Source: an uncultured Alphaproteobacteria bacterium
Lineage (GTDB): Bacteria; Pseudomonadota; Alphaproteobacteria; RF32; CAG-239
DNA length: 64,000 nucleotides
Direction: 5' to 3'
NCBI GenBank assembly: GCA_944390355.1
Contig: CALXPT010000003.1
Span: 1 to 64,000 of the forward strand
In this document: positions 1-64,000 of the stretch, piece after piece
Numbering within the stretch: the stretch's first letter is position 1
How the letters are laid out: every line of letters starts with the position of its first letter
Translations under genes and position numbers: made by a program
The notes under the pieces: generated by a model
What the model was told of the DNA's origin: nothing
Database searches by the model: none
Seen by the model: only the letters and a program-made list of their open reading frames with translations

Positions 1-52
1 ACCGATATCAAAGGATTTGCAGTCCTCTGCATAACCATTCTGCCAACCGGCC
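1..52 (-). tRNA. tRNA-Cys (GCA), 3' end outside the window
   Basis: The reverse strand reads GGCCGGTTGGCAGAATGGTT from position 52, a typical bacterial tRNA-Cys acceptor and D-arm. The anticodon stem and loop follow, with GCA at 18-20. The T arm and 3' acceptor strand lie beyond position 1. The 5' end faces the phage module, and a promoter of its own sits just upstream. Confidence 0.93.
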
Positions 53-93
53 AATTTGTAAGTACCAATCGCACTCACCCACTCAACAGAAAC

Positions 94-123
94 TATATAT
101 ACCCATTTTTTTTGAAACGTCAA
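94..123 (-). promoter_or_regulatory. Sigma70-type promoter of tRNA-Cys
   Basis: On the minus strand TTGACG (118-123) is followed by an 18-base spacer and TATATA (94-99), about 40 bases before the tRNA 5' end. The tRNA is therefore probably transcribed independently of the phage late operon that ends at 181. Confidence 0.6.
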
Positions 124-180
124 GTAAAATTTTTCAAAAATATGCACAATTTAAAATATTTTTGAGAAAGGCAAGAAAAA

Positions 181-399
181 TCAATTTTCTAACTCTTGGC
201 GTAATTTATCAATACGGGCAATCCACTCCCAAAAATTTTCATAACCTTCATAAGGAATATTTTGCAGTTCGGCACCCACTTTAGGCCCGCCGACAGGATA
301 GACGGGCCGTTCATAACACACCTTGGTTGAACAACTGCAAAGCCCGATTCCTAGAAATATGAGGCTGAGAATAAATTTTTTGCCGCCGTTGATTATCAT
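181..399 (-). CDS. Outer-membrane spanin (Rz1-like lipoprotein)
   Basis: This 72-residue protein has an N-terminal hydrophobic segment ending in LCSC, a plausible lipobox with Cys23 as the lipidated residue. A short proline-containing periplasmic stretch and a charged C-terminus follow. Its start lies inside the preceding membrane-anchored gene (311-514) in another frame. That overlap is the classic Rz/Rz1 spanin layout, in which the two proteins join to fuse inner and outer membranes at the end of phage lysis. It is the last gene of the lysis cassette. Assignment rests on architecture and position, because spanin sequences are poorly conserved. Confidence 0.72.
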   Translation of the reverse strand: MIINGGKKFILSLIFLGIGLCSCSTKVCYERPVYPVGGPKVGAELQNIPYEGYENFWEWIARIDKLRQELEN

Positions 400-514
400 A
401 GGTTAACTCCTCAATTTTCAAAGTAGCGATTCTTTGCTTTTCATGAGAGATTCCCAAGAAATAAACCGAAACAACAATCGCCAAAAACAAACTACCCCAC
501 AAAGCCAAACGCAT
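311..514 (-). CDS. Inner-membrane spanin (Rz-like)
   Basis: A 67-residue protein with one N-terminal membrane segment (about residues 4-22) and a short charged periplasmic tail, the topology of an i-spanin. Its ATG overlaps the stop of the holin-like gene (TAATG at 512-516), which implies translational coupling. Its 3' part overlaps the lipoprotein gene 181-399 in another frame. It is shorter than typical Rz proteins, so a reduced spanin is likely, although another small lysis membrane protein cannot be excluded. Confidence 0.65.
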   Translation of the reverse strand: MRLALWGSLFLAIVVSVYFLGISHEKQRIATLKIEELTYDNQRRQKIYSQPHISRNRALQLFNQGVL

Positions 515-666
515 TACACCCCCGCAATCAATAAGATAAAAGCCCTTGCCACATGTTCGACATATTCGGGTTTAAAAAAAGAAACGGCAGTAACAATAAC
601 CGCCGCCCCGATAATTAAACAAGGTTTCATATTTTGCTTAAACAGCTCAAAAACTTTTTTCAACAT
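514..666 (-). CDS. Small membrane protein, candidate holin
   Basis: A 50-residue ORF, MLKKVFELFKQN at the N-terminus, with two hydrophobic stretches (about residues 17-30 and 41-50). An AGGTG ribosome-binding site lies a few bases before the ATG at 666. The start overlaps the end of the endolysin gene, and the stop overlaps the start of the spanin gene, so the three are tightly coupled. Holins open the inner membrane to release endolysin, and size, topology and position all fit. The sequence itself matches no family I recognise. Confidence 0.65.
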   Translation of the reverse strand: MLKKVFELFKQNMKPCLIIGAAVIVTAVSFFKPEYVEHVARAFILLIAGV

Positions 667-1073
667 TTCACACCTGCCAAACGGATTCCCTCAAAAATCA
701 TATCATCATCGTATGGTTGCCTGCCATTTTCATGCTTAATTATCGCTTTAATCAAGTTTGCAAGCAACACACCATTACCATGCAAATCAACTTTTTGCTT
801 GGCTGATACATTCAGAGCAGAGGCCACGGAATGAACATAAGCCAAAGTGTCATTTTCATTTGGCGGAGCCCAACGAGATATAATTTTTTCAATAGTATCA
901 ATTTGATATTTTTCTTGATAATTAAGCAAAATCTTAGCCATAGCCCGAATCCCGTAAACCGGCGATTGAAACACACAAAAAGAACTGTCAGATTGAATAT
1001 CTGACAGCCCTTCCCATTTATCGCCATGTCTTATATTTCCGGGATTATTATTGCGAATACCACGCACTTTCAT
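660..1073 (-). CDS. Phage endolysin, P5-type muralytic enzyme
   Basis: The 137-residue protein opens with RGIRNNNPGNIR. It later carries WxG, GIRAMAKILLNY, a TIEKIISRWAPPNEND stretch and YVHSVA. These are hallmarks of the small phage muralytic proteins annotated as structural protein P5 or lysozyme-like. It would cleave peptidoglycan at lysis. It has no signal peptide, so it should need the holin encoded next to it. An AGGTGA site precedes the ATG at 1073. Confidence 0.85.
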   Translation of the reverse strand: MKVRGIRNNNPGNIRHGDKWEGLSDIQSDSSFCVFQSPVYGIRAMAKILLNYQEKYQIDTIEKIISRWAPPNENDTLAYVHSVASALNVSAKQKVDLHGNGVLLANLIKAIIKHENGRQPYDDDMIFEGIRLAGVKC

Positions 1074-1076
1074 AAA

Positions 1077-1310
1077 TCACCTTCCTTTTTTTTCAAGCAT
1101 CAATTCAATTTTGACCTTAAGCTCGGTTAAAAGCTCATTATTTTCACGCAGGGCTTTATTAAGGACATCAAATTTAGTAATCGTGATAGAAGAATCACGT
1201 TCCAAACTGGCAACTTTTGTCTCAATAATTCCCTGCCACTTACCAAAGCGAATAAAATTAAACAACACACCGCATAAAGATAAGACCACACCAAAAGCTT
1301 CCCAGTTCAT
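1077..1310 (-). CDS. Membrane-anchored coiled-coil phage protein
   Basis: A 77-residue protein with one N-terminal membrane segment (about residues 5-20) followed by a heptad-like helical tail rich in Leu, Glu and Lys. It sits just before the endolysin gene. Holins and antiholins of this one-TM plus coiled-coil form exist, so it could be a second holin component. No specific family is recognised. Confidence 0.6.
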   Translation of the reverse strand: MNWEAFGVVLSLCGVLFNFIRFGKWQGIIETKVASLERDSSITITKFDVLNKALRENNELLTELKVKIELMLEKKGR

Positions 1311-1314
1311 GGTT

Positions 1315-1800
1315 TTATTCCCACGTTATGGCGTCAAGCTCTTCTTTGCCTGTGCAGGCATCAATCTGTGCTTTGAGAGCAGTTGCCTTTTCATGGCAGG
1401 AATTAGACCATTGAGCGAGAGCGACAACCAACCCCATAAGCTCGGAAGCCGACAAGTCTATTGTTGTATTGTCTTGGCACATCCAAGTAATTGTGGGTGT
1501 TTCGGCAGACATTGTCAGAACCGACATCGCCTGTGCAGCACAAGAAATACGTTGACAACTCACTTGGTCGGAATCAAATATTTTGCCCATATATTCAAAC
1601 CCGCCTTGTTCGGCATTATCTCTTGCTTGGTTAATTTCTTCACGCTTTAAGGCTTTGAGCTCATCAAGACTTGGGCTTGGAATTTCGACAATCTGATATT
1701 TTCGCGCTCCCAAGTCTTGAATGGTTATACCTTCGTTTTCACTTACAAATTTATAAGCCTTGTCATATTGACTTAAATCAAAAATTTCATTTATCTGCAT
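1315..1800 (-). CDS. DUF4376-domain tail-fibre accessory protein
   Basis: Residues 50-161 match the DUF4376 pattern: a KREEINQARD helix, EYMGKIFDSD, a TWMCQDNTTIDLSASEL stretch, and a terminal helix with ELDAITW. This domain is common in small proteins encoded right after phage tail-fibre genes and is presumed to help fibre assembly. The start has a GGAG site eight bases upstream. The gene directly follows the large fibre gene, which supports the role. Confidence 0.78.
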   Translation of the reverse strand: MQINEIFDLSQYDKAYKFVSENEGITIQDLGARKYQIVEIPSPSLDELKALKREEINQARDNAEQGGFEYMGKIFDSDQVSCQRISCAAQAMSVLTMSAETPTITWMCQDNTTIDLSASELMGLVVALAQWSNSCHEKATALKAQIDACTGKEELDAITWE

Positions 1801-1804
1801 TATC

Positions 1805-3403
1805 CTAAGCTCCTTGTCCTATTGCTATCCACTCAACACCACCTGTGCCAGTTGAAGAAAAATAATGAACCCCGCCAACAAAAGATGTAGTTGTTTTTGA
1901 CTTTATATAAGCAACTCGTCCACCGCTTTGGTCTTCATTCGGATTGTAAAGACTTATATCAATATTATAATCGCTATTTGCGTATGGTTTTGCAAATGTA
2001 AATGTTTCTGACCAGTTAGGTTTTTTTACGGTGCTTTTACCTCTCTGAATCAGTTTTCCGCTTTTCCATTTTTCCCAAGTAATATTGTTTATTTCTCCTT
2101 GCTCAACAACATAGTCAATATTACTTGAAACATTGCTAAGGTCTGTATCAGCTTTGCCGCTCAATCCTTGAATAAACTCTGCCGCCTGCACTTCACTCGC
2201 CCCAGCCGCACTTGAATACAAAACAACATAAGCACGATAAACAACGTGGTCTGGGTTTACTTTTGCTCCGTCTTGGTAGGTAGAGCAAGCTCTTGAGAAA
2301 TCATATTTAGGTACATAGTTATTACTACCACCCGTTTCATTATATCCTTTTACAAGTTCTCCTTTATAAAACATTCCCTCTTCGTCATCTGTGTTCAAAC
2401 CATTTACATAAGTCCCGCTATCTGTAACATCTCCAGTCCATAATTGGCCTTTAATATTTGGCAAACTCTCACCACCAAAAATAACAGGTTCTTGACCAGC
2501 TTTCAAATATACTTCTGAAAGCATAGGTACTTTGAATCTTTCATTACTTGTATCCAAACCAAAGAAACCGCAAAAGCCATTAGCACTAACTGTGTTGTTA
2601 AAATCGCTTATCGTTGTGCTTTGCAATTTACCGTCAACAAGCATTTGATAAACATCGGGAAACTGAGCTTGAGTATATTCTGCCCCGTCGCACCAAGCCC
2701 CACCGTTAGGAACAACCGTACTTACAGTATATTTTACATCTCCGATATTACCAAATGATGCTTTTTGTGAATATTGCTTTGATAACAAAGCATCAGCTTT
2801 GGCATCCAGAGCATACTTTTTTGCAGAATAATCTGTTTCATCGACTAAGCCATCGGTTTGAGTTGCCCAATTCTGAGCCAACAACACACTGGCATTAATT
2901 TCAGACTGTTTCTGGGTTACGCTTGCATTAAAATCTGCAATCTCACTTTGAACCTCATCAGCACAATCATTAACGGATGAAAGAATACTTTCCGTTTCGC
3001 TTTTATATTCCGAACATTGATTGACACACACGTCAAGAATATTTTTTTTATCTTGAACATACGTATCAATCTGGCTCTCGCATTCATCGGTATAATCATC
3101 CAAATCGGACTGACACGCACCGGACACATAAGTATCAAGCTTTGTCTTTGCCACTAACACCTCAGCAGCTGTTGTCTGCTCAATCTCCGATTTTTTCTCC
3201 AAAACAAACATACTAAGATTAGGCTTGGCAATATTTTGCATATAAGCATTGATTTCCTCTTCACCGTTTCGAATAAACGTATAACCTTCGGGATTAACCT
3301 CCAAATCAAGCTCATTTATAACGGCATCTAAGTGATTTTCATCAACGTTAATAACAACCTCCAGACTATGCGTCGCATCATCAACATAAATCACATCACA
3401 CAT
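1805..3403 (-). CDS. Large phage tail fibre with collar domain
   Basis: A 532-residue protein. The first 60 residues are a small unrecognised head domain. Residues 60-210 are a long Glu/Ser/Ala-rich helical stalk. A tail-collar-like region then starts near GDVKYTV at about 215 with the usual NGGAWCDGAEY and FKVPMLSE landmarks. The C-terminal 90 residues look like a separate beta-rich tip. It probably forms a trimeric fibre that contacts the host surface. A second collar-type protein is encoded at 3782-4585, so the particle may carry two adhesins. Confidence 0.75.
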   Translation of the reverse strand: MCDVIYVDDATHSLEVVINVDENHLDAVINELDLEVNPEGYTFIRNGEEEINAYMQNIAKPNLSMFVLEKKSEIEQTTAAEVLVAKTKLDTYVSGACQSDLDDYTDECESQIDTYVQDKKNILDVCVNQCSEYKSETESILSSVNDCADEVQSEIADFNASVTQKQSEINASVLLAQNWATQTDGLVDETDYSAKKYALDAKADALLSKQYSQKASFGNIGDVKYTVSTVVPNGGAWCDGAEYTQAQFPDVYQMLVDGKLQSTTISDFNNTVSANGFCGFFGLDTSNERFKVPMLSEVYLKAGQEPVIFGGESLPNIKGQLWTGDVTDSGTYVNGLNTDDEEGMFYKGELVKGYNETGGSNNYVPKYDFSRACSTYQDGAKVNPDHVVYRAYVVLYSSAAGASEVQAAEFIQGLSGKADTDLSNVSSNIDYVVEQGEINNITWEKWKSGKLIQRGKSTVKKPNWSETFTFAKPYANSDYNIDISLYNPNEDQSGGRVAYIKSKTTTSFVGGVHYFSSTGTGGVEWIAIGQGA

Positions 3404-3405
3404 GG

Positions 3406-3780
3406 TTAATCCCCTTTAGTAAATTGCTCAACAACCTTAAAATATGCTTTACGATTAGGATCAGCCGGATAGAAAGTAAACCTCTGTCCGTCGACAAATT
3501 GAATTTCAATATCCGTATAATAAATCCCGACCGGCACATTGGTATCATCGGGCGTTAATTGCAAAATTGTTTTTCCGTTATCCGCATCATAATGATTTGC
3601 AACTTCTTTGGTTATAACCGGCAGAGATTCGGCATCTTTACGAACCTGCATACGAATAACGGCGTTATCTAAATTAACCGGTATTTTTTTTCCGTTTTGC
3701 CGACGAGCAAAAGAAAGAGGGATATTGAGAGTATCCCCCTGAGTTAACACAATACCGGCAGCATTCATTTTAGAACTCAT
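3406..3780 (-). CDS. Small beta-rich phage structural protein
   Basis: A 124-residue, strand-rich protein. Motifs such as LTQGDTLNIPLSF, an AVIRMQVR strand and VGIYYTDIEIQF resemble the beta-sandwich modules of baseplate or fibre-associated proteins. An AGGAGG site precedes the ATG. It lies between the two fibre genes with one to three bases of spacing, so it is probably a fibre adaptor. No exact family is recognised. Confidence 0.6.
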   Translation of the reverse strand: MSSKMNAAGIVLTQGDTLNIPLSFARRQNGKKIPVNLDNAVIRMQVRKDAESLPVITKEVANHYDADNGKTILQLTPDDTNVPVGIYYTDIEIQFVDGQRFTFYPADPNRKAYFKVVEQFTKGD

Positions 3781-3781
3781 A

Positions 3782-4585
3782 TTAATCCTCCTCTTTAGCT
3801 TTAATAAAATAATTTACGGCCTGGTTTATAGGTGTAACGTGAGAACCATTGTAAATCTCACTTGAATCCGAAGCCTTAAAAGTTGCCACATCTTTTTTAG
3901 AAGTAGACAACACCTCATCATCATATCCGCGATAACTAGAAGTAGAAACATCCGTTTGAGAAGAAGAAAAAGCCCCACTTTTATCTAAAATCCCCGTACC
4001 ATGATAAGAGCCTATTCCCAAAGATAAATTTCCTTCTATTTTAGGCAAAGATTCAGCTTGGGTAGTATAAATATCTTCAGCAGAATCACCGCCCAACCCA
4101 CGCAAAAATTTTCCTCGATAATCAGGCACGTTAAAAGTTTTAGTACCATCGCCCGTCCCAAATTGAGTACCGATTAAAGCAAACAAATCGGCATATTCAC
4201 TGCGGCTTACGGCTTGCCCATTGCATAAAAGCCAGTTTCCGTGATTTTCAGATAAGACGGAAGCCTTAATATCCCCCAATTTCAGTGCTGCATTAAATGA
4301 AGACAAAAGCTTATCTTGCAACTCTTCAATCTGAGATTTAAGCTGAGCAAAATTAACCGCATCTTTATCAAGAGTAGCAGTGCGCACATTTTTAATTTGG
4401 AAATTGCCTGCATCAAAATCATTTTGCATCGGTGTACGTCCGTCTTTAAGCAAACACTGGCTCAAACCATCGGCAAAATTATTATCTTCTTCATCATGAT
4501 GATCTGTAACAATCTCAATCCCGTTACGCCGATCATCCTCCCAGTTATGGATTCTGGAAAAATTTCCGTTAGAATCAAAAGGCAT
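3782..4585 (-). CDS. Podovirus tail fibre with tail-collar domain
   Basis: This 267-residue protein starts with a short attachment region whose MPFDSNGNF and IHNWEDDRRNGI words are common at the N-terminus of alphaproteobacterial podovirus fibres. A short helical stalk (about 75-95) follows, then a phage tail-collar domain from GDIKASVL near residue 105 through NWLLCNGQAVSRSEY and FNVPDYRGKFLRG. The Ser/Thr-rich distal part ends in HVTPINQAVNYFIKA, typical of collar proteins. It likely binds the receptor. AGGAGG is present upstream of the start. Confidence 0.82.
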   Translation of the reverse strand: MPFDSNGNFSRIHNWEDDRRNGIEIVTDHHDEEDNNFADGLSQCLLKDGRTPMQNDFDAGNFQIKNVRTATLDKDAVNFAQLKSQIEELQDKLLSSFNAALKLGDIKASVLSENHGNWLLCNGQAVSRSEYADLFALIGTQFGTGDGTKTFNVPDYRGKFLRGLGGDSAEDIYTTQAESLPKIEGNLSLGIGSYHGTGILDKSGAFSSSQTDVSTSSYRGYDDEVLSTSKKDVATFKASDSSEIYNGSHVTPINQAVNYFIKAKEED

Positions 4586-4598
4586 AATTAGTTTCCTC

Positions 4599-5282
4599 CT
4601 ATAAAAGCCCCATCAAAGCACCGGCAGCACCGGAAATAATGTTCATACCCAATTGATTTTGAGCTTGAGCATTAGCCGCTTTATTGGCATTAATACGATT
4701 TTCCGCCGAATTTTGAATTTGATAAATCTGCATATTTTTCTCATATCCGGTCGGAGAATTTTGCAACAAAGCATAGATTTCATTAATCGGCAGAACTCTG
4801 GCACTATTCGTAAAGTTCCCAGCCGAAATAGCATCTTGCAAAGATTTTGAAAATGCATTTTGTCCTGCTTCAACCGATTTATAAGCAGCCTGATTAAGAG
4901 CATCATTTTGTTGAGACTGCAAATCATTCATCGCCCGCTGATAAGCCTCGCTCCCGACCGATAATCCCTGATTAGCCAATCTGGTCTGCAAATCCGAAGT
5001 CTGCTGCTGAAATTGCGGATTAAGCTTATCGACATAAGAATTGTAAGTTGCATTTTCTATCCGCTCTCTGGCCGCATCGGATCCATCGACCGAATAAATA
5101 TAGTTAGGTCGATTAGCCAAAGTCTGGCTTAAGCTATAAGCCTGCTGAGCCATATTTGCGTTAGAATCATCCGCAACGGAAGTATCAATATTTTTCAAAT
5201 ATTTTAAAATTTCATTTTCCGCCGTATTATAAGAAGTAGATGCCCCGCCGGCACCAAAAATTTTTCCAATTGATTTACTCAT
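4599..5282 (-). CDS. Podovirus tail or ejection-associated protein
   Basis: I place the start at MSKSIGKIFGAGG (5282) because GGAG lies eight bases upstream. The longer start at 5306 has no ribosome-binding site and would overlap the preceding gene. The 227-residue product has a glycine-rich N-terminus, long Gln/Asn/Ala-rich helices with an LQTRLANQGLSVGSEAY segment, and a hydrophobic C-terminus. Such proteins recur beside tail genes in podoviruses and are often virion or DNA-ejection components. The exact role is not known. Confidence 0.65.
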   Translation of the reverse strand: MSKSIGKIFGAGGASTSYNTAENEILKYLKNIDTSVADDSNANMAQQAYSLSQTLANRPNYIYSVDGSDAARERIENATYNSYVDKLNPQFQQQTSDLQTRLANQGLSVGSEAYQRAMNDLQSQQNDALNQAAYKSVEAGQNAFSKSLQDAISAGNFTNSARVLPINEIYALLQNSPTGYEKNMQIYQIQNSAENRINANKAANAQAQNQLGMNIISGAAGALMGLL

Positions 5283-5286
5283 TTTA

Positions 5287-5700
5287 TTAACTCCATTTAC
5301 ATTCATTTTTTAACATAGAAAAAATAAAAGCATCTTCACCGTTTTCACGAAATTTCCGAAGATGCCCTTCTTTACGAAAACCAAGCCGCTTAACCAAATC
5401 CAAACATTTTTGATTTGAACGGCTAACCAACAAACTGATGCGCCGGCATTGCAGCACATCAAACGCGGTATAAAAAATGTAGCGCAACACCTTAAGTGTA
5501 CACCACCTTTTATCTTGCGTATAAATAGTCCACCACACGTCACATTGAGGACGATAATTATGAAAGATTAAAGCCCCGCAAAGCTTTCCCGAGCGAACGA
5601 ACCCGACTGTATAATTCTCTCCGACCCAATCAAAGTTTTCACCTAATCCGGCACAAACCCATTGAGCAAGTAAATTATCTTTATCTTGAACAATTTCCAT
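5287..5700 (-). CDS. Phage-encoded GNAT acetyltransferase-like protein
   Basis: A 137-residue protein with the GNAT order: beta strands ending at CGALIFHN, a DVWWTIYT strand, the LKVLRYIFYTAFD helix in the acyl-CoA site region, then ISLLVSRSNQKCLDLVKRLGF and a FRKEGHLR C-terminal strand. The last part is typical of RimJ-like GNATs. It lies inside the structural operon, between the beta-propeller and tail genes. It may modify a virion or host protein, but the substrate cannot be inferred. Confidence 0.7.
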   Translation of the reverse strand: MEIVQDKDNLLAQWVCAGLGENFDWVGENYTVGFVRSGKLCGALIFHNYRPQCDVWWTIYTQDKRWCTLKVLRYIFYTAFDVLQCRRISLLVSRSNQKCLDLVKRLGFRKEGHLRKFRENGEDAFIFSMLKNECKWS

Positions 5701-5720
5701 TTCAGCCTCAAAAAAAACTA

Positions 5721-7283
5721 TTACAAAAATCCGCTTCCGACCTCAAAACGCAGATTAGTTTCATACCACTCAATCGAATTTCCCCTCGTTTTAGTTTGAA
5801 AAACAAGACTGAACTTAAATCCCGTAGATGAGGTAGAAATCCATTGACTGTTAATGGTTGTTTTCAAAACCGCCCAAAACACACCGCTCGGAAATTCTTT
5901 TGAACTCCACAAAGATTGATTCCACAACGTCAATTTGACAGCTTTTTCACCGATATTTTCCTGATAAGGCTGAGATTCGGTATTAAAATCGGTATTTGCA
6001 TAAATCGTAAGAGCATAATCATTAAAAGACTTTGTTCTCGGGTTAAGAAGCTGCAGTTTTTTAAGCCCGTCAACAGCTAAAGAACTATATGCCTGCTCAA
6101 CTTTACCCTCAATCGGATCAAGATTATCGCTGTACCCCTCATCAAAAAGCATAACACCTGTCGTTGTGCCGAAATAAGCCCGTTCATTATAACACCCCCA
6201 ACAATACGCATTCAAATTTGTAAACCGACACCAAGCACCCGTATTCAAATTGACGACATGCTGCTCAAATTGTTGATTAACCGGCACATTAAAAATCGCA
6301 TACCCGCCGCGGCTATATATAAGGGATTGCCAACCAAATTTATCGGCACCGACGGCTGTTCTGGAAAGAACCAAACCTCTGATTTTATCCGAAAAAGCAA
6401 TCTGAGAATTACTGGCCTGAGACAAAGGCAAGGCCTTGGAAAGAGGCAAATAGCCATCGCGCGTAATCACCACGATATCCGCTTGATAATTCATAATACA
6501 ACGGTATCCGATTGGCTTGCTGATTTGAAAAGAACCTTTAAGAGTCCAATCATCGGCAGAATTAGGATTTTTTCCGCTGTAAACCAAGGCCTCACCTTCA
6601 GAAGTAATAAACACGGTCAAATCATCCATACCTTGACCGCCATCTTGTGTCCAGTTAGCCACAGCCACCAAATAACCGCCGCATCGAGCAATGGTTGTTA
6701 AATCAAAACAAAGCAAGTTTCCTTGAACTTCTGCGGCATTTTCGGAATACCAAACCTTAAGCGAATTTTTTTCCACAAACCACAAACGTTGTTTCGAAGA
6801 ATTAACGTTAACCAATTTTTCGGGAATTAAACCTTCACCTTCGAATTGGACATCGGCCCAAATGTCACCGTCATTATCATCAATATAAAAAGTCTGAGGC
6901 ATGTCTTGGCCATTTACTGCAAAGAGACGGTTTTTAAACTGTGCACATTGCCATTCATCATTTTGAAAAGACTTATCAATCTTTTTGGCATCCTTAGCCG
7001 AGGTAATATCCCAAAGTTCTCCGCCGCCAAAAGCAAAGAATCTCTTTTCTCCGCCTTCGGGATTAAATTCCGCCAATGTTTTGACCGCATGTTCCATGTT
7101 AACATAAGGAACATAGCCTTTGCGCAAAACGACTTTGGTTTCGGAAGGCAAATAATTATCCATGGTAATGGCGTCGGTTTCTTTCATCAAATCCAAACTG
7201 TCGCGAGCATTCAAACCACCGATTGGAGCCGAAAGCACATAATTTCGCGACTTGTTGGCACGACTAATTATCCTTTTGAGCAT
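5721..7283 (-). CDS. Phage neck/tail beta-propeller-like protein
   Basis: I place the start at the ATG at 7283, with a GGGGGTG site upstream. The in-frame TTG at 7289 is a weaker alternative. The 520-residue product begins with an APIGGLNARDSLDLM motif seen in podovirus proteins of this type. It then contains repeated four-stranded units rich in aromatic and Gly-Gly pairs (FFAFGGGELWDI, RLFAVNGQDMP, RLWFVEKN, ARCGGYLVAVANW), as in a beta-propeller. In P22-like phages comparable proteins plug the connector (gp10 position). The overlap with the adaptor gene 7264-7986 supports a neck role. Family assignment is by pattern and context. Confidence 0.68.
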   Translation of the reverse strand: MLKRIISRANKSRNYVLSAPIGGLNARDSLDLMKETDAITMDNYLPSETKVVLRKGYVPYVNMEHAVKTLAEFNPEGGEKRFFAFGGGELWDITSAKDAKKIDKSFQNDEWQCAQFKNRLFAVNGQDMPQTFYIDDNDGDIWADVQFEGEGLIPEKLVNVNSSKQRLWFVEKNSLKVWYSENAAEVQGNLLCFDLTTIARCGGYLVAVANWTQDGGQGMDDLTVFITSEGEALVYSGKNPNSADDWTLKGSFQISKPIGYRCIMNYQADIVVITRDGYLPLSKALPLSQASNSQIAFSDKIRGLVLSRTAVGADKFGWQSLIYSRGGYAIFNVPVNQQFEQHVVNLNTGAWCRFTNLNAYCWGCYNERAYFGTTTGVMLFDEGYSDNLDPIEGKVEQAYSSLAVDGLKKLQLLNPRTKSFNDYALTIYANTDFNTESQPYQENIGEKAVKLTLWNQSLWSSKEFPSGVFWAVLKTTINSQWISTSSTGFKFSLVFQTKTRGNSIEWYETNLRFEVGSGFL

Positions 7284-7986
7284 AAACAATCACCCCCTCG
7301 CTAAATTGCCGATTAAATTCACCATCCAAAGCAATATCCCTTAAAGCCAAACCTGAGGCAAAACATTTTTTGACCTCGCTTTCATATTCGTTAAACTCTT
7401 CTTCATAAGGCAAGCCGTTGCGTTTATACCAACGCCAAAGGATACCGAGTTTCACCAAATAATCATCAAACAACGGAACATCGGTATTTTTGGTTATCTG
7501 ATTTTTCTCGGCTTGTTCGCAAAACTCAGCCTCAGGGTCATAGCAAACATTTTCCGAGCGATAATTAAAAACAATCTTCAATCCTTCATCGGGTTGCTCC
7601 AAAAAGACAAAACGCCCGTTTTGAATTTTAAATCTCACCCCGATGCCTTTAATGTTAAAATACTTATCGCGCATATATTCGGCCGGATTCAAAGCCCCGA
7701 CAACTTTTTCGTTTTTATCCTTTACAAACACCGTGTTATGAACCAAAGAAAAAAAGTCAGGACAAAAATCCCGAATATAATAAGTTTTTTTATTTTCATG
7801 AGTTTTCAAAACCCCCTCTTTAATTAATTCTTGCCAATCACCGTAACGACGTAAACTCTCCAACGTAGATTTCGCAATACTCAAAAAAATTGCCTCATGC
7901 AAAGATGAGGAATCAAACAAATTTTGCGGTTTTTGCGTTGCCGCCAAAGCCGCCGCATCTTGACAAATTTCTAAAATACTAGCCAT
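7264..7986 (-). CDS. Head-to-tail adaptor, P22 gp4-like
   Basis: The ATG at 7986 is preceded by GGAGAGG at good spacing. The TTG farther upstream (8010) is not needed. The 240-residue protein is mainly helical at its ends, with ICQDAAALAA near the N-terminus and LVKLGILWRWYKRNGLPYEEE near the C-terminus. That arrangement recurs in podovirus tail adaptor proteins. Adaptors of this kind bind under the portal ring. Its position next to the propeller gene fits. Confidence in the phage structural role is high, and in the exact subunit moderate. Confidence 0.7.
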   Translation of the reverse strand: MASILEICQDAAALAATQKPQNLFDSSSLHEAIFLSIAKSTLESLRRYGDWQELIKEGVLKTHENKKTYYIRDFCPDFFSLVHNTVFVKDKNEKVVGALNPAEYMRDKYFNIKGIGVRFKIQNGRFVFLEQPDEGLKIVFNYRSENVCYDPEAEFCEQAEKNQITKNTDVPLFDDYLVKLGILWRWYKRNGLPYEEEFNEYESEVKKCFASGLALRDIALDGEFNRQFSEGVIVYAQKDN

Positions 7987-8076
7987 TAAACCTCTCCAAA
8001 TTTTAACCAAAAGAAATAAAAACCCCGCCCCAATCCCGCTCTGCCCCGCAGACTATCCTTTTTTCACTTTCAGGAA

Positions 8077-8643
8077 CTATTGTTTTTTACTGCCCGAAGT
8101 AGTTTTGCGTTTTTTCAGTTGAGCAATTTGCTCTTTTAACCGCGCAATTTCAGACAAATAAAATTCCTCTTTTTTCTGCCAAAGATTAATTTTGGCATTA
8201 GCTTTGGCATTATCCAAAAACTTAATTGCCAAAGCCCTCTCCCGAACCACACCAAGGTCTTGAGCTTTTTCATCACTAAGTTCGGACAAAGCTTCAACCG
8301 TAAAAATACCGCGATATTTCAAGGATTCGACTTCAGCCGCCGACAAAAAAGCAAATTGTTCCAAAGGAGCCCCTTTCTCAATTTGTTTTTTCGACAACAA
8401 ATAGCGATTATATTCGGTCGGAAACCGCCTAATTTTATCAGCGGTAGCCGGTTGGTCGAAAACATCATAACTATCGCGTACGCGAATTTCGACAAAGCAA
8501 ACATTTTTAAAAACCGGCAGTCCGTTTTCATCGAGCGCATCGGTTTTAACGGCTCGATCATAAAATCTGGCCGCCACGTCTTTATCTGCTTTACTCTTGT
8601 TAGCATCAATCATCTGTTGAAACAAATCAAAATCCAAATCCAT
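8077..8643 (-). CDS. Phage protein of unknown function between capsid and adaptor genes
   Basis: A 188-residue soluble protein. The middle contains LKYRGIFTVEALSELSDEKA, resembling a helix-hairpin-helix-like element. The C-terminal 45 residues form a Lys/Glu-rich coiled coil ending in a basic tail. Similar proteins recur at this place in alphaproteobacterial podovirus genomes as I remember them, but no role is established. It could be a capsid or DNA-associated virion protein. Confidence 0.6.
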   Translation of the reverse strand: MDLDFDLFQQMIDANKSKADKDVAARFYDRAVKTDALDENGLPVFKNVCFVEIRVRDSYDVFDQPATADKIRRFPTEYNRYLLSKKQIEKGAPLEQFAFLSAAEVESLKYRGIFTVEALSELSDEKAQDLGVVRERALAIKFLDNAKANAKINLWQKKEEFYLSEIARLKEQIAQLKKRKTTSGSKKQ

Positions 8644-8673
8644 GGGAAGCTCCTAAAAAAATGTTATTTTTTC

Positions 8674-8710
8674 AAAAAAATCGTGCCGGCAGAAATATTT
8701 CTGCCGACAC
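8674..8710 (-). terminator. Rho-independent terminator after the major capsid gene
   Basis: A perfect GGCAGAAATATTTCTGCC stem, extended by TG/CA-type flanks, is followed on the minus strand by seven T. It lies 64 bases past the capsid stop and before the next late gene. Partial termination here would give extra capsid mRNA relative to tail genes. Confidence 0.75.
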
Positions 8711-8773
8711 AAAAAAAGCAGCATCAAGCTGCGGAGGTATAATAAGAATTTTTACGAAAATTATAAATCACGT

Positions 8774-9751
8774 TTAATCCTCGACAGAGGCATCAATCAA
8801 TACACCCTGAACCGACGCATTAGACATGGTCAAATTACCGGCCCAACCGACGATTTTATACAAAGCATCTTGATTAACGGCCATACGATCTCCGCCGATA
8901 ACTTTCATATTGCGGTCTTTATGCGGACGCAAATAAATGTAATCGGTATTAAGGAAATACATATGCTTGTCAGGACAATAACCGCCTTGACCGCCATCAC
9001 AAACCATATCGGCACCTTTAAATTTCAGGGTCTGGAATCCGCTGTCAGCCATTTTAGGATCGCTAAAACGCTGTAAAGGAGTCAAACTTTCTTCAAAGGT
9101 GGAATAAAGGTCATCACCGGCAATAATCAAATCCGGTTTATCGGTTCCTCTGCACAAAGATTGATACATTTTGTGCATAGCCCCACCGATAGTATCCTTA
9201 GTCAGAGCCGCCGAAGCGGTTGTAGACTTATTACGCCAAAACTCATTACCCGAAGTCGCACGGTTAATTCCACCAACCGTACCGGTTTCCGGAGCATCGG
9301 CCACCAAGAACTTCAAACCGCCGATTTCCTTTCCGGAACTACCCGTACCGTCGCTGTAAATAGCTTTAGACATCTGATTACTCATAGTCTTAAAAGCATT
9401 TTCGACTCTCTTTTCGAACAAGTCGATAATTTTTTCCGGACCGGAGTTTTTAAGTAAATCTTCGCCGGAAATGGCAACCGGAACGGCACACAATTTTAAT
9501 GCATATTCGGCAGCACTGAAAAGCTGCTTTGGAGAATAATCAATAGCATCATAACCATTGTACCAAATCATATCGCCTTCACCGTATTCAAGCTCTTCAA
9601 GAATTTTAGAACCGCCCGAAATTTCGCGAATTTTACTTTTATCTTTTAAATGATGTAACAACGCATTATTTTTACTGACATTATCTGCCAATTCTTTACT
9701 GCGGTAAGCCAGAGTCGTTGCAAGAGCATCACTATAATTACTATTAGCCAT
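8774..9751 (-). CDS. Major capsid protein
   Basis: The 325-residue product has the features of an HK97-fold coat protein of podovirus type. It has an N-terminal arm with ALATTLAYRSKELADNVSKNN, an AISGEDLLKNSGPEKIIDLFEKRV spine-helix segment, a MYQSLCRGTDKPDLIIAGDDLY central region, and a RMAVNQDALYKIVGWAGNLTMSNA beta-rich C-terminus common to phage coat proteins. It directly follows the scaffold gene and precedes a terminator, as expected for the most abundant virion protein. Confidence 0.86.
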   Translation of the reverse strand: MANSNYSDALATTLAYRSKELADNVSKNNALLHHLKDKSKIREISGGSKILEELEYGEGDMIWYNGYDAIDYSPKQLFSAAEYALKLCAVPVAISGEDLLKNSGPEKIIDLFEKRVENAFKTMSNQMSKAIYSDGTGSSGKEIGGLKFLVADAPETGTVGGINRATSGNEFWRNKSTTASAALTKDTIGGAMHKMYQSLCRGTDKPDLIIAGDDLYSTFEESLTPLQRFSDPKMADSGFQTLKFKGADMVCDGGQGGYCPDKHMYFLNTDYIYLRPHKDRNMKVIGGDRMAVNQDALYKIVGWAGNLTMSNASVQGVLIDASVED

Positions 9752-9786
9752 ATAAATATCCTTTCAAAAAATAAATTTAATAAACA

Positions 9787-10680
9787 CTATGCCCCGATAA
9801 CCCGCTCAAGGATTTGACGAGTAGAAAGTTTTTCTTCGGGAGAAGAACCGACTTTTCCTTTAGCCTCAAAAGCAGCCTTCTGGGCTTTCTGAGCCTCTTC
9901 GGCCTTAGCCTTCAAGTTTTTGTTCATCTGAGCATCAATCAATTGCGCACGCAGCTGCGGCACCAACCATAAAGACTGCTGATAAGCATCTTCATAATCG
10001 AAAGCCAAACGTGCATTAAGCAAAGCAAACATAACATCTTTCACCAGAGAAAAATATTTGTGTTTAGGTTGCCCGTCTTCATCTTTAGCCTGCAAAAAAT
10101 TCATCAATAACGAATTAGCAAGCTGGTTTTCGCGCATTGCGGAAACTTTTTTAAGTTGATTGCATTCCGCTTCAAGCCTGTCAATTTTTTCAGCCAAAGA
10201 ACACATCATGGGATGAGTATCAACCACCGGCACATCAGGCACGGCATTTATTTTCACCCCATAAGCATCAGCCAAAAACTTAACCCCTTCCGCGGGAGCT
10301 TTTTCAAACAAATCATCAACTTCGGCAAGAGCCTTTAACCAAGCTTTGGCATCTTCAAAACCATATTTTTTGAAACGCTCTTGACGAGGTTCGGCAAGCT
10401 GAGAAACCCAAGCAAAAGCATCGACTTGAGAAGACAAATCTTTAAGTTTTTGCTCATTTTCAGCCTCATGATTAGTCAAAAACACACGCCACTCACGCGG
10501 CAGCAAGCCGAATGTTTCAGCCATCTGTTCACCAAAAGAAACGGGAGGGTTCAAAAATTTATCATCCCCCTCGCCGTCCATTTGATTCGGAACAATCTCC
10601 ACCACCTCGGCAACTTCAACATTGCCATCGGGTTTATTGAGTTGTTCTTTAATAATATCTCTGATATCTTTTTTACTCAT
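9787..10680 (-). CDS. Capsid scaffolding protein
   Basis: A 297-residue, acidic, strongly helical protein without membrane segments. It has coiled-coil-like stretches at about 180-215 (LAEKIDRLEAECNQLKK) and a charged Lys/Ala/Glu C-terminal region (about 245-297) that would serve as the coat-binding end. Gene order portal - scaffold - coat is standard. Scaffold sequences diverge quickly, so the call rests on composition and position. Confidence 0.68.
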   Translation of the reverse strand: MSKKDIRDIIKEQLNKPDGNVEVAEVVEIVPNQMDGEGDDKFLNPPVSFGEQMAETFGLLPREWRVFLTNHEAENEQKLKDLSSQVDAFAWVSQLAEPRQERFKKYGFEDAKAWLKALAEVDDLFEKAPAEGVKFLADAYGVKINAVPDVPVVDTHPMMCSLAEKIDRLEAECNQLKKVSAMRENQLANSLLMNFLQAKDEDGQPKHKYFSLVKDVMFALLNARLAFDYEDAYQQSLWLVPQLRAQLIDAQMNKNLKAKAEEAQKAQKAAFEAKGKVGSSPEEKLSTRQILERVIGA

Positions 10681-10903
10681 TCCAAATTAACCTCTTATAA
10701 TGATTTAAAAAAACCGTCCAACTATCCAGACGGCATTTTTTTTCTTGTTGAAACCGAACACTTTTACGAAAAGCATCCGAATAATCGCTGGCCATAGCCA
10801 AATTATTTTGACTAAGGAAGCGTTCAATATCATGGACGGATGAAGCAATTTTTCCATCAGGTAAAACAACATCTTCCGTCCACTCTCTTGAAAAATAGGT
10901 CAT
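10673..10903 (-). CDS. Small phage protein of unknown function
   Basis: The ATG at 10903 (MTYFSREWTED) follows a strong AGGAGG site. The upstream in-frame extension to 10960 has none and runs through the divergent promoter region. The 76-residue product is charged and aromatic-rich, with no recognised domain. Its end overlaps the scaffold start by eight bases, so it belongs to the late operon. It is the first minus-strand gene after the inverted cargo gene at 10985. Confidence 0.6.
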   Translation of the reverse strand: MTYFSREWTEDVVLPDGKIASSVHDIERFLSQNNLAMASDYSDAFRKSVRFQQEKKCRLDSWTVFLNHYKRLIWNE

Positions 10904-10940
10904 CAAAACCTCCTTTTTTAATGTTTTTGTTAAGGAGAAA

Positions 10941-10957
10941 TTAAACATTTTGTTTAA
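10941..10957. promoter_or_regulatory. Inverted repeat in the divergent region before the cargo gene
   Basis: TTAAAC and GTTTAA are separated by five bases. They lie between the minus-strand gene starting at 10903 and the plus-strand gene starting at 10985, 28 bases before the latter. This could be an operator for the cargo gene. The site is short and may be fortuitous in AT-rich DNA. Confidence 0.35.
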
Positions 10958-10984
10958 CAATAATAAAAAACATAGGACAAATCC

Positions 10985-11503
10985 ATGCTGAGAAAAAACT
11001 TAATAATATCGGCCGTCGCAGCATTATTTGCAATTGAAGGCTACTTTATCTACCAAGAGCATATCAAACCGGAGAACATCGCCATCAAACAGATTAACGA
11101 TATCCAAAAAAGTATAACCTCGTTAACCGACAAATGCCGCAGCTCCATCTGGACAACCCTGCCCGACATTAAGGACAGACATATTTTGGATTCGCTGTAT
11201 GGGAGAGCCACTCAAAAAGAAAATGAGTGCCTCAAAAAAGAATTACTCTCACTCATCAAACAAACATACGACCGCCCGCAAGACCAAGAACTTATGTTTC
11301 AATTGGTTGACAGTTTGGAAAAAAACACAATTCAGTTTTACCAAACCGGCATCAACCAAAGCATCTATTGCAAAGTCAAAGACAATCCAGACTCATACGA
11401 CTGCGGCTCTTTTGCCAAATATATTTCCGCCCCGACGGAATGGAATCGCCAGCTTTTAAGATTGTATGAATTCGTCTTAACACGCAAATATTCTAAAGTT
11501 TAG
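10985..11503 (+). CDS. Membrane-anchored periplasmic protein, moron-like cargo gene
   Basis: A 172-residue protein with an N-terminal signal anchor (about residues 6-23) followed by a helical, charged exported domain. It holds four well-spaced cysteines (two in the middle, then the SIYCKV and SYDCGSF motifs) that could form disulfides. An AGGA site precedes the ATG. It is the only plus-strand gene within the late operon. Its 3' end overlaps the end of the portal gene tail to tail by 11 bases. That arrangement is typical of a moron, a cargo gene expressed by the lysogen. No family is recognised; envelope alteration or superinfection exclusion is conjecture. Confidence 0.72.
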   Translation: MLRKNLIISAVAALFAIEGYFIYQEHIKPENIAIKQINDIQKSITSLTDKCRSSIWTTLPDIKDRHILDSLYGRATQKENECLKKELLSLIKQTYDRPQDQELMFQLVDSLEKNTIQFYQTGINQSIYCKVKDNPDSYDCGSFAKYISAPTEWNRQLLRLYEFVLTRKYSKV

Positions 11504-13391
11504 CCTTTTCATCAGCCTTGAGCTTCTGTTCTTGAGCCTGCAAATTCAACTCTTTGTTAGAAAGAGAGATTTTGGCAGCCTCGGCATTTTCTTTAAGAGC
11601 AACTTCACGAGCTTTGAGAGCATTTTTCTCTTTTTCAATTTCATAATTATTCTGAATCTGCATCATCTTGAGTTGGTCATCAACACTCAACTGTTGAGAT
11701 TGATAAGCAGCCTCAGGTAGCGACTGAGACACTTTAACATCTTGAGCCGAAAGAGAAGGAGTCTCAACTTCAAGCTCCGATTTAATTTGCGCAAAACAAT
11801 TTTCCACCACACTTTCAAATCCCCTTGCATTAGGCATACTGGCCACAACGGCCGCAATCATTTTTTGATACATCGGCAACAATTTCGGCTGCAAAGAAAC
11901 GAGCTGAAAAGCACCTTGAATAAGCTTATGAACGGTCTCAACCGTAGAAACGACTTTAGCCTCCTCTGCGGCTTGATTGAACACGGCATCGGTTTCGACA
12001 CTCAGCACCATATCCCGCATTTTATCCGTTTTGAGCAAACGGATAGCCGCCTGAACAAGAGCTTGATTCTGGCGTTCCTCGGCCGTTAAAAATGAAGCCA
12101 GATTATCGGTCGAAAACTGCTCGCAAATAATCTCGGCTTTCAACCGATACAAATCACAAATAAACCGCTGCATATCATTTTGTCGGTCTTGATTGCGAAG
12201 AGTACCGAAATTAGTTTTTTGCTTAACGGCCGTTGCAGTATCATCGGGATTAGAAGTCCCGCGCATAATATCCGAAATACCGGTAACCCGATAAATATTT
12301 TCAATAATATCGTCCCTGCGAGCTGCTAAAGCCTGCAAAGCGCTGATATATTGTTCAATCGGCATAAAATCGACAATTCCCTTAATACCGCCGGCATTTT
12401 TAAGTTTATCAAAATCTTGCACGGCCACCAAAGAAACATCTTTGTTCAAAATATCGGCCAAATGCGGAAACGAGCTGTCATAAGCCCCCGTAACTTTAAG
12501 GGCTTTCATAGTCAAGCTCATCCGGTCAACCACGCCGCCGAGTTCTTCAATATCGGCCTTAATCATGGCATAATCGGGAACAGGAATAATGCTTCCGTTT
12601 GCCAGCGTCGCAAAAATCGGTTTAGGACAAGGGAAAAAGCCCTCAACGCCGAGCGGATTCTCAATTTCCTTCAAAAAGAGATTGGCATTATTTTGGCATA
12701 CCCACAACACACGCTTTGAAACCTTATCCCAAATTTCATAAACCTTAATCTGCTTATAGTCATCATCGGGAACGGAAGGCCCCAACACGGCTAAAGCTTT
12801 TTCTTCGCCAAAGGATTCGAAAATACTTTTACGGCACAAATAATGAATTCTGGCCACCCAGTTAACGTCTTCCCAAATTCCGACATTTTCAAAATCCGCC
12901 AAAAAGTTTTTAGGATTAACATATTCGGAAATAACTTTTTCATCGGTTTTAATCAAGAGCTCCCGACCGTTTTCATCCAAGACGGTTGTAAATTCAGGCT
13001 TATAGACTTCCCACAAAATACCGCATCCGGAAATCAAAAAATCATTACGCGCATATTTAATCACCGAATCAAAATCAAACTTGCTCAAATCCCAGCACAA
13101 AACTCTTTCCAAGAGTTGGCAAGCCAAATTTTCGACCGGAGAAGAATTTTTATTCACCCGTGCGATACAAGGTCTCGGCTGTTTGAAATACAAAAACGGC
13201 TTAAGTGTCTCGATACCTGCCCAAAAAATATTGTTAGCCGTAGAAGATTTCAAACGGCTCAAGGCCGCTTTTTTCTCCAACTTATAATTATCTCTGGTTT
13301 CATCAACCAAATCAAAATAAGGTTGATAAAATTTTTCTGCCGCCTCAACTTGCTTCAACCACCAATCGGCAGAATTAGAATTTATTTGCAT
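11493..13391 (-). CDS. Portal protein
   Basis: At 632 residues this is the size of P22-like portals. The N-terminus has a helical TADWW/QVEAAEKF-type start and FWAGIETLKPFLYFKQPRP. The middle contains KPIFATLANGSIIPVPDYAMIKADIEELGGVVDRM, and then TGISDIMRGTSNPDDTATAVKQK, a segment diagnostic of this portal family. The C-terminal 80 residues are a Gln/Lys/Ala-rich helix like the portal barrel. The dodecameric ring is the DNA entry and exit channel. It lies downstream of terL with the GroES-like gene between them. Confidence 0.9.
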   Translation of the reverse strand: MQINSNSADWWLKQVEAAEKFYQPYFDLVDETRDNYKLEKKAALSRLKSSTANNIFWAGIETLKPFLYFKQPRPCIARVNKNSSPVENLACQLLERVLCWDLSKFDFDSVIKYARNDFLISGCGILWEVYKPEFTTVLDENGRELLIKTDEKVISEYVNPKNFLADFENVGIWEDVNWVARIHYLCRKSIFESFGEEKALAVLGPSVPDDDYKQIKVYEIWDKVSKRVLWVCQNNANLFLKEIENPLGVEGFFPCPKPIFATLANGSIIPVPDYAMIKADIEELGGVVDRMSLTMKALKVTGAYDSSFPHLADILNKDVSLVAVQDFDKLKNAGGIKGIVDFMPIEQYISALQALAARRDDIIENIYRVTGISDIMRGTSNPDDTATAVKQKTNFGTLRNQDRQNDMQRFICDLYRLKAEIICEQFSTDNLASFLTAEERQNQALVQAAIRLLKTDKMRDMVLSVETDAVFNQAAEEAKVVSTVETVHKLIQGAFQLVSLQPKLLPMYQKMIAAVVASMPNARGFESVVENCFAQIKSELEVETPSLSAQDVKVSQSLPEAAYQSQQLSVDDQLKMMQIQNNYEIEKEKNALKAREVALKENAEAAKISLSNKELNLQAQEQKLKADEKAKL

Positions 13392-13396
13392 AAAGA

Positions 13397-13669
13397 TTAC
13401 TCCTCAAATTTAAATAACAAACTTTTATCACGAATAACCACGACATCATCTTGAATACTCGGCAGTTCGTCAAAACAATGAAACATGACGCGATCACCGA
13501 CCTTAACATCAGCTTTAACATCCGGCCCGAGAGCCAAGATACGTCCGGTATTACGAATAATTTCGGTATTACCTTCCAAGATAATCCCGCCATCGGTTTT
13601 AGTTTTTGCCGCATCGGATAGGATAAGGATACGATCCAACACCGGCACAAAAGAATTTTTATCTACCAC
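13397..13669 (-). CDS. GroES-like (Cpn10) co-chaperonin in the phage operon
   Basis: The preferred start is a GTG at 13669, overlapping the terL stop. GGGAG lies seven bases upstream, whereas an upstream ATG (13708) would run far into terL. The 90-residue product follows the Cpn10 order: VLDRILIL at the N-terminus, a mobile-loop region with TDGGIIL, GRILALGPDVKADVKVGDRVMFH, and a VVVIRDKSLLF C-terminus. Such proteins cap the GroEL chamber. Some phages encode their own (T4 gp31) to fold their coat protein. The mobile loop should bind host GroEL. Its location between terL and portal fits a capsid-folding job. Confidence 0.8.
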   Translation of the reverse strand: MVDKNSFVPVLDRILILSDAAKTKTDGGIILEGNTEIIRNTGRILALGPDVKADVKVGDRVMFHCFDELPSIQDDVVVIRDKSLLFKFEE

Positions 13670-14982
13670 TTTGTATCTCCCAATTGACTTTGAAACATAT
13701 CTTCCCAAGAAATCTGCCCTTGCCGATAAAAAGCAATCGGCTCAGCCGCATAGACTGGTTCGGCAAAAGTCAAGGCAAGAGCGTCCGCTTTATCTGGCGA
13801 ACGCCCGAGCCTTTTTTTGACTTCGTCTTTTTCCTCCAACATCAAACGTCCCCGCCTGTCAAATTTTTTATTAACGGAGCACAAATCGCTAAAGAGCTCA
13901 TCATCCTGAGGAAGACAAGGAGTCAAAACATCATTAAGCCAGAGATTAATACCATCCCACATTTCGGCGCGGCGATTGGCATATCTATCATCTAGACAAG
14001 CCTTTTCGCCAAAGTTCACCGCACGCACCACTTGTCGCAAACCTCTGTCTTTCAAAATATCATACACGCCGGCACCAACTCCGCCGACATCAACAAACAT
14101 ACGCTTGGGGCGAAATTTGTTAATAAAAAAAGTTGCCTGATTGGCAACTTCAACCACACTCAACTTAGCAAAACATTCAAACCGCTGGCAGCAGCGTCCG
14201 CGTCGAAAACAAAAAATAGTCTTATCATCGCCAAAGCGCGCCACATCCAAGCCGATAACAAGAGGAGAGTTAACCTCGGCAATCTGCGTATCAAAAGCCT
14301 TGCGCACAACAGCCGCAGCAATAAGTTTTGTATTACCTTGCCGAAGTGGTTCTCCGAGCCAAATATGCTCATAATCATCAGGATTGCATTGCTTGCACTT
14401 TTGAGCCTGCAGCTTAATTTCTTGCGGACAAAACGGATTATCATAATAATTAACTTTTACGACTAAGGTTCGCTCATCGGGATGAGCCGCCACCAAAACC
14501 CACAACGGGTCGTTTTCTTCTTCCCTGTTCATGGAAATCCAAATTTCGGAGCCGTCTTTGCGAATGGTCGGCTCCAAGATTTCCCAGCTTTTGCGCGTAA
14601 TGGTCTGAGCCTCTTCAATCCACGCAATATCGACCCCTTCAAGCGACTTTATTTTTTGAGAATCTTGGTCGCGCAACCCTTTGAATATAAATTTCGTCTG
14701 AGTAACCCTATTCTCAATTTTGTTTTCAAAAATTTTATAATCATCTAATCCGTAAAAAGCGATTCGGTCGCACAAAAGTTTATAAACGGATTCTTTAATA
14801 GAATTTTGAATTTCGCGCAAACACGCAATAAAAAGTTTTTTCTGCCGTCCGAGTAATAATAAACTGTCGGCAAAAGCATAAGACTTTCCGCCGGCTCTTC
14901 CGCCATAATAAAATTTATTGCGATAACTTTCGCGCAACAAAGGTTCAAAAATTTTAGGTATCGCCACATTAACCTGTTTCAC
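13663..14982 (-). CDS. Terminase large subunit
   Basis: The 439-residue packaging motor has both expected domains. The ATPase part shows a Walker A-like GGRAGGKS at 27-34 and Walker B IAWIEEA at about 119-125. The nuclease part begins with GLDVARFGDD (about 244-253), has FVDVGGVGAGVYD, and ends with DKADALALTF, supplying acidic metal ligands. All catalytic motifs appear intact. It follows terS by 17 bases and is translationally coupled to the GroES-like gene. Confidence 0.93.
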   Translation of the reverse strand: MKQVNVAIPKIFEPLLRESYRNKFYYGGRAGGKSYAFADSLLLLGRQKKLFIACLREIQNSIKESVYKLLCDRIAFYGLDDYKIFENKIENRVTQTKFIFKGLRDQDSQKIKSLEGVDIAWIEEAQTITRKSWEILEPTIRKDGSEIWISMNREEENDPLWVLVAAHPDERTLVVKVNYYDNPFCPQEIKLQAQKCKQCNPDDYEHIWLGEPLRQGNTKLIAAAVVRKAFDTQIAEVNSPLVIGLDVARFGDDKTIFCFRRGRCCQRFECFAKLSVVEVANQATFFINKFRPKRMFVDVGGVGAGVYDILKDRGLRQVVRAVNFGEKACLDDRYANRRAEMWDGINLWLNDVLTPCLPQDDELFSDLCSVNKKFDRRGRLMLEEKDEVKKRLGRSPDKADALALTFAEPVYAAEPIAFYRQGQISWEDMFQSQLGDTKW

Positions 14983-14999
14983 CCCAACCTCCCGTATGG

Positions 15000-15380
15000 T
15001 TAATCGACAAACTTAACCAACACCTGAGGAATTTCTTGTTTGGGAGGATCATCAATATCCTCGACTTTGGGTTTATCAAGCCCCAAAAGTTTAGCTTTAC
15101 CCATAGAAGCAGAAACCATAGCCGCGGCCGCTTCTTTAGAAAGGGCGAGCTGTCTGGCCTCTTCCAATTCTTCAAGCAGCCTCTGGAGCGAAATTTTGGC
15201 ATTTTGCATAGCCTCCTGCCGGATCTTATCCAGTTCATTTTTCACGGCAGCCGACTTCATCACCTTGGAGGCGGCATTTTCCGGATTCGCATATCCCGCC
15301 GCCCGAGCCGCCTCCACCCCCACGCCGCATTTGGCATAAGCCTCAATAAAGCGAATTTGCTTTAACGTTAAATTCCCCAT
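15000..15380 (-). CDS. Terminase small subunit
   Basis: I choose MGNLTLKQIRFIEAY (15380) as the start, because the longer frame runs through a hairpin-rich leader. The 126-residue product has the terminase small subunit signature: a TLKQIRFIEAYAKCG helix, AARAAGYANPENAASKVM (a DNA-binding helix-turn-helix), then helical oligomerisation segments and an acidic-proline tail. It recognises the packaging site and recruits TerL. It is the first gene of the late operon; the ribosome-binding site is weak. Confidence 0.82.
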   Translation of the reverse strand: MGNLTLKQIRFIEAYAKCGVGVEAARAAGYANPENAASKVMKSAAVKNELDKIRQEAMQNAKISLQRLLEELEEARQLALSKEAAAAMVSASMGKAKLLGLDKPKVEDIDDPPKQEIPQVLVKFVD

Positions 15381-15423
15381 TTGTCTTAACTCGTTTATCT
15401 GAAAATTAAATATAAATAACAAC

Positions 15424-15449
15424 AAAAAAGGAGAACGTTGACGTTCTCC
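15424..15449 (-). terminator. Hairpin terminator in the leader of terS
   Basis: On the minus strand, GGAGAACG and CGTTCTCC form a perfect eight-base stem with a four-base loop, followed by TTTTTT. It sits 44 bases before the terS start. No minus-strand gene lies upstream within reach, so it would act on the operon's own leader. Confidence 0.7.
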
Positions 15450-15456
15450 ATAAACT

Positions 15457-15487
15457 CTTATACTCATCATATCACAAGTTATAGCAA
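15457..15487 (-). promoter_or_regulatory. Possible late promoter upstream of terS
   Basis: Minus-strand TTGCTA (15482-15487) and TATAAG (15457-15462) are 19 bases apart, so the spacing is poor. Transcription would begin just before the 15424-15449 hairpin. This resembles the promoter-terminator leaders of phage late operons controlled by antitermination. The promoter match is weak. Confidence 0.3.
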
Positions 15488-15625
15488 AAACGAGATAAAA
15501 AGTCTCGAACTTTTTTGTCGCGACATTCATTTTCTTATAAGGCCTTGAAAAATAATAAAAAAAACGCTCTTGAAAACGCGACATTTGAATTTATATATAA
15601 TAAAAAGGCACAAGGAGAACAACAA

Positions 15626-16225
15626 ATGAGTAAAAAATTCAAGGACTTAATCAACAAAAGACGCTCAATATACAATCTTGATAACCAAATAACGATACCG
15701 GAAGAACAAGTAACGGCAATGATAAGCGAGTGCCTAAAACAAGCCCCAACAGCCTTTAACTCCCAGTCGGCACGCTTGGTCGTTCTCTATCAAAATGCGC
15801 ACAAACGCTTTTGGACCAAGACTTTGCTGGAGCTCAAGAACATTGCGCCGGCAAACAAACATATAGCCTTAGAACAAAAAATATCATCATTTTCGAGAGC
15901 ATATGGTACGATTCTCTTTTTTGAAGATGAAGAAATCATCAGCTTTCTGCAACAAAATTATCCGGATTATAAAGAGAACTTCCCGCTGTGGTCATTAGAA
16001 TCGAACGGAATGTTGCAGTATTCACTATGGTGCATGTTTGCCGAATCGGACATAGGAGCATCTCTGCAGCATTACTCCCCGTTGGTAGAAAACTTTATAT
16101 ACACGGATTATCAGATTCCCGCGAGTTGGAAATTGCTGGCACAAATGCCGTTTGGCCGCATAACCGCACCGGCAGAAGAAAAAGAATACCAACCATTAGA
16201 GCCGCGATTACAAATCAAAAGATAG
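15626..16225 (+). CDS. Nitroreductase-family flavoprotein
   Basis: The start MSKKFKDLINKRRSIY has AGGAG eight bases upstream; the longer frame back to 15515 is unsupported. The 199-residue protein matches the FMN-dependent nitroreductase fold of the YdgI / fatty-acid-repression (Frm2) type. It has an RRSIYNLDNQI start, ECLKQAPTAFNSQSARLVVL for flavin binding, and an ASWKLLAQMPFGRITAPAEEKEY C-terminus. It would be a cytoplasmic NAD(P)H-dependent reductase of nitro or quinone compounds. It is oriented away from the phage module and is probably host or cargo. Confidence 0.85.
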   Translation: MSKKFKDLINKRRSIYNLDNQITIPEEQVTAMISECLKQAPTAFNSQSARLVVLYQNAHKRFWTKTLLELKNIAPANKHIALEQKISSFSRAYGTILFFEDEEIISFLQQNYPDYKENFPLWSLESNGMLQYSLWCMFAESDIGASLQHYSPLVENFIYTDYQIPASWKLLAQMPFGRITAPAEEKEYQPLEPRLQIKR

Positions 16226-16239
16226 AAACATTCTAAAGC

Positions 16240-16268
16240 AAACGCCCCGAAGAATATGGGGCGTTTAC
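16240..16268. terminator. Bidirectional terminator between convergent genes
   Basis: AAACGCCCC and GGGGCGTTT form a nine-base stem between the nitroreductase stop and the end of the minus-strand Lcl_C gene. The T-runs are short on both sides. Confidence 0.65.
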
Positions 16269-16290
16269 TTTAGTACAAAAAAATCCTCCC

Positions 16291-17103
16291 CTAAAAAGCT
16301 AGGACTGGACGAACGTAATTGTAATCGTGATTCTTACTGTTGCTGTACACACTACCATCACCGAAGTACAATTGCCAAGCATTGTAAATAGAATACTCGG
16401 AAGAAGACCAATAGTAACCTGTATTCAATTTTGTTCCGCCGATTTTCCCTAACGCTATATTCAATACATCCTTATTACCATATATCGCATCTAATTCTCC
16501 AAAAGCAGGCAAGTACCAATCTCCGGCTAACGTTCCTTCCGTTTGATAGCTATTCACATAATCAAATGCAGGACAACTTCTCCCTATCTCCTTGCAATGT
16601 TCCAACACTAAACGCGTATTATGTTTACCTTGCCAATCTGCTGTTACCGTTGATGATGAACTATAATTTGATAATGTCGGTACATCAAAAAGTTCATCCG
16701 ACCATAGTTTCCCCTCTGTATCCATAGCTATAGCCAGGTGATTAGTCGTATCAAACACAACACCGATTGGCGTTTTAGAAGCCACCATATTTGCATTACA
16801 GCTCATATCCGAGTATAAAATATCGCCAATTTTGCAGTTGCTGTAATCTGGTGCCGAACTACCGCCACCGTTATTGATAATTTCCGTAATTTGTTTTTCA
16901 AGTTCCGTGATTTTGTTGGTTAAATCAACCACCGTACAGTTCCATGCATTGCCGAACGGGCATTTGATTCCGCCGGTGCAGGATGAACTTGAGGTGTAAC
17001 CTAAAGATGAACAGGTCGGGGTTTGAATACAGGCAGCCTCCGCCACACCGCTCAACAAACCACTCACCACCAAAGCCGATGAATATAATAAAATTTTTCT
17101 CAT
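16291..17103 (-). CDS. Secreted protein with C-terminal Lcl_C (DUF1566) domain
   Basis: The start MRKILLYSS is chosen because it opens a clear signal peptide (cleavage near AEA-ACIQ, residue 25). The mature N-terminus is a small Cys-rich repeat (CIQTPTC, SSCTGGIKCPFGNAWNC). A short coiled coil (NKITELEKQITEIINN) follows. The last 110 residues are an Lcl C-terminal domain: WYLPAFGELDAIYG, YYWSSSEYS, AWQLYFGDG and YVRPVLAF. This C-type-lectin-like domain is found in surface adhesins. It is probably cotranscribed with the Cys-rich gene upstream (34-base gap). A truncated relative lies at 25005-25349. Confidence 0.8.
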   Translation of the reverse strand: MRKILLYSSALVVSGLLSGVAEAACIQTPTCSSLGYTSSSSCTGGIKCPFGNAWNCTVVDLTNKITELEKQITEIINNGGGSSAPDYSNCKIGDILYSDMSCNANMVASKTPIGVVFDTTNHLAIAMDTEGKLWSDELFDVPTLSNYSSSSTVTADWQGKHNTRLVLEHCKEIGRSCPAFDYVNSYQTEGTLAGDWYLPAFGELDAIYGNKDVLNIALGKIGGTKLNTGYYWSSSEYSIYNAWQLYFGDGSVYSNSKNHDYNYVRPVLAF

Positions 17104-17137
17104 TTTCTTTCTCCTTGATAATAATTTCAGTTCTAAG

Positions 17138-17995
17138 TTATTGCTCAAAAGCGCAATAGTCGCACCAGTCGGTGCAGCCGGTTGCACATCCGGTTACAAT
17201 GTATAAATTCGAGCATTCTTCAAACGTACAGACCGTGCACGGCGGACATTCGCTCTCCGTGCCGAGGTTCGGGCATTTTTTGCACTCCGAACACAAGATT
17301 GTGTCGCCTGATTGACAAGTCGTTGCTCTGTCCTCACAGCCCATTTCCCCGCAATCCAAATATCCGGTGCAGTCTTTCTCTTTGATTTTGTATTTTTCTT
17401 TGATTTTCAATCCGCCTTCGTCGCATTCCATACATGGTTCACCATCTACCTCATAACCGTCTGGAATTGAACCCAATGTGTATTTGTATTCCGCCGGACA
17501 CGTCGGCGTACAACAGTCTTTGTATAACCCATTGCCGCAGACCGTACCGACACCTTTTAACGGTGCTTCACAAGTTACGTAATTACTCGGGCAGTCCGGA
17601 ATACATTCGGCAAAATAGGTATTATTCAGAGGACAATATTTATTAGGCTTATAACCGCTCGGACATGATGATAAAGTATAGCCCATTCGGATACAGCTTT
17701 CGGCATCTCCTCCCCCTGGGGGTATAACTTCCGGTGTGCCGCTTTCTAAATCCGTGCCGACAAAGTCCGCGCCGCCGCAATCAGCGGTATCGGTTATCCA
17801 ACAAACTTGTGCAACCTTAACTTCCGTCCGCCCACTTAAACTCTCGGGAGATAAATAATCTTCAGAAAAGAGGTGTGTGTGAAGTGTGTGAACAAATGTA
17901 ATTTTTTCTGAAGGAAGGGAAATATCGGCTCTCACATCCGGCGCAAAAATCGCCGCCGAAGATAACAGCCCAAACAACAAATAAACCTTGTTCAT
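17138..17995 (-). CDS. Secreted cysteine-rich repeat protein
   Basis: MNKVYLLFGLLSSAAIFAPDVRAD is a good signal peptide, and AGGA lies upstream of the ATG at 17995. The 285-residue product is packed with about 40 cysteines in irregular CP/C..C modules (CPSGYKPNKYCPLNNTYFAEC, CPAEYKYTLGSIPDGY, CSECKKCPNLG). It is probably an extracellular disulfide-bonded stalk. No known family is recognised. It is the first gene behind the strong promoter at 18036-18064 and is followed by the Lcl_C gene, so the two may form one surface structure. Confidence 0.72.
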   Translation of the reverse strand: MNKVYLLFGLLSSAAIFAPDVRADISLPSEKITFVHTLHTHLFSEDYLSPESLSGRTEVKVAQVCWITDTADCGGADFVGTDLESGTPEVIPPGGGDAESCIRMGYTLSSCPSGYKPNKYCPLNNTYFAECIPDCPSNYVTCEAPLKGVGTVCGNGLYKDCCTPTCPAEYKYTLGSIPDGYEVDGEPCMECDEGGLKIKEKYKIKEKDCTGYLDCGEMGCEDRATTCQSGDTILCSECKKCPNLGTESECPPCTVCTFEECSNLYIVTGCATGCTDWCDYCAFEQ

Positions 17996-18035
17996 GATAA
18001 AAGTCCTTTCGATATTACTTATCTCCACGACTCGT

Positions 18036-18064
18036 ATTATACCACAAGAAAAAAATCCTTTCAA
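18036..18064 (-). promoter_or_regulatory. Strong sigma70 promoter of the Cys-rich/Lcl_C operon
   Basis: Minus-strand TTGAAA (18059-18064), a 17-base spacer and TATAAT (18036-18041) form a near-consensus promoter. It is followed by ACGAGTCGT and the leader of the gene starting at 17995. The promoter and about 50 bases upstream are closely similar to plus-strand 24930-25003. Confidence 0.82.
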
Positions 18065-18111
18065 TAGAAATTTTCTATATTTTCCGCGGGTTTGGGCGAA
18101 TTCTTTTGCAT

Positions 18112-18140
18112 AAAAAAACTCCCGTAATAAAACGGGAGTT
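18112..18140 (-). terminator. Terminator of the YgiW-like gene
   Basis: AACTCCCGT and ACGGGAGTT form a nine-base stem, followed on the minus strand by seven T. It separates the gene ending at 18163 from the promoter at 18036. Confidence 0.8.
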
Positions 18141-18162
18141 AAAACAAAAAATTTAACCAAAA

Positions 18163-18549
18163 TTATTCGCTCGGCTGCACAACATTAATATCACTCACCT
18201 CAACCACCGGCTCTTGAAACATATGTTTAACCACCGCCCCCATAATGCGCACTTCATCCTTAGGAGTAATAATCAATCCGTTCCACCCTTCATTTTCAAT
18301 TTCAACATCAATCGTACCGGTTGCATCACGAAAAACATAATGCTCATGCCCCAAACTACTGACAATATTACCTTTCAAAATAACCTTAGTATCATTAGAT
18401 AAATTTTTCACTTCTTTCACTGTCATCATAGCCGTATTAGCCATCGGCCCGACAAATCCGCCATAATACTTTTTCTTTGCAAGAGCCAAATCGGCACAAG
18501 AAAGAGCAAAAATCATCACCACAATCATACTAAACCAAAATTTCCGCAT
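18163..18549 (-). CDS. YgiW/YdeI-family periplasmic OB-fold protein
   Basis: The 128-residue product has a signal peptide (cleavage near LALA-KKKYYGG). A bacterial OB-fold (BOF) domain follows, with TVKEVKNLSNDTKVILKGNIV, HEHYVFRDATGTIDVEI, WNGLIITPKDEVRIMGAV and a terminal VEVSDINVV. E. coli YgiW and YdeI are periplasmic stress-tolerance proteins of this type. It has its own terminator. Function beyond the family is unknown. Confidence 0.85.
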   Translation of the reverse strand: MRKFWFSMIVVMIFALSCADLALAKKKYYGGFVGPMANTAMMTVKEVKNLSNDTKVILKGNIVSSLGHEHYVFRDATGTIDVEIENEGWNGLIITPKDEVRIMGAVVKHMFQEPVVEVSDINVVQPSE

Positions 18550-18749
18550 AAAACAAACTCCTCAAAAATAAACCCAAACACAAGGAAAATATAATTCACA
18601 AATGCAGAAAAACAATAGATAAATCCGACTAAAACAAAGCATAAAAAGAAGAAAAAACAACACCATAATTTAGAATATTCGTATACCTTGAAATAAGAAT
18701 ATATAGGAATATATCCAACTCATCAGCAATTTAACAAAGGACCGAAAAA

Positions 18750-20006
18750 ATGCCCGAAACACTCACACCAAATACTTCCAGCAACAAATTGCGCCAACTC
18801 AAATCCGGTGCTTTATTTATGCACAACACCAAACAAAGAATCTCGCGTTGTTTTGAAATTATATCTCCGCTGTTACCTGAAATTGAACATCTAATCTGGA
18901 TAACACAACAAAACCGGATCACCAACACCGCTTACAAGAATCTCATTTTAGACAACTCGGAAGGCTACCGCAGTAAGATATACTTTTTTCCGATAGAAAG
19001 CATATCATACTCAGATACCAATTATCTAAAATTGCACCAACTGGCAACCAACCGACAGTCGATTTGTATTCTAGATGATAGTGCCCTGATAAAGAACCTA
19101 AAATCCGGACGCACCAAACGCCTGCTGCAATTATCGCCTTTATTTAAATATCGCCTGATACTCAGTGCCGCCCCGATATGTGTCGGACTTTTAGATTTAT
19201 ATACACAGCTTGAATTTATGAATCCGAAACTTCTGAAAATGAACAGAGCCCAATTTTCAAACATCTATCTTCAACCGATGACCGGCAAGTTTGACAACCT
19301 CAAGAAATGGTCAACAAGACAACTTGAACTAAAATTATTAGAAAAAATAACACCTTATGTATTAGATAACGACTTAGAGATAAACATTCCCGTAAAAAGA
19401 TACAACTTTTATTTTAACTTAACCGAGAAGGAAGCCACGGAATATGAACGAGAAAAGAATGCCCTGCTGGCCAAACGGGATTATGTACATTTCATGGAAC
19501 TGTTTCACAAATTTCAACACATCTATACACTTTGCGAAAGTAAGGTAAAAATGCTGTTTGAACTGATATGCCAGTTTAAATTCAAACAAGAAAAAGTAAT
19601 AATCTATGTAAAATACATAGATGAGATTCGTTTTTTTCAAGAAAGCGGATGGTTTTCGCCGACAACATATACGGTATTAACCGGATTCAGCAACCAAAAG
19701 AAAGCACTTTATGACTTTACACACCATATAAACATAATGTTTAGCACATATGGTGTGGATAATTCAGCCTTAACTGTACCATGTTGCAATAATGTGATAT
19801 TCTTTAGCCAAACATTTGATTACAAATTCAAATTGCAGGCAATCAAGAACTTGTCGAATCAAAAGGACGGAAAACAAATAAACATCTATGATTTCTGGGT
19901 AAACACCGGACTTGATGACATGATTCGCCAAAACTTGCGTATGAAGCACTTTGTAATCGAAAATGTTAGTCAAAACTTATCACAAGAGGAGGCACTCCGT
20001 CTATGA
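18750..20006 (+). CDS. SNF2-like helicase homologue with degenerate ATPase motifs
   Basis: The 418-residue protein keeps the layout of phage-type SNF2 proteins, but its active-site motifs are changed. The Walker A position (LKSGALFMHNTKQR, residues 17-30) lacks GxGKT. Motif II is ILDDSALIKN (107-116), with DD where DE is usual. Motif III is SAAPI (139-143) instead of SGTPI. The C-lobe keeps KVIIYVKYIDEI and NNVIFFSQTFDY (347-358), but the motif VI region (AIKNLSNQKD) has lost its arginines. The rest is well ordered, down to INIYDFWVNTGLDD. It is likely a scaffold or DNA-binding pseudo-ATPase. It overlaps ibrA by ATGA, so the two are coupled. Confidence 0.72.
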   Translation: MPETLTPNTSSNKLRQLKSGALFMHNTKQRISRCFEIISPLLPEIEHLIWITQQNRITNTAYKNLILDNSEGYRSKIYFFPIESISYSDTNYLKLHQLATNRQSICILDDSALIKNLKSGRTKRLLQLSPLFKYRLILSAAPICVGLLDLYTQLEFMNPKLLKMNRAQFSNIYLQPMTGKFDNLKKWSTRQLELKLLEKITPYVLDNDLEINIPVKRYNFYFNLTEKEATEYEREKNALLAKRDYVHFMELFHKFQHIYTLCESKVKMLFELICQFKFKQEKVIIYVKYIDEIRFFQESGWFSPTTYTVLTGFSNQKKALYDFTHHINIMFSTYGVDNSALTVPCCNNVIFFSQTFDYKFKLQAIKNLSNQKDGKQINIYDFWVNTGLDDMIRQNLRMKHFVIENVSQNLSQEEALRL

Positions 20007-21304
20007 AAAAATACCTCGAAAAGAGTGTATACGACGCCACACAAGAAAGATTAAAATATATATTTGAAAACTTTGATAATATATATGTGTCTTTTTCGGG
20101 AGGCAAAGACAGCGGTTTATTACTAAATTTAGTATTAGATTACAAACGCCGCCATAACATAGATAAAAAAATCGGTGTATTTCATCAAGACTTTGAAGCC
20201 CAATACAAACAAACCACCGAGTTTGTAACCCGTATGTTTGAAAACAATATAAATGATATAGAACCCTATTGGGTCTGTTTGCCGATGGGGTCGCGTTGTG
20301 CAGTCAGCAATTATCAAATGTATTGGTACACATGGGATCCGGATGAAAAAGACAAATGGGTACGAGAAATGCCCTCTCAACCTTACATCATAAATCTGGA
20401 TAACAATCCGTTTGATTTTTATAAATATAAAATGGTGCAAGAGGATTTATACGCTGAGTTCGGAGATTGGTTTTCCAGACAAAAGAAAGGCAAATCCGTA
20501 TGTTTGTTGGGGATTCGCGCCGATGAATCCTTAAACCGTTATCGAGCCTATGCAAATGCCCGCAAAGATTTGCTGGATCATAAACAGTGGACTACGAAAA
20601 TGGGCAAGAATTGGTACAATGCGTATCCGTTATACGACTGGACCTGTAAAGATATATGGATAGCCAATGGCAAATTTGAATTTGACTACAACAAAATTTA
20701 TGACCTGTTTTACAAAGCCGGCCTGTCAATCAACCAAATGCGTGTAGCAAGCCCATACCACGAGTCTGCCAAAGAAAGCCTTAATCTCTATCGGGTATTG
20801 GAAGCAGATACATGGGTGAGAATTGTCGGACGCGTACAAGGAGCAAATTTCGGAGCGATGTACGGCAACACCAAATTGCTGGGTTCTCGCCGCATAACTT
20901 TACCCAAAGGCCACACATGGCGAACATATGTAAAGTTTTTATTGGCAACGCTGCCCGATGAGATGCGCCGCAATTATATAGAAAAATTCAAAACATCCAT
21001 CAAATTTTGGTGGAAACGCGGCGGCGTAGTTGATGAAAGGGCCATTCAAGAACTGGAATCTTGCAATTACAAAATCAAGCGTAACGGTCCAAGTCCCTAT
21101 CACTCCGTAAAAGAGCAGATTCGCTTTTTGGGCACACCGGACAGCACGGACGACATCAAATCGACCATAGATATACCGTCATGGAAACGCATGGCCGTGT
21201 GTATATTAAAAAACGACCACCTCTGCAAATACATGGGATTCGCCCAAACCAAAAAGCAAGCCTTACGAGAAAAAGAATTGTTGAACAAATACCGTAGTTT
21301 ATAG
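20003..21304 (+). CDS. ibrA: IbrA-like PAPS-reductase-family protein (DUF3440)
   Basis: The 433-residue protein has an intact PP-loop SFSGGKDSG at 30-38, followed by IGVFHQDFEAQY and a QPYIINLDNNP region. It then has LLGIRADESLNRYRA, YPLYDWTCKDIW and LSINQMRVASPYHESAKESLNLY, the order of PAPS reductases fused to the DUF3440 C-terminal domain. E. coli IbrA is of this kind. PP-loop enzymes adenylylate substrates or transfer sulfur; the substrate of IbrA is not established. It is flanked by the SNF2-like gene and the ParB-like gene in one operon. Confidence 0.87.
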   Translation: MKKYLEKSVYDATQERLKYIFENFDNIYVSFSGGKDSGLLLNLVLDYKRRHNIDKKIGVFHQDFEAQYKQTTEFVTRMFENNINDIEPYWVCLPMGSRCAVSNYQMYWYTWDPDEKDKWVREMPSQPYIINLDNNPFDFYKYKMVQEDLYAEFGDWFSRQKKGKSVCLLGIRADESLNRYRAYANARKDLLDHKQWTTKMGKNWYNAYPLYDWTCKDIWIANGKFEFDYNKIYDLFYKAGLSINQMRVASPYHESAKESLNLYRVLEADTWVRIVGRVQGANFGAMYGNTKLLGSRRITLPKGHTWRTYVKFLLATLPDEMRRNYIEKFKTSIKFWWKRGGVVDERAIQELESCNYKIKRNGPSPYHSVKEQIRFLGTPDSTDDIKSTIDIPSWKRMAVCILKNDHLCKYMGFAQTKKQALREKELLNKYRSL

Positions 21305-21314
21305 GAAAAAAGAG

Positions 21315-21872
21315 ATGAGTGAAGAAATAAATCAAACCAATGAGAAAGATTCTGCAACCGAAGGCACCTTTGTCAGTCCGGTTTATAATGTCATTGCCGT
21401 TCCGCTGGAAAAAGTCAAAGCCAATGACTACAACCCAAACCGCGTAGCCCCTCCGGAGATGAAACTTTTGGAAACCTCCATATGGGAAGATGGTTTTACC
21501 CAACCAATCGTCTGCTATCATGACACGGAAAAAGATGAATATGTAATAGTTGACGGCTTCCACCGATATACAACCATGCTAATTTCAGACAGGATTCGCA
21601 ATCGAGAAAACGGCAAGATTCCGGTTGTAGTAATAAACAAAGATTTGAGTGAACGTATTGCCTCGACGATTCGCCACAACCGCGCCCGCGGCTCACATAA
21701 TGTCGATTTAATGAGCAACATCGTTAAAGAACTGCTTGAACTCGAAAAGAGTGATGCATGGATAGCCCGCAATATCGGCATGTCTGCGGATGAAATTCTT
21801 CGCCTAAAACAAATAACCGGTCTGGCAGCCTTGTTTAAGAACGAAGAATTTTCGCGTTCATGGGAATTATAA
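21315..21872 (+). CDS. ibrB: IbrB-like ParB/sulfiredoxin-domain protein
   Basis: The 185-residue product has the ParB N-terminal fold: VPLEKVKANDYNPN, METSIWEDGFTQPI-type strand and helix, DGFHR (80-84, the nucleotide-binding motif), and HNRARGSHNVDLM, which is characteristic of IbrB. A helix-turn-helix-like WIARNIGMSADEILRLKQ lies in the C-terminus. ParB-fold enzymes bind CTP or ATP. IbrB always travels with IbrA, and the ten-base gap here fits. It probably acts together with the PP-loop protein on nucleic acid or a regulator. Exact activity is unknown. Confidence 0.87.
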   Translation: MSEEINQTNEKDSATEGTFVSPVYNVIAVPLEKVKANDYNPNRVAPPEMKLLETSIWEDGFTQPIVCYHDTEKDEYVIVDGFHRYTTMLISDRIRNRENGKIPVVVINKDLSERIASTIRHNRARGSHNVDLMSNIVKELLELEKSDAWIARNIGMSADEILRLKQITGLAALFKNEEFSRSWEL

Positions 21873-21886
21873 AAGCGGAGAAAAAG

Positions 21887-22969
21887 ATGCGTTTAGCGGT
21901 TTGGAGCCTGCTTGTACTTGGGTTTTGCGGACAAGTAGTCCAAGCCAAAGTTCCGTACACACTTGAAGGAAAATGGCTCCTAAACCGCAACAATGCAACA
22001 ATGGCAAAAGTTTTAGAGTTAGATAAATGCAACTACAAAAATTGCCAATTCACCTTATATAATAATCAAGAAGAACCCAATTGTGTATTAAGAGGAACAT
22101 TGCTAAAGAATACGCAAACAAAAGGAATTGTGAGCATAGATAGCCCTAAAGATGTTTTAACAATATGCGCGATAGAAGTTTCCCGCTACAATGACAACAA
22201 AATTCAGCTCACATCACGTTATTGTCGCAACATTTGCCCTGGAGACATCACAATAGACGGCGTTTATGAAAACGCGCAAACGCCACAATACTACGATACA
22301 GGATATAATTGCAACGATGAGCGACTGACATATGCCGAAGCTGCCGTTTGCCGCAACTGGCTTTTATCATTAGGCGAACGAGAGATACAAAAACTAAGCA
22401 AGCAAAGCACCTTGCCCCAAGGCCAAATTGAACGCTGGCTAAAACAACGTAACTTTTGCCAAAACGACTTACAATGCCTCACCGAAAAATATGTACAATA
22501 TATTAAAGCACAAAGTTCAAACATCTCCAAACGAGAATTCAATTTGCAAACCTATTACCGCCAAACCCAAGCAAGATACGGCTCTCCGTTTGAAAGCTTT
22601 CTCACGGCACTCAGCTTACAGCAATCACTAACACAACGCCAATTAGAACATTTGCAGAGTTTCATAGGAACCTATCAGGACAAATCGGAAAACGGCTTCG
22701 AATACATCACCTATACACCGCAAAACGGAGAAGATTTAGAGAGAACAGCTTTTTACCTAAAAGACAATGAAATGTGGCTTGGCTTTTTAGATATTGGCGA
22801 AAGTGGATTGGAAGAGATATTTTTATTTGCCCCCAAAGGGAAAGATATCAGTGAGACACCTTTGCCGATACAGCGTTGGGAAAAGAAATTTCAGAACATA
22901 AACTGCCCCGACCGTCGAGAATGTCCGGAAGATACTTTTCCGGTGATTTACTTTACACCAACACTTTAG
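21887..22969 (+). CDS. Secreted LprI/DUF1311-like protein
   Basis: The start MRLAVWSLLVLGF has GGAG upstream and opens a signal peptide cleaved near VQA-KVPY. The N-terminal 120 residues are a beta-rich domain with paired cysteines. A LprI-type module follows (about 140-215), with YNCNDERLTYAEAAVCRNW, IERWLKQRNFC and DLQCLTEKYVQYI. LprI of mycobacteria is a lysozyme inhibitor. The C-terminal 140 residues are unrecognised. It starts 14 bases after ibrB and may be read with that operon, although it is exported and functionally distinct. Confidence 0.72.
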   Translation: MRLAVWSLLVLGFCGQVVQAKVPYTLEGKWLLNRNNATMAKVLELDKCNYKNCQFTLYNNQEEPNCVLRGTLLKNTQTKGIVSIDSPKDVLTICAIEVSRYNDNKIQLTSRYCRNICPGDITIDGVYENAQTPQYYDTGYNCNDERLTYAEAAVCRNWLLSLGEREIQKLSKQSTLPQGQIERWLKQRNFCQNDLQCLTEKYVQYIKAQSSNISKREFNLQTYYRQTQARYGSPFESFLTALSLQQSLTQRQLEHLQSFIGTYQDKSENGFEYITYTPQNGEDLERTAFYLKDNEMWLGFLDIGESGLEEIFLFAPKGKDISETPLPIQRWEKKFQNINCPDRRECPEDTFPVIYFTPTL

Positions 22970-23193
22970 GATTTAAGCACAACATCTCCCGCTTTCAATA
23001 TTCCCCCTCCCGCACAACACCTTTCCGCACACATTGACTACGCCAAATTTTTTCCCTTTCATTAGCTGCAAACCTTCTCCATATACCAATGCCGAACACC
23101 CTTTCGACGCACCACCTTTTCATTCTACCGAACTGCCCCACACGCCACCAAGCACTTTTTTTTCAAACAATCAGCTTCCACGCAGATAAATGC

Positions 23194-23221
23194 TTGACAA
23201 ATTTTTCCAAAGATGTATAAC
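23194..23221 (+). promoter_or_regulatory. Sigma70 promoter of the gene at 23251
   Basis: TTGACA (23194-23199), a 16-base spacer and TATAAC (23216-23221) make a strong promoter. Transcription would begin close to the ATG at 23224, so translation probably starts at the next ATG, 23251. Confidence 0.65.
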
Positions 23222-23250
23222 ATATGCCGAAAACTTATAATTTATATATT

Positions 23251-23817
23251 ATGGAACGAGAGAAAAAGCAAAATGCCGTTGCCGCAGAATTACTATTCAA
23301 ATTGCAACAGCAAAACCAAAATCTTGAAACATTGTCAAATTTCATTCGCGATAATGCACTCTGCGCAATCGTAATTGAAATGGCGCAAAAGCAAATGACA
23401 ATGGAACAACTGGAGACAATAGCAAAAGGGCTACGCCTTCCGTTACCGATAATTTATAAAAACGGTTGCCGCTCATACTATTTTTTGCAAAATTTAAAAC
23501 CGGATAAAATAGAAATAAACGAAACAACATTTATCCCGATTGACTTGCCGCAAAAACTCATGAGCCGCAAAGAAGCGGAAGCCTATTGCCGGAGCATTCA
23601 TGCCCACAATTTCAAAGGCGAAGAATGCCGCTTAATAGTTTCGGAAAAACGAGAGCAAATCAACAGCATTTTGCAAAAGTTCGGCAAAACAGAAATTTCA
23701 CCACAAACAGATTACTGGACAACCGACGCATACATAAAAGTTTTTTCGGATACCAATCAAGGCTCAACCGAAGAACCGAAAAAAGCCCATGTAATGCCGG
23801 TATTTTGCCAAGCTTAA
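23251..23817 (+). CDS. Conserved-looking protein of unknown function
   Basis: I take MEREKKQNAVAAEL (23251) as the start, because the promoter at 23194-23221 leaves almost no leader for the earlier ATG at 23224. The 188-residue soluble protein has a Gln-rich helical N-terminus and a QMTMEQLETIAKGLRLPLPIIYKNG segment. A SRKEAEAYCRSIHAHNFKGEEC stretch leads to a short tail. I do not recognise a family. It has its own promoter and terminator, so it is an independent unit. Confidence 0.6.
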   Translation: MEREKKQNAVAAELLFKLQQQNQNLETLSNFIRDNALCAIVIEMAQKQMTMEQLETIAKGLRLPLPIIYKNGCRSYYFLQNLKPDKIEINETTFIPIDLPQKLMSRKEAEAYCRSIHAHNFKGEECRLIVSEKREQINSILQKFGKTEISPQTDYWTTDAYIKVFSDTNQGSTEEPKKAHVMPVFCQA

Positions 23818-23822
23818 AATCC

Positions 23823-23855
23823 AAAGGCCAAGTTTATAAACTTGGCCTTTTTTTT
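23823..23855. terminator. Perfect palindromic terminator
   Basis: AAAGGCCAAGTTTA and TAAACTTGGCCTTT form a 14-base palindrome followed by T-run on the plus strand. It lies between the convergent genes ending at 23817 and 23868. Confidence 0.88.
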
Positions 23856-23867
23856 AATCCCTATAAA

Positions 23868-24833
23868 CTAAGCTTTAATCCGAGCCGGTTTGAGAATAGA
23901 GAGAACCATTGCTCCGAACAACAACCCGAAAGTAACACTAAGCGAGTGCCAAGGTTGGAGCTCCAGCCCCAAATATGGTGCAAAAATTTTCAACCCGATA
24001 AAGATTAAAATAATGGAGAGAGCCGGTTTGAGATAAGTAAACTTATGAACCGCCGCCTCTAAAAGGAAGTACAAAGCGCGCAATCCCAAAATAGCAAAAA
24101 TATTACTGGTATAAACAATAAAGATATGATCCGTAATTAAAAAGATGGCAGGAATACTGTCCAAAGCAAAAATCACATCCATGGTTTCAATCATAATCAA
24201 AGCGAAGAAAAGCGGGGTCATATAGTGTTTTCCGTTTTCTTTAACAAAAAAGTGCTCACTATGGAGTTTAGAAGTAACATGAAAATACTTACTGACAAAT
24301 TGAGCAATTTTAGTATTTTCAAAAGAGACCTCTTCTTTCTTTTGTTTTTCGAACAGCATTTTTCCACCGGTATAGATAAGAAATGCCGAAAACAGATACA
24401 GCACCCAATGGAAATTAGAAATCAAAGCCCCGCCGAGAGCAATCAAAACACCGCGCATAATCAAAGCACCCAAGATTCCCCAAAAGAGCACGCGGTGCTG
24501 ATACATTCTGGGAATACCCAAATTAGCAAAAATAACGGAAATAACAAAGATATTATCCAGAGACAAACTCTTTTCGACTAAAAAGCCCGTAAAGAAAAGC
24601 ATTCCCTGATCAACACCTTCTTCATACATAATAAAGACGCCGAAGACACAGGCCGCTAAAATATAAATAATGCACAAAACCAGAGTATGCATAAAATTGG
24701 GCACTTCGTTTTTGCGATTAAAAAAGAACAAATCCCAAGCAAGGAGGATAAGCACGACGACACCAAAAATTGCCCAAAGCCAAGATTCGGGAATAACATA
24801 ATGATTAGTAAAAAGATTGTTTAATTTTTCCAT
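23868..24833 (-). CDS. TerC/Alx-family membrane protein
   Basis: The 321-residue protein has about nine membrane segments and the family motifs EKSLSLDNIFVISVIF (about 87-102) and MIETMDVIFALDSIPAI (about 215-231). The paired acidic residues in these motifs are thought to bind a metal. E. coli Alx of this family exports manganese and is induced at high pH by a PRE-type riboswitch. No such leader is evident here. The gene stands alone, ending at a bidirectional terminator. Confidence 0.88.
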   Translation of the reverse strand: MEKLNNLFTNHYVIPESWLWAIFGVVVLILLAWDLFFFNRKNEVPNFMHTLVLCIIYILAACVFGVFIMYEEGVDQGMLFFTGFLVEKSLSLDNIFVISVIFANLGIPRMYQHRVLFWGILGALIMRGVLIALGGALISNFHWVLYLFSAFLIYTGGKMLFEKQKKEEVSFENTKIAQFVSKYFHVTSKLHSEHFFVKENGKHYMTPLFFALIMIETMDVIFALDSIPAIFLITDHIFIVYTSNIFAILGLRALYFLLEAAVHKFTYLKPALSIILIFIGLKIFAPYLGLELQPWHSLSVTFGLLFGAMVLSILKPARIKA

Positions 24834-24928
24834 ATTCCAAAAACTCTAAATAAAAAAATTCAGACCACAATGATAAATAAACCAAAAAAGAAACATAGTC
24901 AATTAGAGAAAAAAACTGTACCCAAAGA

Positions 24929-25003
24929 GTTCGCCAAACCCTTGTCCAGCCTCGAAAATTTCTATTGAAAAGATTTTTCTTTTGTATTATAATACGAGTC
25001 GTA
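24929..25003 (+). promoter_or_regulatory. Second copy of the Cys-rich/Lcl_C promoter
   Basis: TTGAAA (24965-24970), a 17-base spacer and TATAAT (24988-24993) are followed by ACGAGTCGT, as at 18036-18064. Similarity extends upstream through GAAAATTTCTATTGAAA and a TTCGCC-AAACCC block. The copy drives only a truncated gene fragment at 25005-25349. Confidence 0.8.
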
Positions 25004-25004
25004 G

Positions 25005-25349
25005 GGAAGAAATTATACGAATGCTGCATCGGAATATTTCCAATCGAATGGAACAAGTTGCCCAGCATTTGAATATGTGAATAATTATAAAACAACCGGC
25101 ACGCCAGCTGGCAATTGGTACTTGCCGGCAATGGGCGAGTTGAAAGCAATTTCCGATAATATGGATACTTTGAACACAACACTAAATAAAATCAACGGAA
25201 CGAAGCTACCATCTGGAGTTTATCATTGGTCTTCTAACGAAGGAACCAGCGGTATTCCTTGGTCTATGAGGCTCGATGGCTGTTGGGCAACTACTAACGG
25301 ACAAAAAAATTTCAGCGACTTAAATGTTCGTCCTATCCTATCTTTCTAA
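25005..25349 (+). pseudogene. Truncated Lcl_C gene (C-terminal fragment)
   Basis: The frame open from 25005 encodes a homologue of the last third of the protein at 16291-17103: SCPAFEYVNNYKT, GNWYLPAMGELKAI, YHWSSNEG and NVRPILSF. There is no signal peptide, Cys-rich N-terminus or credible start; the first internal ATG is at 25077. A stop lies at 25002-25004, immediately after the copied promoter. An internal deletion that fused the promoter leader to the C-terminal domain explains it. The shared domain differs clearly from the intact gene, so this is an old paralogue. Confidence 0.75.
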
Positions 25350-25361
25350 CCTCAAACACAC

Positions 25362-25394
25362 AAAAGCCCGTTCATTTAAGAACGGGCTTTTTTT
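25362..25394 (+). terminator. Terminator after the Lcl_C fragment
   Basis: AAAAGCCCGTTC and GAACGGGCTTTT form a strong stem followed by a T-run. The survival of the promoter and terminator around a broken gene indicates the original transcription unit. Confidence 0.88.
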
Positions 25395-25442
25395 CAAAAC
25401 AACTGCTTTGGTATAAAGCCAAAGAAACATCTCTCAACATAT

Positions 25443-27836
25443 TTACGCAGACTTCTTAAGACTGGCAATCTTTTTCTTGCGTAAAGCAATTTTTAAGACT
25501 TCTCCGACCTCTTCCACTGGAATAATCTTCATCTCCTTGGTAACAATTTCGGGAATCTCCGCCAAATCTTTTTCATTGTCCTTGGGAATAATCACGATTT
25601 TGATACCGGCACGCAACGCAGACAAAAGCTTTTCTTTCAAACCTCCAATCGGCAGCACACGGCCTTGCAGTGTGATTTCACCGGTCATGGCCACATCTTT
25701 GCGCACCGGCGTTTTGGTAAACACCGATACCAAGGTTGTATACATGGCAATACCGGCGGAAGGACCGTCTTTGGGCGTAGCCCCTTCCGGTACATGAACA
25801 TGAACGTCAGTTTTTTCAAAAATCTCGGGATCGATTCCCAAATCTTTGGAATGCGCACGCACCACCGAAAACGCCGTTTCGATAGATTCTTTCATCACAT
25901 CGCCGAGTTTTCCGGTTTGAATAATTTTGCCCTTCCCCGGCATATCAACCGCTTCAATAAAAAGAATATCACCGCCGACCTCAGTCCATGCCAAACCGGT
26001 TGTAACCCCGATATGGTCGCTGTCTTCGGCTTCACCGTAACGATAACGAATAACCCCCAAATAATCTTTGAGATTTTTAGCAGAAACCTTAATTGTCTTA
26101 ACCGCCTTTTTCTTAGATTTTTCGGTTTTATCGGATTTCTTGGCTTTTTTATCCGCACCGGATTCGCTCATAATAATCTCTTTCACTGCCTTGCGTGCTA
26201 TTTTAGAAAGCTCACGCTCCAAATTACGCACACCGGCCTCACGCGTATAATAGCGAATGATATCGCGCACGGCATCATCAGCAATTTCCAACTCTTTAGG
26301 TTTAAGAGAATTTTCCTGCATAATCTTAGGAATCAAATGCTGTTTGGCGATTTGAATTTTTTCTTCTTCGGTATAGCCCGACAAGCGAATAATCTCCATT
26401 CTGTCCAAGAGCGGTCGAGGCATATCCAAAGAATTGGCGGTTGTAATAAACATCACGTCCGACAAATCATAATCCACCTCAAGATAATGGTCATTAAAGC
26501 TCGAGTTCTGCTCGGGATCCAAAACCTCGAGCAAAGCCGAACTCGGATCGCCGCGCCAGTCATTGCCCAATTTATCAATTTCGTCAAGCAAGAACAACGG
26601 ATTAGACGAACCTGCTTTTTTCATACCTTTAATAATTTTCCCAGGCATGGAACCGATATAAGTCCGCCGATGACCTCTGATTTCAGCCTCATCGCGCATA
26701 CCGCCGAGCGAAGCACGCACAAACTTTCTTCCGGTAGCCTCGGCAATTGAACGTCCGAGAGATGTTTTGCCCACCCCCGGAGGTCCGACCAAACACAAAA
26801 TCGGCCCTTTAACTTTCTCGGCACGCGCTTGAACGGCCAAAAACTCCAAGATACGTTCTTTAACCTTATCAAGCCCGTAATGGTCGCGATCCAAAATTTC
26901 TTTAGCCAAAACCAAATCCTTATTAACCTTAGAAGTTTTTTTCCAAGGAATATCCAAGAGCCAATCCAAATAATTGCGCACCACGGTCGCTTCACTTGAC
27001 ATGACACTCATGGTTTTGAGTTTTTTAGCCTCAGCCACAGCTTTTTCACGAGCCTCGGGCGAGAGCTTAGTAGCCTCAATTTTTTTCATATATTGAGCAA
27101 ATTCCTCTTGCTCGTCATCACCGAGTTCTTTCTGGATAGCCTTCATCTGTTCATTGAGATAATATTCTTTCTGGCTTTTCTCCATCTGTTTTTTGACGCG
27201 GGTTTTAATTTTGTTTTCCACCTCTAGCAACGTCATTTCGGCATTCATGAAACCCAAAATTTTTTCAAATCTGACTTTCAGGGTTGACGCCTCCAAGAGT
27301 TCCTGCTTTTCGGAGACTTTCAAAGCCAAATGAGAAGCAATCGTATCGGCAAGTTTACCGTAATCTTCAATTTGGCTGACCGAAACGAGCACTTCGGGAG
27401 GTGTTTTTTTAGAAAGTTTAACATATTCTTCGAACTGAGAAACGACGGCTCTGGCAAGAGCTTCGAGTTCCATGGATTTACGTTCGCTTTCAGTCAAAAC
27501 ATCGACACAAGCTTCCATAAAATCATCATTTTTAACAAAACCGGATACCCTAACGCGGCGCACGCCTTCAATTAACACCTTAAGAGTCCCGTCAGGCAAT
27601 TTAAGCATTTGCAAAACCGATCCCAAAGTACCGACCTGATAAACATCGTCTTCCAAAGGCTCCTCAACCGCAGCATCTTTCTGAGTTAAAAGCACCACCA
27701 AAGACTCTGTATCAATAACCTCTTGCAAAGCTTTAATAGACTTTGTACGGCCGACGAACAGCGGCACAATCATTTTGGGATATACCACGATATCGCGCAA
27801 AGGCAAAACGGGATAAGTTTCTTTTTTCTGAGCCAT
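25443..27836 (-). CDS. lon: ATP-dependent protease Lon
   Basis: The start MAQKKETYPVLPLRD has GAGG upstream. The 797-residue protein has the N-terminal substrate domain, a long coiled coil (KEYYLNEQMKAIQKELG), an AAA+ module with Walker A GPPGVGKTS and Walker B LFLLDEIDKLG, and a C-terminal Ser-Lys protease with GPSAG. Lon degrades misfolded and regulatory proteins; in Caulobacter, CcrM and DnaA are substrates. A Lys-rich insertion (about residues 587-610) lies between the AAA+ and protease domains. The DUF6362 operon ends 120 bases upstream. Confidence 0.97.
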   Translation of the reverse strand: MAQKKETYPVLPLRDIVVYPKMIVPLFVGRTKSIKALQEVIDTESLVVLLTQKDAAVEEPLEDDVYQVGTLGSVLQMLKLPDGTLKVLIEGVRRVRVSGFVKNDDFMEACVDVLTESERKSMELEALARAVVSQFEEYVKLSKKTPPEVLVSVSQIEDYGKLADTIASHLALKVSEKQELLEASTLKVRFEKILGFMNAEMTLLEVENKIKTRVKKQMEKSQKEYYLNEQMKAIQKELGDDEQEEFAQYMKKIEATKLSPEAREKAVAEAKKLKTMSVMSSEATVVRNYLDWLLDIPWKKTSKVNKDLVLAKEILDRDHYGLDKVKERILEFLAVQARAEKVKGPILCLVGPPGVGKTSLGRSIAEATGRKFVRASLGGMRDEAEIRGHRRTYIGSMPGKIIKGMKKAGSSNPLFLLDEIDKLGNDWRGDPSSALLEVLDPEQNSSFNDHYLEVDYDLSDVMFITTANSLDMPRPLLDRMEIIRLSGYTEEEKIQIAKQHLIPKIMQENSLKPKELEIADDAVRDIIRYYTREAGVRNLERELSKIARKAVKEIIMSESGADKKAKKSDKTEKSKKKAVKTIKVSAKNLKDYLGVIRYRYGEAEDSDHIGVTTGLAWTEVGGDILFIEAVDMPGKGKIIQTGKLGDVMKESIETAFSVVRAHSKDLGIDPEIFEKTDVHVHVPEGATPKDGPSAGIAMYTTLVSVFTKTPVRKDVAMTGEITLQGRVLPIGGLKEKLLSALRAGIKIVIIPKDNEKDLAEIPEIVTKEMKIIPVEEVGEVLKIALRKKKIASLKKSA

Positions 27837-27955
27837 TATAATCCTCATGTTTAACAATTATAAGCCAAAGTCCAGATTAGAATTGATAACAAAAAACATA
27901 GTATCTTTTATAGAAATTGCCACAGGGAAAAGATTCTGGCAAATTACAAAATGCA

Positions 27956-28342
27956 TTAATCCACAACATCGGCTTCTTGATCAAGAAAGACCTGAATTTT
28001 GGCCAAAGCCCGTTCATATCTGGCAAACAAGGTGGAACGGTGCATTAACAACTTGTAACACAAACTTTTCCACGGAACACGGCAAGAACGCTTCCAAACC
28101 AACTTGGTTTCAAAAGTATTCAAGCAGCGATACCATCCCAAAATTTTTTCCATTCTTGAAATTTCACTGGGCGTCGGACGATAAGGCATCGGCAAAGGCT
28201 CTTGAGCATTAATTTCCTCGATGGAATAAACGATTTCCGGCCAGGCAGTACGGTATTTTTGCACCGTAACCTTAGGCAGACACCGCATAATAAAAGCGGC
28301 AAAAGCAAGATCACGTTTGATAAATTTAATACATTTACGCAT
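27956..28342 (-). CDS. DUF6362-domain protein
   Basis: The 128-residue, basic protein contains RPTPSEISRMEKILGWYRCLNTFETKLVWKR and a following WKSLCYKLLMHRSTLFARYERALAKI, the DUF6362 pattern with a putative helix-turn-helix. Such genes are common in alphaproteobacterial prophages and near terminase or repressor genes. It follows an unknown gene by 20 bases. The operon is divergent from the CI-like repressor, which suggests a phage-derived control region. The function is unknown; DNA binding is plausible. Confidence 0.72.
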   Translation of the reverse strand: MRKCIKFIKRDLAFAAFIMRCLPKVTVQKYRTAWPEIVYSIEEINAQEPLPMPYRPTPSEISRMEKILGWYRCLNTFETKLVWKRSCRVPWKSLCYKLLMHRSTLFARYERALAKIQVFLDQEADVVD

Positions 28343-28362
28343 AAATTATTTCTCCGGCAAAT

Positions 28363-28803
28363 TTAATTAATAGTCTGAATTTTAAGCAACTCTGAAATAA
28401 ATTTTCTCACCTGTCTTTGAACATATTTGGGAGCAATTTTTTCAATCACGTTCATATAATAATCCGGATTATCCAGAACTTTCTGAGCCAAATGGAGCAA
28501 AGCCTTTTTCTGCCAGGCAAAAGGATTAAAACCGCACAAATCGCACCAAAATAAAAAATCTTTATACAACGAACTCTGCTTATCAAAGAAAAAAAGATAA
28601 GCGCGCGCTCTTGCCAACTTCAAATAGCTGTTTTTTTTCTTTTTGCGCCAGGGCTGAGTATCGGTAATCAAATCGAGCGTCAAATCATCGAGTTCGCGTT
28701 TTAAAATCGCATTAACCAAATTCAAATACGGACAATTATAAAGATTAACGTTATATTTTTCAGCATCACTGATTTCATCAAGTCTGTTGTTAGTTTTTTC
28801 CAT
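28363..28803 (-). CDS. Unknown protein in the DUF6362 operon
   Basis: A 146-residue, Lys- and aromatic-rich soluble protein: LDDLTLDLITDTQPWRKKKKN in the middle, then a FFDKQSSLYKDFLFWCDLCGFNP segment and a helical basic C-terminus. No family is recognised. It is the first gene after the iterated AGTCC sites (28840-28878), so its expression is probably regulated through them. It may be another part of a degenerate phage control region. Confidence 0.6.
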   Translation of the reverse strand: MEKTNNRLDEISDAEKYNVNLYNCPYLNLVNAILKRELDDLTLDLITDTQPWRKKKKNSYLKLARARAYLFFFDKQSSLYKDFLFWCDLCGFNPFAWQKKALLHLAQKVLDNPDYYMNVIEKIAPKYVQRQVRKFISELLKIQTIN

Positions 28804-28839
28804 ATTTATAAATCCATAAAAAGTTATACCACAGAGAAA

Positions 28840-28878
28840 AGTCCGAGTAGTCCGAAAAGTCCAAAGTCCGATAGTCGC
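28840..28878. promoter_or_regulatory. Iterated AGTCC operator upstream of the DUF6362 operon
   Basis: AGTCC occurs at 28840, 28849, 28858 and 28865, mostly as AGTCCGA and with 9, 9 and 7 base steps, then a degenerate AGTCG. On the minus strand these lie just upstream of the TATAAC -10 box where a -35 hexamer is missing, which is typical of an activator or repressor array. Confidence 0.55.
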
Positions 28879-29073
28879 AAAAATTTAGTCAATTGAAAAT
28901 TTGTTTCAAGCAAAAAACAAATTTTTAATTTTATTTGATATTTATTGAATCTTAAGGGATTCAGTTAACATAGAAAATGAATATTTATTCCAAATTCGAA
29001 TAAATTTTATTCTTTAGCCACACAAAAAGTCAATTCCCCATCTGCACTTATACAACGCTTATTATCAATTTAA

Positions 29074-29113
29074 TAACTTATATTTGACAATTATTCGTTG
29101 TTACAATAAGTTA
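29074..29113 (+). promoter_or_regulatory. Promoter and inverted repeat before the CI-like repressor
   Basis: TAACTTAT (29074-29081) and ATAAGTTA (29106-29113) flank a TTGACA -35 box (29084-29089). The -10 would be TAAGTT (17-base spacing), so repressor bound to the two arms would cover the promoter. Autoregulation is inferred. Confidence 0.45.
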
Positions 29114-29136
29114 AAGGAAATTCAAAGGGAGCAAAA

Positions 29137-29751
29137 ATGAACAACATCAAAAAATTAAGACAAAAAAAACGCCTCTCGGCGCGCGAATTAGGACTGGCAA
29201 TCGGCAAATCACAGTCCACAATCAGCAAATGGGAAAAAAAAGAACACCTAAAATACGATGACCTGAAACGTCTGGCCAATTATTTCAAAGTGTCGATTCG
29301 CAGTATCAGCGGCGAAGCAATTCCGACACCATTTCCTCAATCAGACATGGTAGCAATAGACATTATCAATGCCCAAGACATTAAAGCAAACAACAATAAT
29401 CCGAACATTATCGGCCGCCAAATGATGCCGCTTACGCTTTTGCAAGAATTCACGCAATCATCACCGCAAGACATCAAAATCATCCGCATCAACTCAGACA
29501 CTATGACCCCCACCATCCGCCCCAACGAAATGATTTGGGTTAACACGGCAATCAAAACTGCGCATACGGATGGAATATATTTGCTGTTTTTCGGCGACAA
29601 TCTGGTACTAAAACGCATACAGGTCAACCCGATAGAAAACAGCGGCCTCATAATATCCGATAATCCGCAATACGAAAATCTGCCTTTTAATCTTAACCAA
29701 AATCTCCACATCTACGGCAAAGTTATCTACCACATTCAAAAATTATCTTAA
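29137..29751 (+). CDS. CI/LexA-like repressor with Ser-to-Thr active site
   Basis: The 204-residue protein has an XRE helix-turn-helix (about 3-55, LSARELGLAIGKSQSTISKWEK) and a C-terminal S24/LexA-type domain. In the latter, IRINSDTMTPTI aligns with the usual GDSM.PTI, so the catalytic serine is replaced by Thr122. The partner lysine is kept (LVLKR, Lys159). This suggests slow or no self-cleavage. It lies divergent to the DUF6362 operon, in the arrangement of a prophage immunity region. No integrase is seen in the window. Confidence 0.84.
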   Translation: MNNIKKLRQKKRLSARELGLAIGKSQSTISKWEKKEHLKYDDLKRLANYFKVSIRSISGEAIPTPFPQSDMVAIDIINAQDIKANNNNPNIIGRQMMPLTLLQEFTQSSPQDIKIIRINSDTMTPTIRPNEMIWVNTAIKTAHTDGIYLLFFGDNLVLKRIQVNPIENSGLIISDNPQYENLPFNLNQNLHIYGKVIYHIQKLS

Positions 29752-29829
29752 AAAAAATTTTAGGGTATTGCGTTCACAGGCACCGATTTGCTAAGATATC
29801 AACATCAATAAAGACCTAGGAGAAAAAAC

Positions 29830-30144
29830 GTGTCCACAAAACCAATACCCTTAGACGACTTTCCCTCAATCCGAAAACTCAAAAAAGCCTATGAAGAAAC
29901 CTTTGTTGCAAACAACCCTTTTATTGAGCATTTTTTACCGCACAAACAACAAATTATATTTGACGGTTTACATAAACGTTTAATAAAACTAAGTTCTGAC
30001 GAACGTTTTGAAATAGCCAAAGACAGCCTCTTGTCAGATAACACGGGATATTTTGATGAACTGGTACACAATTCTCACCTAAGAGATGATGTAACCGAAG
30101 TCATACGCACCCTGTTTAACGAATTTTCAAAAAACGACGCTTAG
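29830..30144 (+). CDS. Small unknown protein
   Basis: A GTG start at 29830 has AGGAG upstream. The 104-residue product is helical and charged, with no signal or membrane segment and no recognised domain. It is followed two bases later by a YjbR-family gene, so the pair is cotranscribed. Nothing in the sequence indicates a function. Confidence 0.55.
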   Translation: MSTKPIPLDDFPSIRKLKKAYEETFVANNPFIEHFLPHKQQIIFDGLHKRLIKLSSDERFEIAKDSLLSDNTGYFDELVHNSHLRDDVTEVIRTLFNEFSKNDA

Positions 30145-30146
30145 CA

Positions 30147-30497
30147 ATGAAAACACAAATTATCAACGACATAAGCAATCAATACGGAGTAGAACCCGAA
30201 TATTTATGGCCCAAAACACCGGATTGCTGCATCTTCAGACATACCTCAAATCGCAAATGGTTTGCCGTTATCATGAAAGTTGCCGGAAACAAATTAGGAT
30301 TAAATACGAACCAACCGCAAGACATCATTAATGTCAAATGTGATGCTTACCTAATCAGCACGCTTTGCCAAAGCAAAGGTTATTTTCCGGCATATCATAT
30401 GAACAAGCAGGCATGGCTGAGCATCTTGTTAGACGGCACGGTCGCTAAAGAAGAAATCATAAAACTCATAGATTTAAGCTATGAACTAACCCGATAA
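30147..30497 (+). CDS. YjbR/MmcQ-family protein
   Basis: The 116-residue protein matches the DUF419 (MmcQ/YjbR) family, with YGVEPEYLWPKTPDCCIFRH, RKWFAVIMKV, IINVKCDAYLISTL and YFPAYHMNKQAWLSILLDG. It also has the terminal LIDLSYELT helix. The family has a double-wing DNA-binding-like fold but no proven activity. Its short distance from the preceding gene suggests an operon. Confidence 0.85.
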   Translation: MKTQIINDISNQYGVEPEYLWPKTPDCCIFRHTSNRKWFAVIMKVAGNKLGLNTNQPQDIINVKCDAYLISTLCQSKGYFPAYHMNKQAWLSILLDGTVAKEEIIKLIDLSYELTR

Positions 30498-30556
30498 ACG
30501 GCACAAAAAAGAAACTCTTCCATTTTAACATATAAAATAAAACCAAGCTTTTGTTA

Positions 30557-32176
30557 TTAAACGGATTCAGGCTCAGAATGTTTCCGTTGATTATAAAGCA
30601 ATTTAATCTCATCAAGCAACCGCTGGCTTTCCTCACCCTTTGTCTTTCTGAAATTTGCCGTAGGATTGCTGGGATTAAAAAGAACATCTGCCAATTTTTT
30701 TCCGTTTTTATCAAGCATATCCAAATCACCGCCGTGTTCAACCAACAACTTAACATCTTCAAGCTTATCATTATAAACAGCTTTGTGCAGTGCAGAAGCA
30801 CCATTGGCATCAACGACGTTAACATCATAACCGCGCTTTATCAGTGCCTCAAAAATCGGCATAAAATCCTCTCGGGATAAAAGAGAATTATCCATAAGAA
30901 AGGCCAACAATTTCGGTTTGTCTTTCTGCACAATCAGAGCCCCAAACTCACCTAAGACGGAAGTTTTATAAGAATCTTTAAGACTTTCATCGCTGGTAGC
31001 CGCTAAAACCAGATTAAACATTCTCAAATAAATTGGCCGCTTATCACCAAATTCATCGCTATAGTGCTTAGCCACATAAAACAATATATTCGAAAATTTA
31101 TCGGCTCCGACGATTATCGACCGATTCATATCGGCTCCCTCACCAATCATCACCCCTAGAGCCTCAACTTTTCCATGTTCCACGGCATAAATTATTGAGG
31201 AATAATCACTAAACCCAAAATCAGACTCTCCGGTTTTGGCAAAAGGATTAGCCCCATATAGAAAAGCCTGTTTAATTTTAAACGCATCATTATTTTTTAC
31301 GGCCGCAAGAAGCACTTTATTAACATCAAGCCCTTCTTTATCATAAGAAGCCATTCTGTCGCGTTTAAGAACGCTTTGGCCTTGATAAACATCCAAAATA
31401 TCTTTTAGCCTCTGCTCCATTAAAACTTTATCTTCCATAGATTGTGCTAAATCTTTATCACTCCTACCGCCCAAAGAACCATTATGTTCAAAACTTTGAG
31501 GACGGTGCGTTCTATAAGCAAAATCAAAATACGTCCCATCAAAATTAAACAACGCATGAATAATTTTTTTGCCGCCATCCGTTTGAGCATCCAAATCCGC
31601 ACCATATTGAGCCAACAACTTAAGAGAAGTCAAATTTCTGACATGAAGCGCATAATGAACGGCAAACCTACCCTTGCTGTCTTTTGTATGAACATCATAA
31701 CCTTTATCAAGCAAGATTTTAATTTTATCGTTTTGAGCATCATAGTCAAAATAAGAAGTACCCGCCAAAACATGTAATATTGGCAGCAAAATCTGCTCAC
31801 CGTCAGCATTTTTGCGAACAATGGAAGCCGAATTGACGGCATTTTGAGAAGAATAAGCCAAAATTTTTTCAAAAACATCTTTAGAGGCAAGCTCCGCCGC
31901 CATAGCCAACAGATTTGAATAAGTTTGATTATAAACCTCCAATGGCAGATTTACATCAGCTCCCGCCCTAAGCAATTCAGCGACAATCTCGGCATTATTT
32001 GAACGAACGGCCAACTGTAAAGCAGAATACCCCCTCAGATCAAACAAAGGAAAATCATCAAGAACAAGGGCATTAGGCTGTGCCCCGTTTTGAAGAGCCT
32101 TTTTACAAGCCTCAAGATTTTTATTAAAAACAGCGCGAATAAGCAATGTATCAAGATTCTGATTTAAATTTTCCAT
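30557..32176 (-). CDS. Ankyrin-repeat protein
   Basis: The 539-residue protein is made of ankyrin-type helix-turn-helix repeats. Recognisable units are GYSALQLAVRSNNAEIVAELLRAGADVN (about 49-76), GRFAVHYALHVRNLTSLKLLAQYGADL (about 169-195) and GASALHKAVYNDKLEDVKLLVEHGGDLD near the C-terminus. The middle repeats are degenerate. There is no signal peptide or membrane segment. Ankyrin proteins mediate protein contacts and are sometimes secreted effectors in host-associated alphaproteobacteria. Nothing here proves export. It is convergent with the YjbR gene. Confidence 0.85.
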   Translation of the reverse strand: MENLNQNLDTLLIRAVFNKNLEACKKALQNGAQPNALVLDDFPLFDLRGYSALQLAVRSNNAEIVAELLRAGADVNLPLEVYNQTYSNLLAMAAELASKDVFEKILAYSSQNAVNSASIVRKNADGEQILLPILHVLAGTSYFDYDAQNDKIKILLDKGYDVHTKDSKGRFAVHYALHVRNLTSLKLLAQYGADLDAQTDGGKKIIHALFNFDGTYFDFAYRTHRPQSFEHNGSLGGRSDKDLAQSMEDKVLMEQRLKDILDVYQGQSVLKRDRMASYDKEGLDVNKVLLAAVKNNDAFKIKQAFLYGANPFAKTGESDFGFSDYSSIIYAVEHGKVEALGVMIGEGADMNRSIIVGADKFSNILFYVAKHYSDEFGDKRPIYLRMFNLVLAATSDESLKDSYKTSVLGEFGALIVQKDKPKLLAFLMDNSLLSREDFMPIFEALIKRGYDVNVVDANGASALHKAVYNDKLEDVKLLVEHGGDLDMLDKNGKKLADVLFNPSNPTANFRKTKGEESQRLLDEIKLLYNQRKHSEPESV

Positions 32177-32244
32177 GATACCTCGGCAAGCCTAAAACAT
32201 TTAAATCATTCATCCCACAGTACATTTTTTTCCAACCGAAAAAA

Positions 32245-32619
32245 CTACTTAACTTTTTGACCTGTTTTAAGTTCAGCAATGATAAGTTGATAAAAATCTT
32301 TAACTTCGGGAGTTTCGGCTTTAGCCAAATTTTCTTGAGCCAAAGCAAGGGTTATATCATCATAAGCATGCACTTTTTCGGCAAAGACCTGACAAACATC
32401 TTGCGCCACATCGGCGACACCGCCATAAACAAAAAAACGCTTAACGATATTGTTATTATCATCCAAAGCCTGAATCTGTCCGTTTTTCAACAACAAAGAA
32501 GTAGGCGCACGTTCGTTTAAAACCGTCAAATTTCCTTGAGCGGCAGGCAAAACGACTTTGGCAACCTTAACCTCGGGAAGAGCATCCCCTGGGCGAGTAA
32601 TTTTCAAAACAACACTCAT
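32245..32619 (-). CDS. atpC: ATP synthase F1 epsilon subunit
   Basis: The start MSVVLKITRPGD (32619) has GAGG six bases upstream; the ATG immediately before it (32622) is the alternative. The 124-residue protein has the epsilon N-terminal beta-sandwich with VVLPAAQGNLTVLNERAPT and FFVYGGVADV. A short helical C-terminus follows. Epsilon couples F1 rotation to the stalk and can inhibit ATPase activity. It is last in atpHAGDC, after a hairpin. Confidence 0.9.
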   Translation of the reverse strand: MSVVLKITRPGDALPEVKVAKVVLPAAQGNLTVLNERAPTSLLLKNGQIQALDDNNNIVKRFFVYGGVADVAQDVCQVFAEKVHAYDDITLALAQENLAKAETPEVKDFYQLIIAELKTGQKVK

Positions 32620-32632
32620 CATAAACCTCAAT

Positions 32633-32668
32633 AAAAAAAGAGCAGGCAACCATCAAATAATTGCCTGC
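32633..32668 (-). terminator. Terminator-like hairpin between atpD and atpC
   Basis: GCAGGCAA and TTGCCTGC form an eight-base stem, followed on the minus strand by a T-rich tract of seven T. It lies in the 63-base gap between atpD and atpC and may lower the amount of epsilon mRNA. Confidence 0.6.
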
Positions 32669-32682
32669 TTTCAACATATTGC

Positions 32683-34236
<1,554 letters not shown>

Positions 34237-34282
34237 TTAAATTCAACATAATAATCAAAAAGCTTAAAGTTTTAGATAAACA

Positions 34283-35200
34283 TCAGATAGCCTCGGCACC
34301 GGATATAATTTCGGTTAACTCGGTCGTAATCGCCGATTGACGAATACCGTTATACCGTAGAGTCAATTTCGAAATCATATCGCTGGCATTGCGCGTTGCA
34401 TTATCCATCGAAGCCATACGCGCCCCTTGTTCGGATGCTTGAGCTTGGATAAAAGCATTATAGAATTGAGCCTTAATCATCATCAGCAAAACCGCTTCGA
34501 ACATTTCAGCCTTATCAGGCTCATAGTCATAAAAAGCCCCACCGGCCATATTGATAGGAACATCGGAGTGAATATCATTTTCATCAAAACAAATCGGCAA
34601 CAACAAACGCGCTTTAATTTCGCGACTGATTGCAGATTTGAAATAACTGCTGACGATCTCCACCTTATCATAAACAGCTTGCTCAAAGGCTTGTAAAATC
34701 GGATGAAAAATATCAATAATTTCATCAAAGTCAATTCCTTTACGCGCCACTCCCTCACAGGTTTTAATGATATGAGAAGCATATTTGCGTTTCAAAATAT
34801 CACGCGCTTTTTTGCCGATGCAAATAACATCCACGCGTTTGCCTTCATCTAACAAAGCATTAAGACGCGCCATAGCCGCACGGGCAACATGAGCATTATA
34901 ACTGCCACACAAACCTTTATCCGAAGACAAAACGACGAGGAGATAACTTTCATCACGCCCTGTACCGGACATAACCTGAGGATAAACAAACTTAATCCCC
35001 TTAGTTTTCTCATCTTGTTTGAGGTCAAAGGCAACGCGCTGCGCATTATGAAGTAAATTTTCATAATACGCATCGCTTTTAACCATCAACCCCTGAGCAC
35101 GACGCAAACCGGCAGCAGCCACCATTTTCATTGCCGAAGTAATTTTTTTGGTAGACTTAATAGCCTCAATGCGTGTTCTAAGCTCTTTCAAACCGGCCAT
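34283..35200 (-). CDS. atpG: ATP synthase F1 gamma subunit
   Basis: The 305-residue rotor subunit begins MAGLKELRTRIEAIKSTKKITSAM and ends with SMDNATRNASDMISKLTLRYN, RQSAITTELTEIISGAEA. Both are hallmark N- and C-terminal helices of gamma. SSDKGLCGSYNAHV (about 95-108) is also typical. It lies 12 bases after atpA. Confidence 0.96.
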   Translation of the reverse strand: MAGLKELRTRIEAIKSTKKITSAMKMVAAAGLRRAQGLMVKSDAYYENLLHNAQRVAFDLKQDEKTKGIKFVYPQVMSGTGRDESYLLVVLSSDKGLCGSYNAHVARAAMARLNALLDEGKRVDVICIGKKARDILKRKYASHIIKTCEGVARKGIDFDEIIDIFHPILQAFEQAVYDKVEIVSSYFKSAISREIKARLLLPICFDENDIHSDVPINMAGGAFYDYEPDKAEMFEAVLLMMIKAQFYNAFIQAQASEQGARMASMDNATRNASDMISKLTLRYNGIRQSAITTELTEIISGAEAI

Positions 35201-35212
35201 GATGATAAATCC

Positions 35213-36766
35213 TTATGCTGCCTGTTCCTGTGAACCGACAAAACTCTCGGTAAACTCGGTCAAATAAGCACCAAGTTTTTTATCCAGTTCATCGGAAATA
35301 GCTTTAGTATTGCGAATTTCTTCCAAGAACTCGGGATGATCAGATTTAACATCCTCGAGCATTTTGGCTTCAAACGCCTTAACTTCGCTGACTTTAATCT
35401 GATCCAAGAAACCGCGAACACCGGCATAAATAGAAACAACTTGCTCTTCGACGGCCATCGGATGATAAACCGATTGTTTCAAAAGTTCGGTCAAACGCTC
35501 ACCGCGAGACAAGAGCTGTCTGGTAGCGGGATCCAAATCGGAAGCGAACTGAGCGAACGCCGCCATTTCACGATATTGAGCCAAATCAAGTTTAATTTTT
35601 CCGGCCACTTGTTTCATAGCTTTAATCTGAGCGGCAGAGCCGACACGAGAAACGGAAATACCGACATTAACGGCGGGACGAATACCTTGATAGAACAAAG
35701 AACTTTCCAAAAAGATTTGCCCGTCGGTAATAGAAATAACATTTGTCGGGATATAAGCCGACACATCACCGGCCTGAGTTTCAATAACAGGCAACGCGGT
35801 CAAAGAACCGGCTCCCAATTCATCACTCATCTTAGCGGCACGCTCCAGCAAACGAGAGTGCAAATAGAAGACATCGCCCGGATAAGCCTCACGCCCTGGC
35901 GGACGACGAAGGAGCAAAGACATCTGGCGATAAGCCGTAGCCTGCTTGGACAAATCATCATAAAAGATGGTCGCATGCATACCGTTATCGCGGAAGAATT
36001 CACCCATAGCGCAACCGGAATAAGGTGCAATATATTGCATAGGTGCAGGATCAGATGCGGTAGCCGCGACAACAATAGTATAATCCATCGCACCGTAATC
36101 TTTCAAGGTCTGCACAAACTGAGCAACGGTTGAACGCTTTTGTCCGACGGCAACATAAATACAAAACATCTTCTCTTTATCGGACTTAGCGGCATCATTG
36201 ATTTTTTTCTGATTAATGATAGTGTCCAAAATGATAGCGGTTTTTCCGGTTTGACGGTCGCCGATAATCAACTCACGTTGACCACGTCCGATAGGGATTA
36301 AAGAGTCAATCATTTTCAATCCGGTCTGAACCGGTTCATGAACACTACGTCTGGCAATAATCCCCGGAGCTTTAATTTCCGAATTTGAAAATTGTTTGGC
36401 TTTAATGGCACCTTTGCCGTCGATTGGCTCGCCCAACGCATCAACCACACGTCCGAGCAATTCTTTTCCGACAGGAACACTCACGATTTTATCGCTGCGG
36501 CGCACCGTATCACCTTCTTTGATATCAGCATCAGAACCAAAGACCACGACGCCGACATTATCTTCTTCCAAGTTAAGAGCCATACCCTTAACACCGGATT
36601 CGAATTCGACCAATTCATTGGACTGAACATTATTCAACCCATACACATGGGCAATACCATCACCGATAGACAAGACCGTACCAACCTCAGCCACATCAAC
36701 ATTGACATCGGAGCGTTCGATTTTGTCTTTAATAATGGAAGATATTTCGCTGGCAACTACAGACAT
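35213..36766 (-). CDS. atpA: ATP synthase F1 alpha subunit
   Basis: The 517-residue protein has the alpha-subunit Walker A GDRQTGKT, the [28 protein letters not shown] block, and [17 protein letters not shown]-type sequence (here [17 protein letters not shown]). It overlaps the atpH stop in a TAATG junction. It forms the noncatalytic nucleotide-binding part of the F1 hexamer. Confidence 0.97.
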
Positions 36767-37320
36767 TATTGTCCACCTTTCATTATTGATTCCAAACGAT
36801 TTAATTTTCCTTTGAGAGAATCATCAATCATCTCCGAATTAAAGCGCACCACAAGTCCGCCCAAGATATCGGGATTAATGTTATATTCAATCAAAACCTC
36901 TTTTTTCAAAAATTTTTCAAGCTCAGACTTCAGAAGATTATTCTGACGCGTATTCAAAGGCACAACACTTTCGACTTTAACTTCAACCATATTGTGTTTA
37001 GCATAATAGATTTGGCGAAAGGCCTGCAAAATATCCTCAAACTCGGAAAAACGATTATTCTGAGCCACAATGACCAGACAATTATAGAGCTCATCATTAA
37101 GTTTTAATTTTTGAGCAATAGCCTTGAGAGCCGAAATTTTTTCATCGACGGCCCATACCGGATTATTAAGCAGTTGGATTCCTTTTTGATAATCGGGATA
37201 AGCATCGAGCAATTCGGTAACATTTAGCATAACCTTATCCACGCATTTTTTATCCACTGCGGCGGCATAGAGAGCCTGAGCATAAGTTGTGGCGATTTTT
37301 ATTTTAGATTCTTTTTTCAC
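36766..37320 (-). CDS. atpH: ATP synthase F1 delta subunit (OSCP)
   Basis: The 184-residue delta subunit has [16 protein letters not shown] at the N-terminus, an [21 protein letters not shown] middle and [27 protein letters not shown] at the C-terminus. I favour the GTG at 37320, because AGAGG lies six bases upstream. The ATG at 37326 immediately follows that AGAGG. It is first in the F1-only operon, an alphaproteobacterial arrangement. It connects F1 to the peripheral stalk. Confidence 0.92.
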
Positions 37321-37481
37321 GAGCATCCTCTGTCGAGTAAATAACTGATTCGAAATATACTCAAATATATACACATCAAATTATTTCGATTTTATTAACA
37401 TTGATAGAATACGGCAACTTTTCTTTTTAACATTTGAGCACAAATCTGCATAAAAAACATAAAAGAAACAAAAAGCAAATT

Positions 37482-39668
37482 CTACATAAAGCTGTAAGGA
37501 TCGATATCGACTTCGACGCGCACGCGTGGAGGGATTTGCACACGAGACAACCATTGAGTAAGTATGTTTTGAATATTAATTTGGCGAGCTGTTTTCAAGA
37601 GCAGGCGATAGCGAAATTTTCCGCGCAGCATAAAGATGGGAGCGGGAGCAGGTCCGAGCGTAGTAATAAGTTCGGTATTTGGAGCACAAGCACCAAGGTG
37701 TGCGGCAGTTTTTTCGGTCAAATCTTGGTTATCCCCGCTGACAATCAAAGCGGCAAGTTTTCCGAACGGTGGTAGTTTCAGCACGCGGCGGCTCTGTTTT
37801 TCCAGTTCAATAAATTGCTCCCGATTATTATCAACCAAAGCTTTAAGCACGGCATTTTCGGGATAGAGAGTCTGCAAATAGACGACGCCTTTTTTAGCCC
37901 CTCTTCCGGCACGACCGGCAACTTGAGAAAGGAGTTGAAAAGTGCGTTCCGAAGCACGCAAATCGCTTCCCATAAGCCCCAAATCGGCATCGACGATTCC
38001 CACCAAAGTTAAAGAAGGAAAATGATGACCTTTGGCTAAAATCTGAGTACCGATGATAATATCGATTTCATGATTTTCCATTTTTTGAATTTGTTCGGAC
38101 ACCTCATTGAGAGAAGAGGTAATATCGCTGGAAAGAACCCCGATTCGAGCCAAAGGAAAACGTTTGGAAACCTCTTCGGCCACACGTTCCACCCCGGGGC
38201 CGCAGGCTGTTAATCCTTCTTCGGATCCGCACTCGGGACAACACGTCGGGATAGAAGTTGTATAACCGCAATGATGGCAAATGAGCGATTTAGTTTTTCT
38301 GTGTTCGGTAAGCCAAGCTGTACAATTCGGGCATTGAATTCGATGTCCGCAGTCTCTGCAAATTGTAAGCGGAGCATAACCGCGGCGATTAAGGAACAGC
38401 ATAGATTGCTCGCCTTTTTCCAAATTATCGTGTAAAGCCTTCACCAAAGTCGGAGATAACCACGCCACGGAAAGTTGTCCGTTGTCTTTGGCATATTTTT
38501 GCGGCTTGTCTTTTTTTAAATCGATAATTCGAATTTCCGGCAGCACCGCAACGGCAAAACGACTTTTGAGCTTAACACTATCATATTTTCCGGCCTCGAC
38601 ATTGCAAATAGTTTCCAAATCAGGAGTAGCCGTAGATAAAATGATGGGAAATTGTTCCATTTTAGCACGCACGACAGCCATATCACGCCCTTGATAGTTA
38701 ACGGCATCTTCTTGTTTGAAAGATGAATCATGACTTTCATCAACAACCATCAAGCCCAAATTGGCATAAGGCAAAAAGAGAGCCGAACGCGCCCCGACCA
38801 CGACCTTAGCCCGATTTTCAATAACCGCCTGCCAAGTATCGATTCTTTCGCGGTTGCCCAAACCGGAATGCCAACAAGCCGGTTTGACGCCGAAACGTTT
38901 TTCAAAACGCGCCAACCATTGCGTTGTCAAAGAAATTTCGGGAACAAGTATCAAGACTTGGCGTCTTTGAGCCAAAGCTTGAGCCACGGCTTCAAAATAA
39001 ACCTCGGTTTTTCCGGCACCGGTAACACCGTCCAAAAGCGTAACCGAAAACCCCTGTCCTATTTTAGAGCATAAATAATCGGCTGCCTGTTGTTGTTCAT
39101 CGGTTAGTTTAACTTTTGCGAAGTTTCCGTCCGGCAAACCGAAATCCCGTTTTGCCAAAACAACTTCCGGCACCAACACACCGGCATCAATCATGGTCTT
39201 AATCACAGCCTGCCCGACCCCCGCACCTTTGGCAATTTCCGCACGAGTATAAGGAAAATGTTTAAGCAGCTCCATCACCCGCCAACGTGCATCCGAATTT
39301 TTGAGTTTAGCCTCAGCCAAAGTTTTTCCGGAGAGTTTATACAAAGTAGAGGTTTTAAGATTATCAAACACGCCCTTGACGCTTAACACCATTTTAAGCA
39401 CCAAACCGAGAAACGCCATATTATAAGAGGCGACAAAGCCCACAAAGCGCATAAGCTCGGCAGATAAAGGCGGAAAGTCAATTTTTTCGAGAACAGGTTT
39501 AATTTTAGCATCATCAAGTTTAGAGTTTTTGCCGAGTTTCCAGACCACACCAACCAAAACCTCGCGTCCGAAAGAAACGCGCACCATCTCGCCGAGAGAA
39601 ACCTCGCCTTCAATTTTATAATCAAAAACATCGTTAAACGGCAGCGGCAGTAAAACACCAACAATCAT
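37482..39668 (-). CDS. priA: Primosomal helicase PriA
   Basis: The 728-residue protein has an N-terminal DNA-binding domain, Walker A GVTGAGKTEVY (about 217-227), DESHD in motif II, and a zinc-binding cysteine cluster (CRDCGHRIQCPNC ... CHHCG ... CPECG). GTQILAKGHHFPSLTLVGIVDAD completes the superfamily 2 helicase. PriA reloads DnaB at stalled forks. It is immediately upstream of atpH, an order often seen in alphaproteobacteria. Confidence 0.95.
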   Translation of the reverse strand: MIVGVLLPLPFNDVFDYKIEGEVSLGEMVRVSFGREVLVGVVWKLGKNSKLDDAKIKPVLEKIDFPPLSAELMRFVGFVASYNMAFLGLVLKMVLSVKGVFDNLKTSTLYKLSGKTLAEAKLKNSDARWRVMELLKHFPYTRAEIAKGAGVGQAVIKTMIDAGVLVPEVVLAKRDFGLPDGNFAKVKLTDEQQQAADYLCSKIGQGFSVTLLDGVTGAGKTEVYFEAVAQALAQRRQVLILVPEISLTTQWLARFEKRFGVKPACWHSGLGNRERIDTWQAVIENRAKVVVGARSALFLPYANLGLMVVDESHDSSFKQEDAVNYQGRDMAVVRAKMEQFPIILSTATPDLETICNVEAGKYDSVKLKSRFAVAVLPEIRIIDLKKDKPQKYAKDNGQLSVAWLSPTLVKALHDNLEKGEQSMLFLNRRGYAPLTICRDCGHRIQCPNCTAWLTEHRKTKSLICHHCGYTTSIPTCCPECGSEEGLTACGPGVERVAEEVSKRFPLARIGVLSSDITSSLNEVSEQIQKMENHEIDIIIGTQILAKGHHFPSLTLVGIVDADLGLMGSDLRASERTFQLLSQVAGRAGRGAKKGVVYLQTLYPENAVLKALVDNNREQFIELEKQSRRVLKLPPFGKLAALIVSGDNQDLTEKTAAHLGACAPNTELITTLGPAPAPIFMLRGKFRYRLLLKTARQINIQNILTQWLSRVQIPPRVRVEVDIDPYSFM

Positions 39669-40129
39669 ATTTATCTAATCTCAAAAAAAACAAACACCTT
39701 GAAAATTATACATCCAAACAACAATCAATCCAAGTTGATAAGCGAAGATTACCCACAAATTTTTAAAGTTAGTTTTCCTCGTAGAATGCACAAAAGCCGT
39801 CAAAAGTGCAAAATACGCCACTATAAAACATTCTATTTAAGCATATAAATTTAAAACTCTGACAGCAAAACAAAGAATAAAATCATATAGTTAACATACT
39901 GAATCAACTACACTTTTACTAGAAAATAAGATTTAAATCATTTTTTACTTGATTTTGAAGGAATCTTAGCCTAAAATTACAATTATAAGTTATGTATATA
40001 TTAATTTTCTAATTAAAGTGCAGAACTTTAAATTTTCGGAAAAAGTATACACTTGTAAATTTGCCCTCTAAAAACCTAAGTGTTTAGGCTTTTAACACCT
40101 AGCAAAAACAATTGCGCACTTTTTCCAAT
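39669..40129. other. AT-rich gene-free stretch upstream of the xerC leader
   Basis: About 460 bases between divergent priA and the structured segment before xerC. No ORF of note is seen. The left part would hold the priA promoter. Near the right end a small CCTAA-GTGT-TTAGG hairpin and several GTGCA/TGCGC words occur. No tRNA or known RNA motif was found. Confidence 0.5.
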
Positions 40130-40285
40130 AAGTCTGAACAAACTGTTGAAACCTCTACAACGGTACAAACCACACCGAAAATAGACATAAACAAGTTTTT
40201 CAGACTTTTACTGCCAAACCGAACTTTTACCTCCTCGGTTTGCAACAAAGGGCTTTGAAGGGGTGACTTCAAAGCCTTTATTTTT
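40130..40285 (+). ncRNA. Candidate small RNA or xerC leader with terminator
   Basis: Three ordered hairpins are visible. AAGTCTGAA (40130-40138) pairs with TTCAGACTT (40199-40207). CAAACCGA (40215-40222) pairs with TCGGTTTG (40235-40242). GGCTTTGAAG (40251-40260) pairs with CTTCAAAGCC (40267-40276), followed by a T-rich tract. No gene lies upstream on this strand, so the terminator implies a short transcript. It ends 65 bases before xerC, so attenuation of xerC is an alternative. I do not recognise a known RNA family. Confidence 0.45.
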
Positions 40286-40350
40286 GCAACAATCCAAAAG
40301 ATTCTGCAGAAAGCAACGTTTTATTAACCGGATAATGCCATACTGAAAAT

Positions 40351-41283
40351 ATGAAAACAGAAATTATATATAATGCCGATACGGAACTGAAAAAAATCAT
40401 TCACCAATGGCAGTCCCATCTCGAACATGAACGCCGTTACTCTTTGCATACACTCGATGCATATTCACGAGATTTATCCGAATTCACAAGTTTTTTCGAC
40501 ACACCATTAACATTAGGAAAGCTAAAAAAAATAAATGTACGAGATTTTCGAGCCTACATCAGCCACCGCGCAGCAAAACATATAGCAAAATCCTCACTGT
40601 CACGAGAAATTTCAACACTTAAAAATTTTTTCAAATGGTTAGACAAGAACAACTATTGCCAAAATGCAGCTATAGACGTGATATCATCTCCACGACAAGG
40701 AAAAGTTTTACCCAAAGCTCTGGATATTAATGAAACATTTAAGGTCTTAAGCCAAAGTGCCGCTTGTGCCTTTAAGTCGTGGGAAGGATACCGAGACAAA
40801 GCCATATTCACCCTGCTCTACGGATGCGGCTTGCGTATATCGGAGGCTCTGGCCCTAAATTTCGACGACATTAAGGAAGACAGTGAATTTTTACGAGTTA
40901 GCGGCAAAGGCAACAAGACCAGATTCGTTCCGATTTTACCGGAAGTCATAAGCCAAATCAAATCCTACATAGCCGAATGTCCCTATTCTTTAAGAAATGG
41001 GGAAGCTTTATTTTTAGGGGCTCGAGGAGAACGCTTAAACCCCCGCATAATCCAGCGTCAAATGCAAAAAATCCGTATGCAGTTAAACTTACCGGATAAT
41101 TTGACTCCGCACGCACTACGCCATTCGTTTGCCACCCATTTACTGGCACAAGGAACAGACCTGCGCGCGATTCAAGAACTTTTGGGTCATGCGTCCCTAA
41201 CCACGACCCAACGTTACACGGATGTCCAAATCGAAACTCTGCAAAAAGAATATAACAAAGCGCATTTGTTGGAAGAAAAATAA
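40351..41283 (+). CDS. xerC: Tyrosine recombinase XerC
   Basis: The 310-residue protein has an N-terminal core-binding SAM-like domain (about 15-100) and a catalytic domain with all residues present: Arg162 (GLRISEA), Lys186, His254-x-x-Arg257 (HALRHSFATH), His280 (LGHASL) and nucleophile Tyr289. XerC with XerD resolves chromosome dimers at dif. Length and place next to priA favour chromosomal XerC rather than a phage integrase. Confidence 0.9.
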   Translation: MKTEIIYNADTELKKIIHQWQSHLEHERRYSLHTLDAYSRDLSEFTSFFDTPLTLGKLKKINVRDFRAYISHRAAKHIAKSSLSREISTLKNFFKWLDKNNYCQNAAIDVISSPRQGKVLPKALDINETFKVLSQSAACAFKSWEGYRDKAIFTLLYGCGLRISEALALNFDDIKEDSEFLRVSGKGNKTRFVPILPEVISQIKSYIAECPYSLRNGEALFLGARGERLNPRIIQRQMQKIRMQLNLPDNLTPHALRHSFATHLLAQGTDLRAIQELLGHASLTTTQRYTDVQIETLQKEYNKAHLLEEK

Positions 41284-41421
41284 TTTCAAATTTCACGGAC
41301 CTAACCGGCCAAAGCCAAACCTCATCTCCAACAACAAACAAATTTCCGCCAAAGAGTTAAAACACCGATAAAATATGCTTTTTGTAAACGAACAAAACAC
41401 CGCAAGAGGTGAAACTTAAGC

Positions 41422-41459
41422 AAAAAAAAATCGGCCGAAGGAAAACCCCGTACCGATTT
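41422..41459 (-). terminator. Terminator of rpmG
   Basis: AAATCGG and CCGATTT form a stem with an 18-base loop that can also pair internally, followed on the minus strand by a T-run. It lies 29 bases after the rpmG stop. Confidence 0.65.
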
Positions 41460-41487
41460 GAAAAAAACATCACAACGCGCTAAGAAA

Positions 41488-41655
41488 TTACTTTAACTTT
41501 TTCTCAACGAACTCTTCATGTTTTTTAGACTTCTTATCATATTTTTTCAAAGTCAACTTTTCAGGATGAGTTCTCGGATTTTTCTCAGCCAAAAAGAATG
41601 TGCCTGTACCGGCGGTACTTTCCATTTTAACTTTAACTTTAACTGCTTTTGCCAT
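41488..41655 (-). CDS. rpmG: 50S ribosomal protein L33
   Basis: A 55-residue ORF, MAKAVKVKVKMESTAGTGTF at the N-terminus, then FLAEKNPRTHPEKLTLKKYDKK. This matches L33 of alphaproteobacteria, a zinc-free form without CxxC pairs. It is basic, with a GAGA ribosome-binding site upstream. It stands alone with a terminator. L33 is a peripheral protein of the large subunit near the E site. Confidence 0.95.
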   Translation of the reverse strand: MAKAVKVKVKMESTAGTGTFFLAEKNPRTHPEKLTLKKYDKKSKKHEEFVEKKLK

Positions 41656-41749
41656 TTTAAATTCTCTTTTTAAAGATTACGAAATAAAACATTTAGGCGT
41701 ACTATACATATTAAAAAAAAAATGTCAACACATTTTTCAAATAAAATGC

Positions 41750-42880
41750 TTAATTAAGGCGCAAACGTTGATTAAGAAATTCTTTTGCCAAGTCAATATC
41801 GATTCGTCGCCCATATCTATCCTCCGCCGGACAGACATCAAATCGAAAGCCCTGAACATCATCCAACTTAAAATTATCTTTGGCACGATACAAACAAATA
41901 TCAGGTTTAATACCTTTTCCGTCAATTTTATCACCGGCAGGAGTATAGGCATAAGCATTCGTCAAAAGCATTTTATTATCTTCGGGCAAATTAATCACAT
42001 TCTGCACGGTTCCTTTACCGAAAGTATTTGTCCCCATAAGCACGGCCAGTCCCTGTTCTTTGAGAGCCGCAGCCAAGATTTCGGCGGACGAAGCCGTATT
42101 TTCATCAACCAAGACAACAATCGGAGCTCCTTTAATAAACTGTTCACCGCGAGCTTTATACACCATTACCGAATCATAATCACGTCCCATGGTTGATGTG
42201 ATGATTCCCTCATCAAGAAAGATATTCGCCACATCAATAGCAGCTTTAAGAGAACCGCCGGAACAACCGCGTAAATCAATAAGCAAAGCCTGTAGTTGCT
42301 TTTGATAAGCCTGCAACGCCGCTTTAATATTATTGGGCGTAAACTTAGTAATGGAGCGCACACTCATATATAACACGGAACTATCGAGCATACGTACGTC
42401 AAAATCGCGGGTCAAACGCACATTTTCATCTTTATCGGGAAATTTTGCCGATAAAAAAGCCGAATGCTCATCAAGTTGAGCCGTAGCTTTTTTAAGCATG
42501 GCATCCACCAACTCAAAATCTTTTTGTTTAACGAGAGGCGAAACATCTTCAACGGCCTGCTTCACTTTGAGAATATATTTAGCCCACTGCTTAGGCTGAA
42601 AAGCCTTCTGGCCGCTGGGTTTTGAAAAACTGCGATAAAGTTTGGAATCATAATAGATAGAAACGCGAGATTCGTCATCAACCACCCTCAATTTCGGATC
42701 ATAATCCCCCAAAGAGCCCAAAGCCCATACGGAATAATCCCCCAAACCAACCTTCTCCAAAAAGTCATCTTGAACAGCTTGCAAAGCAGCTTGAACCACC
42801 TCCAAATCGCTTGCTCTGACTGTTTTAGGAAGAGCAAGCAACAAGAGAACCAAACTCAGAGTCAAACAAAACCTACGCAT
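41750..42880 (-). CDS. S41-family (Ctp-like) periplasmic protease
   Basis: The start MRRFCLTLSLVLLLLALPKTVRA opens a signal peptide. The 376-residue protein has the S41 catalytic region: LLIDLRGCSGGSLKAAIDVANIFL, VLVDENTASSAEILAAALK with nucleophile Ser, and MGTNTFGKGTVQ with the general-base Lys. The segment before it (about 60-190) lacks an obvious PDZ domain, unlike most C-terminal processing proteases. It would trim periplasmic proteins. Its substrate is not known. Confidence 0.85.
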   Translation of the reverse strand: MRRFCLTLSLVLLLLALPKTVRASDLEVVQAALQAVQDDFLEKVGLGDYSVWALGSLGDYDPKLRVVDDESRVSIYYDSKLYRSFSKPSGQKAFQPKQWAKYILKVKQAVEDVSPLVKQKDFELVDAMLKKATAQLDEHSAFLSAKFPDKDENVRLTRDFDVRMLDSSVLYMSVRSITKFTPNNIKAALQAYQKQLQALLIDLRGCSGGSLKAAIDVANIFLDEGIITSTMGRDYDSVMVYKARGEQFIKGAPIVVLVDENTASSAEILAAALKEQGLAVLMGTNTFGKGTVQNVINLPEDNKMLLTNAYAYTPAGDKIDGKGIKPDICLYRAKDNFKLDDVQGFRFDVCPAEDRYGRRIDIDLAKEFLNQRLRLN

Positions 42881-42966
42881 AGTATATCCCGAAAGTTTCA
42901 ACACTCATACACCGATAAATCTAGAAGATAAAACACAGATAAGCAAGGGTTAATAAAAACAATCCA

Positions 42967-43761
42967 CTAAGAATTGAAAGTCGCGATTAAGGGAGTATGG
43001 TCAGAAGGCTTTTCAAGAGCACGAGGTGCCTTATCAACAAAGCACCCTTCCAAACAATCGGCCAAAAGCGGAGAAACCAATAAATAATCGATTCGCATTC
43101 CCCAATCCAGTTCAAAAGACTTTGCGCCGTAATCCCAAAAACTATAACCGTTTTGAGTGGGATGCAATAAACGAAAGGCATCCCCATAGCCCAAATATTC
43201 AAGGGCATGGAACCTGTCGCGAACCTCTTTCCGAAACAGCGCATTCTGGCGAAAAGCTTCGGGATTATAAACATCATCATCCCGCAAAATTGTGTTAAAA
43301 TCACCACCGAGTAACACCTTATCATAATTTTGCAGCAAAGTTTTCGCACGCAAGTACAAGGCATCCATCCAGTCTAATTTATAAAGGAATTTTGCATCAT
43401 CACGCGGAGCATTAACCGGAGGATTTCCGTTAGGCAAATAAACGGAAGCAACTCTGATTTTCTCACCGTTAATATCGACATCGGCCTCCAAATAGCGTGC
43501 CTGTTCATCGGGAAACTGAGGCAGATTTTCAACCACCTCAGAAATTTTATACCGGCTCAAGATAGCCACACCGTTATAACTTTTCTGTCCCAAAACCTTA
43601 GCCTCATAACCAACGGAAGCCAATTCCAAAAACGGAAAAGCATTATATTCGCACTTAATTTCTTGAAGCAAGACCACATCCGGAGCTTGTTCCTTAAGCC
43701 AAGCAAGCAAATTTGCAATACGAGCGTTAATAGAATTAATATTGAATGTCGCAATTTTCAT
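42967..43761 (-). CDS. xthA: Exodeoxyribonuclease III
   Basis: The 264-residue protein opens with MKIATFNINSINARI. It has LLQEIKCE with the catalytic Glu, SYNGVAILSR, LLGGDFNT and a C-terminal WGMRIDYLLVS and KPSDHTPLIA with the catalytic His. This is the exonuclease III / AP endonuclease family, active in base excision repair. Divergent from dgt, sharing a 67-base intergenic region. Confidence 0.95.
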   Translation of the reverse strand: MKIATFNINSINARIANLLAWLKEQAPDVVLLQEIKCEYNAFPFLELASVGYEAKVLGQKSYNGVAILSRYKISEVVENLPQFPDEQARYLEADVDINGEKIRVASVYLPNGNPPVNAPRDDAKFLYKLDWMDALYLRAKTLLQNYDKVLLGGDFNTILRDDDVYNPEAFRQNALFRKEVRDRFHALEYLGYGDAFRLLHPTQNGYSFWDYGAKSFELDWGMRIDYLLVSPLLADCLEGCFVDKAPRALEKPSDHTPLIATFNS

Positions 43762-43828
43762 ATTTTTAACCTTTAATCAATTTTATTGCAGTATATCAAA
43801 ATAAAGAACAAAGCAAAGGAAAAAAGAC

Positions 43829-44989
43829 ATGGAGTTAGCAACTTTTGCCACCCGCGGAGAAGATTCCAAGGGCCGCATGTATTCGGATTACCCGAACCTC
43901 AATCGCTCACCGTTCCAAAGGGATCGCGATAGATTGATACATTCGGAATCATTTCGCCGCCTTGACGGCAAGACACAAGTTTTTGCCTACCACGAAGGCA
44001 AGAATTACCGCACGCGCCTAACCCACAGCATAGAGGTATCCCAAATCACGCGAACCTTGTGTAAAAGTCTGAAATTGAATGAAGAATTGGGAGAGGCAAT
44101 TGCACTTGCCCACGACCTCGGACATTCTCCGTTCGGCCACGCCGGAGAGAGAGCATTACAAAATTCCATGAAAAAATACGGAGGATTTGACCACAACATC
44201 AATTCTCTCAAGATTATGACCAAACTTGAAGTGCATTATCCGGAGTTCTGCGGTTTAAATCTGACATGGGAAACAATAGAAGCAACCGTAAAGCATAACG
44301 GCCCGATAAAAAAAGTAACCTCGAAATATCTCAAAAATTTCAATAAACAATTTGACCTGGACCTAAAAAATTTTCCATCACTTGAAGGACAAGTCGGAGC
44401 CATAGCCGACGATATAGCCTATAATAATCATGATATAGACGATGGCTTCCGTGCCGGATTTTTCACCATTGAACAATTGAGAGAACTTCCGTTTATAAAC
44501 AACATAGCCGAGGCCTTTTTGCATAAATATCCCGAACACAAGCACCATCCTGACTTGATAATATATGCCATCACGCGCAACATGATAGCCCGCATGATTT
44601 ATGATGTCATGGAAAACACCGCGCGTAATTTGAAAAGACATAACATCCAAACACCGAAAGATGCGCGCAAACAAAAAACATTTATGATAGATTTTTCAGA
44701 CACCATGAAAAAAGACTTAAAGCTGTTAAGGAATTTTTTGAAAGAAAATTTCTATACCACGACCTCAATTGCCCGAATGGATATGAAATCGCAGCGCGTT
44801 GTTGAAGAATTGTTTAAGCTTTATTCGGACAATCCGAAACTTCTGCCGATGGAAATCCGCCACACGATACCGCAAAACGGCTCCGACGAACAAATCGCCG
44901 AAGCCGTGTGTGATTACATTGCCAACATGACAGATATCATGGCCTTGGAAGAACACAATAAATTGTTCAACCCGCTGTCTCGATTCTAA
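43829..44989 (+). CDS. dgt: dGTPase-like HD hydrolase
   Basis: The 386-residue protein has the HD-domain motifs RTRLTHSIEVSQI (about 63-75), AHDLGHSPFGHAGE (about 93-106), and IADDIAYNNHDIDDG (about 190-204), which supply the metal ligands. Length and sequence match type 2 deoxyguanosine triphosphohydrolases of alphaproteobacteria, which hydrolyse dNTPs to nucleoside and triphosphate. Its stop overlaps the end of the opposite-strand membrane gene by four bases. Confidence 0.93.
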   Translation: MELATFATRGEDSKGRMYSDYPNLNRSPFQRDRDRLIHSESFRRLDGKTQVFAYHEGKNYRTRLTHSIEVSQITRTLCKSLKLNEELGEAIALAHDLGHSPFGHAGERALQNSMKKYGGFDHNINSLKIMTKLEVHYPEFCGLNLTWETIEATVKHNGPIKKVTSKYLKNFNKQFDLDLKNFPSLEGQVGAIADDIAYNNHDIDDGFRAGFFTIEQLRELPFINNIAEAFLHKYPEHKHHPDLIIYAITRNMIARMIYDVMENTARNLKRHNIQTPKDARKQKTFMIDFSDTMKKDLKLLRNFLKENFYTTTSIARMDMKSQRVVEELFKLYSDNPKLLPMEIRHTIPQNGSDEQIAEAVCDYIANMTDIMALEEHNKLFNPLSRF

Positions 44990-45324
44990 TCCCGAATAAG
45001 GACACGCACCAGATTAACAACAAAAGCAATACATAAAAAGGCACATGTCATCATCAGCGTCAAATTAACATTAACATTAGCTTTGTGCTGAACCAAAACC
45101 TGAACCAAAACGGCGCAAAGCAAACCAAGAAAAGCCAACATAATCCAATAATATTTTCCGCCGACAATAAAAGGCAGGATAAGAGCCGGAATCAAAATCC
45201 AATAATTCAACGACAAATCAAACACGCGTTTTGCAAACGAAGTAATTTCATGAATTTTCAAGACATAACCGGCAATCAAAACCACAATAACCGCAGCCGT
45301 AACCAACAAATAATTTCTTTTCAT
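44986..45324 (-). CDS. Small four-helix membrane protein
   Basis: The start MKRNYLLVTAAVIVV has GGGAG nine bases upstream. The longer frame to 45417 is not supported. The 112-residue protein has about four hydrophobic segments (4-20, 38-52, 56-74, 86-106) and ends in a positively charged tail. No family is recognised. It converges on dgt. Confidence 0.65.
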   Translation of the reverse strand: MKRNYLLVTAAVIVVLIAGYVLKIHEITSFAKRVFDLSLNYWILIPALILPFIVGGKYYWIMLAFLGLLCAVLVQVLVQHKANVNVNLTLMMTCAFLCIAFVVNLVRVLIRD

Positions 45325-45500
45325 AAGATAAATCTCCCGATAAAAACTTAAAATACATATACCAAGCATACGCACTTTGACATAATTTGGATATTCCCAA
45401 AACACTTTTTTCAACAACTATTTTTCCGATGCGTTAATCGATTATAAATCTTTAAACCATATAATACCAAACAAATTAACAACAACTTAGGATGAGAGTA

Positions 45501-46433
45501 ATGTTTCAAGAATTTCCTGAAGACAATATGAACGATAACTATTTGAATGAACGTCGTCAAAAAATAGCCGACGACAATATGATGAATTTTGAAGAACACA
45601 ATAGCGATATGAAACGTTCACGTAGTGTTTTCATCGGAGCCGTATCAGGTTTGGCATTAGCCGGTATTGTTGGTTATTTTGCTTTATCACCGCATTATTC
45701 GGCGGACAACATAGCAGAAATTCCGACCATACGTCGCCCTCAGTCGGCGGTTAAAGTAAAACCGAGCAACCCCGGAGGCCTGGAAATTCTAAACCAAGAC
45801 AAAACCGTTTATGATATAATAGAAAAAGAACCGGCTTCAAAACAGGTTGAAAGCATTCTTCCGCCACCCGAGCAGCCGATTCTTCCGGAAATAAAAGCGG
45901 AAGTAAGCCAACCGGCTCAATTTGAAAATAATAATCAACTTGCACCGGTAGAAGAAACGACGGAAGTCAAAGTATCCGAAGTCAAAACGATAGAAACGCC
46001 CAAAGCGGTTGTTAATGAAGTAAAGGAAGTCAACCTGCCGAGTATCAAAGAAGTATCAATGGCCGCAGCCGCAAAAGAGAAACCAATCGAGCCGAAAGCC
46101 GAACCGAAAATAGAACCAAAGCCGGAAGTTAAAACCCCTGCTCCGACAACTGTAACCAAACAAACGGCAAGCAAAGCGGCAGCAAGCGGCGATTGGCAAA
46201 TTCAATTAATGTCATCACCGAATAAAAAGGCCGTAGACAGTGCTTGGGCATCAATGGTTAAAAAGCATCCCGCACTTGCCAATCAACCCCACGAAATTGA
46301 AACGGCTGATTTAGGAGCAAAGGGAACATATTATCGCTTAAAAGCCGGAGCATTTAACGACCGCTCAGACGCTGATAATTTGTGCAATACCATCAAAAAA
46401 CAAGGCGGTTCATGTATAGTAAAAAAGAAATAG
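45501..46433 (+). CDS. SPOR-domain inner-membrane protein
   Basis: The ATG at 45501 (MFQEFPEDN) is preceded by AGGA at normal spacing. The 310-residue protein has a charged cytoplasmic N-terminus, one membrane helix (about 44-65), and a long Pro/Glu/Lys-rich linker (65-225). A C-terminal SPOR domain follows (GDWQIQLMSSPNKKAVDSAWASM ... YYRLKAGAFNDRSDADNLCNTIKKQGGSCIVKK). SPOR domains bind denuded peptidoglycan at division sites. It sits in the typical dgt - SPOR - nagZ cluster. Confidence 0.88.
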   Translation: MFQEFPEDNMNDNYLNERRQKIADDNMMNFEEHNSDMKRSRSVFIGAVSGLALAGIVGYFALSPHYSADNIAEIPTIRRPQSAVKVKPSNPGGLEILNQDKTVYDIIEKEPASKQVESILPPPEQPILPEIKAEVSQPAQFENNNQLAPVEETTEVKVSEVKTIETPKAVVNEVKEVNLPSIKEVSMAAAAKEKPIEPKAEPKIEPKPEVKTPAPTTVTKQTASKAAASGDWQIQLMSSPNKKAVDSAWASMVKKHPALANQPHEIETADLGAKGTYYRLKAGAFNDRSDADNLCNTIKKQGGSCIVKKK

Positions 46434-46436
46434 CAC

Positions 46437-47099
46437 ATGGATATTTTAATTAAAGCATTTATCACCTTTGTACCGGCAATCATAGCCATCACGGCGCACG
46501 AAGTAGCGCATGGCTTGGTTGCCGCATATCTGGGAGATGATACGGCAAAAAAAAATAAACGATTATCATTAAACCCGATGAGACACATAGATATATTCGG
46601 CACTATTATTTTGCCGGCGATTTTGATATTATCGAAGACAGGATTTATTTTTGGCTGGGCCAAACCCGTACCGATAAATTATAACAATTTAAAAAAGCCG
46701 AGAAGAGACATAGTTCTGGTGGCCTCTGCAGGAATAATAATGAACCTGTATCTGGCACTCATCGGAGCTCTGCTTATCTACTTATGTTCATTTATTCCGA
46801 CAGCCAAATTTCAACTTTTCTGTACGGCTTTTTGTATTAACTTTATGGTATTCAACATCATCTTGGCCGTATTTAATATTTTGCCGATTCCGCCATTAGA
46901 CGGTTCAAAAATATTTTTTGGCTGGTCGGAAAATCCATGGGCAATAAAGTATGTAAATTCCACGAGAATCGGATTAATTATCATTGTAGCTTTAGCCTTT
47001 GTCATACCTGTATTCATGCAAACATTCGGCATAAATTTTGATGTTCTTGGTTGGTATATCAAAAACACCACACGCACATTAGGTTCAATCTTGATGTAA
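46437..47099 (+). CDS. Site-2-protease-like M50 metalloprotease
   Basis: The 220-residue membrane protein has the zinc site HEVAHG (about 21-26), RLSLNPMRHID, and the second conserved motif NILPIPPLDGSKI (about 146-158). About five to six hydrophobic segments are present. This is the compact YwhC-like S2P group without a PDZ domain. It starts four bases after the SPOR gene. The substrate is unknown. Confidence 0.9.
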   Translation: MDILIKAFITFVPAIIAITAHEVAHGLVAAYLGDDTAKKNKRLSLNPMRHIDIFGTIILPAILILSKTGFIFGWAKPVPINYNNLKKPRRDIVLVASAGIIMNLYLALIGALLIYLCSFIPTAKFQLFCTAFCINFMVFNIILAVFNILPIPPLDGSKIFFGWSENPWAIKYVNSTRIGLIIIVALAFVIPVFMQTFGINFDVLGWYIKNTTRTLGSILM

Positions 47100-47108
47100 G
47101 AGACATCC

Positions 47109-48194
47109 ATGACTCAAAAGCAAACATCAGCCCTGATATCAATCAAAGGAACGACCCTGACAGAGGAAGAAAAAAGTATAATAAAAAACATCTCGCCGAT
47201 AGGTTTCACATTTTTCAACCGCAACATAGAAAATAAGAAGCAACTAAAAGAGCTGACGGAAACAATCAAAAACATCTTGGAAAGGGATGATATAATTTTT
47301 GCAGTTGATCAGGAAGGCGGGCGCGTCAGACGGTTAAGGGAGCCGGAATTTAGAGGCTACACGGGACAAGAAACGATAGGCAGACTTTACACGGAAGTAT
47401 CAAAAGAAACAGCCCAAAGAGCAACATATTTGCATGCCGCATTGATATCCCAAGATTTAAGGGAATGCGGACTGAATTTAAATTACGCCCCCGTGGCAGA
47501 TATCATACACCCCGACACATCAGTCGTAATAAAAAGCCGTTGTTTTTCATCAAACGCAGAAATAACAACGCAATTATCGTCAATCATGATAAAAACATAT
47601 ATCGCAAACGGTATCATTCCCTGTATAAAGCACCTCCCTGGACATGGCCGAGCCGAAGTAGACCCGCACCTGCAACTGCCGAGGATATCATCATCCTTAT
47701 CAGAGCTGGAAACCGATTTTTTCCCATTTAAAGAATTGTCAACCATCACGCCCTGCGGCATGAGTGCGCACATTGTTTTAGAAAAAGTAGATTCAAAAGC
47801 CCCCATAACATTAAGTCCGGTAGGAATAAAAACAATCATCAGAGAAACAATCGGATTTGACGGTTTTTTGATATCGGATTCGATTGATATGAATGCATTG
47901 AGCGGCACAATAGCCGAACGTGCACAAAGAGCCTTGGAAGCAGGGTGCGATGCCTATTGTTATTGCGGAGGCAAGACAGAAGAATTAAAAACATTAGCCG
48001 GCATAAATGCCTCCTTATCACCAAGGAGTGAAAAACGGCTAAAAAAGCTGAAAAAAATCCTAAAACATAAGATTTCAAGATTCGAGTCGTATGAAGAATA
48101 TCAAACAATAATCGGCAAAATTACCCCCTATGAAGAGAGTTATGACGCCACAGAAGTCCTTTCATTAATGGAAAAAGCATCAAAACATGCATAA
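47109..48194 (+). CDS. nagZ: Beta-N-acetylglucosaminidase NagZ
   Basis: The 361-residue GH3 protein has FFNRNIENKKQLKEL, AVDQEGGRVRRLRE, KHLPGHGRAEVDPH with the catalytic His loop, and FLISDSIDMNALSG with the nucleophile Asp. NagZ removes GlcNAc from anhydromuropeptides in cell-wall recycling. The lack of a signal peptide fits cytoplasmic NagZ. It follows the M50 protease gene by nine bases, so the two are likely cotranscribed. Confidence 0.93.
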   Translation: MTQKQTSALISIKGTTLTEEEKSIIKNISPIGFTFFNRNIENKKQLKELTETIKNILERDDIIFAVDQEGGRVRRLREPEFRGYTGQETIGRLYTEVSKETAQRATYLHAALISQDLRECGLNLNYAPVADIIHPDTSVVIKSRCFSSNAEITTQLSSIMIKTYIANGIIPCIKHLPGHGRAEVDPHLQLPRISSSLSELETDFFPFKELSTITPCGMSAHIVLEKVDSKAPITLSPVGIKTIIRETIGFDGFLISDSIDMNALSGTIAERAQRALEAGCDAYCYCGGKTEELKTLAGINASLSPRSEKRLKKLKKILKHKISRFESYEEYQTIIGKITPYEESYDATEVLSLMEKASKHA

Positions 48195-48290
48195 AATTAA
48201 AAAAAATCAATAATTTAAAACTTTTGTGGTGGTTTTCTTAGCACAAACGTGTTACTATATATACAGAACGATAAAACACGGAGAAAAGCT

Positions 48291-48746
48291 ATGATAATAT
48301 CCGCTACTAGAAGAGTAACCGGTTCATCAGGCACAAACAAGAGTGTTACCCCCCATGTAAGGACGGTTGGCAACACTTTTATGACCGATGAACCAAACGT
48401 TGAAACGATTGATACTTATAACAAAGTTTCCGTCAATGAAGATGCAAGGCGCGAACACACCCCAAATCAACAAGAAGACGAAAAAGAACAAAAGCGTCAA
48501 TATCAAAACACGTTGAAAAACGACCAAACATTGCTTCATGGAGCCGTTGAAGCCATGAGTGAAAACATTGTTGCGGAAGAAAGCCAACATACGAACCGCA
48601 ACAAAAAATTAGGGGTATATAATACCAATCAAAACATCTACGATCAGGAAGAAAACAACAAGCTGGACCGCCGTTTTAATGAGCATTACATAAAACATTT
48701 GTACGAAAACAACGAACCACCGGAAGAAATTGATGAACTTATTTAG
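48291..48746 (+). CDS. Hydrophilic protein of unknown function
   Basis: The ATG at 48291 has GGAG upstream; the longer frame from 48249 is unsupported. The 151-residue product is highly polar, rich in Asn, Glu and Gln, and probably partly disordered. It has no signal or membrane segment and no recognised domain. It ends 14 bases before a strong terminator, so it forms the end of a transcription unit. Confidence 0.6.
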   Translation: MIISATRRVTGSSGTNKSVTPHVRTVGNTFMTDEPNVETIDTYNKVSVNEDARREHTPNQQEDEKEQKRQYQNTLKNDQTLLHGAVEAMSENIVAEESQHTNRNKKLGVYNTNQNIYDQEENNKLDRRFNEHYIKHLYENNEPPEEIDELI

Positions 48747-48760
48747 CTTTCTATTTTTCT

Positions 48761-48798
48761 AAAAAAATCTCCTTAAAATAAAAACAAGGAGATTTTTT
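48761..48798 (+). terminator. Terminator of the hydrophilic-protein gene
   Basis: AAATCTCCTT and AAGGAGATTT, with flanking A- and T-runs, form a long stem 14 bases after the stop codon. Confidence 0.88.
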
Positions 48799-48851
48799 AG
48801 TATACAAATTTAGCAACAAACTCTAGTTTATTGTAAAAATTCTCAAAGTAA

Positions 48852-48915
48852 GAGCCGAACTCACTGAGTTCGAGCCTTATCGTTCGCATAAAACAAGCTC
48901 CCATAACGGGAGCTT
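48852..48915. repeat. Partial third copy of the tRNA-His-linked repeat
   Basis: GAGCCGAACTCACTGAG and the following 20 bases up to TTCGC repeat the end of the 234-bp unit, here with CGTTCGC, closer to the tRNA than the other copies. A different hairpin follows (AAGCTCCC with GGGAGCTT, 48895-48915). This marks the outer end of the array. Confidence 0.8.
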
Positions 48916-48921
48916 ATCCAA

Positions 48922-49389
48922 TACTGGGGCGAACGATGCTGGAGTAGATAAACAACCATTGAATTGGTTGTTTATCGCCGACAGTTACGGAAATATTACC
49001 CGCATAAGCCCTGCGGCAGCATGGCGCAATCGGGTTAAATTTCCGGTGACCGAACAAGAAGCGATAAGCTTCGCCGTGAGAGCCGAACTCACTGAGTTCG
49101 AGCCTTATCTTTCGCAAAAAAAAGAGTGGTTACACCAATAACCACTCTTCCGACATACTGGGGCGAACGATGCTGGAGTAGATAAACAACCATTGAATTG
49201 GTTGTTTATCGCCGACAGTTACGGAAATATTACCCGCATAAGCCCTGCGGCAGCATGGCGCAATCGGGTTAAATTTCCGGTGACCGAACAAGAAGCGATA
49301 AGCTTCGCCGTGAGAGCCGAACTCACTGAGTTCGAGCCTTATCTTTCGCAAAAAAAAGAGTGGTTACACCAATAACCACTCTTCCGACA
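48922..49389. repeat. Two perfect 234-bp tandem repeats carrying tRNA-His pieces
   Basis: 48922-49155 and 49156-49389 are identical by eye. Each begins with TACTGGGGCGAACGATG, the reverse complement of the tRNA-His 3' end. Each ends with an inverted partial copy of the T arm and acceptor strand (GAGTTCGAGCCTTATC at 49094 and 49328), then a T-tailed hairpin. Internal AAACAACCA/TGGTTGTTT and GAAGC/GCTTC stems suggest RNA structure. ORFs of 60-73 residues in both strands follow the repeat and have no coding support. Confidence 0.92.
49350..49383 (-). terminator. Terminator of tRNA-His (repeated 234 bases downstream)
   Basis: AAGAGTGGTT and AACCACTCTT form a ten-base stem followed on the minus strand by eight T. 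It starts ten bases past the CCA end. An identical hairpin lies at 49116-49149 in the second repeat. Confidence 0.85.
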
Positions 49390-49392
49390 TAC

Positions 49393-49469
49393 TGGGGCGA
49401 ACGATGAGGCTCGAACTCACGACAACCGGTACCACAAACCGGGGCTCTACCAACTGAGCTACGTTCGCC
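49393..49469 (-). tRNA. tRNA-His (GTG)
   Basis: The minus strand gives a 77-base cloverleaf with an encoded CCA: GGCGAACGTAGCTCAGTTGG at the 5' end, an anticodon stem CCGGT/ACCGG with loop TTGTGGT (GTG at 49433-49435), and a T arm with GTTCGAGCC. The extra base at the 5' end fits the histidine G-1. It is followed by the tandem repeats. Confidence 0.95.
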
Positions 49470-49628
49470 ATTAACAAGAAAAACTTTTACATATAAATAA
49501 AAATAAAGTCAAGTTAAAAATAACAAAATTAATAAAAGGCAGTGATAAAATTAACTCTTTATTTTCTTTTAGAATTTATAATACGAATAATAATGTAAAA
49601 AAAACAAAACTTAATAGAGAAAAAAATA

Positions 49629-50921
49629 ATGAGCGGAATAACCAGCCGAATATATGCCAAGATTTGCAAAATAATTCTGGGTAGTGCATTAATATACACA
49701 ATTTGCACTCCCATGGCAACCGCTGCAACATCATCCATCATGATAGATGCAAATACGGGAGAGGTTTTATCTGCCCAATCGGCAGATACATTAAGATATC
49801 CGGCCTCATTAACCAAACTGATGACATTATACATAACCTTTGATGCCTTGGAAAGAGGTCTAGTCAAATTAGATGATGAATTACCAGTTTCACGTCGTGC
49901 AGCCAATCGAGCTCCATCGCGGTTAGGATTAAGAGTCGGTTCAAAGATTTCCGTTCAAACGGCAATAGAAGCCTTGATAGTAAAATCAGCCAACGACTGT
50001 GCCACGGTTTTGGCCGAAGGTTTGGGATACACGGAAGAAAACTTTGCCCAAGCGATGACGCAAGTTGCCAAAGAACTGGGAATGAAACACACCACATTCA
50101 AAAATGCCTCGGGACTTCCGAATCGCCAGCAAAAAACAACAGCGCGCGACATGGCGATTTTAGGTGCGGCAATGTATCATCATTTTCCCCAATATTATAA
50201 ATGGTTTTCACTAAAAAAGTTTACTTATAACAACAAGACCTATTACACACACAACCATGTATTGCGCAAATTCAAAGGTGCCGACGGAATGAAAACCGGC
50301 TTTACCAACGCTGCGGGATTTAATATAATAACATCAGCGGAACGAGACGGACAGCGCGTAATTGCCGTAACAATGGGGCACAATACATTAAAAGAACGCG
50401 ACAAAAAAATCATAAAGATGATGGAAACAGGCTTAACCAAATTAGCACTCAACACCAAACTCAAACCGGAGAACATGCATGCCGACCTCATTGAAGAGCA
50501 CAAAAAACCTAACGACATACAAGTACAATTAGCCGGCAAAGACATAGCCGTAACACAGGAACAAAGCACGGAAGAAGATGCCCACCCCGAAATAGAGCAA
50601 GGAAGCGCAGATACCGATTCCACGATTAAAGAACTGGAAATAAAAGCCATCCATGATATTCAAATCGGTGCTTTTTCAAATTACGCCCGAGCCAGAAATT
50701 ATGCAAAAAAAATACAAAAAGAAAAATTCAAAAATTGTACGAACTGCGACATAAAAGTTGAAGCCGCAGAAACGGGTTCAGCCATCATCTACCGAGCCAA
50801 GATAACCGGCTTTGAAAAAAATGATGCGGATAACGCTTGTAAACGTTTGCAAGATTCACACATATCATGTATAGTGCTGAGTAGTAATCAAAAGCAAACG
50901 TTACAAATGGCATCCAGATAA
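49629..50921 (+). CDS. D-alanyl-D-alanine carboxypeptidase with SPOR domain
   Basis: The 430-residue protein has a signal peptide (cleavage near ATA-ATSS), a penicillin-binding peptidase S11 domain with Ser60-Leu-Thr-Lys63, Ser120-Ala-Asn122 and Lys222-Thr-Gly224, and a C-terminal SPOR domain (about 347-425; IQIGAFSNYARARNYAKKI). It trims stem peptides in the periplasm, and SPOR would bring it to the septum. Alphaproteobacterial DacC-type enzymes share this fusion. It is followed by mipZ after one base, which links wall trimming and division placement. Confidence 0.93.
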   Translation: MSGITSRIYAKICKIILGSALIYTICTPMATAATSSIMIDANTGEVLSAQSADTLRYPASLTKLMTLYITFDALERGLVKLDDELPVSRRAANRAPSRLGLRVGSKISVQTAIEALIVKSANDCATVLAEGLGYTEENFAQAMTQVAKELGMKHTTFKNASGLPNRQQKTTARDMAILGAAMYHHFPQYYKWFSLKKFTYNNKTYYTHNHVLRKFKGADGMKTGFTNAAGFNIITSAERDGQRVIAVTMGHNTLKERDKKIIKMMETGLTKLALNTKLKPENMHADLIEEHKKPNDIQVQLAGKDIAVTQEQSTEEDAHPEIEQGSADTDSTIKELEIKAIHDIQIGAFSNYARARNYAKKIQKEKFKNCTNCDIKVEAAETGSAIIYRAKITGFEKNDADNACKRLQDSHISCIVLSSNQKQTLQMASR

Positions 50922-50922
50922 T

Positions 50923-51732
50923 ATGACTGAAACGAACCCAGATAAAAAAGCCCATATAATAGTAATCAGCAATGAAAAAGGCGGAACGGGAAAATCCACA
51001 ATTTCCATGCACCTGGCAATAGATTTGCTGCAGCAAGGTTTCAAAGTAGCAGCAATAGATTTAGACGGCAGACAAGGAACGTTAAGCAAATATGTAGAAA
51101 ACCGCAAAAAATTTTGCCGAACCCATAACTTAGTTTTGCCGATTCCTTCGATATTTACCTATGCCCCGCAAGAAGATGTAACCCTTATTGAGGCCAACAG
51201 AGAAAACATATCATCAAGAATAAACGAGCTCGCCAAAGATTATGATGCAATTATAATAGATACACCGGGAACAAAGAACTATTTATTTGAAGAGGCGCAT
51301 TATCACGCCGACACTTTAATCACACCGATTAGCGACAGTTTGATTGATCTTAATGTTTTAGCAGACATCAACATAGATTCGCAAACAATCGGCCGCCCTG
51401 GGCATTACGCAAGTTTCATTTGGGATATAAAGAAAAAATTAGCCTCCCAAGGACACAATTATCTAAATTGGATAGTCATCGGCAACAAGACATCAAACTA
51501 CAATTCCAAGAACAAAAACATCGTTTTTGAATATCTTGAAAAGCTAGGCAAACTTTTTGGATTTCGTTTTACCCCCGGCCTTAAAGACCGCATAATCTAT
51601 AAAGAACTGTTTTTATTGGGATTAACCGTTTTAGACATGAGCCACCCCGAACTCAAAATGAAAATGACAATGTCTCATTTAGCCGCCAAACGAGAAGTCA
51701 AAACAATAGCCGAATTTATTTGCCCTGAATAA
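50923..51732 (+). CDS. mipZ: Division-plane positioning ATPase MipZ
   Basis: The 269-residue ParA-type ATPase has a deviant Walker A KGGTGKST (19-26), AAIDLDGRQGTL, and an IIIDTPGTKNYLFEEAHYHADTLITPISDSLIDL block. It also has DWIVIGNKTSNYNSKNK-like NWIVIGNK and a TMSHLAAKREV C-terminus. These are specific to MipZ, which forms a polar gradient with ParB and inhibits FtsZ away from midcell. MipZ is nearly confined to Alphaproteobacteria, so it is a good taxonomic mark. Confidence 0.94.
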   Translation: MTETNPDKKAHIIVISNEKGGTGKSTISMHLAIDLLQQGFKVAAIDLDGRQGTLSKYVENRKKFCRTHNLVLPIPSIFTYAPQEDVTLIEANRENISSRINELAKDYDAIIIDTPGTKNYLFEEAHYHADTLITPISDSLIDLNVLADINIDSQTIGRPGHYASFIWDIKKKLASQGHNYLNWIVIGNKTSNYNSKNKNIVFEYLEKLGKLFGFRFTPGLKDRIIYKELFLLGLTVLDMSHPELKMKMTMSHLAAKREVKTIAEFICPE

Positions 51733-51758
51733 CATTTTCCGTTTTTAAGGAGGACATT

Positions 51759-52298
51759 ATGAAAGAACTGAGCTTTTTAATGTTTATGGTTGGACTTTTT
51801 TTCGGCTTAAGCGTATTGGCGCGCCGCCTAACCAACCCCAACCATCCGGACAGGACGGCATTTTTCATTCCTTCTCCCATGTTATTTAATGTCTTATGGG
51901 GATCGATATTTTATATCGGCTACGGGATTCTCATGTTCAAAACACCCCTAACCCAAATCAGTTTAGCCATAATTGAAATTGCACTGCTGGGTTATACGAT
52001 ATGGATGCACTGCCTAAAACACGTCATGATAAAAAGACAAGGCAGTTACCCGAGTTTTATAAATAAAATATTAAATAAAGCCGTAGCCAAGCAAGGACAA
52101 CTTGATGCAAGCTTTTCCGACTACAGCCAACGTAAAGCGCTCAAAATTTTAGGCCTACCGATTTATGCCGTGGAAGAACCGGACAAGATTCGCCGCCAGC
52201 TTAATCTGCTGAAAGCAATGGCTGATTCAAAAAAAATATCATCCCCCTATTTGCAAACGATTATAAAAAGAATTGAATCGGCACTTAAAGTAAAGTAG
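51759..52298 (+). CDS. Membrane protein next to mipZ
   Basis: The 179-residue protein has three membrane segments (about 4-22, 44-61, 68-84) and a cytoplasmic C-terminus with ALKILGLPIYAVEEPDKIRRQLNLLKAMADSKK. This segment recalls the first helices of a J-domain but lacks the HPD motif. AGGAGG precedes the start. The product is unassigned; its place beside mipZ suggests a division or envelope role. Confidence 0.6.
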   Translation: MKELSFLMFMVGLFFGLSVLARRLTNPNHPDRTAFFIPSPMLFNVLWGSIFYIGYGILMFKTPLTQISLAIIEIALLGYTIWMHCLKHVMIKRQGSYPSFINKILNKAVAKQGQLDASFSDYSQRKALKILGLPIYAVEEPDKIRRQLNLLKAMADSKKISSPYLQTIIKRIESALKVK

Positions 52299-52373
52299 CC
52301 GATAACCCGAAATTTTATCTTGCCATTAGCAAATAAAATGCTAACTTTAATAAAAAAAAGGAAAGGCAAACAC

Positions 52374-53993
52374 ATGATTCAAACAATAAAAACCCAACCA
52401 TACGGCGACCAAAAGATGGGCACGGGCGGCCTGCGCAAAAAGACCAAAGTAATGATGCAGGAAAATTACTTTGAAAACTTTATACAAAGTGTCTTCAACG
52501 CGATTGGAGGCGTTAAAGGAAAGACATATGTCGTCGGCGGCGACGGCCGTTGTTTTAATGCGGAAGCGATTCAAAAGTTCATCAAAATGGCCGCGGCCAA
52601 CGGAGCCAAGAAACTGCTTATCGGCCAAAACGGCTATATGTCGACACCGGCAGGCTCAAATCTTATTCTCAAAAACAAAACCAACGGTGGTTTTACTTTT
52701 TCGGCCTCCCACAATCCCGGAGGTATAAATGGCGATTTCGGAGTTAAATATGCCAACGAAACGGGAGGACAGGTTCCGACATCAATAACCGACAAAATTT
52801 ATCAACTAAGCAAAGAGATAACGGAATACAAAATCAGCGATGCCGCAGATGTTGACTTATCACAAATAGGTTTTCAAAAAATTGAAGATATGGAGATTGA
52901 AGTCATCGACCCCATAAGCGACTACGTTACCATGCTTGAAAAAATCTTTGACTTTAATGCATTGAAAAATCTTTTCAAATCGGGATTTAGCATGCGTTTT
53001 GACGCGATGAACGCCATAACCGGTCCTTACGCCACCCGCATTTTTGAAGACATTTTGGGAGCCAAGCAAGGGAGCGTCATACGCGCCACACCATTGCCTG
53101 ATTTCGGAGGCTTACACCCGGATCCCAACCTTGTTTACGACAAAGATTTGGTTGACTTCATGTATTCCGCACAAGCGACGGACTTTGCCGGAGCCAACGA
53201 CGGCGACGGCGACCGCAACATGATTTTAGGACGACACTTTTTTGTAACCCCGAGTGATAGTTTAGCAATTCTAACCGATAACTATCAATATGTTCCGGCC
53301 TATAAAAACGGAATTTACGGAGTAGCAAAATCAGCCGCCACATCGACAGCCGTATGTCGGGTAGCGCAAGCCAGGAATCTTCCCTGCTATGTTGTACCGA
53401 CCGGCTGGAAATACTTTGTCAACCTCATGGATTCGAACCGCATAACCCTATGCGGAGAAGAAAGTTTCGGCACCGGCTCTTCACATATCAGAGAAAAAGA
53501 TGGCATCTGGGCAATTTTGTTTTGGCTCAGCATTATTGCGGCAACCGGCAAGTCCGTTGAACAAATCACAAGGGAACATTGGGAAAAATACGGACGCATT
53601 TATTATATGCGTTTTGATTTTGAAGGACTGGACACTAGTGTAGCCGACAAATTAATGACTGATTTGGAAGAAAAGCTTCCTTCCCTGAAAGATAAATACT
53701 TTAATGGCTACGAGATTCAAAACGCCGCTCCGTTCGTATATAACGACCCCGTAGACGGTTCAACTACCAAGAACGGCTTAGTTATAGATTTTAAGGACGG
53801 CTCCAAAATCACCTATCGCCTGTCCGGCACGGGATCATCGGGAGCAACGCTTCGTGTCTATATTGAATCGCCGGATAAAACAAACTTCAATCAAGATACA
53901 CAGCAAAAATTGCAAAACCTGTTAAAAACGGCAATGGAAGTAGCTGAAATCAGCATACGCACGGGAAAAACCAAAGCAGATGTCAACACCTAA
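52374..53993 (+). CDS. pgm: Phosphoglucomutase
   Basis: The start MIQTIKTQPYGDQKMGTGGLRKK has AGGAAAGG upstream. The 539-residue protein has SASHNPGGINGDFGVKY with the phosphoserine loop (about 122-138), a DGDGDRNMILG metal loop and a CGEESFGTGSSHIREKDG sugar-binding loop. It also has the C-terminal RLSGTGSSGATLRVYIE phosphate-binding loop. It interconverts glucose-1-phosphate and glucose-6-phosphate. All motifs are intact. Its stop overlaps the next start by 14 bases. Confidence 0.95.
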   Translation: MIQTIKTQPYGDQKMGTGGLRKKTKVMMQENYFENFIQSVFNAIGGVKGKTYVVGGDGRCFNAEAIQKFIKMAAANGAKKLLIGQNGYMSTPAGSNLILKNKTNGGFTFSASHNPGGINGDFGVKYANETGGQVPTSITDKIYQLSKEITEYKISDAADVDLSQIGFQKIEDMEIEVIDPISDYVTMLEKIFDFNALKNLFKSGFSMRFDAMNAITGPYATRIFEDILGAKQGSVIRATPLPDFGGLHPDPNLVYDKDLVDFMYSAQATDFAGANDGDGDRNMILGRHFFVTPSDSLAILTDNYQYVPAYKNGIYGVAKSAATSTAVCRVAQARNLPCYVVPTGWKYFVNLMDSNRITLCGEESFGTGSSHIREKDGIWAILFWLSIIAATGKSVEQITREHWEKYGRIYYMRFDFEGLDTSVADKLMTDLEEKLPSLKDKYFNGYEIQNAAPFVYNDPVDGSTTKNGLVIDFKDGSKITYRLSGTGSSGATLRVYIESPDKTNFNQDTQQKLQNLLKTAMEVAEISIRTGKTKADVNT

Positions 53994-55098
53994 AAGAAAA
54001 ATAATTTTCAACATTTTTCTGATAGCTGCTTTAGCATTATCCGGCAAAGCGGAGGCGGGTCTTTACGGTTTCACGACCGGCAAAGACCCAACTGTTGAAG
54101 AGGAAATTCTGGACATGCCGGCTCCCCCGCAAAATATTTTGAACTACCGGAGCTTAATGCGCGATAATCTACAAATGCTGATTGACTATGCAAAAGAAAA
54201 TAAGCCCGAATTTCAAATTATGCTGCATGACTGCGATGAAATGCTCTACAAAAGTTTATGGGAATATCACTTAACGGGCTACAGCCATGCCCGCGGCAAT
54301 AATGATGACAAATCAGACCCAAGCTTTTTGAGCTACACCAATGACGAACTGGAAACAGCATACCTACCTGAGCAAAACTTAAACAAAGAATTTGCCGCCA
54401 AAGTAGACGGGATAGCACTAAATAATCTCTATTGCGGCGAGAGAAAAGTTTATGATTTTTTGCGTCACCAAAACATCAAAATTTCGGCAATCAGCCAATG
54501 TGCAAACCTCACGGCATTTGACAAAGCCGCGGAATTGTCAACCCAAGACGGTGTGTTATTTTACGGTTTTATAAACCCGAATACGGCTTTCAAATACATC
54601 GCCGACCAACCGATAATCAACGAGAACACACGCAACATATTCAAATTGCAAGACGCATCCAACATATCATATTTAATAGACGATTCGAGATACAAAACCA
54701 AAGAACAAATGATTTTAGACATCGCAAATTCCAACTACGACGTTATTGTTATAAAACCATTATTCCAACGCGGCATCCCCTTTTCCAAGGAAGAAGTAGA
54801 AAGCATGAAATACAAAAAAAGCGGTCCGCGCCGCCTGATTTTGGCAATGCTCAACGTATCCGAAGCCTTCAAAGCACATTACTATTGGGACGCGGATTGG
54901 AACATGGAAAACACACCGTGGTTAGCTCGAGAATCATTCGTCAACGAAGATGCTTACATAACCAAATATTGGTCTGAAGAATGGAAAAAAATTGTTTCTA
55001 ACTACTTCAAAAGCGTTGTTCAAACAAACTATGATGGTGTATTCTTTTCGGGAATAAACAACCACATGTATTTTGAACATCAAACCCCGATTGAATAA
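53980..55098 (+). CDS. Secreted GH114 / TM1410-like protein
   Basis: The 372-residue protein has a signal peptide (cleavage near AEA-GLYG). It contains a TIM-barrel-like region with SYLIDDSRYKTKEQMILDIANSNYDVIVIKPLFQRG and KKSGPRRLILAMLNVSEA. Its C-terminus has YWSEEWKKIV and NYDGVFFSGI. These match the GH114 / TM1410 group of extracellular proteins (endo-alpha-1,4-polygalactosaminidase-like). Part of the N-terminal half is unrecognised. It lies between pgm and fliQ, overlapping pgm. Confidence 0.7.
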   Translation: MSTPKRKIIFNIFLIAALALSGKAEAGLYGFTTGKDPTVEEEILDMPAPPQNILNYRSLMRDNLQMLIDYAKENKPEFQIMLHDCDEMLYKSLWEYHLTGYSHARGNNDDKSDPSFLSYTNDELETAYLPEQNLNKEFAAKVDGIALNNLYCGERKVYDFLRHQNIKISAISQCANLTAFDKAAELSTQDGVLFYGFINPNTAFKYIADQPIINENTRNIFKLQDASNISYLIDDSRYKTKEQMILDIANSNYDVIVIKPLFQRGIPFSKEEVESMKYKKSGPRRLILAMLNVSEAFKAHYYWDADWNMENTPWLARESFVNEDAYITKYWSEEWKKIVSNYFKSVVQTNYDGVFFSGINNHMYFEHQTPIE

Positions 55099-55117
55099 AA
55101 TACGGATAAACCTCAAG

Positions 55118-55384
55118 ATGAACGAAATAGAAATTTTAGATATATCAAGAGAAGCGGTTTTTACATTGCTAAAAGTCGTATCGCCGATTTTACTCATAGC
55201 ATTGTTCATCGGCTTGATTATAGGTATTTTTCAAGCTCTGACCCAAATTCAGGAAATGACCTTAGCTTTTGTTCCGAAAATTTTATGCGTATTCATCATG
55301 CTGATAGTCTTGTTTCCGTTTATGTTAAACCAAATGCGCATGCTATCGGAATCATTATTTGATAAAATCGTGAGTGGCGGATAA
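55118..55384 (+). CDS. fliQ: Flagellar export protein FliQ
   Basis: The start MNEIEILDISREAVFTLLKV is preferred; the longer frame overlaps the previous gene. The 88-residue protein has two hydrophobic hairpin helices with PILLIALFIGLIIGIFQALTQIQEMTLAFVPKI, the FliQ signature. It is a core of the type III export gate. It is followed by fliR one base after its stop. Confidence 0.94.
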   Translation: MNEIEILDISREAVFTLLKVVSPILLIALFIGLIIGIFQALTQIQEMTLAFVPKILCVFIMLIVLFPFMLNQMRMLSESLFDKIVSGG

Positions 55385-55385
55385 A

Positions 55386-56144
55386 ATGCTGCAAGAATTA
55401 CTTCATCTGGAATTGCATAAATATATCCTGATATTTTTAAGGCTGGGCTCGGCAATTATGTTAATGCCGGGCTTTATGACAACATATATCAACATGCGTT
55501 ACCGCCTATCAATAGCCTTGGGACTGACAATTATTTTATACCCGTTTTTGTATGACAAACTTCCACCTGCTCCGCAAGATTTTTTAGAGAATGTAAAGAT
55601 TTATATATTTGAAATAACGATTGGCGTGTTTTTAGGCTTAATGATGCAGTTTACATTCACGGCTCTAAATTTAGCGGGCAATTTTGCCGGTACGGCAATA
55701 GGCTTTTCAAACGCACAATTATTTGACCCCAGCACACAGGCACAATCTATTGTTTTGGAAAGTTTCTTTTCCATTATTGCATTAACGATTATTTTTATAA
55801 CCGACTTGCACCACACCATGCTCGGAGCAATTATTTCAAGCTATGACTTATTTAAAGTCGGAGAAAGTTTGTTAACCGGAGATATGGCTGATTTTCTGAG
55901 TACAACATTAGGAGAAAGTTTCATTACCGGCTTCAGATTAGCCTCACCGTTCATAGCGTTTACAATCATTTTTTATGTCGGCATGGGTTTGGTATCACGC
56001 CTTATGCCGCAGCTCAACATATTCTTTTTATCATTGCCGTTGCAGCTTTATTTAGGCATAGGCTTATTGTTTATCACACTTCCGGCCGTAATATTCTGGT
56101 TTGTAGAATATTACGAACGTACATTGCATAAGTTCTTAAGCTAG
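55386..56144 (+). CDS. fliR: Flagellar export protein FliR
   Basis: The ATG at 55386 (MLQELLHLEL) is preferred; a GTG at 55374 is the alternative. The 252-residue membrane protein has GSAIMLMPGFMTTYINMRYRLSIALGLTI, MMQFTFTALNLAGNFAGTAIGFSNAQLFDPSTQAQS and a RLMPQLNIFFLSLPLQLYLG segment, as in FliR. It is part of the FliPQR export channel. Confidence 0.95.
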   Translation: MLQELLHLELHKYILIFLRLGSAIMLMPGFMTTYINMRYRLSIALGLTIILYPFLYDKLPPAPQDFLENVKIYIFEITIGVFLGLMMQFTFTALNLAGNFAGTAIGFSNAQLFDPSTQAQSIVLESFFSIIALTIIFITDLHHTMLGAIISSYDLFKVGESLLTGDMADFLSTTLGESFITGFRLASPFIAFTIIFYVGMGLVSRLMPQLNIFFLSLPLQLYLGIGLLFITLPAVIFWFVEYYERTLHKFLS

Positions 56145-56152
56145 GAGGAAAC

Positions 56153-57217
56153 ATGGTACCGGAAGACGAAGACGAAGCCTCCAAAACCGAAGAACCGTCG
56201 GAACGAAAGATATCAAAAGCCAAAGAAGAAGGCGACATTGCAATATCGCAAGATGCCAAAAGTTTCATAATGTTACTTGGCATGCTGTTTGTGGTATGGT
56301 TGATAATACCGATGATGGGCCGCTGGTTTAATGAATACTTCGGCAAATTTATCACCATGCCGCAAACCATCCCGACCGATTCGAAACACCTGCAATATCT
56401 GTTTTTAAACTGTTTTATTGACTTGATGAAAATATTGGCAATTCCGTTTGCGGTTTTTCTGGTTTTAGGTATAGCGGCAAGCATCATGCAAACAGGCTTT
56501 GTCTACGCGCCAAAGAGGCTCATGCCGAACTTTAATAAACTCAACATATTTGCACAATTGCCCAATTTCATAAACAAGAAAAAAATATTTGAAAGCATAA
56601 AAGGAATAGTAAAAATCGCGATTATTGCATGGGTAGCAATTTTGGCACTCAAACCCTACCTTGCCCGCAGCGAACTATTGCCTGACATGGAAACATTCGC
56701 GATTCTAAAATTCATACATCAAGCGGTAACATTATTGATATTTACAATAGTACTTGCGGTATTAGTGATTGCCATCGCCGACTTTGCCTATCAAAAATAC
56801 ACCCACTTGCTAAAATTGCGTATGACCAAACAAGAAGTCAAAGAAGAATATAAACAAACGGAAGGCGATCCTCTGGTAAAATCGCGCATACGCCAAATTC
56901 GCAACGAGCGCGCACGCCGCCGCATGATGGAAAATGTCCCCAAGGCCGATGTAGTTATTGTCAACCCGACCCATTATGCTGTAGCATTGCAATATGACAT
57001 GAACACAATGGATGCACCTGTAGTTGTAGCCAAAGGTCTGGATAACATCGCCCTAAAGATTCGCGAGATAGCAGAAGAACATGAGATACCGATTGTTGAA
57101 AATCCGCCGCTGGCAAGAGCCCTGTTTGCTTCCGTTGAACTTGACGAATCAATACCGGAAGAACATTTCAAAGCGGTAGCCGAGGTAATTGGATATGTTA
57201 TGCAACTTAAAAAATAA
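56153..57217 (+). CDS. flhB: Flagellar export switch protein FlhB
   Basis: The ATG at 56153 follows AGGAGG. The 354-residue protein has an acidic N-terminus with KTEEPSERKISKAKEEG, four membrane segments, and a cytoplasmic autocleavage motif NPTH at 271-274 (VIVNPTHYAVAL). FlhB controls the switch from hook to filament export. The gene overlaps cckA by 23 bases. Confidence 0.96.
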   Translation: MVPEDEDEASKTEEPSERKISKAKEEGDIAISQDAKSFIMLLGMLFVVWLIIPMMGRWFNEYFGKFITMPQTIPTDSKHLQYLFLNCFIDLMKILAIPFAVFLVLGIAASIMQTGFVYAPKRLMPNFNKLNIFAQLPNFINKKKIFESIKGIVKIAIIAWVAILALKPYLARSELLPDMETFAILKFIHQAVTLLIFTIVLAVLVIAIADFAYQKYTHLLKLRMTKQEVKEEYKQTEGDPLVKSRIRQIRNERARRRMMENVPKADVVIVNPTHYAVALQYDMNTMDAPVVVAKGLDNIALKIREIAEEHEIPIVENPPLARALFASVELDESIPEEHFKAVAEVIGYVMQLKK

Positions 57218-59852
57218 ACGTCCTGATAAGTTATTGGAAAAAAGGCTTTTATACTTAGCCTATACGTTGGTTTTGCTGACATTAAGCATCATAGCCTATA
57301 TACTATACCCCAAATACGACATCGGCCTGCTGGTTTTAATACTGTTCATAAGCGGCTACAGCTTAGTTTCAACGATAAAAACCCTCAAAGCGGGAGAAGA
57401 AGCGATTAGCTACGGAGGATTCGCCGCCGAATTATTAAAAAGCAATAGGGAAGGACGCCGCATAGACAACAGCAGCTTTGAACCTGTACTGGAAAATGAC
57501 TACGCGCGAGATTTTTTCAAAGATGAAAACATTATAGACTTTCTCAAATATCATACTTCGGACAACCGTCAAAACAAATCGGCACTGGCGAGATTGGAAA
57601 AAGCACTCGAAAATTTGACCTCGGAAACGGTAACCCTTTCGCTTATCATCAAGAACGAGAGCAGAAACAATTTTGCACCGGAAGAATGGTTCGAAGTATC
57701 GATTCGTCCGATATATCTGAAAAAAACCAATATATTTGAAGGCCCCTATTCGGTCAGACGCATTAAGAAAGATACCTATATCTTCTGGAACATAAAAGAT
57801 ATTACGGCCGACAAAAACATTGAACAAATCCTGCAAGAAGAACGCCGCGGGCTGCATGACTTTTTGGATTATCTTCCATCGGCCTTGTATATATGTGATA
57901 AAAACTATCAAATAGAATACGTCAATCACGCTTTGGCAAAGCTTCTAAACACCTCCCGAGAAGATTTGATAGGCAAAAATTTAAAAGACTATTTAGCCAC
58001 CAATTCACCGTTGCCGCCGGCACATACTGCCTCATGGAAAGGTCAAATACATCTGGCACAAAACGAACAAGTAATAGAATGCTACGCGGCACAGGAAAAT
58101 TTCCGAGACAATTCGGAAATTAAGACAAGAGGAATTTTGATATCGACTCTCCCCGGAGATAAAGAACTCAAACAACAATTAACCGAAAACACGGACAAAC
58201 TAAGTTGGATGTTCGACTTTGCACCGATAAGCATAATTTTGTGTAATAAAGACAATCAAATCGTAGATTCGAATTCGACAGCCGCCGCATTTTTAAGAAT
58301 AGACAAGAAAAATTTACTAAACACCAATATCACCAACTTATTCAAAGAAGAAGACCGCAACAAATTTTATCAAGAAGAACAAAACATCACATCCGCCGCA
58401 AACGGAAATGGCACTTCGGTTATAGACGTCCATTTGAATAATGATAAAGAAGAGCGAATTTCCACGCTTTACATCCGCGCGGCCTACCACCTGCACGCCA
58501 CAGCCAACGAACCTCTGTCAGGTTACATTATTTATATGTTAGATTCAACGGCACGCAAAAATCTCGAGCTACAGTTTGCTCAAGCCCAAAAGATGCAGGC
58601 TATGGGGCAAATGGCCGGCGGTGTGGCACACGATTTCAACAACCTTTTAACCGCCATGATAGGCTTTTGCGATTTGTTGTTACAACGCCACGGAGTGGGC
58701 GACCCCTCATTCAGCGACATCATCCAAATCAAAAACAATGCCAATCGCGCGGCCGGATTAGTGAGGCAGCTGTTAGCTTTTTCAAGAAAACAGCCTCTCA
58801 AACCCAAACTCATAGACGTAACCGAAAATTTCGTAGAATTAAGCCACATGCTCAAACGAATTTTAGGGGAACAAATCAGCTTAAAATTTTATCACGGAAC
58901 GGATTTAGGCTACATCAGAGTTGATCCGGTACAGTTTTCGCAGGTCATCCTAAATTTGGCAGTCAACGCCAAAGATGCGATGAACAACCGCGGCACATTA
59001 AGCATCAGCACCCGCACGGAATCTTTGCTTGAACCATACCAATTCGGAGCAGACACCATCGCCCCTGGAGAATTTGTGGTAATTGAAGTATCCGATACAG
59101 GGTGCGGAATTCCGATTGAAAATCTGACCCGCATATTTGAGCCTTTTTTCTCAACCAAACAAAATGTAGTTGGCTCAGGCACGGGTCTGGGATTAGCAAC
59201 GGTTTATGGTATTGTGCGTCAAACCGAAGGCTTTATCAAAGTCAACAGCATCGTGGGACGAGGCACAACCTTTGCCATTTATTTGCCGCGTTTTGAAAGC
59301 GATGAAGAAACCGAAAATTCGCCCTCCGAAACAGGCAAAGAAATCATCACCGCCATGAACGGCACACCGGTACTGACCGTCCAAGAAAAAGTAACGAGCA
59401 ACAACAATCCCAAATTAATATTCGGACTAAATGTATCATCCATCGACCGCCTCCACGAGCTGTCTCCGAGAAACGATGAAAACATCCGCATACTTTTTGT
59501 TGAAGATGAGGATTCGGTACGAACATTTGCTGTCCGCGCCCTAAAGAAGAAAGGCTACGAAGTAATCGGTTGTAACTCAGCCGAAAACGCCTTAGAACAT
59601 TTGGCAGAAGATACAAACTTCAACTTAATGATAACCGACATGGTCATGCCGGGGAAAAACGGTGCAGAATTGGCCGAAATAGTAAAAGCCAAAATTCCCG
59701 CAATTAAAATCATACTGGCCTCGGGATATTCGGAAGAGATAGCCCGCCGCGAACTCTCCGTTTCCGACAACTTTGAATTTATCGCCAAACCATTCAGCTT
59801 AGGAGACTTGACTAAAAAGGTTTTTGATGTTCTAAATAAGCAAGAAGGATAA
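57195..59852 (+). CDS. cckA: Cell-cycle hybrid histidine kinase CckA
   Basis: The ATG at 57195 lies within the flhB end; an in-frame TTG at 57189 is an alternative. The 885-residue protein has two membrane segments (about 18-60), PAS-type domains (about 220-450), and a HisKA domain with AGGVAHDFNNLLTAMIGF around the phospho-His. An ATPase with EVSDTGCGI and GTGLGLATVYGIV follows. It ends with a receiver domain with ILFVEDEDSVRTFA and LMITDMVMPGKNG. CckA controls CtrA phosphorylation through ChpT. The flhB-cckA overlap links flagellar and cell-cycle genes. Confidence 0.95.
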   Translation: MLCNLKNKRPDKLLEKRLLYLAYTLVLLTLSIIAYILYPKYDIGLLVLILFISGYSLVSTIKTLKAGEEAISYGGFAAELLKSNREGRRIDNSSFEPVLENDYARDFFKDENIIDFLKYHTSDNRQNKSALARLEKALENLTSETVTLSLIIKNESRNNFAPEEWFEVSIRPIYLKKTNIFEGPYSVRRIKKDTYIFWNIKDITADKNIEQILQEERRGLHDFLDYLPSALYICDKNYQIEYVNHALAKLLNTSREDLIGKNLKDYLATNSPLPPAHTASWKGQIHLAQNEQVIECYAAQENFRDNSEIKTRGILISTLPGDKELKQQLTENTDKLSWMFDFAPISIILCNKDNQIVDSNSTAAAFLRIDKKNLLNTNITNLFKEEDRNKFYQEEQNITSAANGNGTSVIDVHLNNDKEERISTLYIRAAYHLHATANEPLSGYIIYMLDSTARKNLELQFAQAQKMQAMGQMAGGVAHDFNNLLTAMIGFCDLLLQRHGVGDPSFSDIIQIKNNANRAAGLVRQLLAFSRKQPLKPKLIDVTENFVELSHMLKRILGEQISLKFYHGTDLGYIRVDPVQFSQVILNLAVNAKDAMNNRGTLSISTRTESLLEPYQFGADTIAPGEFVVIEVSDTGCGIPIENLTRIFEPFFSTKQNVVGSGTGLGLATVYGIVRQTEGFIKVNSIVGRGTTFAIYLPRFESDEETENSPSETGKEIITAMNGTPVLTVQEKVTSNNNPKLIFGLNVSSIDRLHELSPRNDENIRILFVEDEDSVRTFAVRALKKKGYEVIGCNSAENALEHLAEDTNFNLMITDMVMPGKNGAELAEIVKAKIPAIKIILASGYSEEIARRELSVSDNFEFIAKPFSLGDLTKKVFDVLNKQEG

Positions 59853-59856
59853 AAAA

Positions 59857-60624
59857 ATGAACCGGAGCAAAGAACATCATCATCTGCACCAACTGCCGTT
59901 GGATTTTTACTACCGCCCCTACATGGGACGAGATGATTTCATGCCCTCAAGCTGTAACTTTGCCGCATTTAGATTAATCGATTCGTGGCCGATGTGGACC
60001 TATTTTGCGGCCTGTATATATGGTCCCGAAGGCTGCGGGAAGACGCACCTTGCCAACATTTTTTCAGAAAAAGTTTCTGCGGTAGAACACTACCCCTATA
60101 AGATTCCCTGCATTGAAGCCAAGAATTTAACTCTGGACATGCCAAGACAGCTGCTGAGCAACTATTATTGCCTGATTGTCGAAAATCTAACAACCGACAT
60201 CAATCAAGAGGCCTTATTTAATCTCTACAACATCTATCGAGATGAAGGAGGCAGCATATTATTCACCTCAAGACAAGCCCCTGCCCGTTTAAATTTCACA
60301 TTAGCAGATTTGCGTTCCCGAATGAATATAGTTCCAAGCATCGAAATCAAAGAACCCGACGATGATTTACTCTCGGCATTGCTGGTCAAACTATTCATGG
60401 ACAGACAAATAAACATCACACCGGAAATAATAAATTATATTCTCGCCAACATGCAGCGCTCATTTGCCTATGCCAAAAAACTGGTAGCAGAAATAGACAC
60501 GATATCTTTGGCACAAAAAAGAGCGGTATCGATTCCGATAGTAAAAGAAGCATTAGAAAATTTATCGGACAACAAACAAGGAGAATTATTTTCGCTTAAC
60601 AACGGACAAGGTGAACTTTTTTAA
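59857..60624 (+). CDS. hdaA: HdaA-type DnaA inactivator with three clamp-binding motifs
   Basis: The 255-residue DnaA-like protein has a Walker A GPEGCGKT (56-63) and lacks the DNA-binding domain IV of DnaA. In Caulobacter, HdaA with the sliding clamp stimulates DnaA ATP hydrolysis (RIDA). The N-terminus has QLPLDF (12-17), as in the Hda clamp-binding motif. The C-terminus has QGELF twice (241-245 and 251-255), each fitting the QxxLF clamp-binding consensus. A duplicated tail motif is unusual. It follows cckA by four bases. Confidence 0.88.
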   Translation: MNRSKEHHHLHQLPLDFYYRPYMGRDDFMPSSCNFAAFRLIDSWPMWTYFAACIYGPEGCGKTHLANIFSEKVSAVEHYPYKIPCIEAKNLTLDMPRQLLSNYYCLIVENLTTDINQEALFNLYNIYRDEGGSILFTSRQAPARLNFTLADLRSRMNIVPSIEIKEPDDDLLSALLVKLFMDRQINITPEIINYILANMQRSFAYAKKLVAEIDTISLAQKRAVSIPIVKEALENLSDNKQGELFSLNNGQGELF

Positions 60625-60645
60625 ATAACATAAATGAGAAGAAAC

Positions 60646-62232
60646 ATGACTAAAGAACTAAAATTATGGCAATTTAACCTTATCTATAGTTTACTGACAA
60701 TAGCAATCTATAATCCCAACCTGAGCGAAGTTGCTCAAAACATAAATCCGTCATGGACATTCACCGCCGCAATATATCTATTGGCCTTTGCGGCATTAAA
60801 CATCATATTGAGCATTTTATTTTGCACACCGAAAATAAGTAAAACAATCGGCATAATTCTATTGTTGTGTAATTCAATAGCCCTTTATTTTATGAACACA
60901 TATCATGTACTTATAGACCGCATCATGATACTCAACATTATGCACACCAATATCTATGAAACAAAAGACCTTCTGCATTGGAAATTGTTTGCCTACCTAA
61001 TTTTATTAGGCATACTCCCCGCCTATATAATCGGCAAAATAAAAATCCGGCAAGAAAACATCCGTCAAGAAATAAAAATAAGACTATTCACCATTTTAGG
61101 TTCTCTGCTGATAGCGGGAGCAATCATTCTGCCCAACCAAGCGGCATCAAAACAAATATACAAGGGACACAAAGAATTGCGCTATGCACTTATCCCCTCA
61201 AACTATATCGGAGGCATTGGCGGAATTATAAAGATGTACAAAGAAGTTTTTGCGCCTTATAAGATGATAGCGGAAGATGCCGCCTACACTCCCTATTGGA
61301 ACAACGGCAAAAAGAATTTAATAGTTCTGGTGATAGGAGAATCAGCCCGCGCCCAAAATTTCAGCTTAAACGGTTATAAACGAGACACCAATGCCCCGTT
61401 AAAACCTTATTTAAAGGACATCATCAATTATCCCGAGTTTTACGCTTGCGGAACCTCAACGGCCGTATCAGTCCCCTGTATGCTGTCCAAAGACGCTCAA
61501 AAACAATTCAAAGCCGGCTCGGAAATGTACACCGCCAACATCACCGACATATTGCAAAACAACGGCTATCATAGTTTATGGCGAGACAATAACACATCAT
61601 GTGTTGACAATTGCCGCTTTATTGAAACCGAAGCTTCCTGCAAAGGGCAATTTTGTTTAGATGATGTATTGCTGAGTAATCTGGAAGAAAAGATACGCCA
61701 AATAAACAACAACGCCTTCATCATATTGCATCAAAGAGGCTCACACGGACCGGACTATTATACAAGATTTCCGCAAGAAGAAACGCCGCCTTATGTTCCG
61801 ATATGCACCACAACGGATTTAAAAAATTGCAACCGGCAAGAATTAATAAATGCCTATGATAATTCAATTTATCAAACATCCGTATTTTTAAAAGACACCA
61901 TCAACATTTTAGAAAAACTGACCAATGAGTATAATCCGATAATGATATACAGCTCGGACCACGGAGAGTCATTAGGTGAAAACAATATTTACCTGCATGG
62001 AACACCATATGAACAAGCCCCCAAAGAACAAAAACACATACCGACAATGATATGGCTGCCCAAATCAACGGCCGATGCATTGAAAATCGACCCGCAATGC
62101 CTCAGAAAAAGCAGTCAAAAATATCACTCGCATGACAACATATTCCATACAATATTGGGGCTTTCAGGTATCACGACCCGTCTCTATCAACCTGAGTTGG
62201 ATATTTTTTCCGCATGTCAAAAAAAACATTAG
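60646..62232 (+). CDS. Phosphoethanolamine transferase, EptA-like
   Basis: I use MTKELKLWQF (60646), with GAGAAG just upstream; an ATG at 60634 is possible. The 528-residue protein has five membrane helices (up to about 170) and a periplasmic sulfatase-like domain. Its motifs are VLVIGESARAQNFSLNGY, CGTSTAVSVPCM with the nucleophile Thr, RGSHGPDYY and YSSDHGESLGENNIYLHG with metal ligands. Cysteines for disulfides are present. It transfers phosphoethanolamine to lipid A or a related glycolipid, a modification tied to polymyxin tolerance in other species. Confidence 0.9.
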   Translation: MTKELKLWQFNLIYSLLTIAIYNPNLSEVAQNINPSWTFTAAIYLLAFAALNIILSILFCTPKISKTIGIILLLCNSIALYFMNTYHVLIDRIMILNIMHTNIYETKDLLHWKLFAYLILLGILPAYIIGKIKIRQENIRQEIKIRLFTILGSLLIAGAIILPNQAASKQIYKGHKELRYALIPSNYIGGIGGIIKMYKEVFAPYKMIAEDAAYTPYWNNGKKNLIVLVIGESARAQNFSLNGYKRDTNAPLKPYLKDIINYPEFYACGTSTAVSVPCMLSKDAQKQFKAGSEMYTANITDILQNNGYHSLWRDNNTSCVDNCRFIETEASCKGQFCLDDVLLSNLEEKIRQINNNAFIILHQRGSHGPDYYTRFPQEETPPYVPICTTTDLKNCNRQELINAYDNSIYQTSVFLKDTINILEKLTNEYNPIMIYSSDHGESLGENNIYLHGTPYEQAPKEQKHIPTMIWLPKSTADALKIDPQCLRKSSQKYHSHDNIFHTILGLSGITTRLYQPELDIFSACQKKH

Positions 62233-62272
62233 AAAAAACTAAAAAAAAGCTTGATTTTTAGTACCTTTGATT

Positions 62273-62296
62273 TATACATACACCAGAGAATGTATA
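62273..62296 (+). promoter_or_regulatory. Palindromic operator over the TetR/efflux promoter
   Basis: TATACAT (62273-62279) and ATGTATA (62290-62296) form a 24-base palindrome like the AcrR-type operator. A -35 TTGATT lies at 62251-62256 and a -10 TATACA at 62273, so bound regulator would block RNA polymerase. This points to autorepression. Confidence 0.7.
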
Positions 62297-62321
62297 TAAT
62301 CAAAAAAATAGGAAAAAAAGA

Positions 62322-62948
62322 ATGGCACGCCGTACCAAAGAAGAAGCAGAAGCCACCAAGAAAGCCATCTCCATAGCCACATTGGAAATATTCTGTGAAA
62401 AAGGCTATTCACGCACCACATTTGATGAAATAGCCAAACGTATAAATTTAACCAAAGGAGCCGTTTATTGGCACTTCAGAAATAAAGCGGATATATTAAG
62501 CGAAATAATCCGCAAAACATTTGAAATAACCAGAAATATAATAGCCATCAAAGTTCCAAAAATCGATTCTCTGGAACAGCTCAAACAATACATGCATGAA
62601 GAACTCAAATTAATAGAAAATAATCCCGAATACAGACAGTGCTTATATTTTGTATTTCACCAAATGGAATGGTCGGAAGCCATTTTAAACAAGGTCAGTG
62701 CCGATGTAAAAAGTATAACCGATTTCAACAAAGAGCAAATCAAAAAAGCACTAAAAACAGAACAAGAAAACAAACAAATCAAATCTGAGTTAAATATAGA
62801 AGACATAACCGAATGCATAGACGGATTGTGGATGAGCATCCTCCGCAACATCGTTATCCCCGGAGCAGATTTTAACGAATTTAAAAGACTTTTAGATATA
62901 AGTTTTGAAATAGTGCTAAATGGAATTACAACAAAAGGAACAAACTAA
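62322..62948 (+). CDS. TetR/AcrR-family repressor
   Basis: The 208-residue protein has a TetR helix-turn-helix (about 25-55, RTTFDEIAKRINLTKGAVYWHFRNKADIL) and an AcrR-type ligand-binding C-terminus. It is followed two bases later by the efflux membrane-fusion gene, and the palindrome 26 bases upstream is a good operator. It would be released by efflux substrates. Confidence 0.92.
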   Translation: MARRTKEEAEATKKAISIATLEIFCEKGYSRTTFDEIAKRINLTKGAVYWHFRNKADILSEIIRKTFEITRNIIAIKVPKIDSLEQLKQYMHEELKLIENNPEYRQCLYFVFHQMEWSEAILNKVSADVKSITDFNKEQIKKALKTEQENKQIKSELNIEDITECIDGLWMSILRNIVIPGADFNEFKRLLDISFEIVLNGITTKGTN

Positions 62949-62949
62949 A

Positions 62950-64000
62950 ATGAAAGTAGGAAAACCAAGTAATCGCAAAATATTAAAACAAACCATTTTA
63001 TTATTAGCCTGCGTTGGAGCCGGCTGGTATATAAAAGGCAAAGTAACACCAACCTCAATGCTGGGTATGGGCGGTTCACAAGAAGTCTATGTTTTAACCC
63101 AAGGATTAAAAGAGCAGGATATAACCCAAAAACAAAGCTACATCGGTCATGTTGAAGCAATAAAAAGTGTTAATATCGTCCCGCAGGTAAGCGGCTATGT
63201 AGAAAAAGTCTTGTTTAAAGAAGGCTCTCACGTTGAGGCCGGAGATATATTGTTCATAATAGAACAAAAAAGATATATAGCAAACGTAGAATTAAGAAAA
63301 GCGGAATTGCAAAGTGCCCAAGCAAACCTGGTCAGAGCAGAGAGAGATTTCAAACGCCAATCACAATTATCGAAACAAAACTATGCCTCAAAAGCAACAT
63401 TCGATTCGGCAGAAAGCACTTATATTCAGGCTAAAGCAGCGGTAGCACAAGCACAGGCGAACTTAGATTTAGCCGAAATAGATTTGGCATATACGGAAAT
63501 CAAAGCCCCGATAAGCGGTCGTATAGGTAAAGCACAGGTAACCGAAGGCAACTATGTAAACTCAAGCCAAAACTTAGCACGCATAGTCCAAACCGACCCG
63601 ATTCGCGTAGTATTTTCGGTCTCGGATAAAGAATTTTTGAACTCCCGTTTATATAATCAACAAAACGGAGCCGAACAAATCAAAAGCGAAATAGTGCTTC
63701 CGAACGGCAGAAGAATTGAACACGAATTCAAATCACACTTTTCAGACAATGAAATCAATTCAGACACGGCCACAATTGCCATTTACGCCGAATACGGCAA
63801 CCAAGATGAATTGCTCATCCCCGGAAACTATGTGCAAGTGCGTATCGGTGCCAAAGAAACGAATATGGAATTATTAGTACCGCAATCAGCCATAGCTCAA
63901 GACGAGCACGGCAATTATGTAATGGTCGTAAACAACGGAATTGCAGAGCAACGGCGCATAACCTTAGGCACCACCATCGGCACGGAACAAATCGTAAAAT
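62950..64000 (+). CDS. RND efflux membrane-fusion protein, partial
   Basis: The start at 62950 opens MKVGKPSNRKILKQTILLLACVG-type signal or anchor sequence. It then has YIGHVEAIKSVNIVPQVSGYVEKVLF, EGSHVEAGDILFIIE (lipoyl-like half), a long hairpin with Ala/Gln coiled coil, and DLAYTEIKAPISGRIGKAQVTEGNYV. These are hallmarks of AcrA/MexA-type periplasmic adaptors. The frame is open to the window end, so the C-terminus and the pump gene lie beyond it. Confidence 0.92.
   Translation, partial: MKVGKPSNRKILKQTILLLACVGAGWYIKGKVTPTSMLGMGGSQEVYVLTQGLKEQDITQKQSYIGHVEAIKSVNIVPQVSGYVEKVLFKEGSHVEAGDILFIIEQKRYIANVELRKAELQSAQANLVRAERDFKRQSQLSKQNYASKATFDSAESTYIQAKAAVAQAQANLDLAEIDLAYTEIKAPISGRIGKAQVTEGNYVNSSQNLARIVQTDPIRVVFSVSDKEFLNSRLYNQQNGAEQIKSEIVLPNGRRIEHEFKSHFSDNEINSDTATIAIYAEYGNQDELLIPGNYVQVRIGAKETNMELLVPQSAIAQDEHGNYVMVVNNGIAEQRRITLGTTIGTEQIVK

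Follow-up and report, generated by a model that had tools for sequence, protein, structure and literature searches.

Why would a bacterium keep, at the head of a three-gene operon, a protein with the build of an SNF2-type DNA motor from which most catalytic residues have disappeared? The question arises from a 64,000-nucleotide stretch of DNA from an uncultured Alphaproteobacteria bacterium (contig CALXPT010000003.1, positions 1 to 64,000; hereafter the window), in which an SNF2-like gene is followed directly by relatives of ibrA and ibrB:

18750-20006, + strand: SNF2-fold protein, probable pseudo-ATPase, first gene of the operon, 418 aa (ORF, Pfam, PHROGs and predicted fold)
20003-21304, + strand: IbrA-type protein, 433 aa, with a PAPS-reductase-like PP-loop (SGGKDS) and DUF3440
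21315-21872, + strand: IbrB-type protein, 185 aa, with a ParB-type domain and VDGFHR and IRHNRARGSH blocks

The first two genes share an ATGA overlap, the IbrA start lying inside the SNF2 stop, and a ten-base gap separates IbrA from IbrB. Pfam, PHROGs and PDB sequence searches gave concordant family assignments for all three proteins: the SNF2 protein matches SNF2-rel_dom (5.8e-9) and Helicase_C (6.4e-5), both above the Pfam cut-off, as well as a PHROGs DNA helicase (1.8e-27); IbrA matches DUF3440 (5.1e-76), PAPS_reduct (2.1e-10) and a PHROGs PAPS reductase (1.2e-108); and IbrB matches ParB_N (3.3e-6) and a PHROGs ParB-like protein (4.5e-78). IbrA thus combines the PAPS-reductase-like SGGKDS PP-loop with DUF3440, and IbrB combines ParB_N with a DGxHR-type motif and a position beside IbrA. 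The trio, with its overlap and gap, had been recognized in a preliminary description made from the letters alone, and the ORF coordinates and family searches bear it out, along with the statement that IbrA and IbrB retain intact motifs (SGGKDS and VDGFHR, respectively).

Alignment of the window SNF2 protein with phage homologues revealed the following changes in its catalytic motifs:

18828-18842, + strand: Walker A, residues 27-31, TKQRI versus GTGKT in the phage homologues
19074-19082, + strand: motif II, residues 109-111, DDS versus DES
19164-19175, + strand: motif III, residues 139-142, SAAP versus NGTP
19758-19781, + strand: motif V, residues 337-344, DNSALTVP versus GSLGHNLQ
19836-19868, + strand: motif VI, residues 363-373, QAIKNLSNQKD versus QSLHRIYRVGQ

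Both arginine positions of motif VI are occupied by N, and motif II is half lost, with D109 retained and a D at residue 110. The protein lacks the Walker A GxGK[T/S], motif II DE and motif VI arginines that define SNF2 ATPases, which suggests, at the level of sequence, an SNF2 homologue and pseudo-ATPase rather than a functional SNF2-family ATPase. When 36 complete SNF2 copies from the window's alphaproteobacterial family (host copies) were examined in detail, all proved degenerate in the same way: GxGK[T/S] is found in none of these full-length copies, and the first motif VI arginine was scored as kept in at most one (≤3%). The motif II aspartate is present in all 36, with the glutamate in about 60% and the Walker A lysine in about 61%, so that the preliminary claim that all catalytic motifs are lost holds for Walker A, motif III and the motif VI arginines, but is slightly overstated for motif II. 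One copy (G040) retains GSGK and lacks only the T of Walker A; nucleotide binding may therefore survive in some members. The host copies have also acquired clade-specific invariant residues, for example W187, E281, K282, K316 and W383.

The loss of catalytic residues is not accompanied by a loss of the fold. An AlphaFold model built from 25 homologues (mean pLDDT 82, pTM 0.75) has the two SNF2-type RecA-like lobes that mark the family, and both lobes matched SNF2 remodellers in Foldseek and VIA-align comparisons. The best structural match was SRCAP (Z 30.3, rmsd 2.7 over 390 residues), followed by INO80 (Z 29.4) and others at Z 24-29. The likeness to the SNF2/Swi2 ATPases SRCAP, INO80, ISWI, Mot1 and the helicase 1z63 extends over the full length (Z 24-30), whereas the window protein is only 12-19% identical to them and has neither their catalytic residues nor their accessory domains. 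Because the matches span both lobes, the whole motor fold is predicted to be present without its catalytic residues, as the preliminary description had surmised in stating that the rest of the fold is preserved.

The degenerate protein is not peculiar to the window. Of 152 genomes of the family, 56 carry the SNF2 protein, and these are precisely the ones in which IbrA was detected; the trio is single copy and lies in differing neighbourhoods, and no genome among the 152 had IbrA but no SNF2 sequence at all. Azospirillum sp. CAG:239 is one of the relatives with a named record; many others are uncultured Alphaproteobacteria, several of which come from animal gut samples. Gene order is constant in the host operons, with IbrB close behind IbrA, and 33 of 36 homologous operons retain the ATGA overlap. 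Host copies group without exception into a single clade of the SNF2 tree (100/100), within which the larger genera are each monophyletic, with the intact phage proteins outside; the IbrA tree likewise has a single host clade and monophyletic genera, and the rpoB tree is compatible with one gain of the trio without proving it. Contamination or a lone prophage insertion was ruled out by the single-copy occurrence in 56 genomes with varied neighbourhoods. Only one of these is suspect: a trio-bearing genome labelled genus g4 (G134:C68) is probably contaminated, since its rpoB fragment groups with g9. The flanks of the trio change from one genus to another and are shared mostly by members of the same genus, which indicates that the trio itself is the unit kept.

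Where, then, are relatives with intact motifs found? A single-sequence search of genome contigs and viral contigs with the window SNF2 protein gave no match, while the family alignment used as query did; no SNF2 match was found at E 1e-20 among 397 sampled genomes of other Pseudomonadota. The nearest SNF2 relatives outside the family lie on viral contigs (IMG/VR contigs L149-L158; 35-37% identical, 31% for L156), and their motifs are intact (GTGKT/GSGKT, DES, NGTP and RIYRxGQ), with IbrA (42-49% identical, full-length matches) and IbrB (67-75%) alongside. The trio with intact SNF2 motifs also occurs in phages of Lactobacillus, Streptococcus, Listeria (there for SNF2 and IbrA), Flavobacterium and Fusobacterium, examples being Lactobacillus phage phiAQ113, Streptococcus phages CHPC1148 and CHPC877 and Flavobacterium phage FCL-2. 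These phage cassettes and those of L149-L158 resemble the window operon in the adjacency of the same three families (PHROG 62, 2302 and 2159), with IbrB 59-70% identical to that of the window in most (49% in FCL-2) and IbrA 43-49% in most, but they differ from it in their intact SNF2 motifs and variable gene order, in an additional small protein of phrog_27058 type that is often encoded upstream and, in some of them, in a cupin resembling ectoine synthase. The small proteins (phrog_27058 and relatives) share a 'TEKAVLIKLP...W.P.K.VR' pattern and are encoded upstream of SNF2 or IbrA, sometimes two in tandem (L149:3256-3803, L003:3387-3773, L006:3628-4014 and L004:4607-4987). The cupin (PF06339, 8.7e-44; L149:5087-5467) lies between IbrA and IbrB in viral contigs, and products annotated 'ectoine synthase/ParB' follow IbrA in Pseudoalteromonas phage XCL1123 and Mycobacterium phage Gaia. 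Across the host genera no conserved extra gene, nuclease or cupin, was found in the neighbourhoods of the operon, and the profile of the small phage proteins had no match in nine host genomes, in a search without positive control. Most simply, the cassette would have been captured once, would have lost its ATPase activity once and early, and would then have been inherited vertically, with some losses.

To compare constraint on catalytic and other positions, we used the 72 alignment columns that are near-invariant in 16 phage SNF2 proteins, 18 of them in catalytic motifs and 54 elsewhere. Mean retention in the host clade is 36% at the catalytic columns versus 77% at the others (Mann-Whitney p = 8e-6), and the window copy retains 2 of 18 and 38 of 54, respectively. 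The dN/dS of SNF2 is 0.04-0.11 (Nei-Gojobori, pairs with dS below 1) and that of IbrA and IbrB about 0.02; between the window SNF2 and its closest relative it is 0.195 at a dS of 1.78, and in more distant pairs dS is saturated and dN/dS merely indicative. A neutral simulation kept a 418-codon frame open in 0 of 400 runs, even at 0.1 substitutions per site, and the net charge of the host SNF2 proteins is still positive (median +10.5). The low dN/dS together with the simulation excludes relaxed decay for the clade as a whole, with weaker constraint in genus g12, where SNF2 evolves faster (dN/dS up to 0.35, saturated) and is frameshifted in one genome (G168) with an intact IbrA. At least 12 g12 genomes carry a virion marker (see below) but lack all three genes of the trio; considering this together with the faster SNF2 change and the frameshift, the function of the trio is dispensable in part of the family.

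Decay of one single copy was ruled out by the clade-wide shared motif loss, the dN/dS values and monophyly, but a decaying helicase could also be imagined at the level of the clade, with SNF2 a slowly vanishing passenger and selection acting on IbrA and IbrB only. SNF2 indeed evolves several times faster than IbrA (33-58% versus 73-94% identity to the window), the g12 copies are very divergent and the G168 copy is broken; yet its frame is open in nearly all 56 genomes despite this divergence, IbrA never occurs where SNF2 sequence is fully lacking, and the coupling to IbrA and most non-catalytic conserved positions are maintained. The dN/dS values and the sharing largely refute this reading, to which we give very little credence. 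The preliminary description had set the same alternative, close homologues with intact motifs and a dN/dS near 1, against a selected pseudo-ATPase, and the outcome favours the latter: the degeneracy is shared, and the relatives with intact motifs are phage proteins no more than 31-37% identical. Could the protein instead be an active but unconventional ATPase, in which other residues stand in for Walker A and the arginine fingers? The invariant motif II aspartate, the frequent glutamate and Walker A lysine, the GSGK of G040 and the new clade invariants would fit such a substitution, but the clade as a whole has given up the T/S of Walker A, the residues of motif III and the arginine of motif VI, and hardly any catalytic position is left in the window copy, making this reading very improbable.

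A phage-defence complex, in which the trio would sense or modify invading nucleic acid with the dead SNF2 protein as recognition subunit, deserves somewhat more weight but is still unlikely. The model for it comes from the fast-evolving, inactive Swi2/Snf2 domains of the defence proteins PglZ (BREX) and DndH, for which nucleotide or DNA binding without catalysis has been proposed (PMC12839542, PMC10853773). These domains resemble the window protein in being SNF2-derived, in having lost ATP-site residues and in evolving fast while being retained; each of them, however, consists of the second lobe alone, as a fused part of a large defence protein, whereas the window protein has both lobes, is free-standing and is encoded with IbrAB. 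SNF2 also evolves faster than its partners here, and IbrA resembles PAPS-reductase-like enzymes and, weakly, DndC and BrxP. PADLOC nonetheless returned no system, only weak partial single-component matches to DpdE, DndC, BrxP and JetD; the DndC match (TIGR03183) reached 18.6 bits against a cut-off of 290, below what a Dnd/Ssp phosphorothioation module calls for, and no Dnd/Ssp partner gene such as DndD or DndE is conserved around the trio across genera. The operon contains no nuclease, no adjoining gene is conserved across genera, and the ancestral cassette resides in phages. The trio may be a defence or nucleic-acid modification complex, as suggested earlier, but it behaves as a vertically inherited single-copy chromosomal operon in changing neighbourhoods, unlike a mobile defence island.

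The window also contains a phage-like virion cluster (1808-15584, - strand, about 1.8-15.6 kb) encoding small and large terminase, portal, major head protein, tail, amidase and tail fibre proteins. Between it and the trio lies a gene (16291-17187, - strand) for a protein with an Lcl_C domain (1.5e-9), relatives of which are also encoded close to the trio in one g16 and several g1 genomes, more than once in one of these genomes. Virion head and portal proteins were detected in 86-87 of the 152 genomes, in 7 genera and nearly always in single copy, and virion genes tested between more distant g1 species gave a dN/dS of about 0.1-0.3 at a dS of 1.0-2.7; the cluster may be a vertically inherited, gene-transfer-agent-like element. 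That the operon belongs to this cluster and serves its expression is suggested by their direct adjacency in five g1 genomes and by the published activation of prophage genes by IbrAB in E. coli, the eib genes (Sandt et al. 2002, as cited in PMC8065619). Against this, g9 genomes with the trio gave no virion match, in g3, g11 and g14 the virion genes are present and the trio is absent, and many other genomes have the two on separate contigs. Given these mismatched distributions, the trio was rejected as part of the cluster, which is an element in its own right and is distributed differently, and we regard a functional link of this kind as very improbable.

IbrA and IbrB have a wide distribution among phages and bacteria, and to our knowledge almost nothing is known of their chemistry beyond prophage gene activation in E. 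coli. A model of IbrA from an alignment of the window and homologous-locus proteins (pLDDT 72.7, moderate confidence) matches the PP-loop domains of PAPS reductase, ATP sulfurylase and FAD synthase, and IbrB shows striking conservation between phages and hosts, including the SPVYN, VDG-HR and IRHNRARG blocks. E. coli IbrA/IbrB (ECOR-9 island; YbdN/YbdM in K-12) share the order of a DUF3440 PP-loop protein followed by a ParB-like protein, and a paper mentioning DUF3440 describes repression of ybdNM by CitR. Escherichia phage PhiR5_2 has an IbrAB pair with no SNF2 gene beside it, its IbrA being just 34-36% identical, and such pairs without an adjacent SNF2 gene occur in other bacteria and phages, e.g. 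in Enterococcus faecalis and Bacteroides plasmid records, showing that SNF2 is not needed for IbrAB everywhere. Our literature search found no work combining PAPS reductase, ParB, helicase, phage and SNF2.

We consider it probable that the operon began as a captured phage SNF2-IbrA-IbrB cassette whose motor activity disappeared early, and that it is maintained on the chromosome with a pseudo-ATPase among its subunits. Such a cassette would have entered the ancestor of several genera in the family of Azospirillum sp. CAG:239 and become a chromosomal operon; the SNF2 motor would then have lost ATP hydrolysis in the host lineage with the disappearance of Walker A, motif III and motif VI, and purifying selection would have preserved the fold with its two lobes, the conserved positions outside the catalytic motifs and the translational link to IbrA. 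That a motor-dead SNF2 protein is under selection suggests that its present task is to hold on to DNA or to the two partner enzymes rather than to travel along DNA. It would act as a scaffold without ATP turnover, by analogy most likely as a static clamp on double-stranded DNA, and in a complex with IbrA (a PP-loop nucleotide enzyme) and IbrB (ParB-type) it may put both on DNA or hold them inactive until needed. The output, the least certain step, might be regulatory or a chemical modification at DNA, which would agree with the E. coli IbrAB phenotype. The full form of this proposal, in which a phage motor turned non-hydrolysing DNA clamp is the targeting subunit of an IbrA-IbrB complex for chromosomal DNA modification or gene control, is offered only tentatively.

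If true, a clamp-targeted IbrA-IbrB complex would be a machine of a kind so far undescribed. A cassette otherwise known mainly from bacterial viruses has here settled in the chromosomes of uncultured gut bacteria, providing a clear case of a pseudo-ATPase derived from a phage enzyme and kept across several genera. With the motor switched off in 56 genomes and IbrA and IbrB strictly conserved, the contribution of the motor can be separated from the role of the pair, and experiments on the trio may pair an active motor from phage with its inactive host counterpart.
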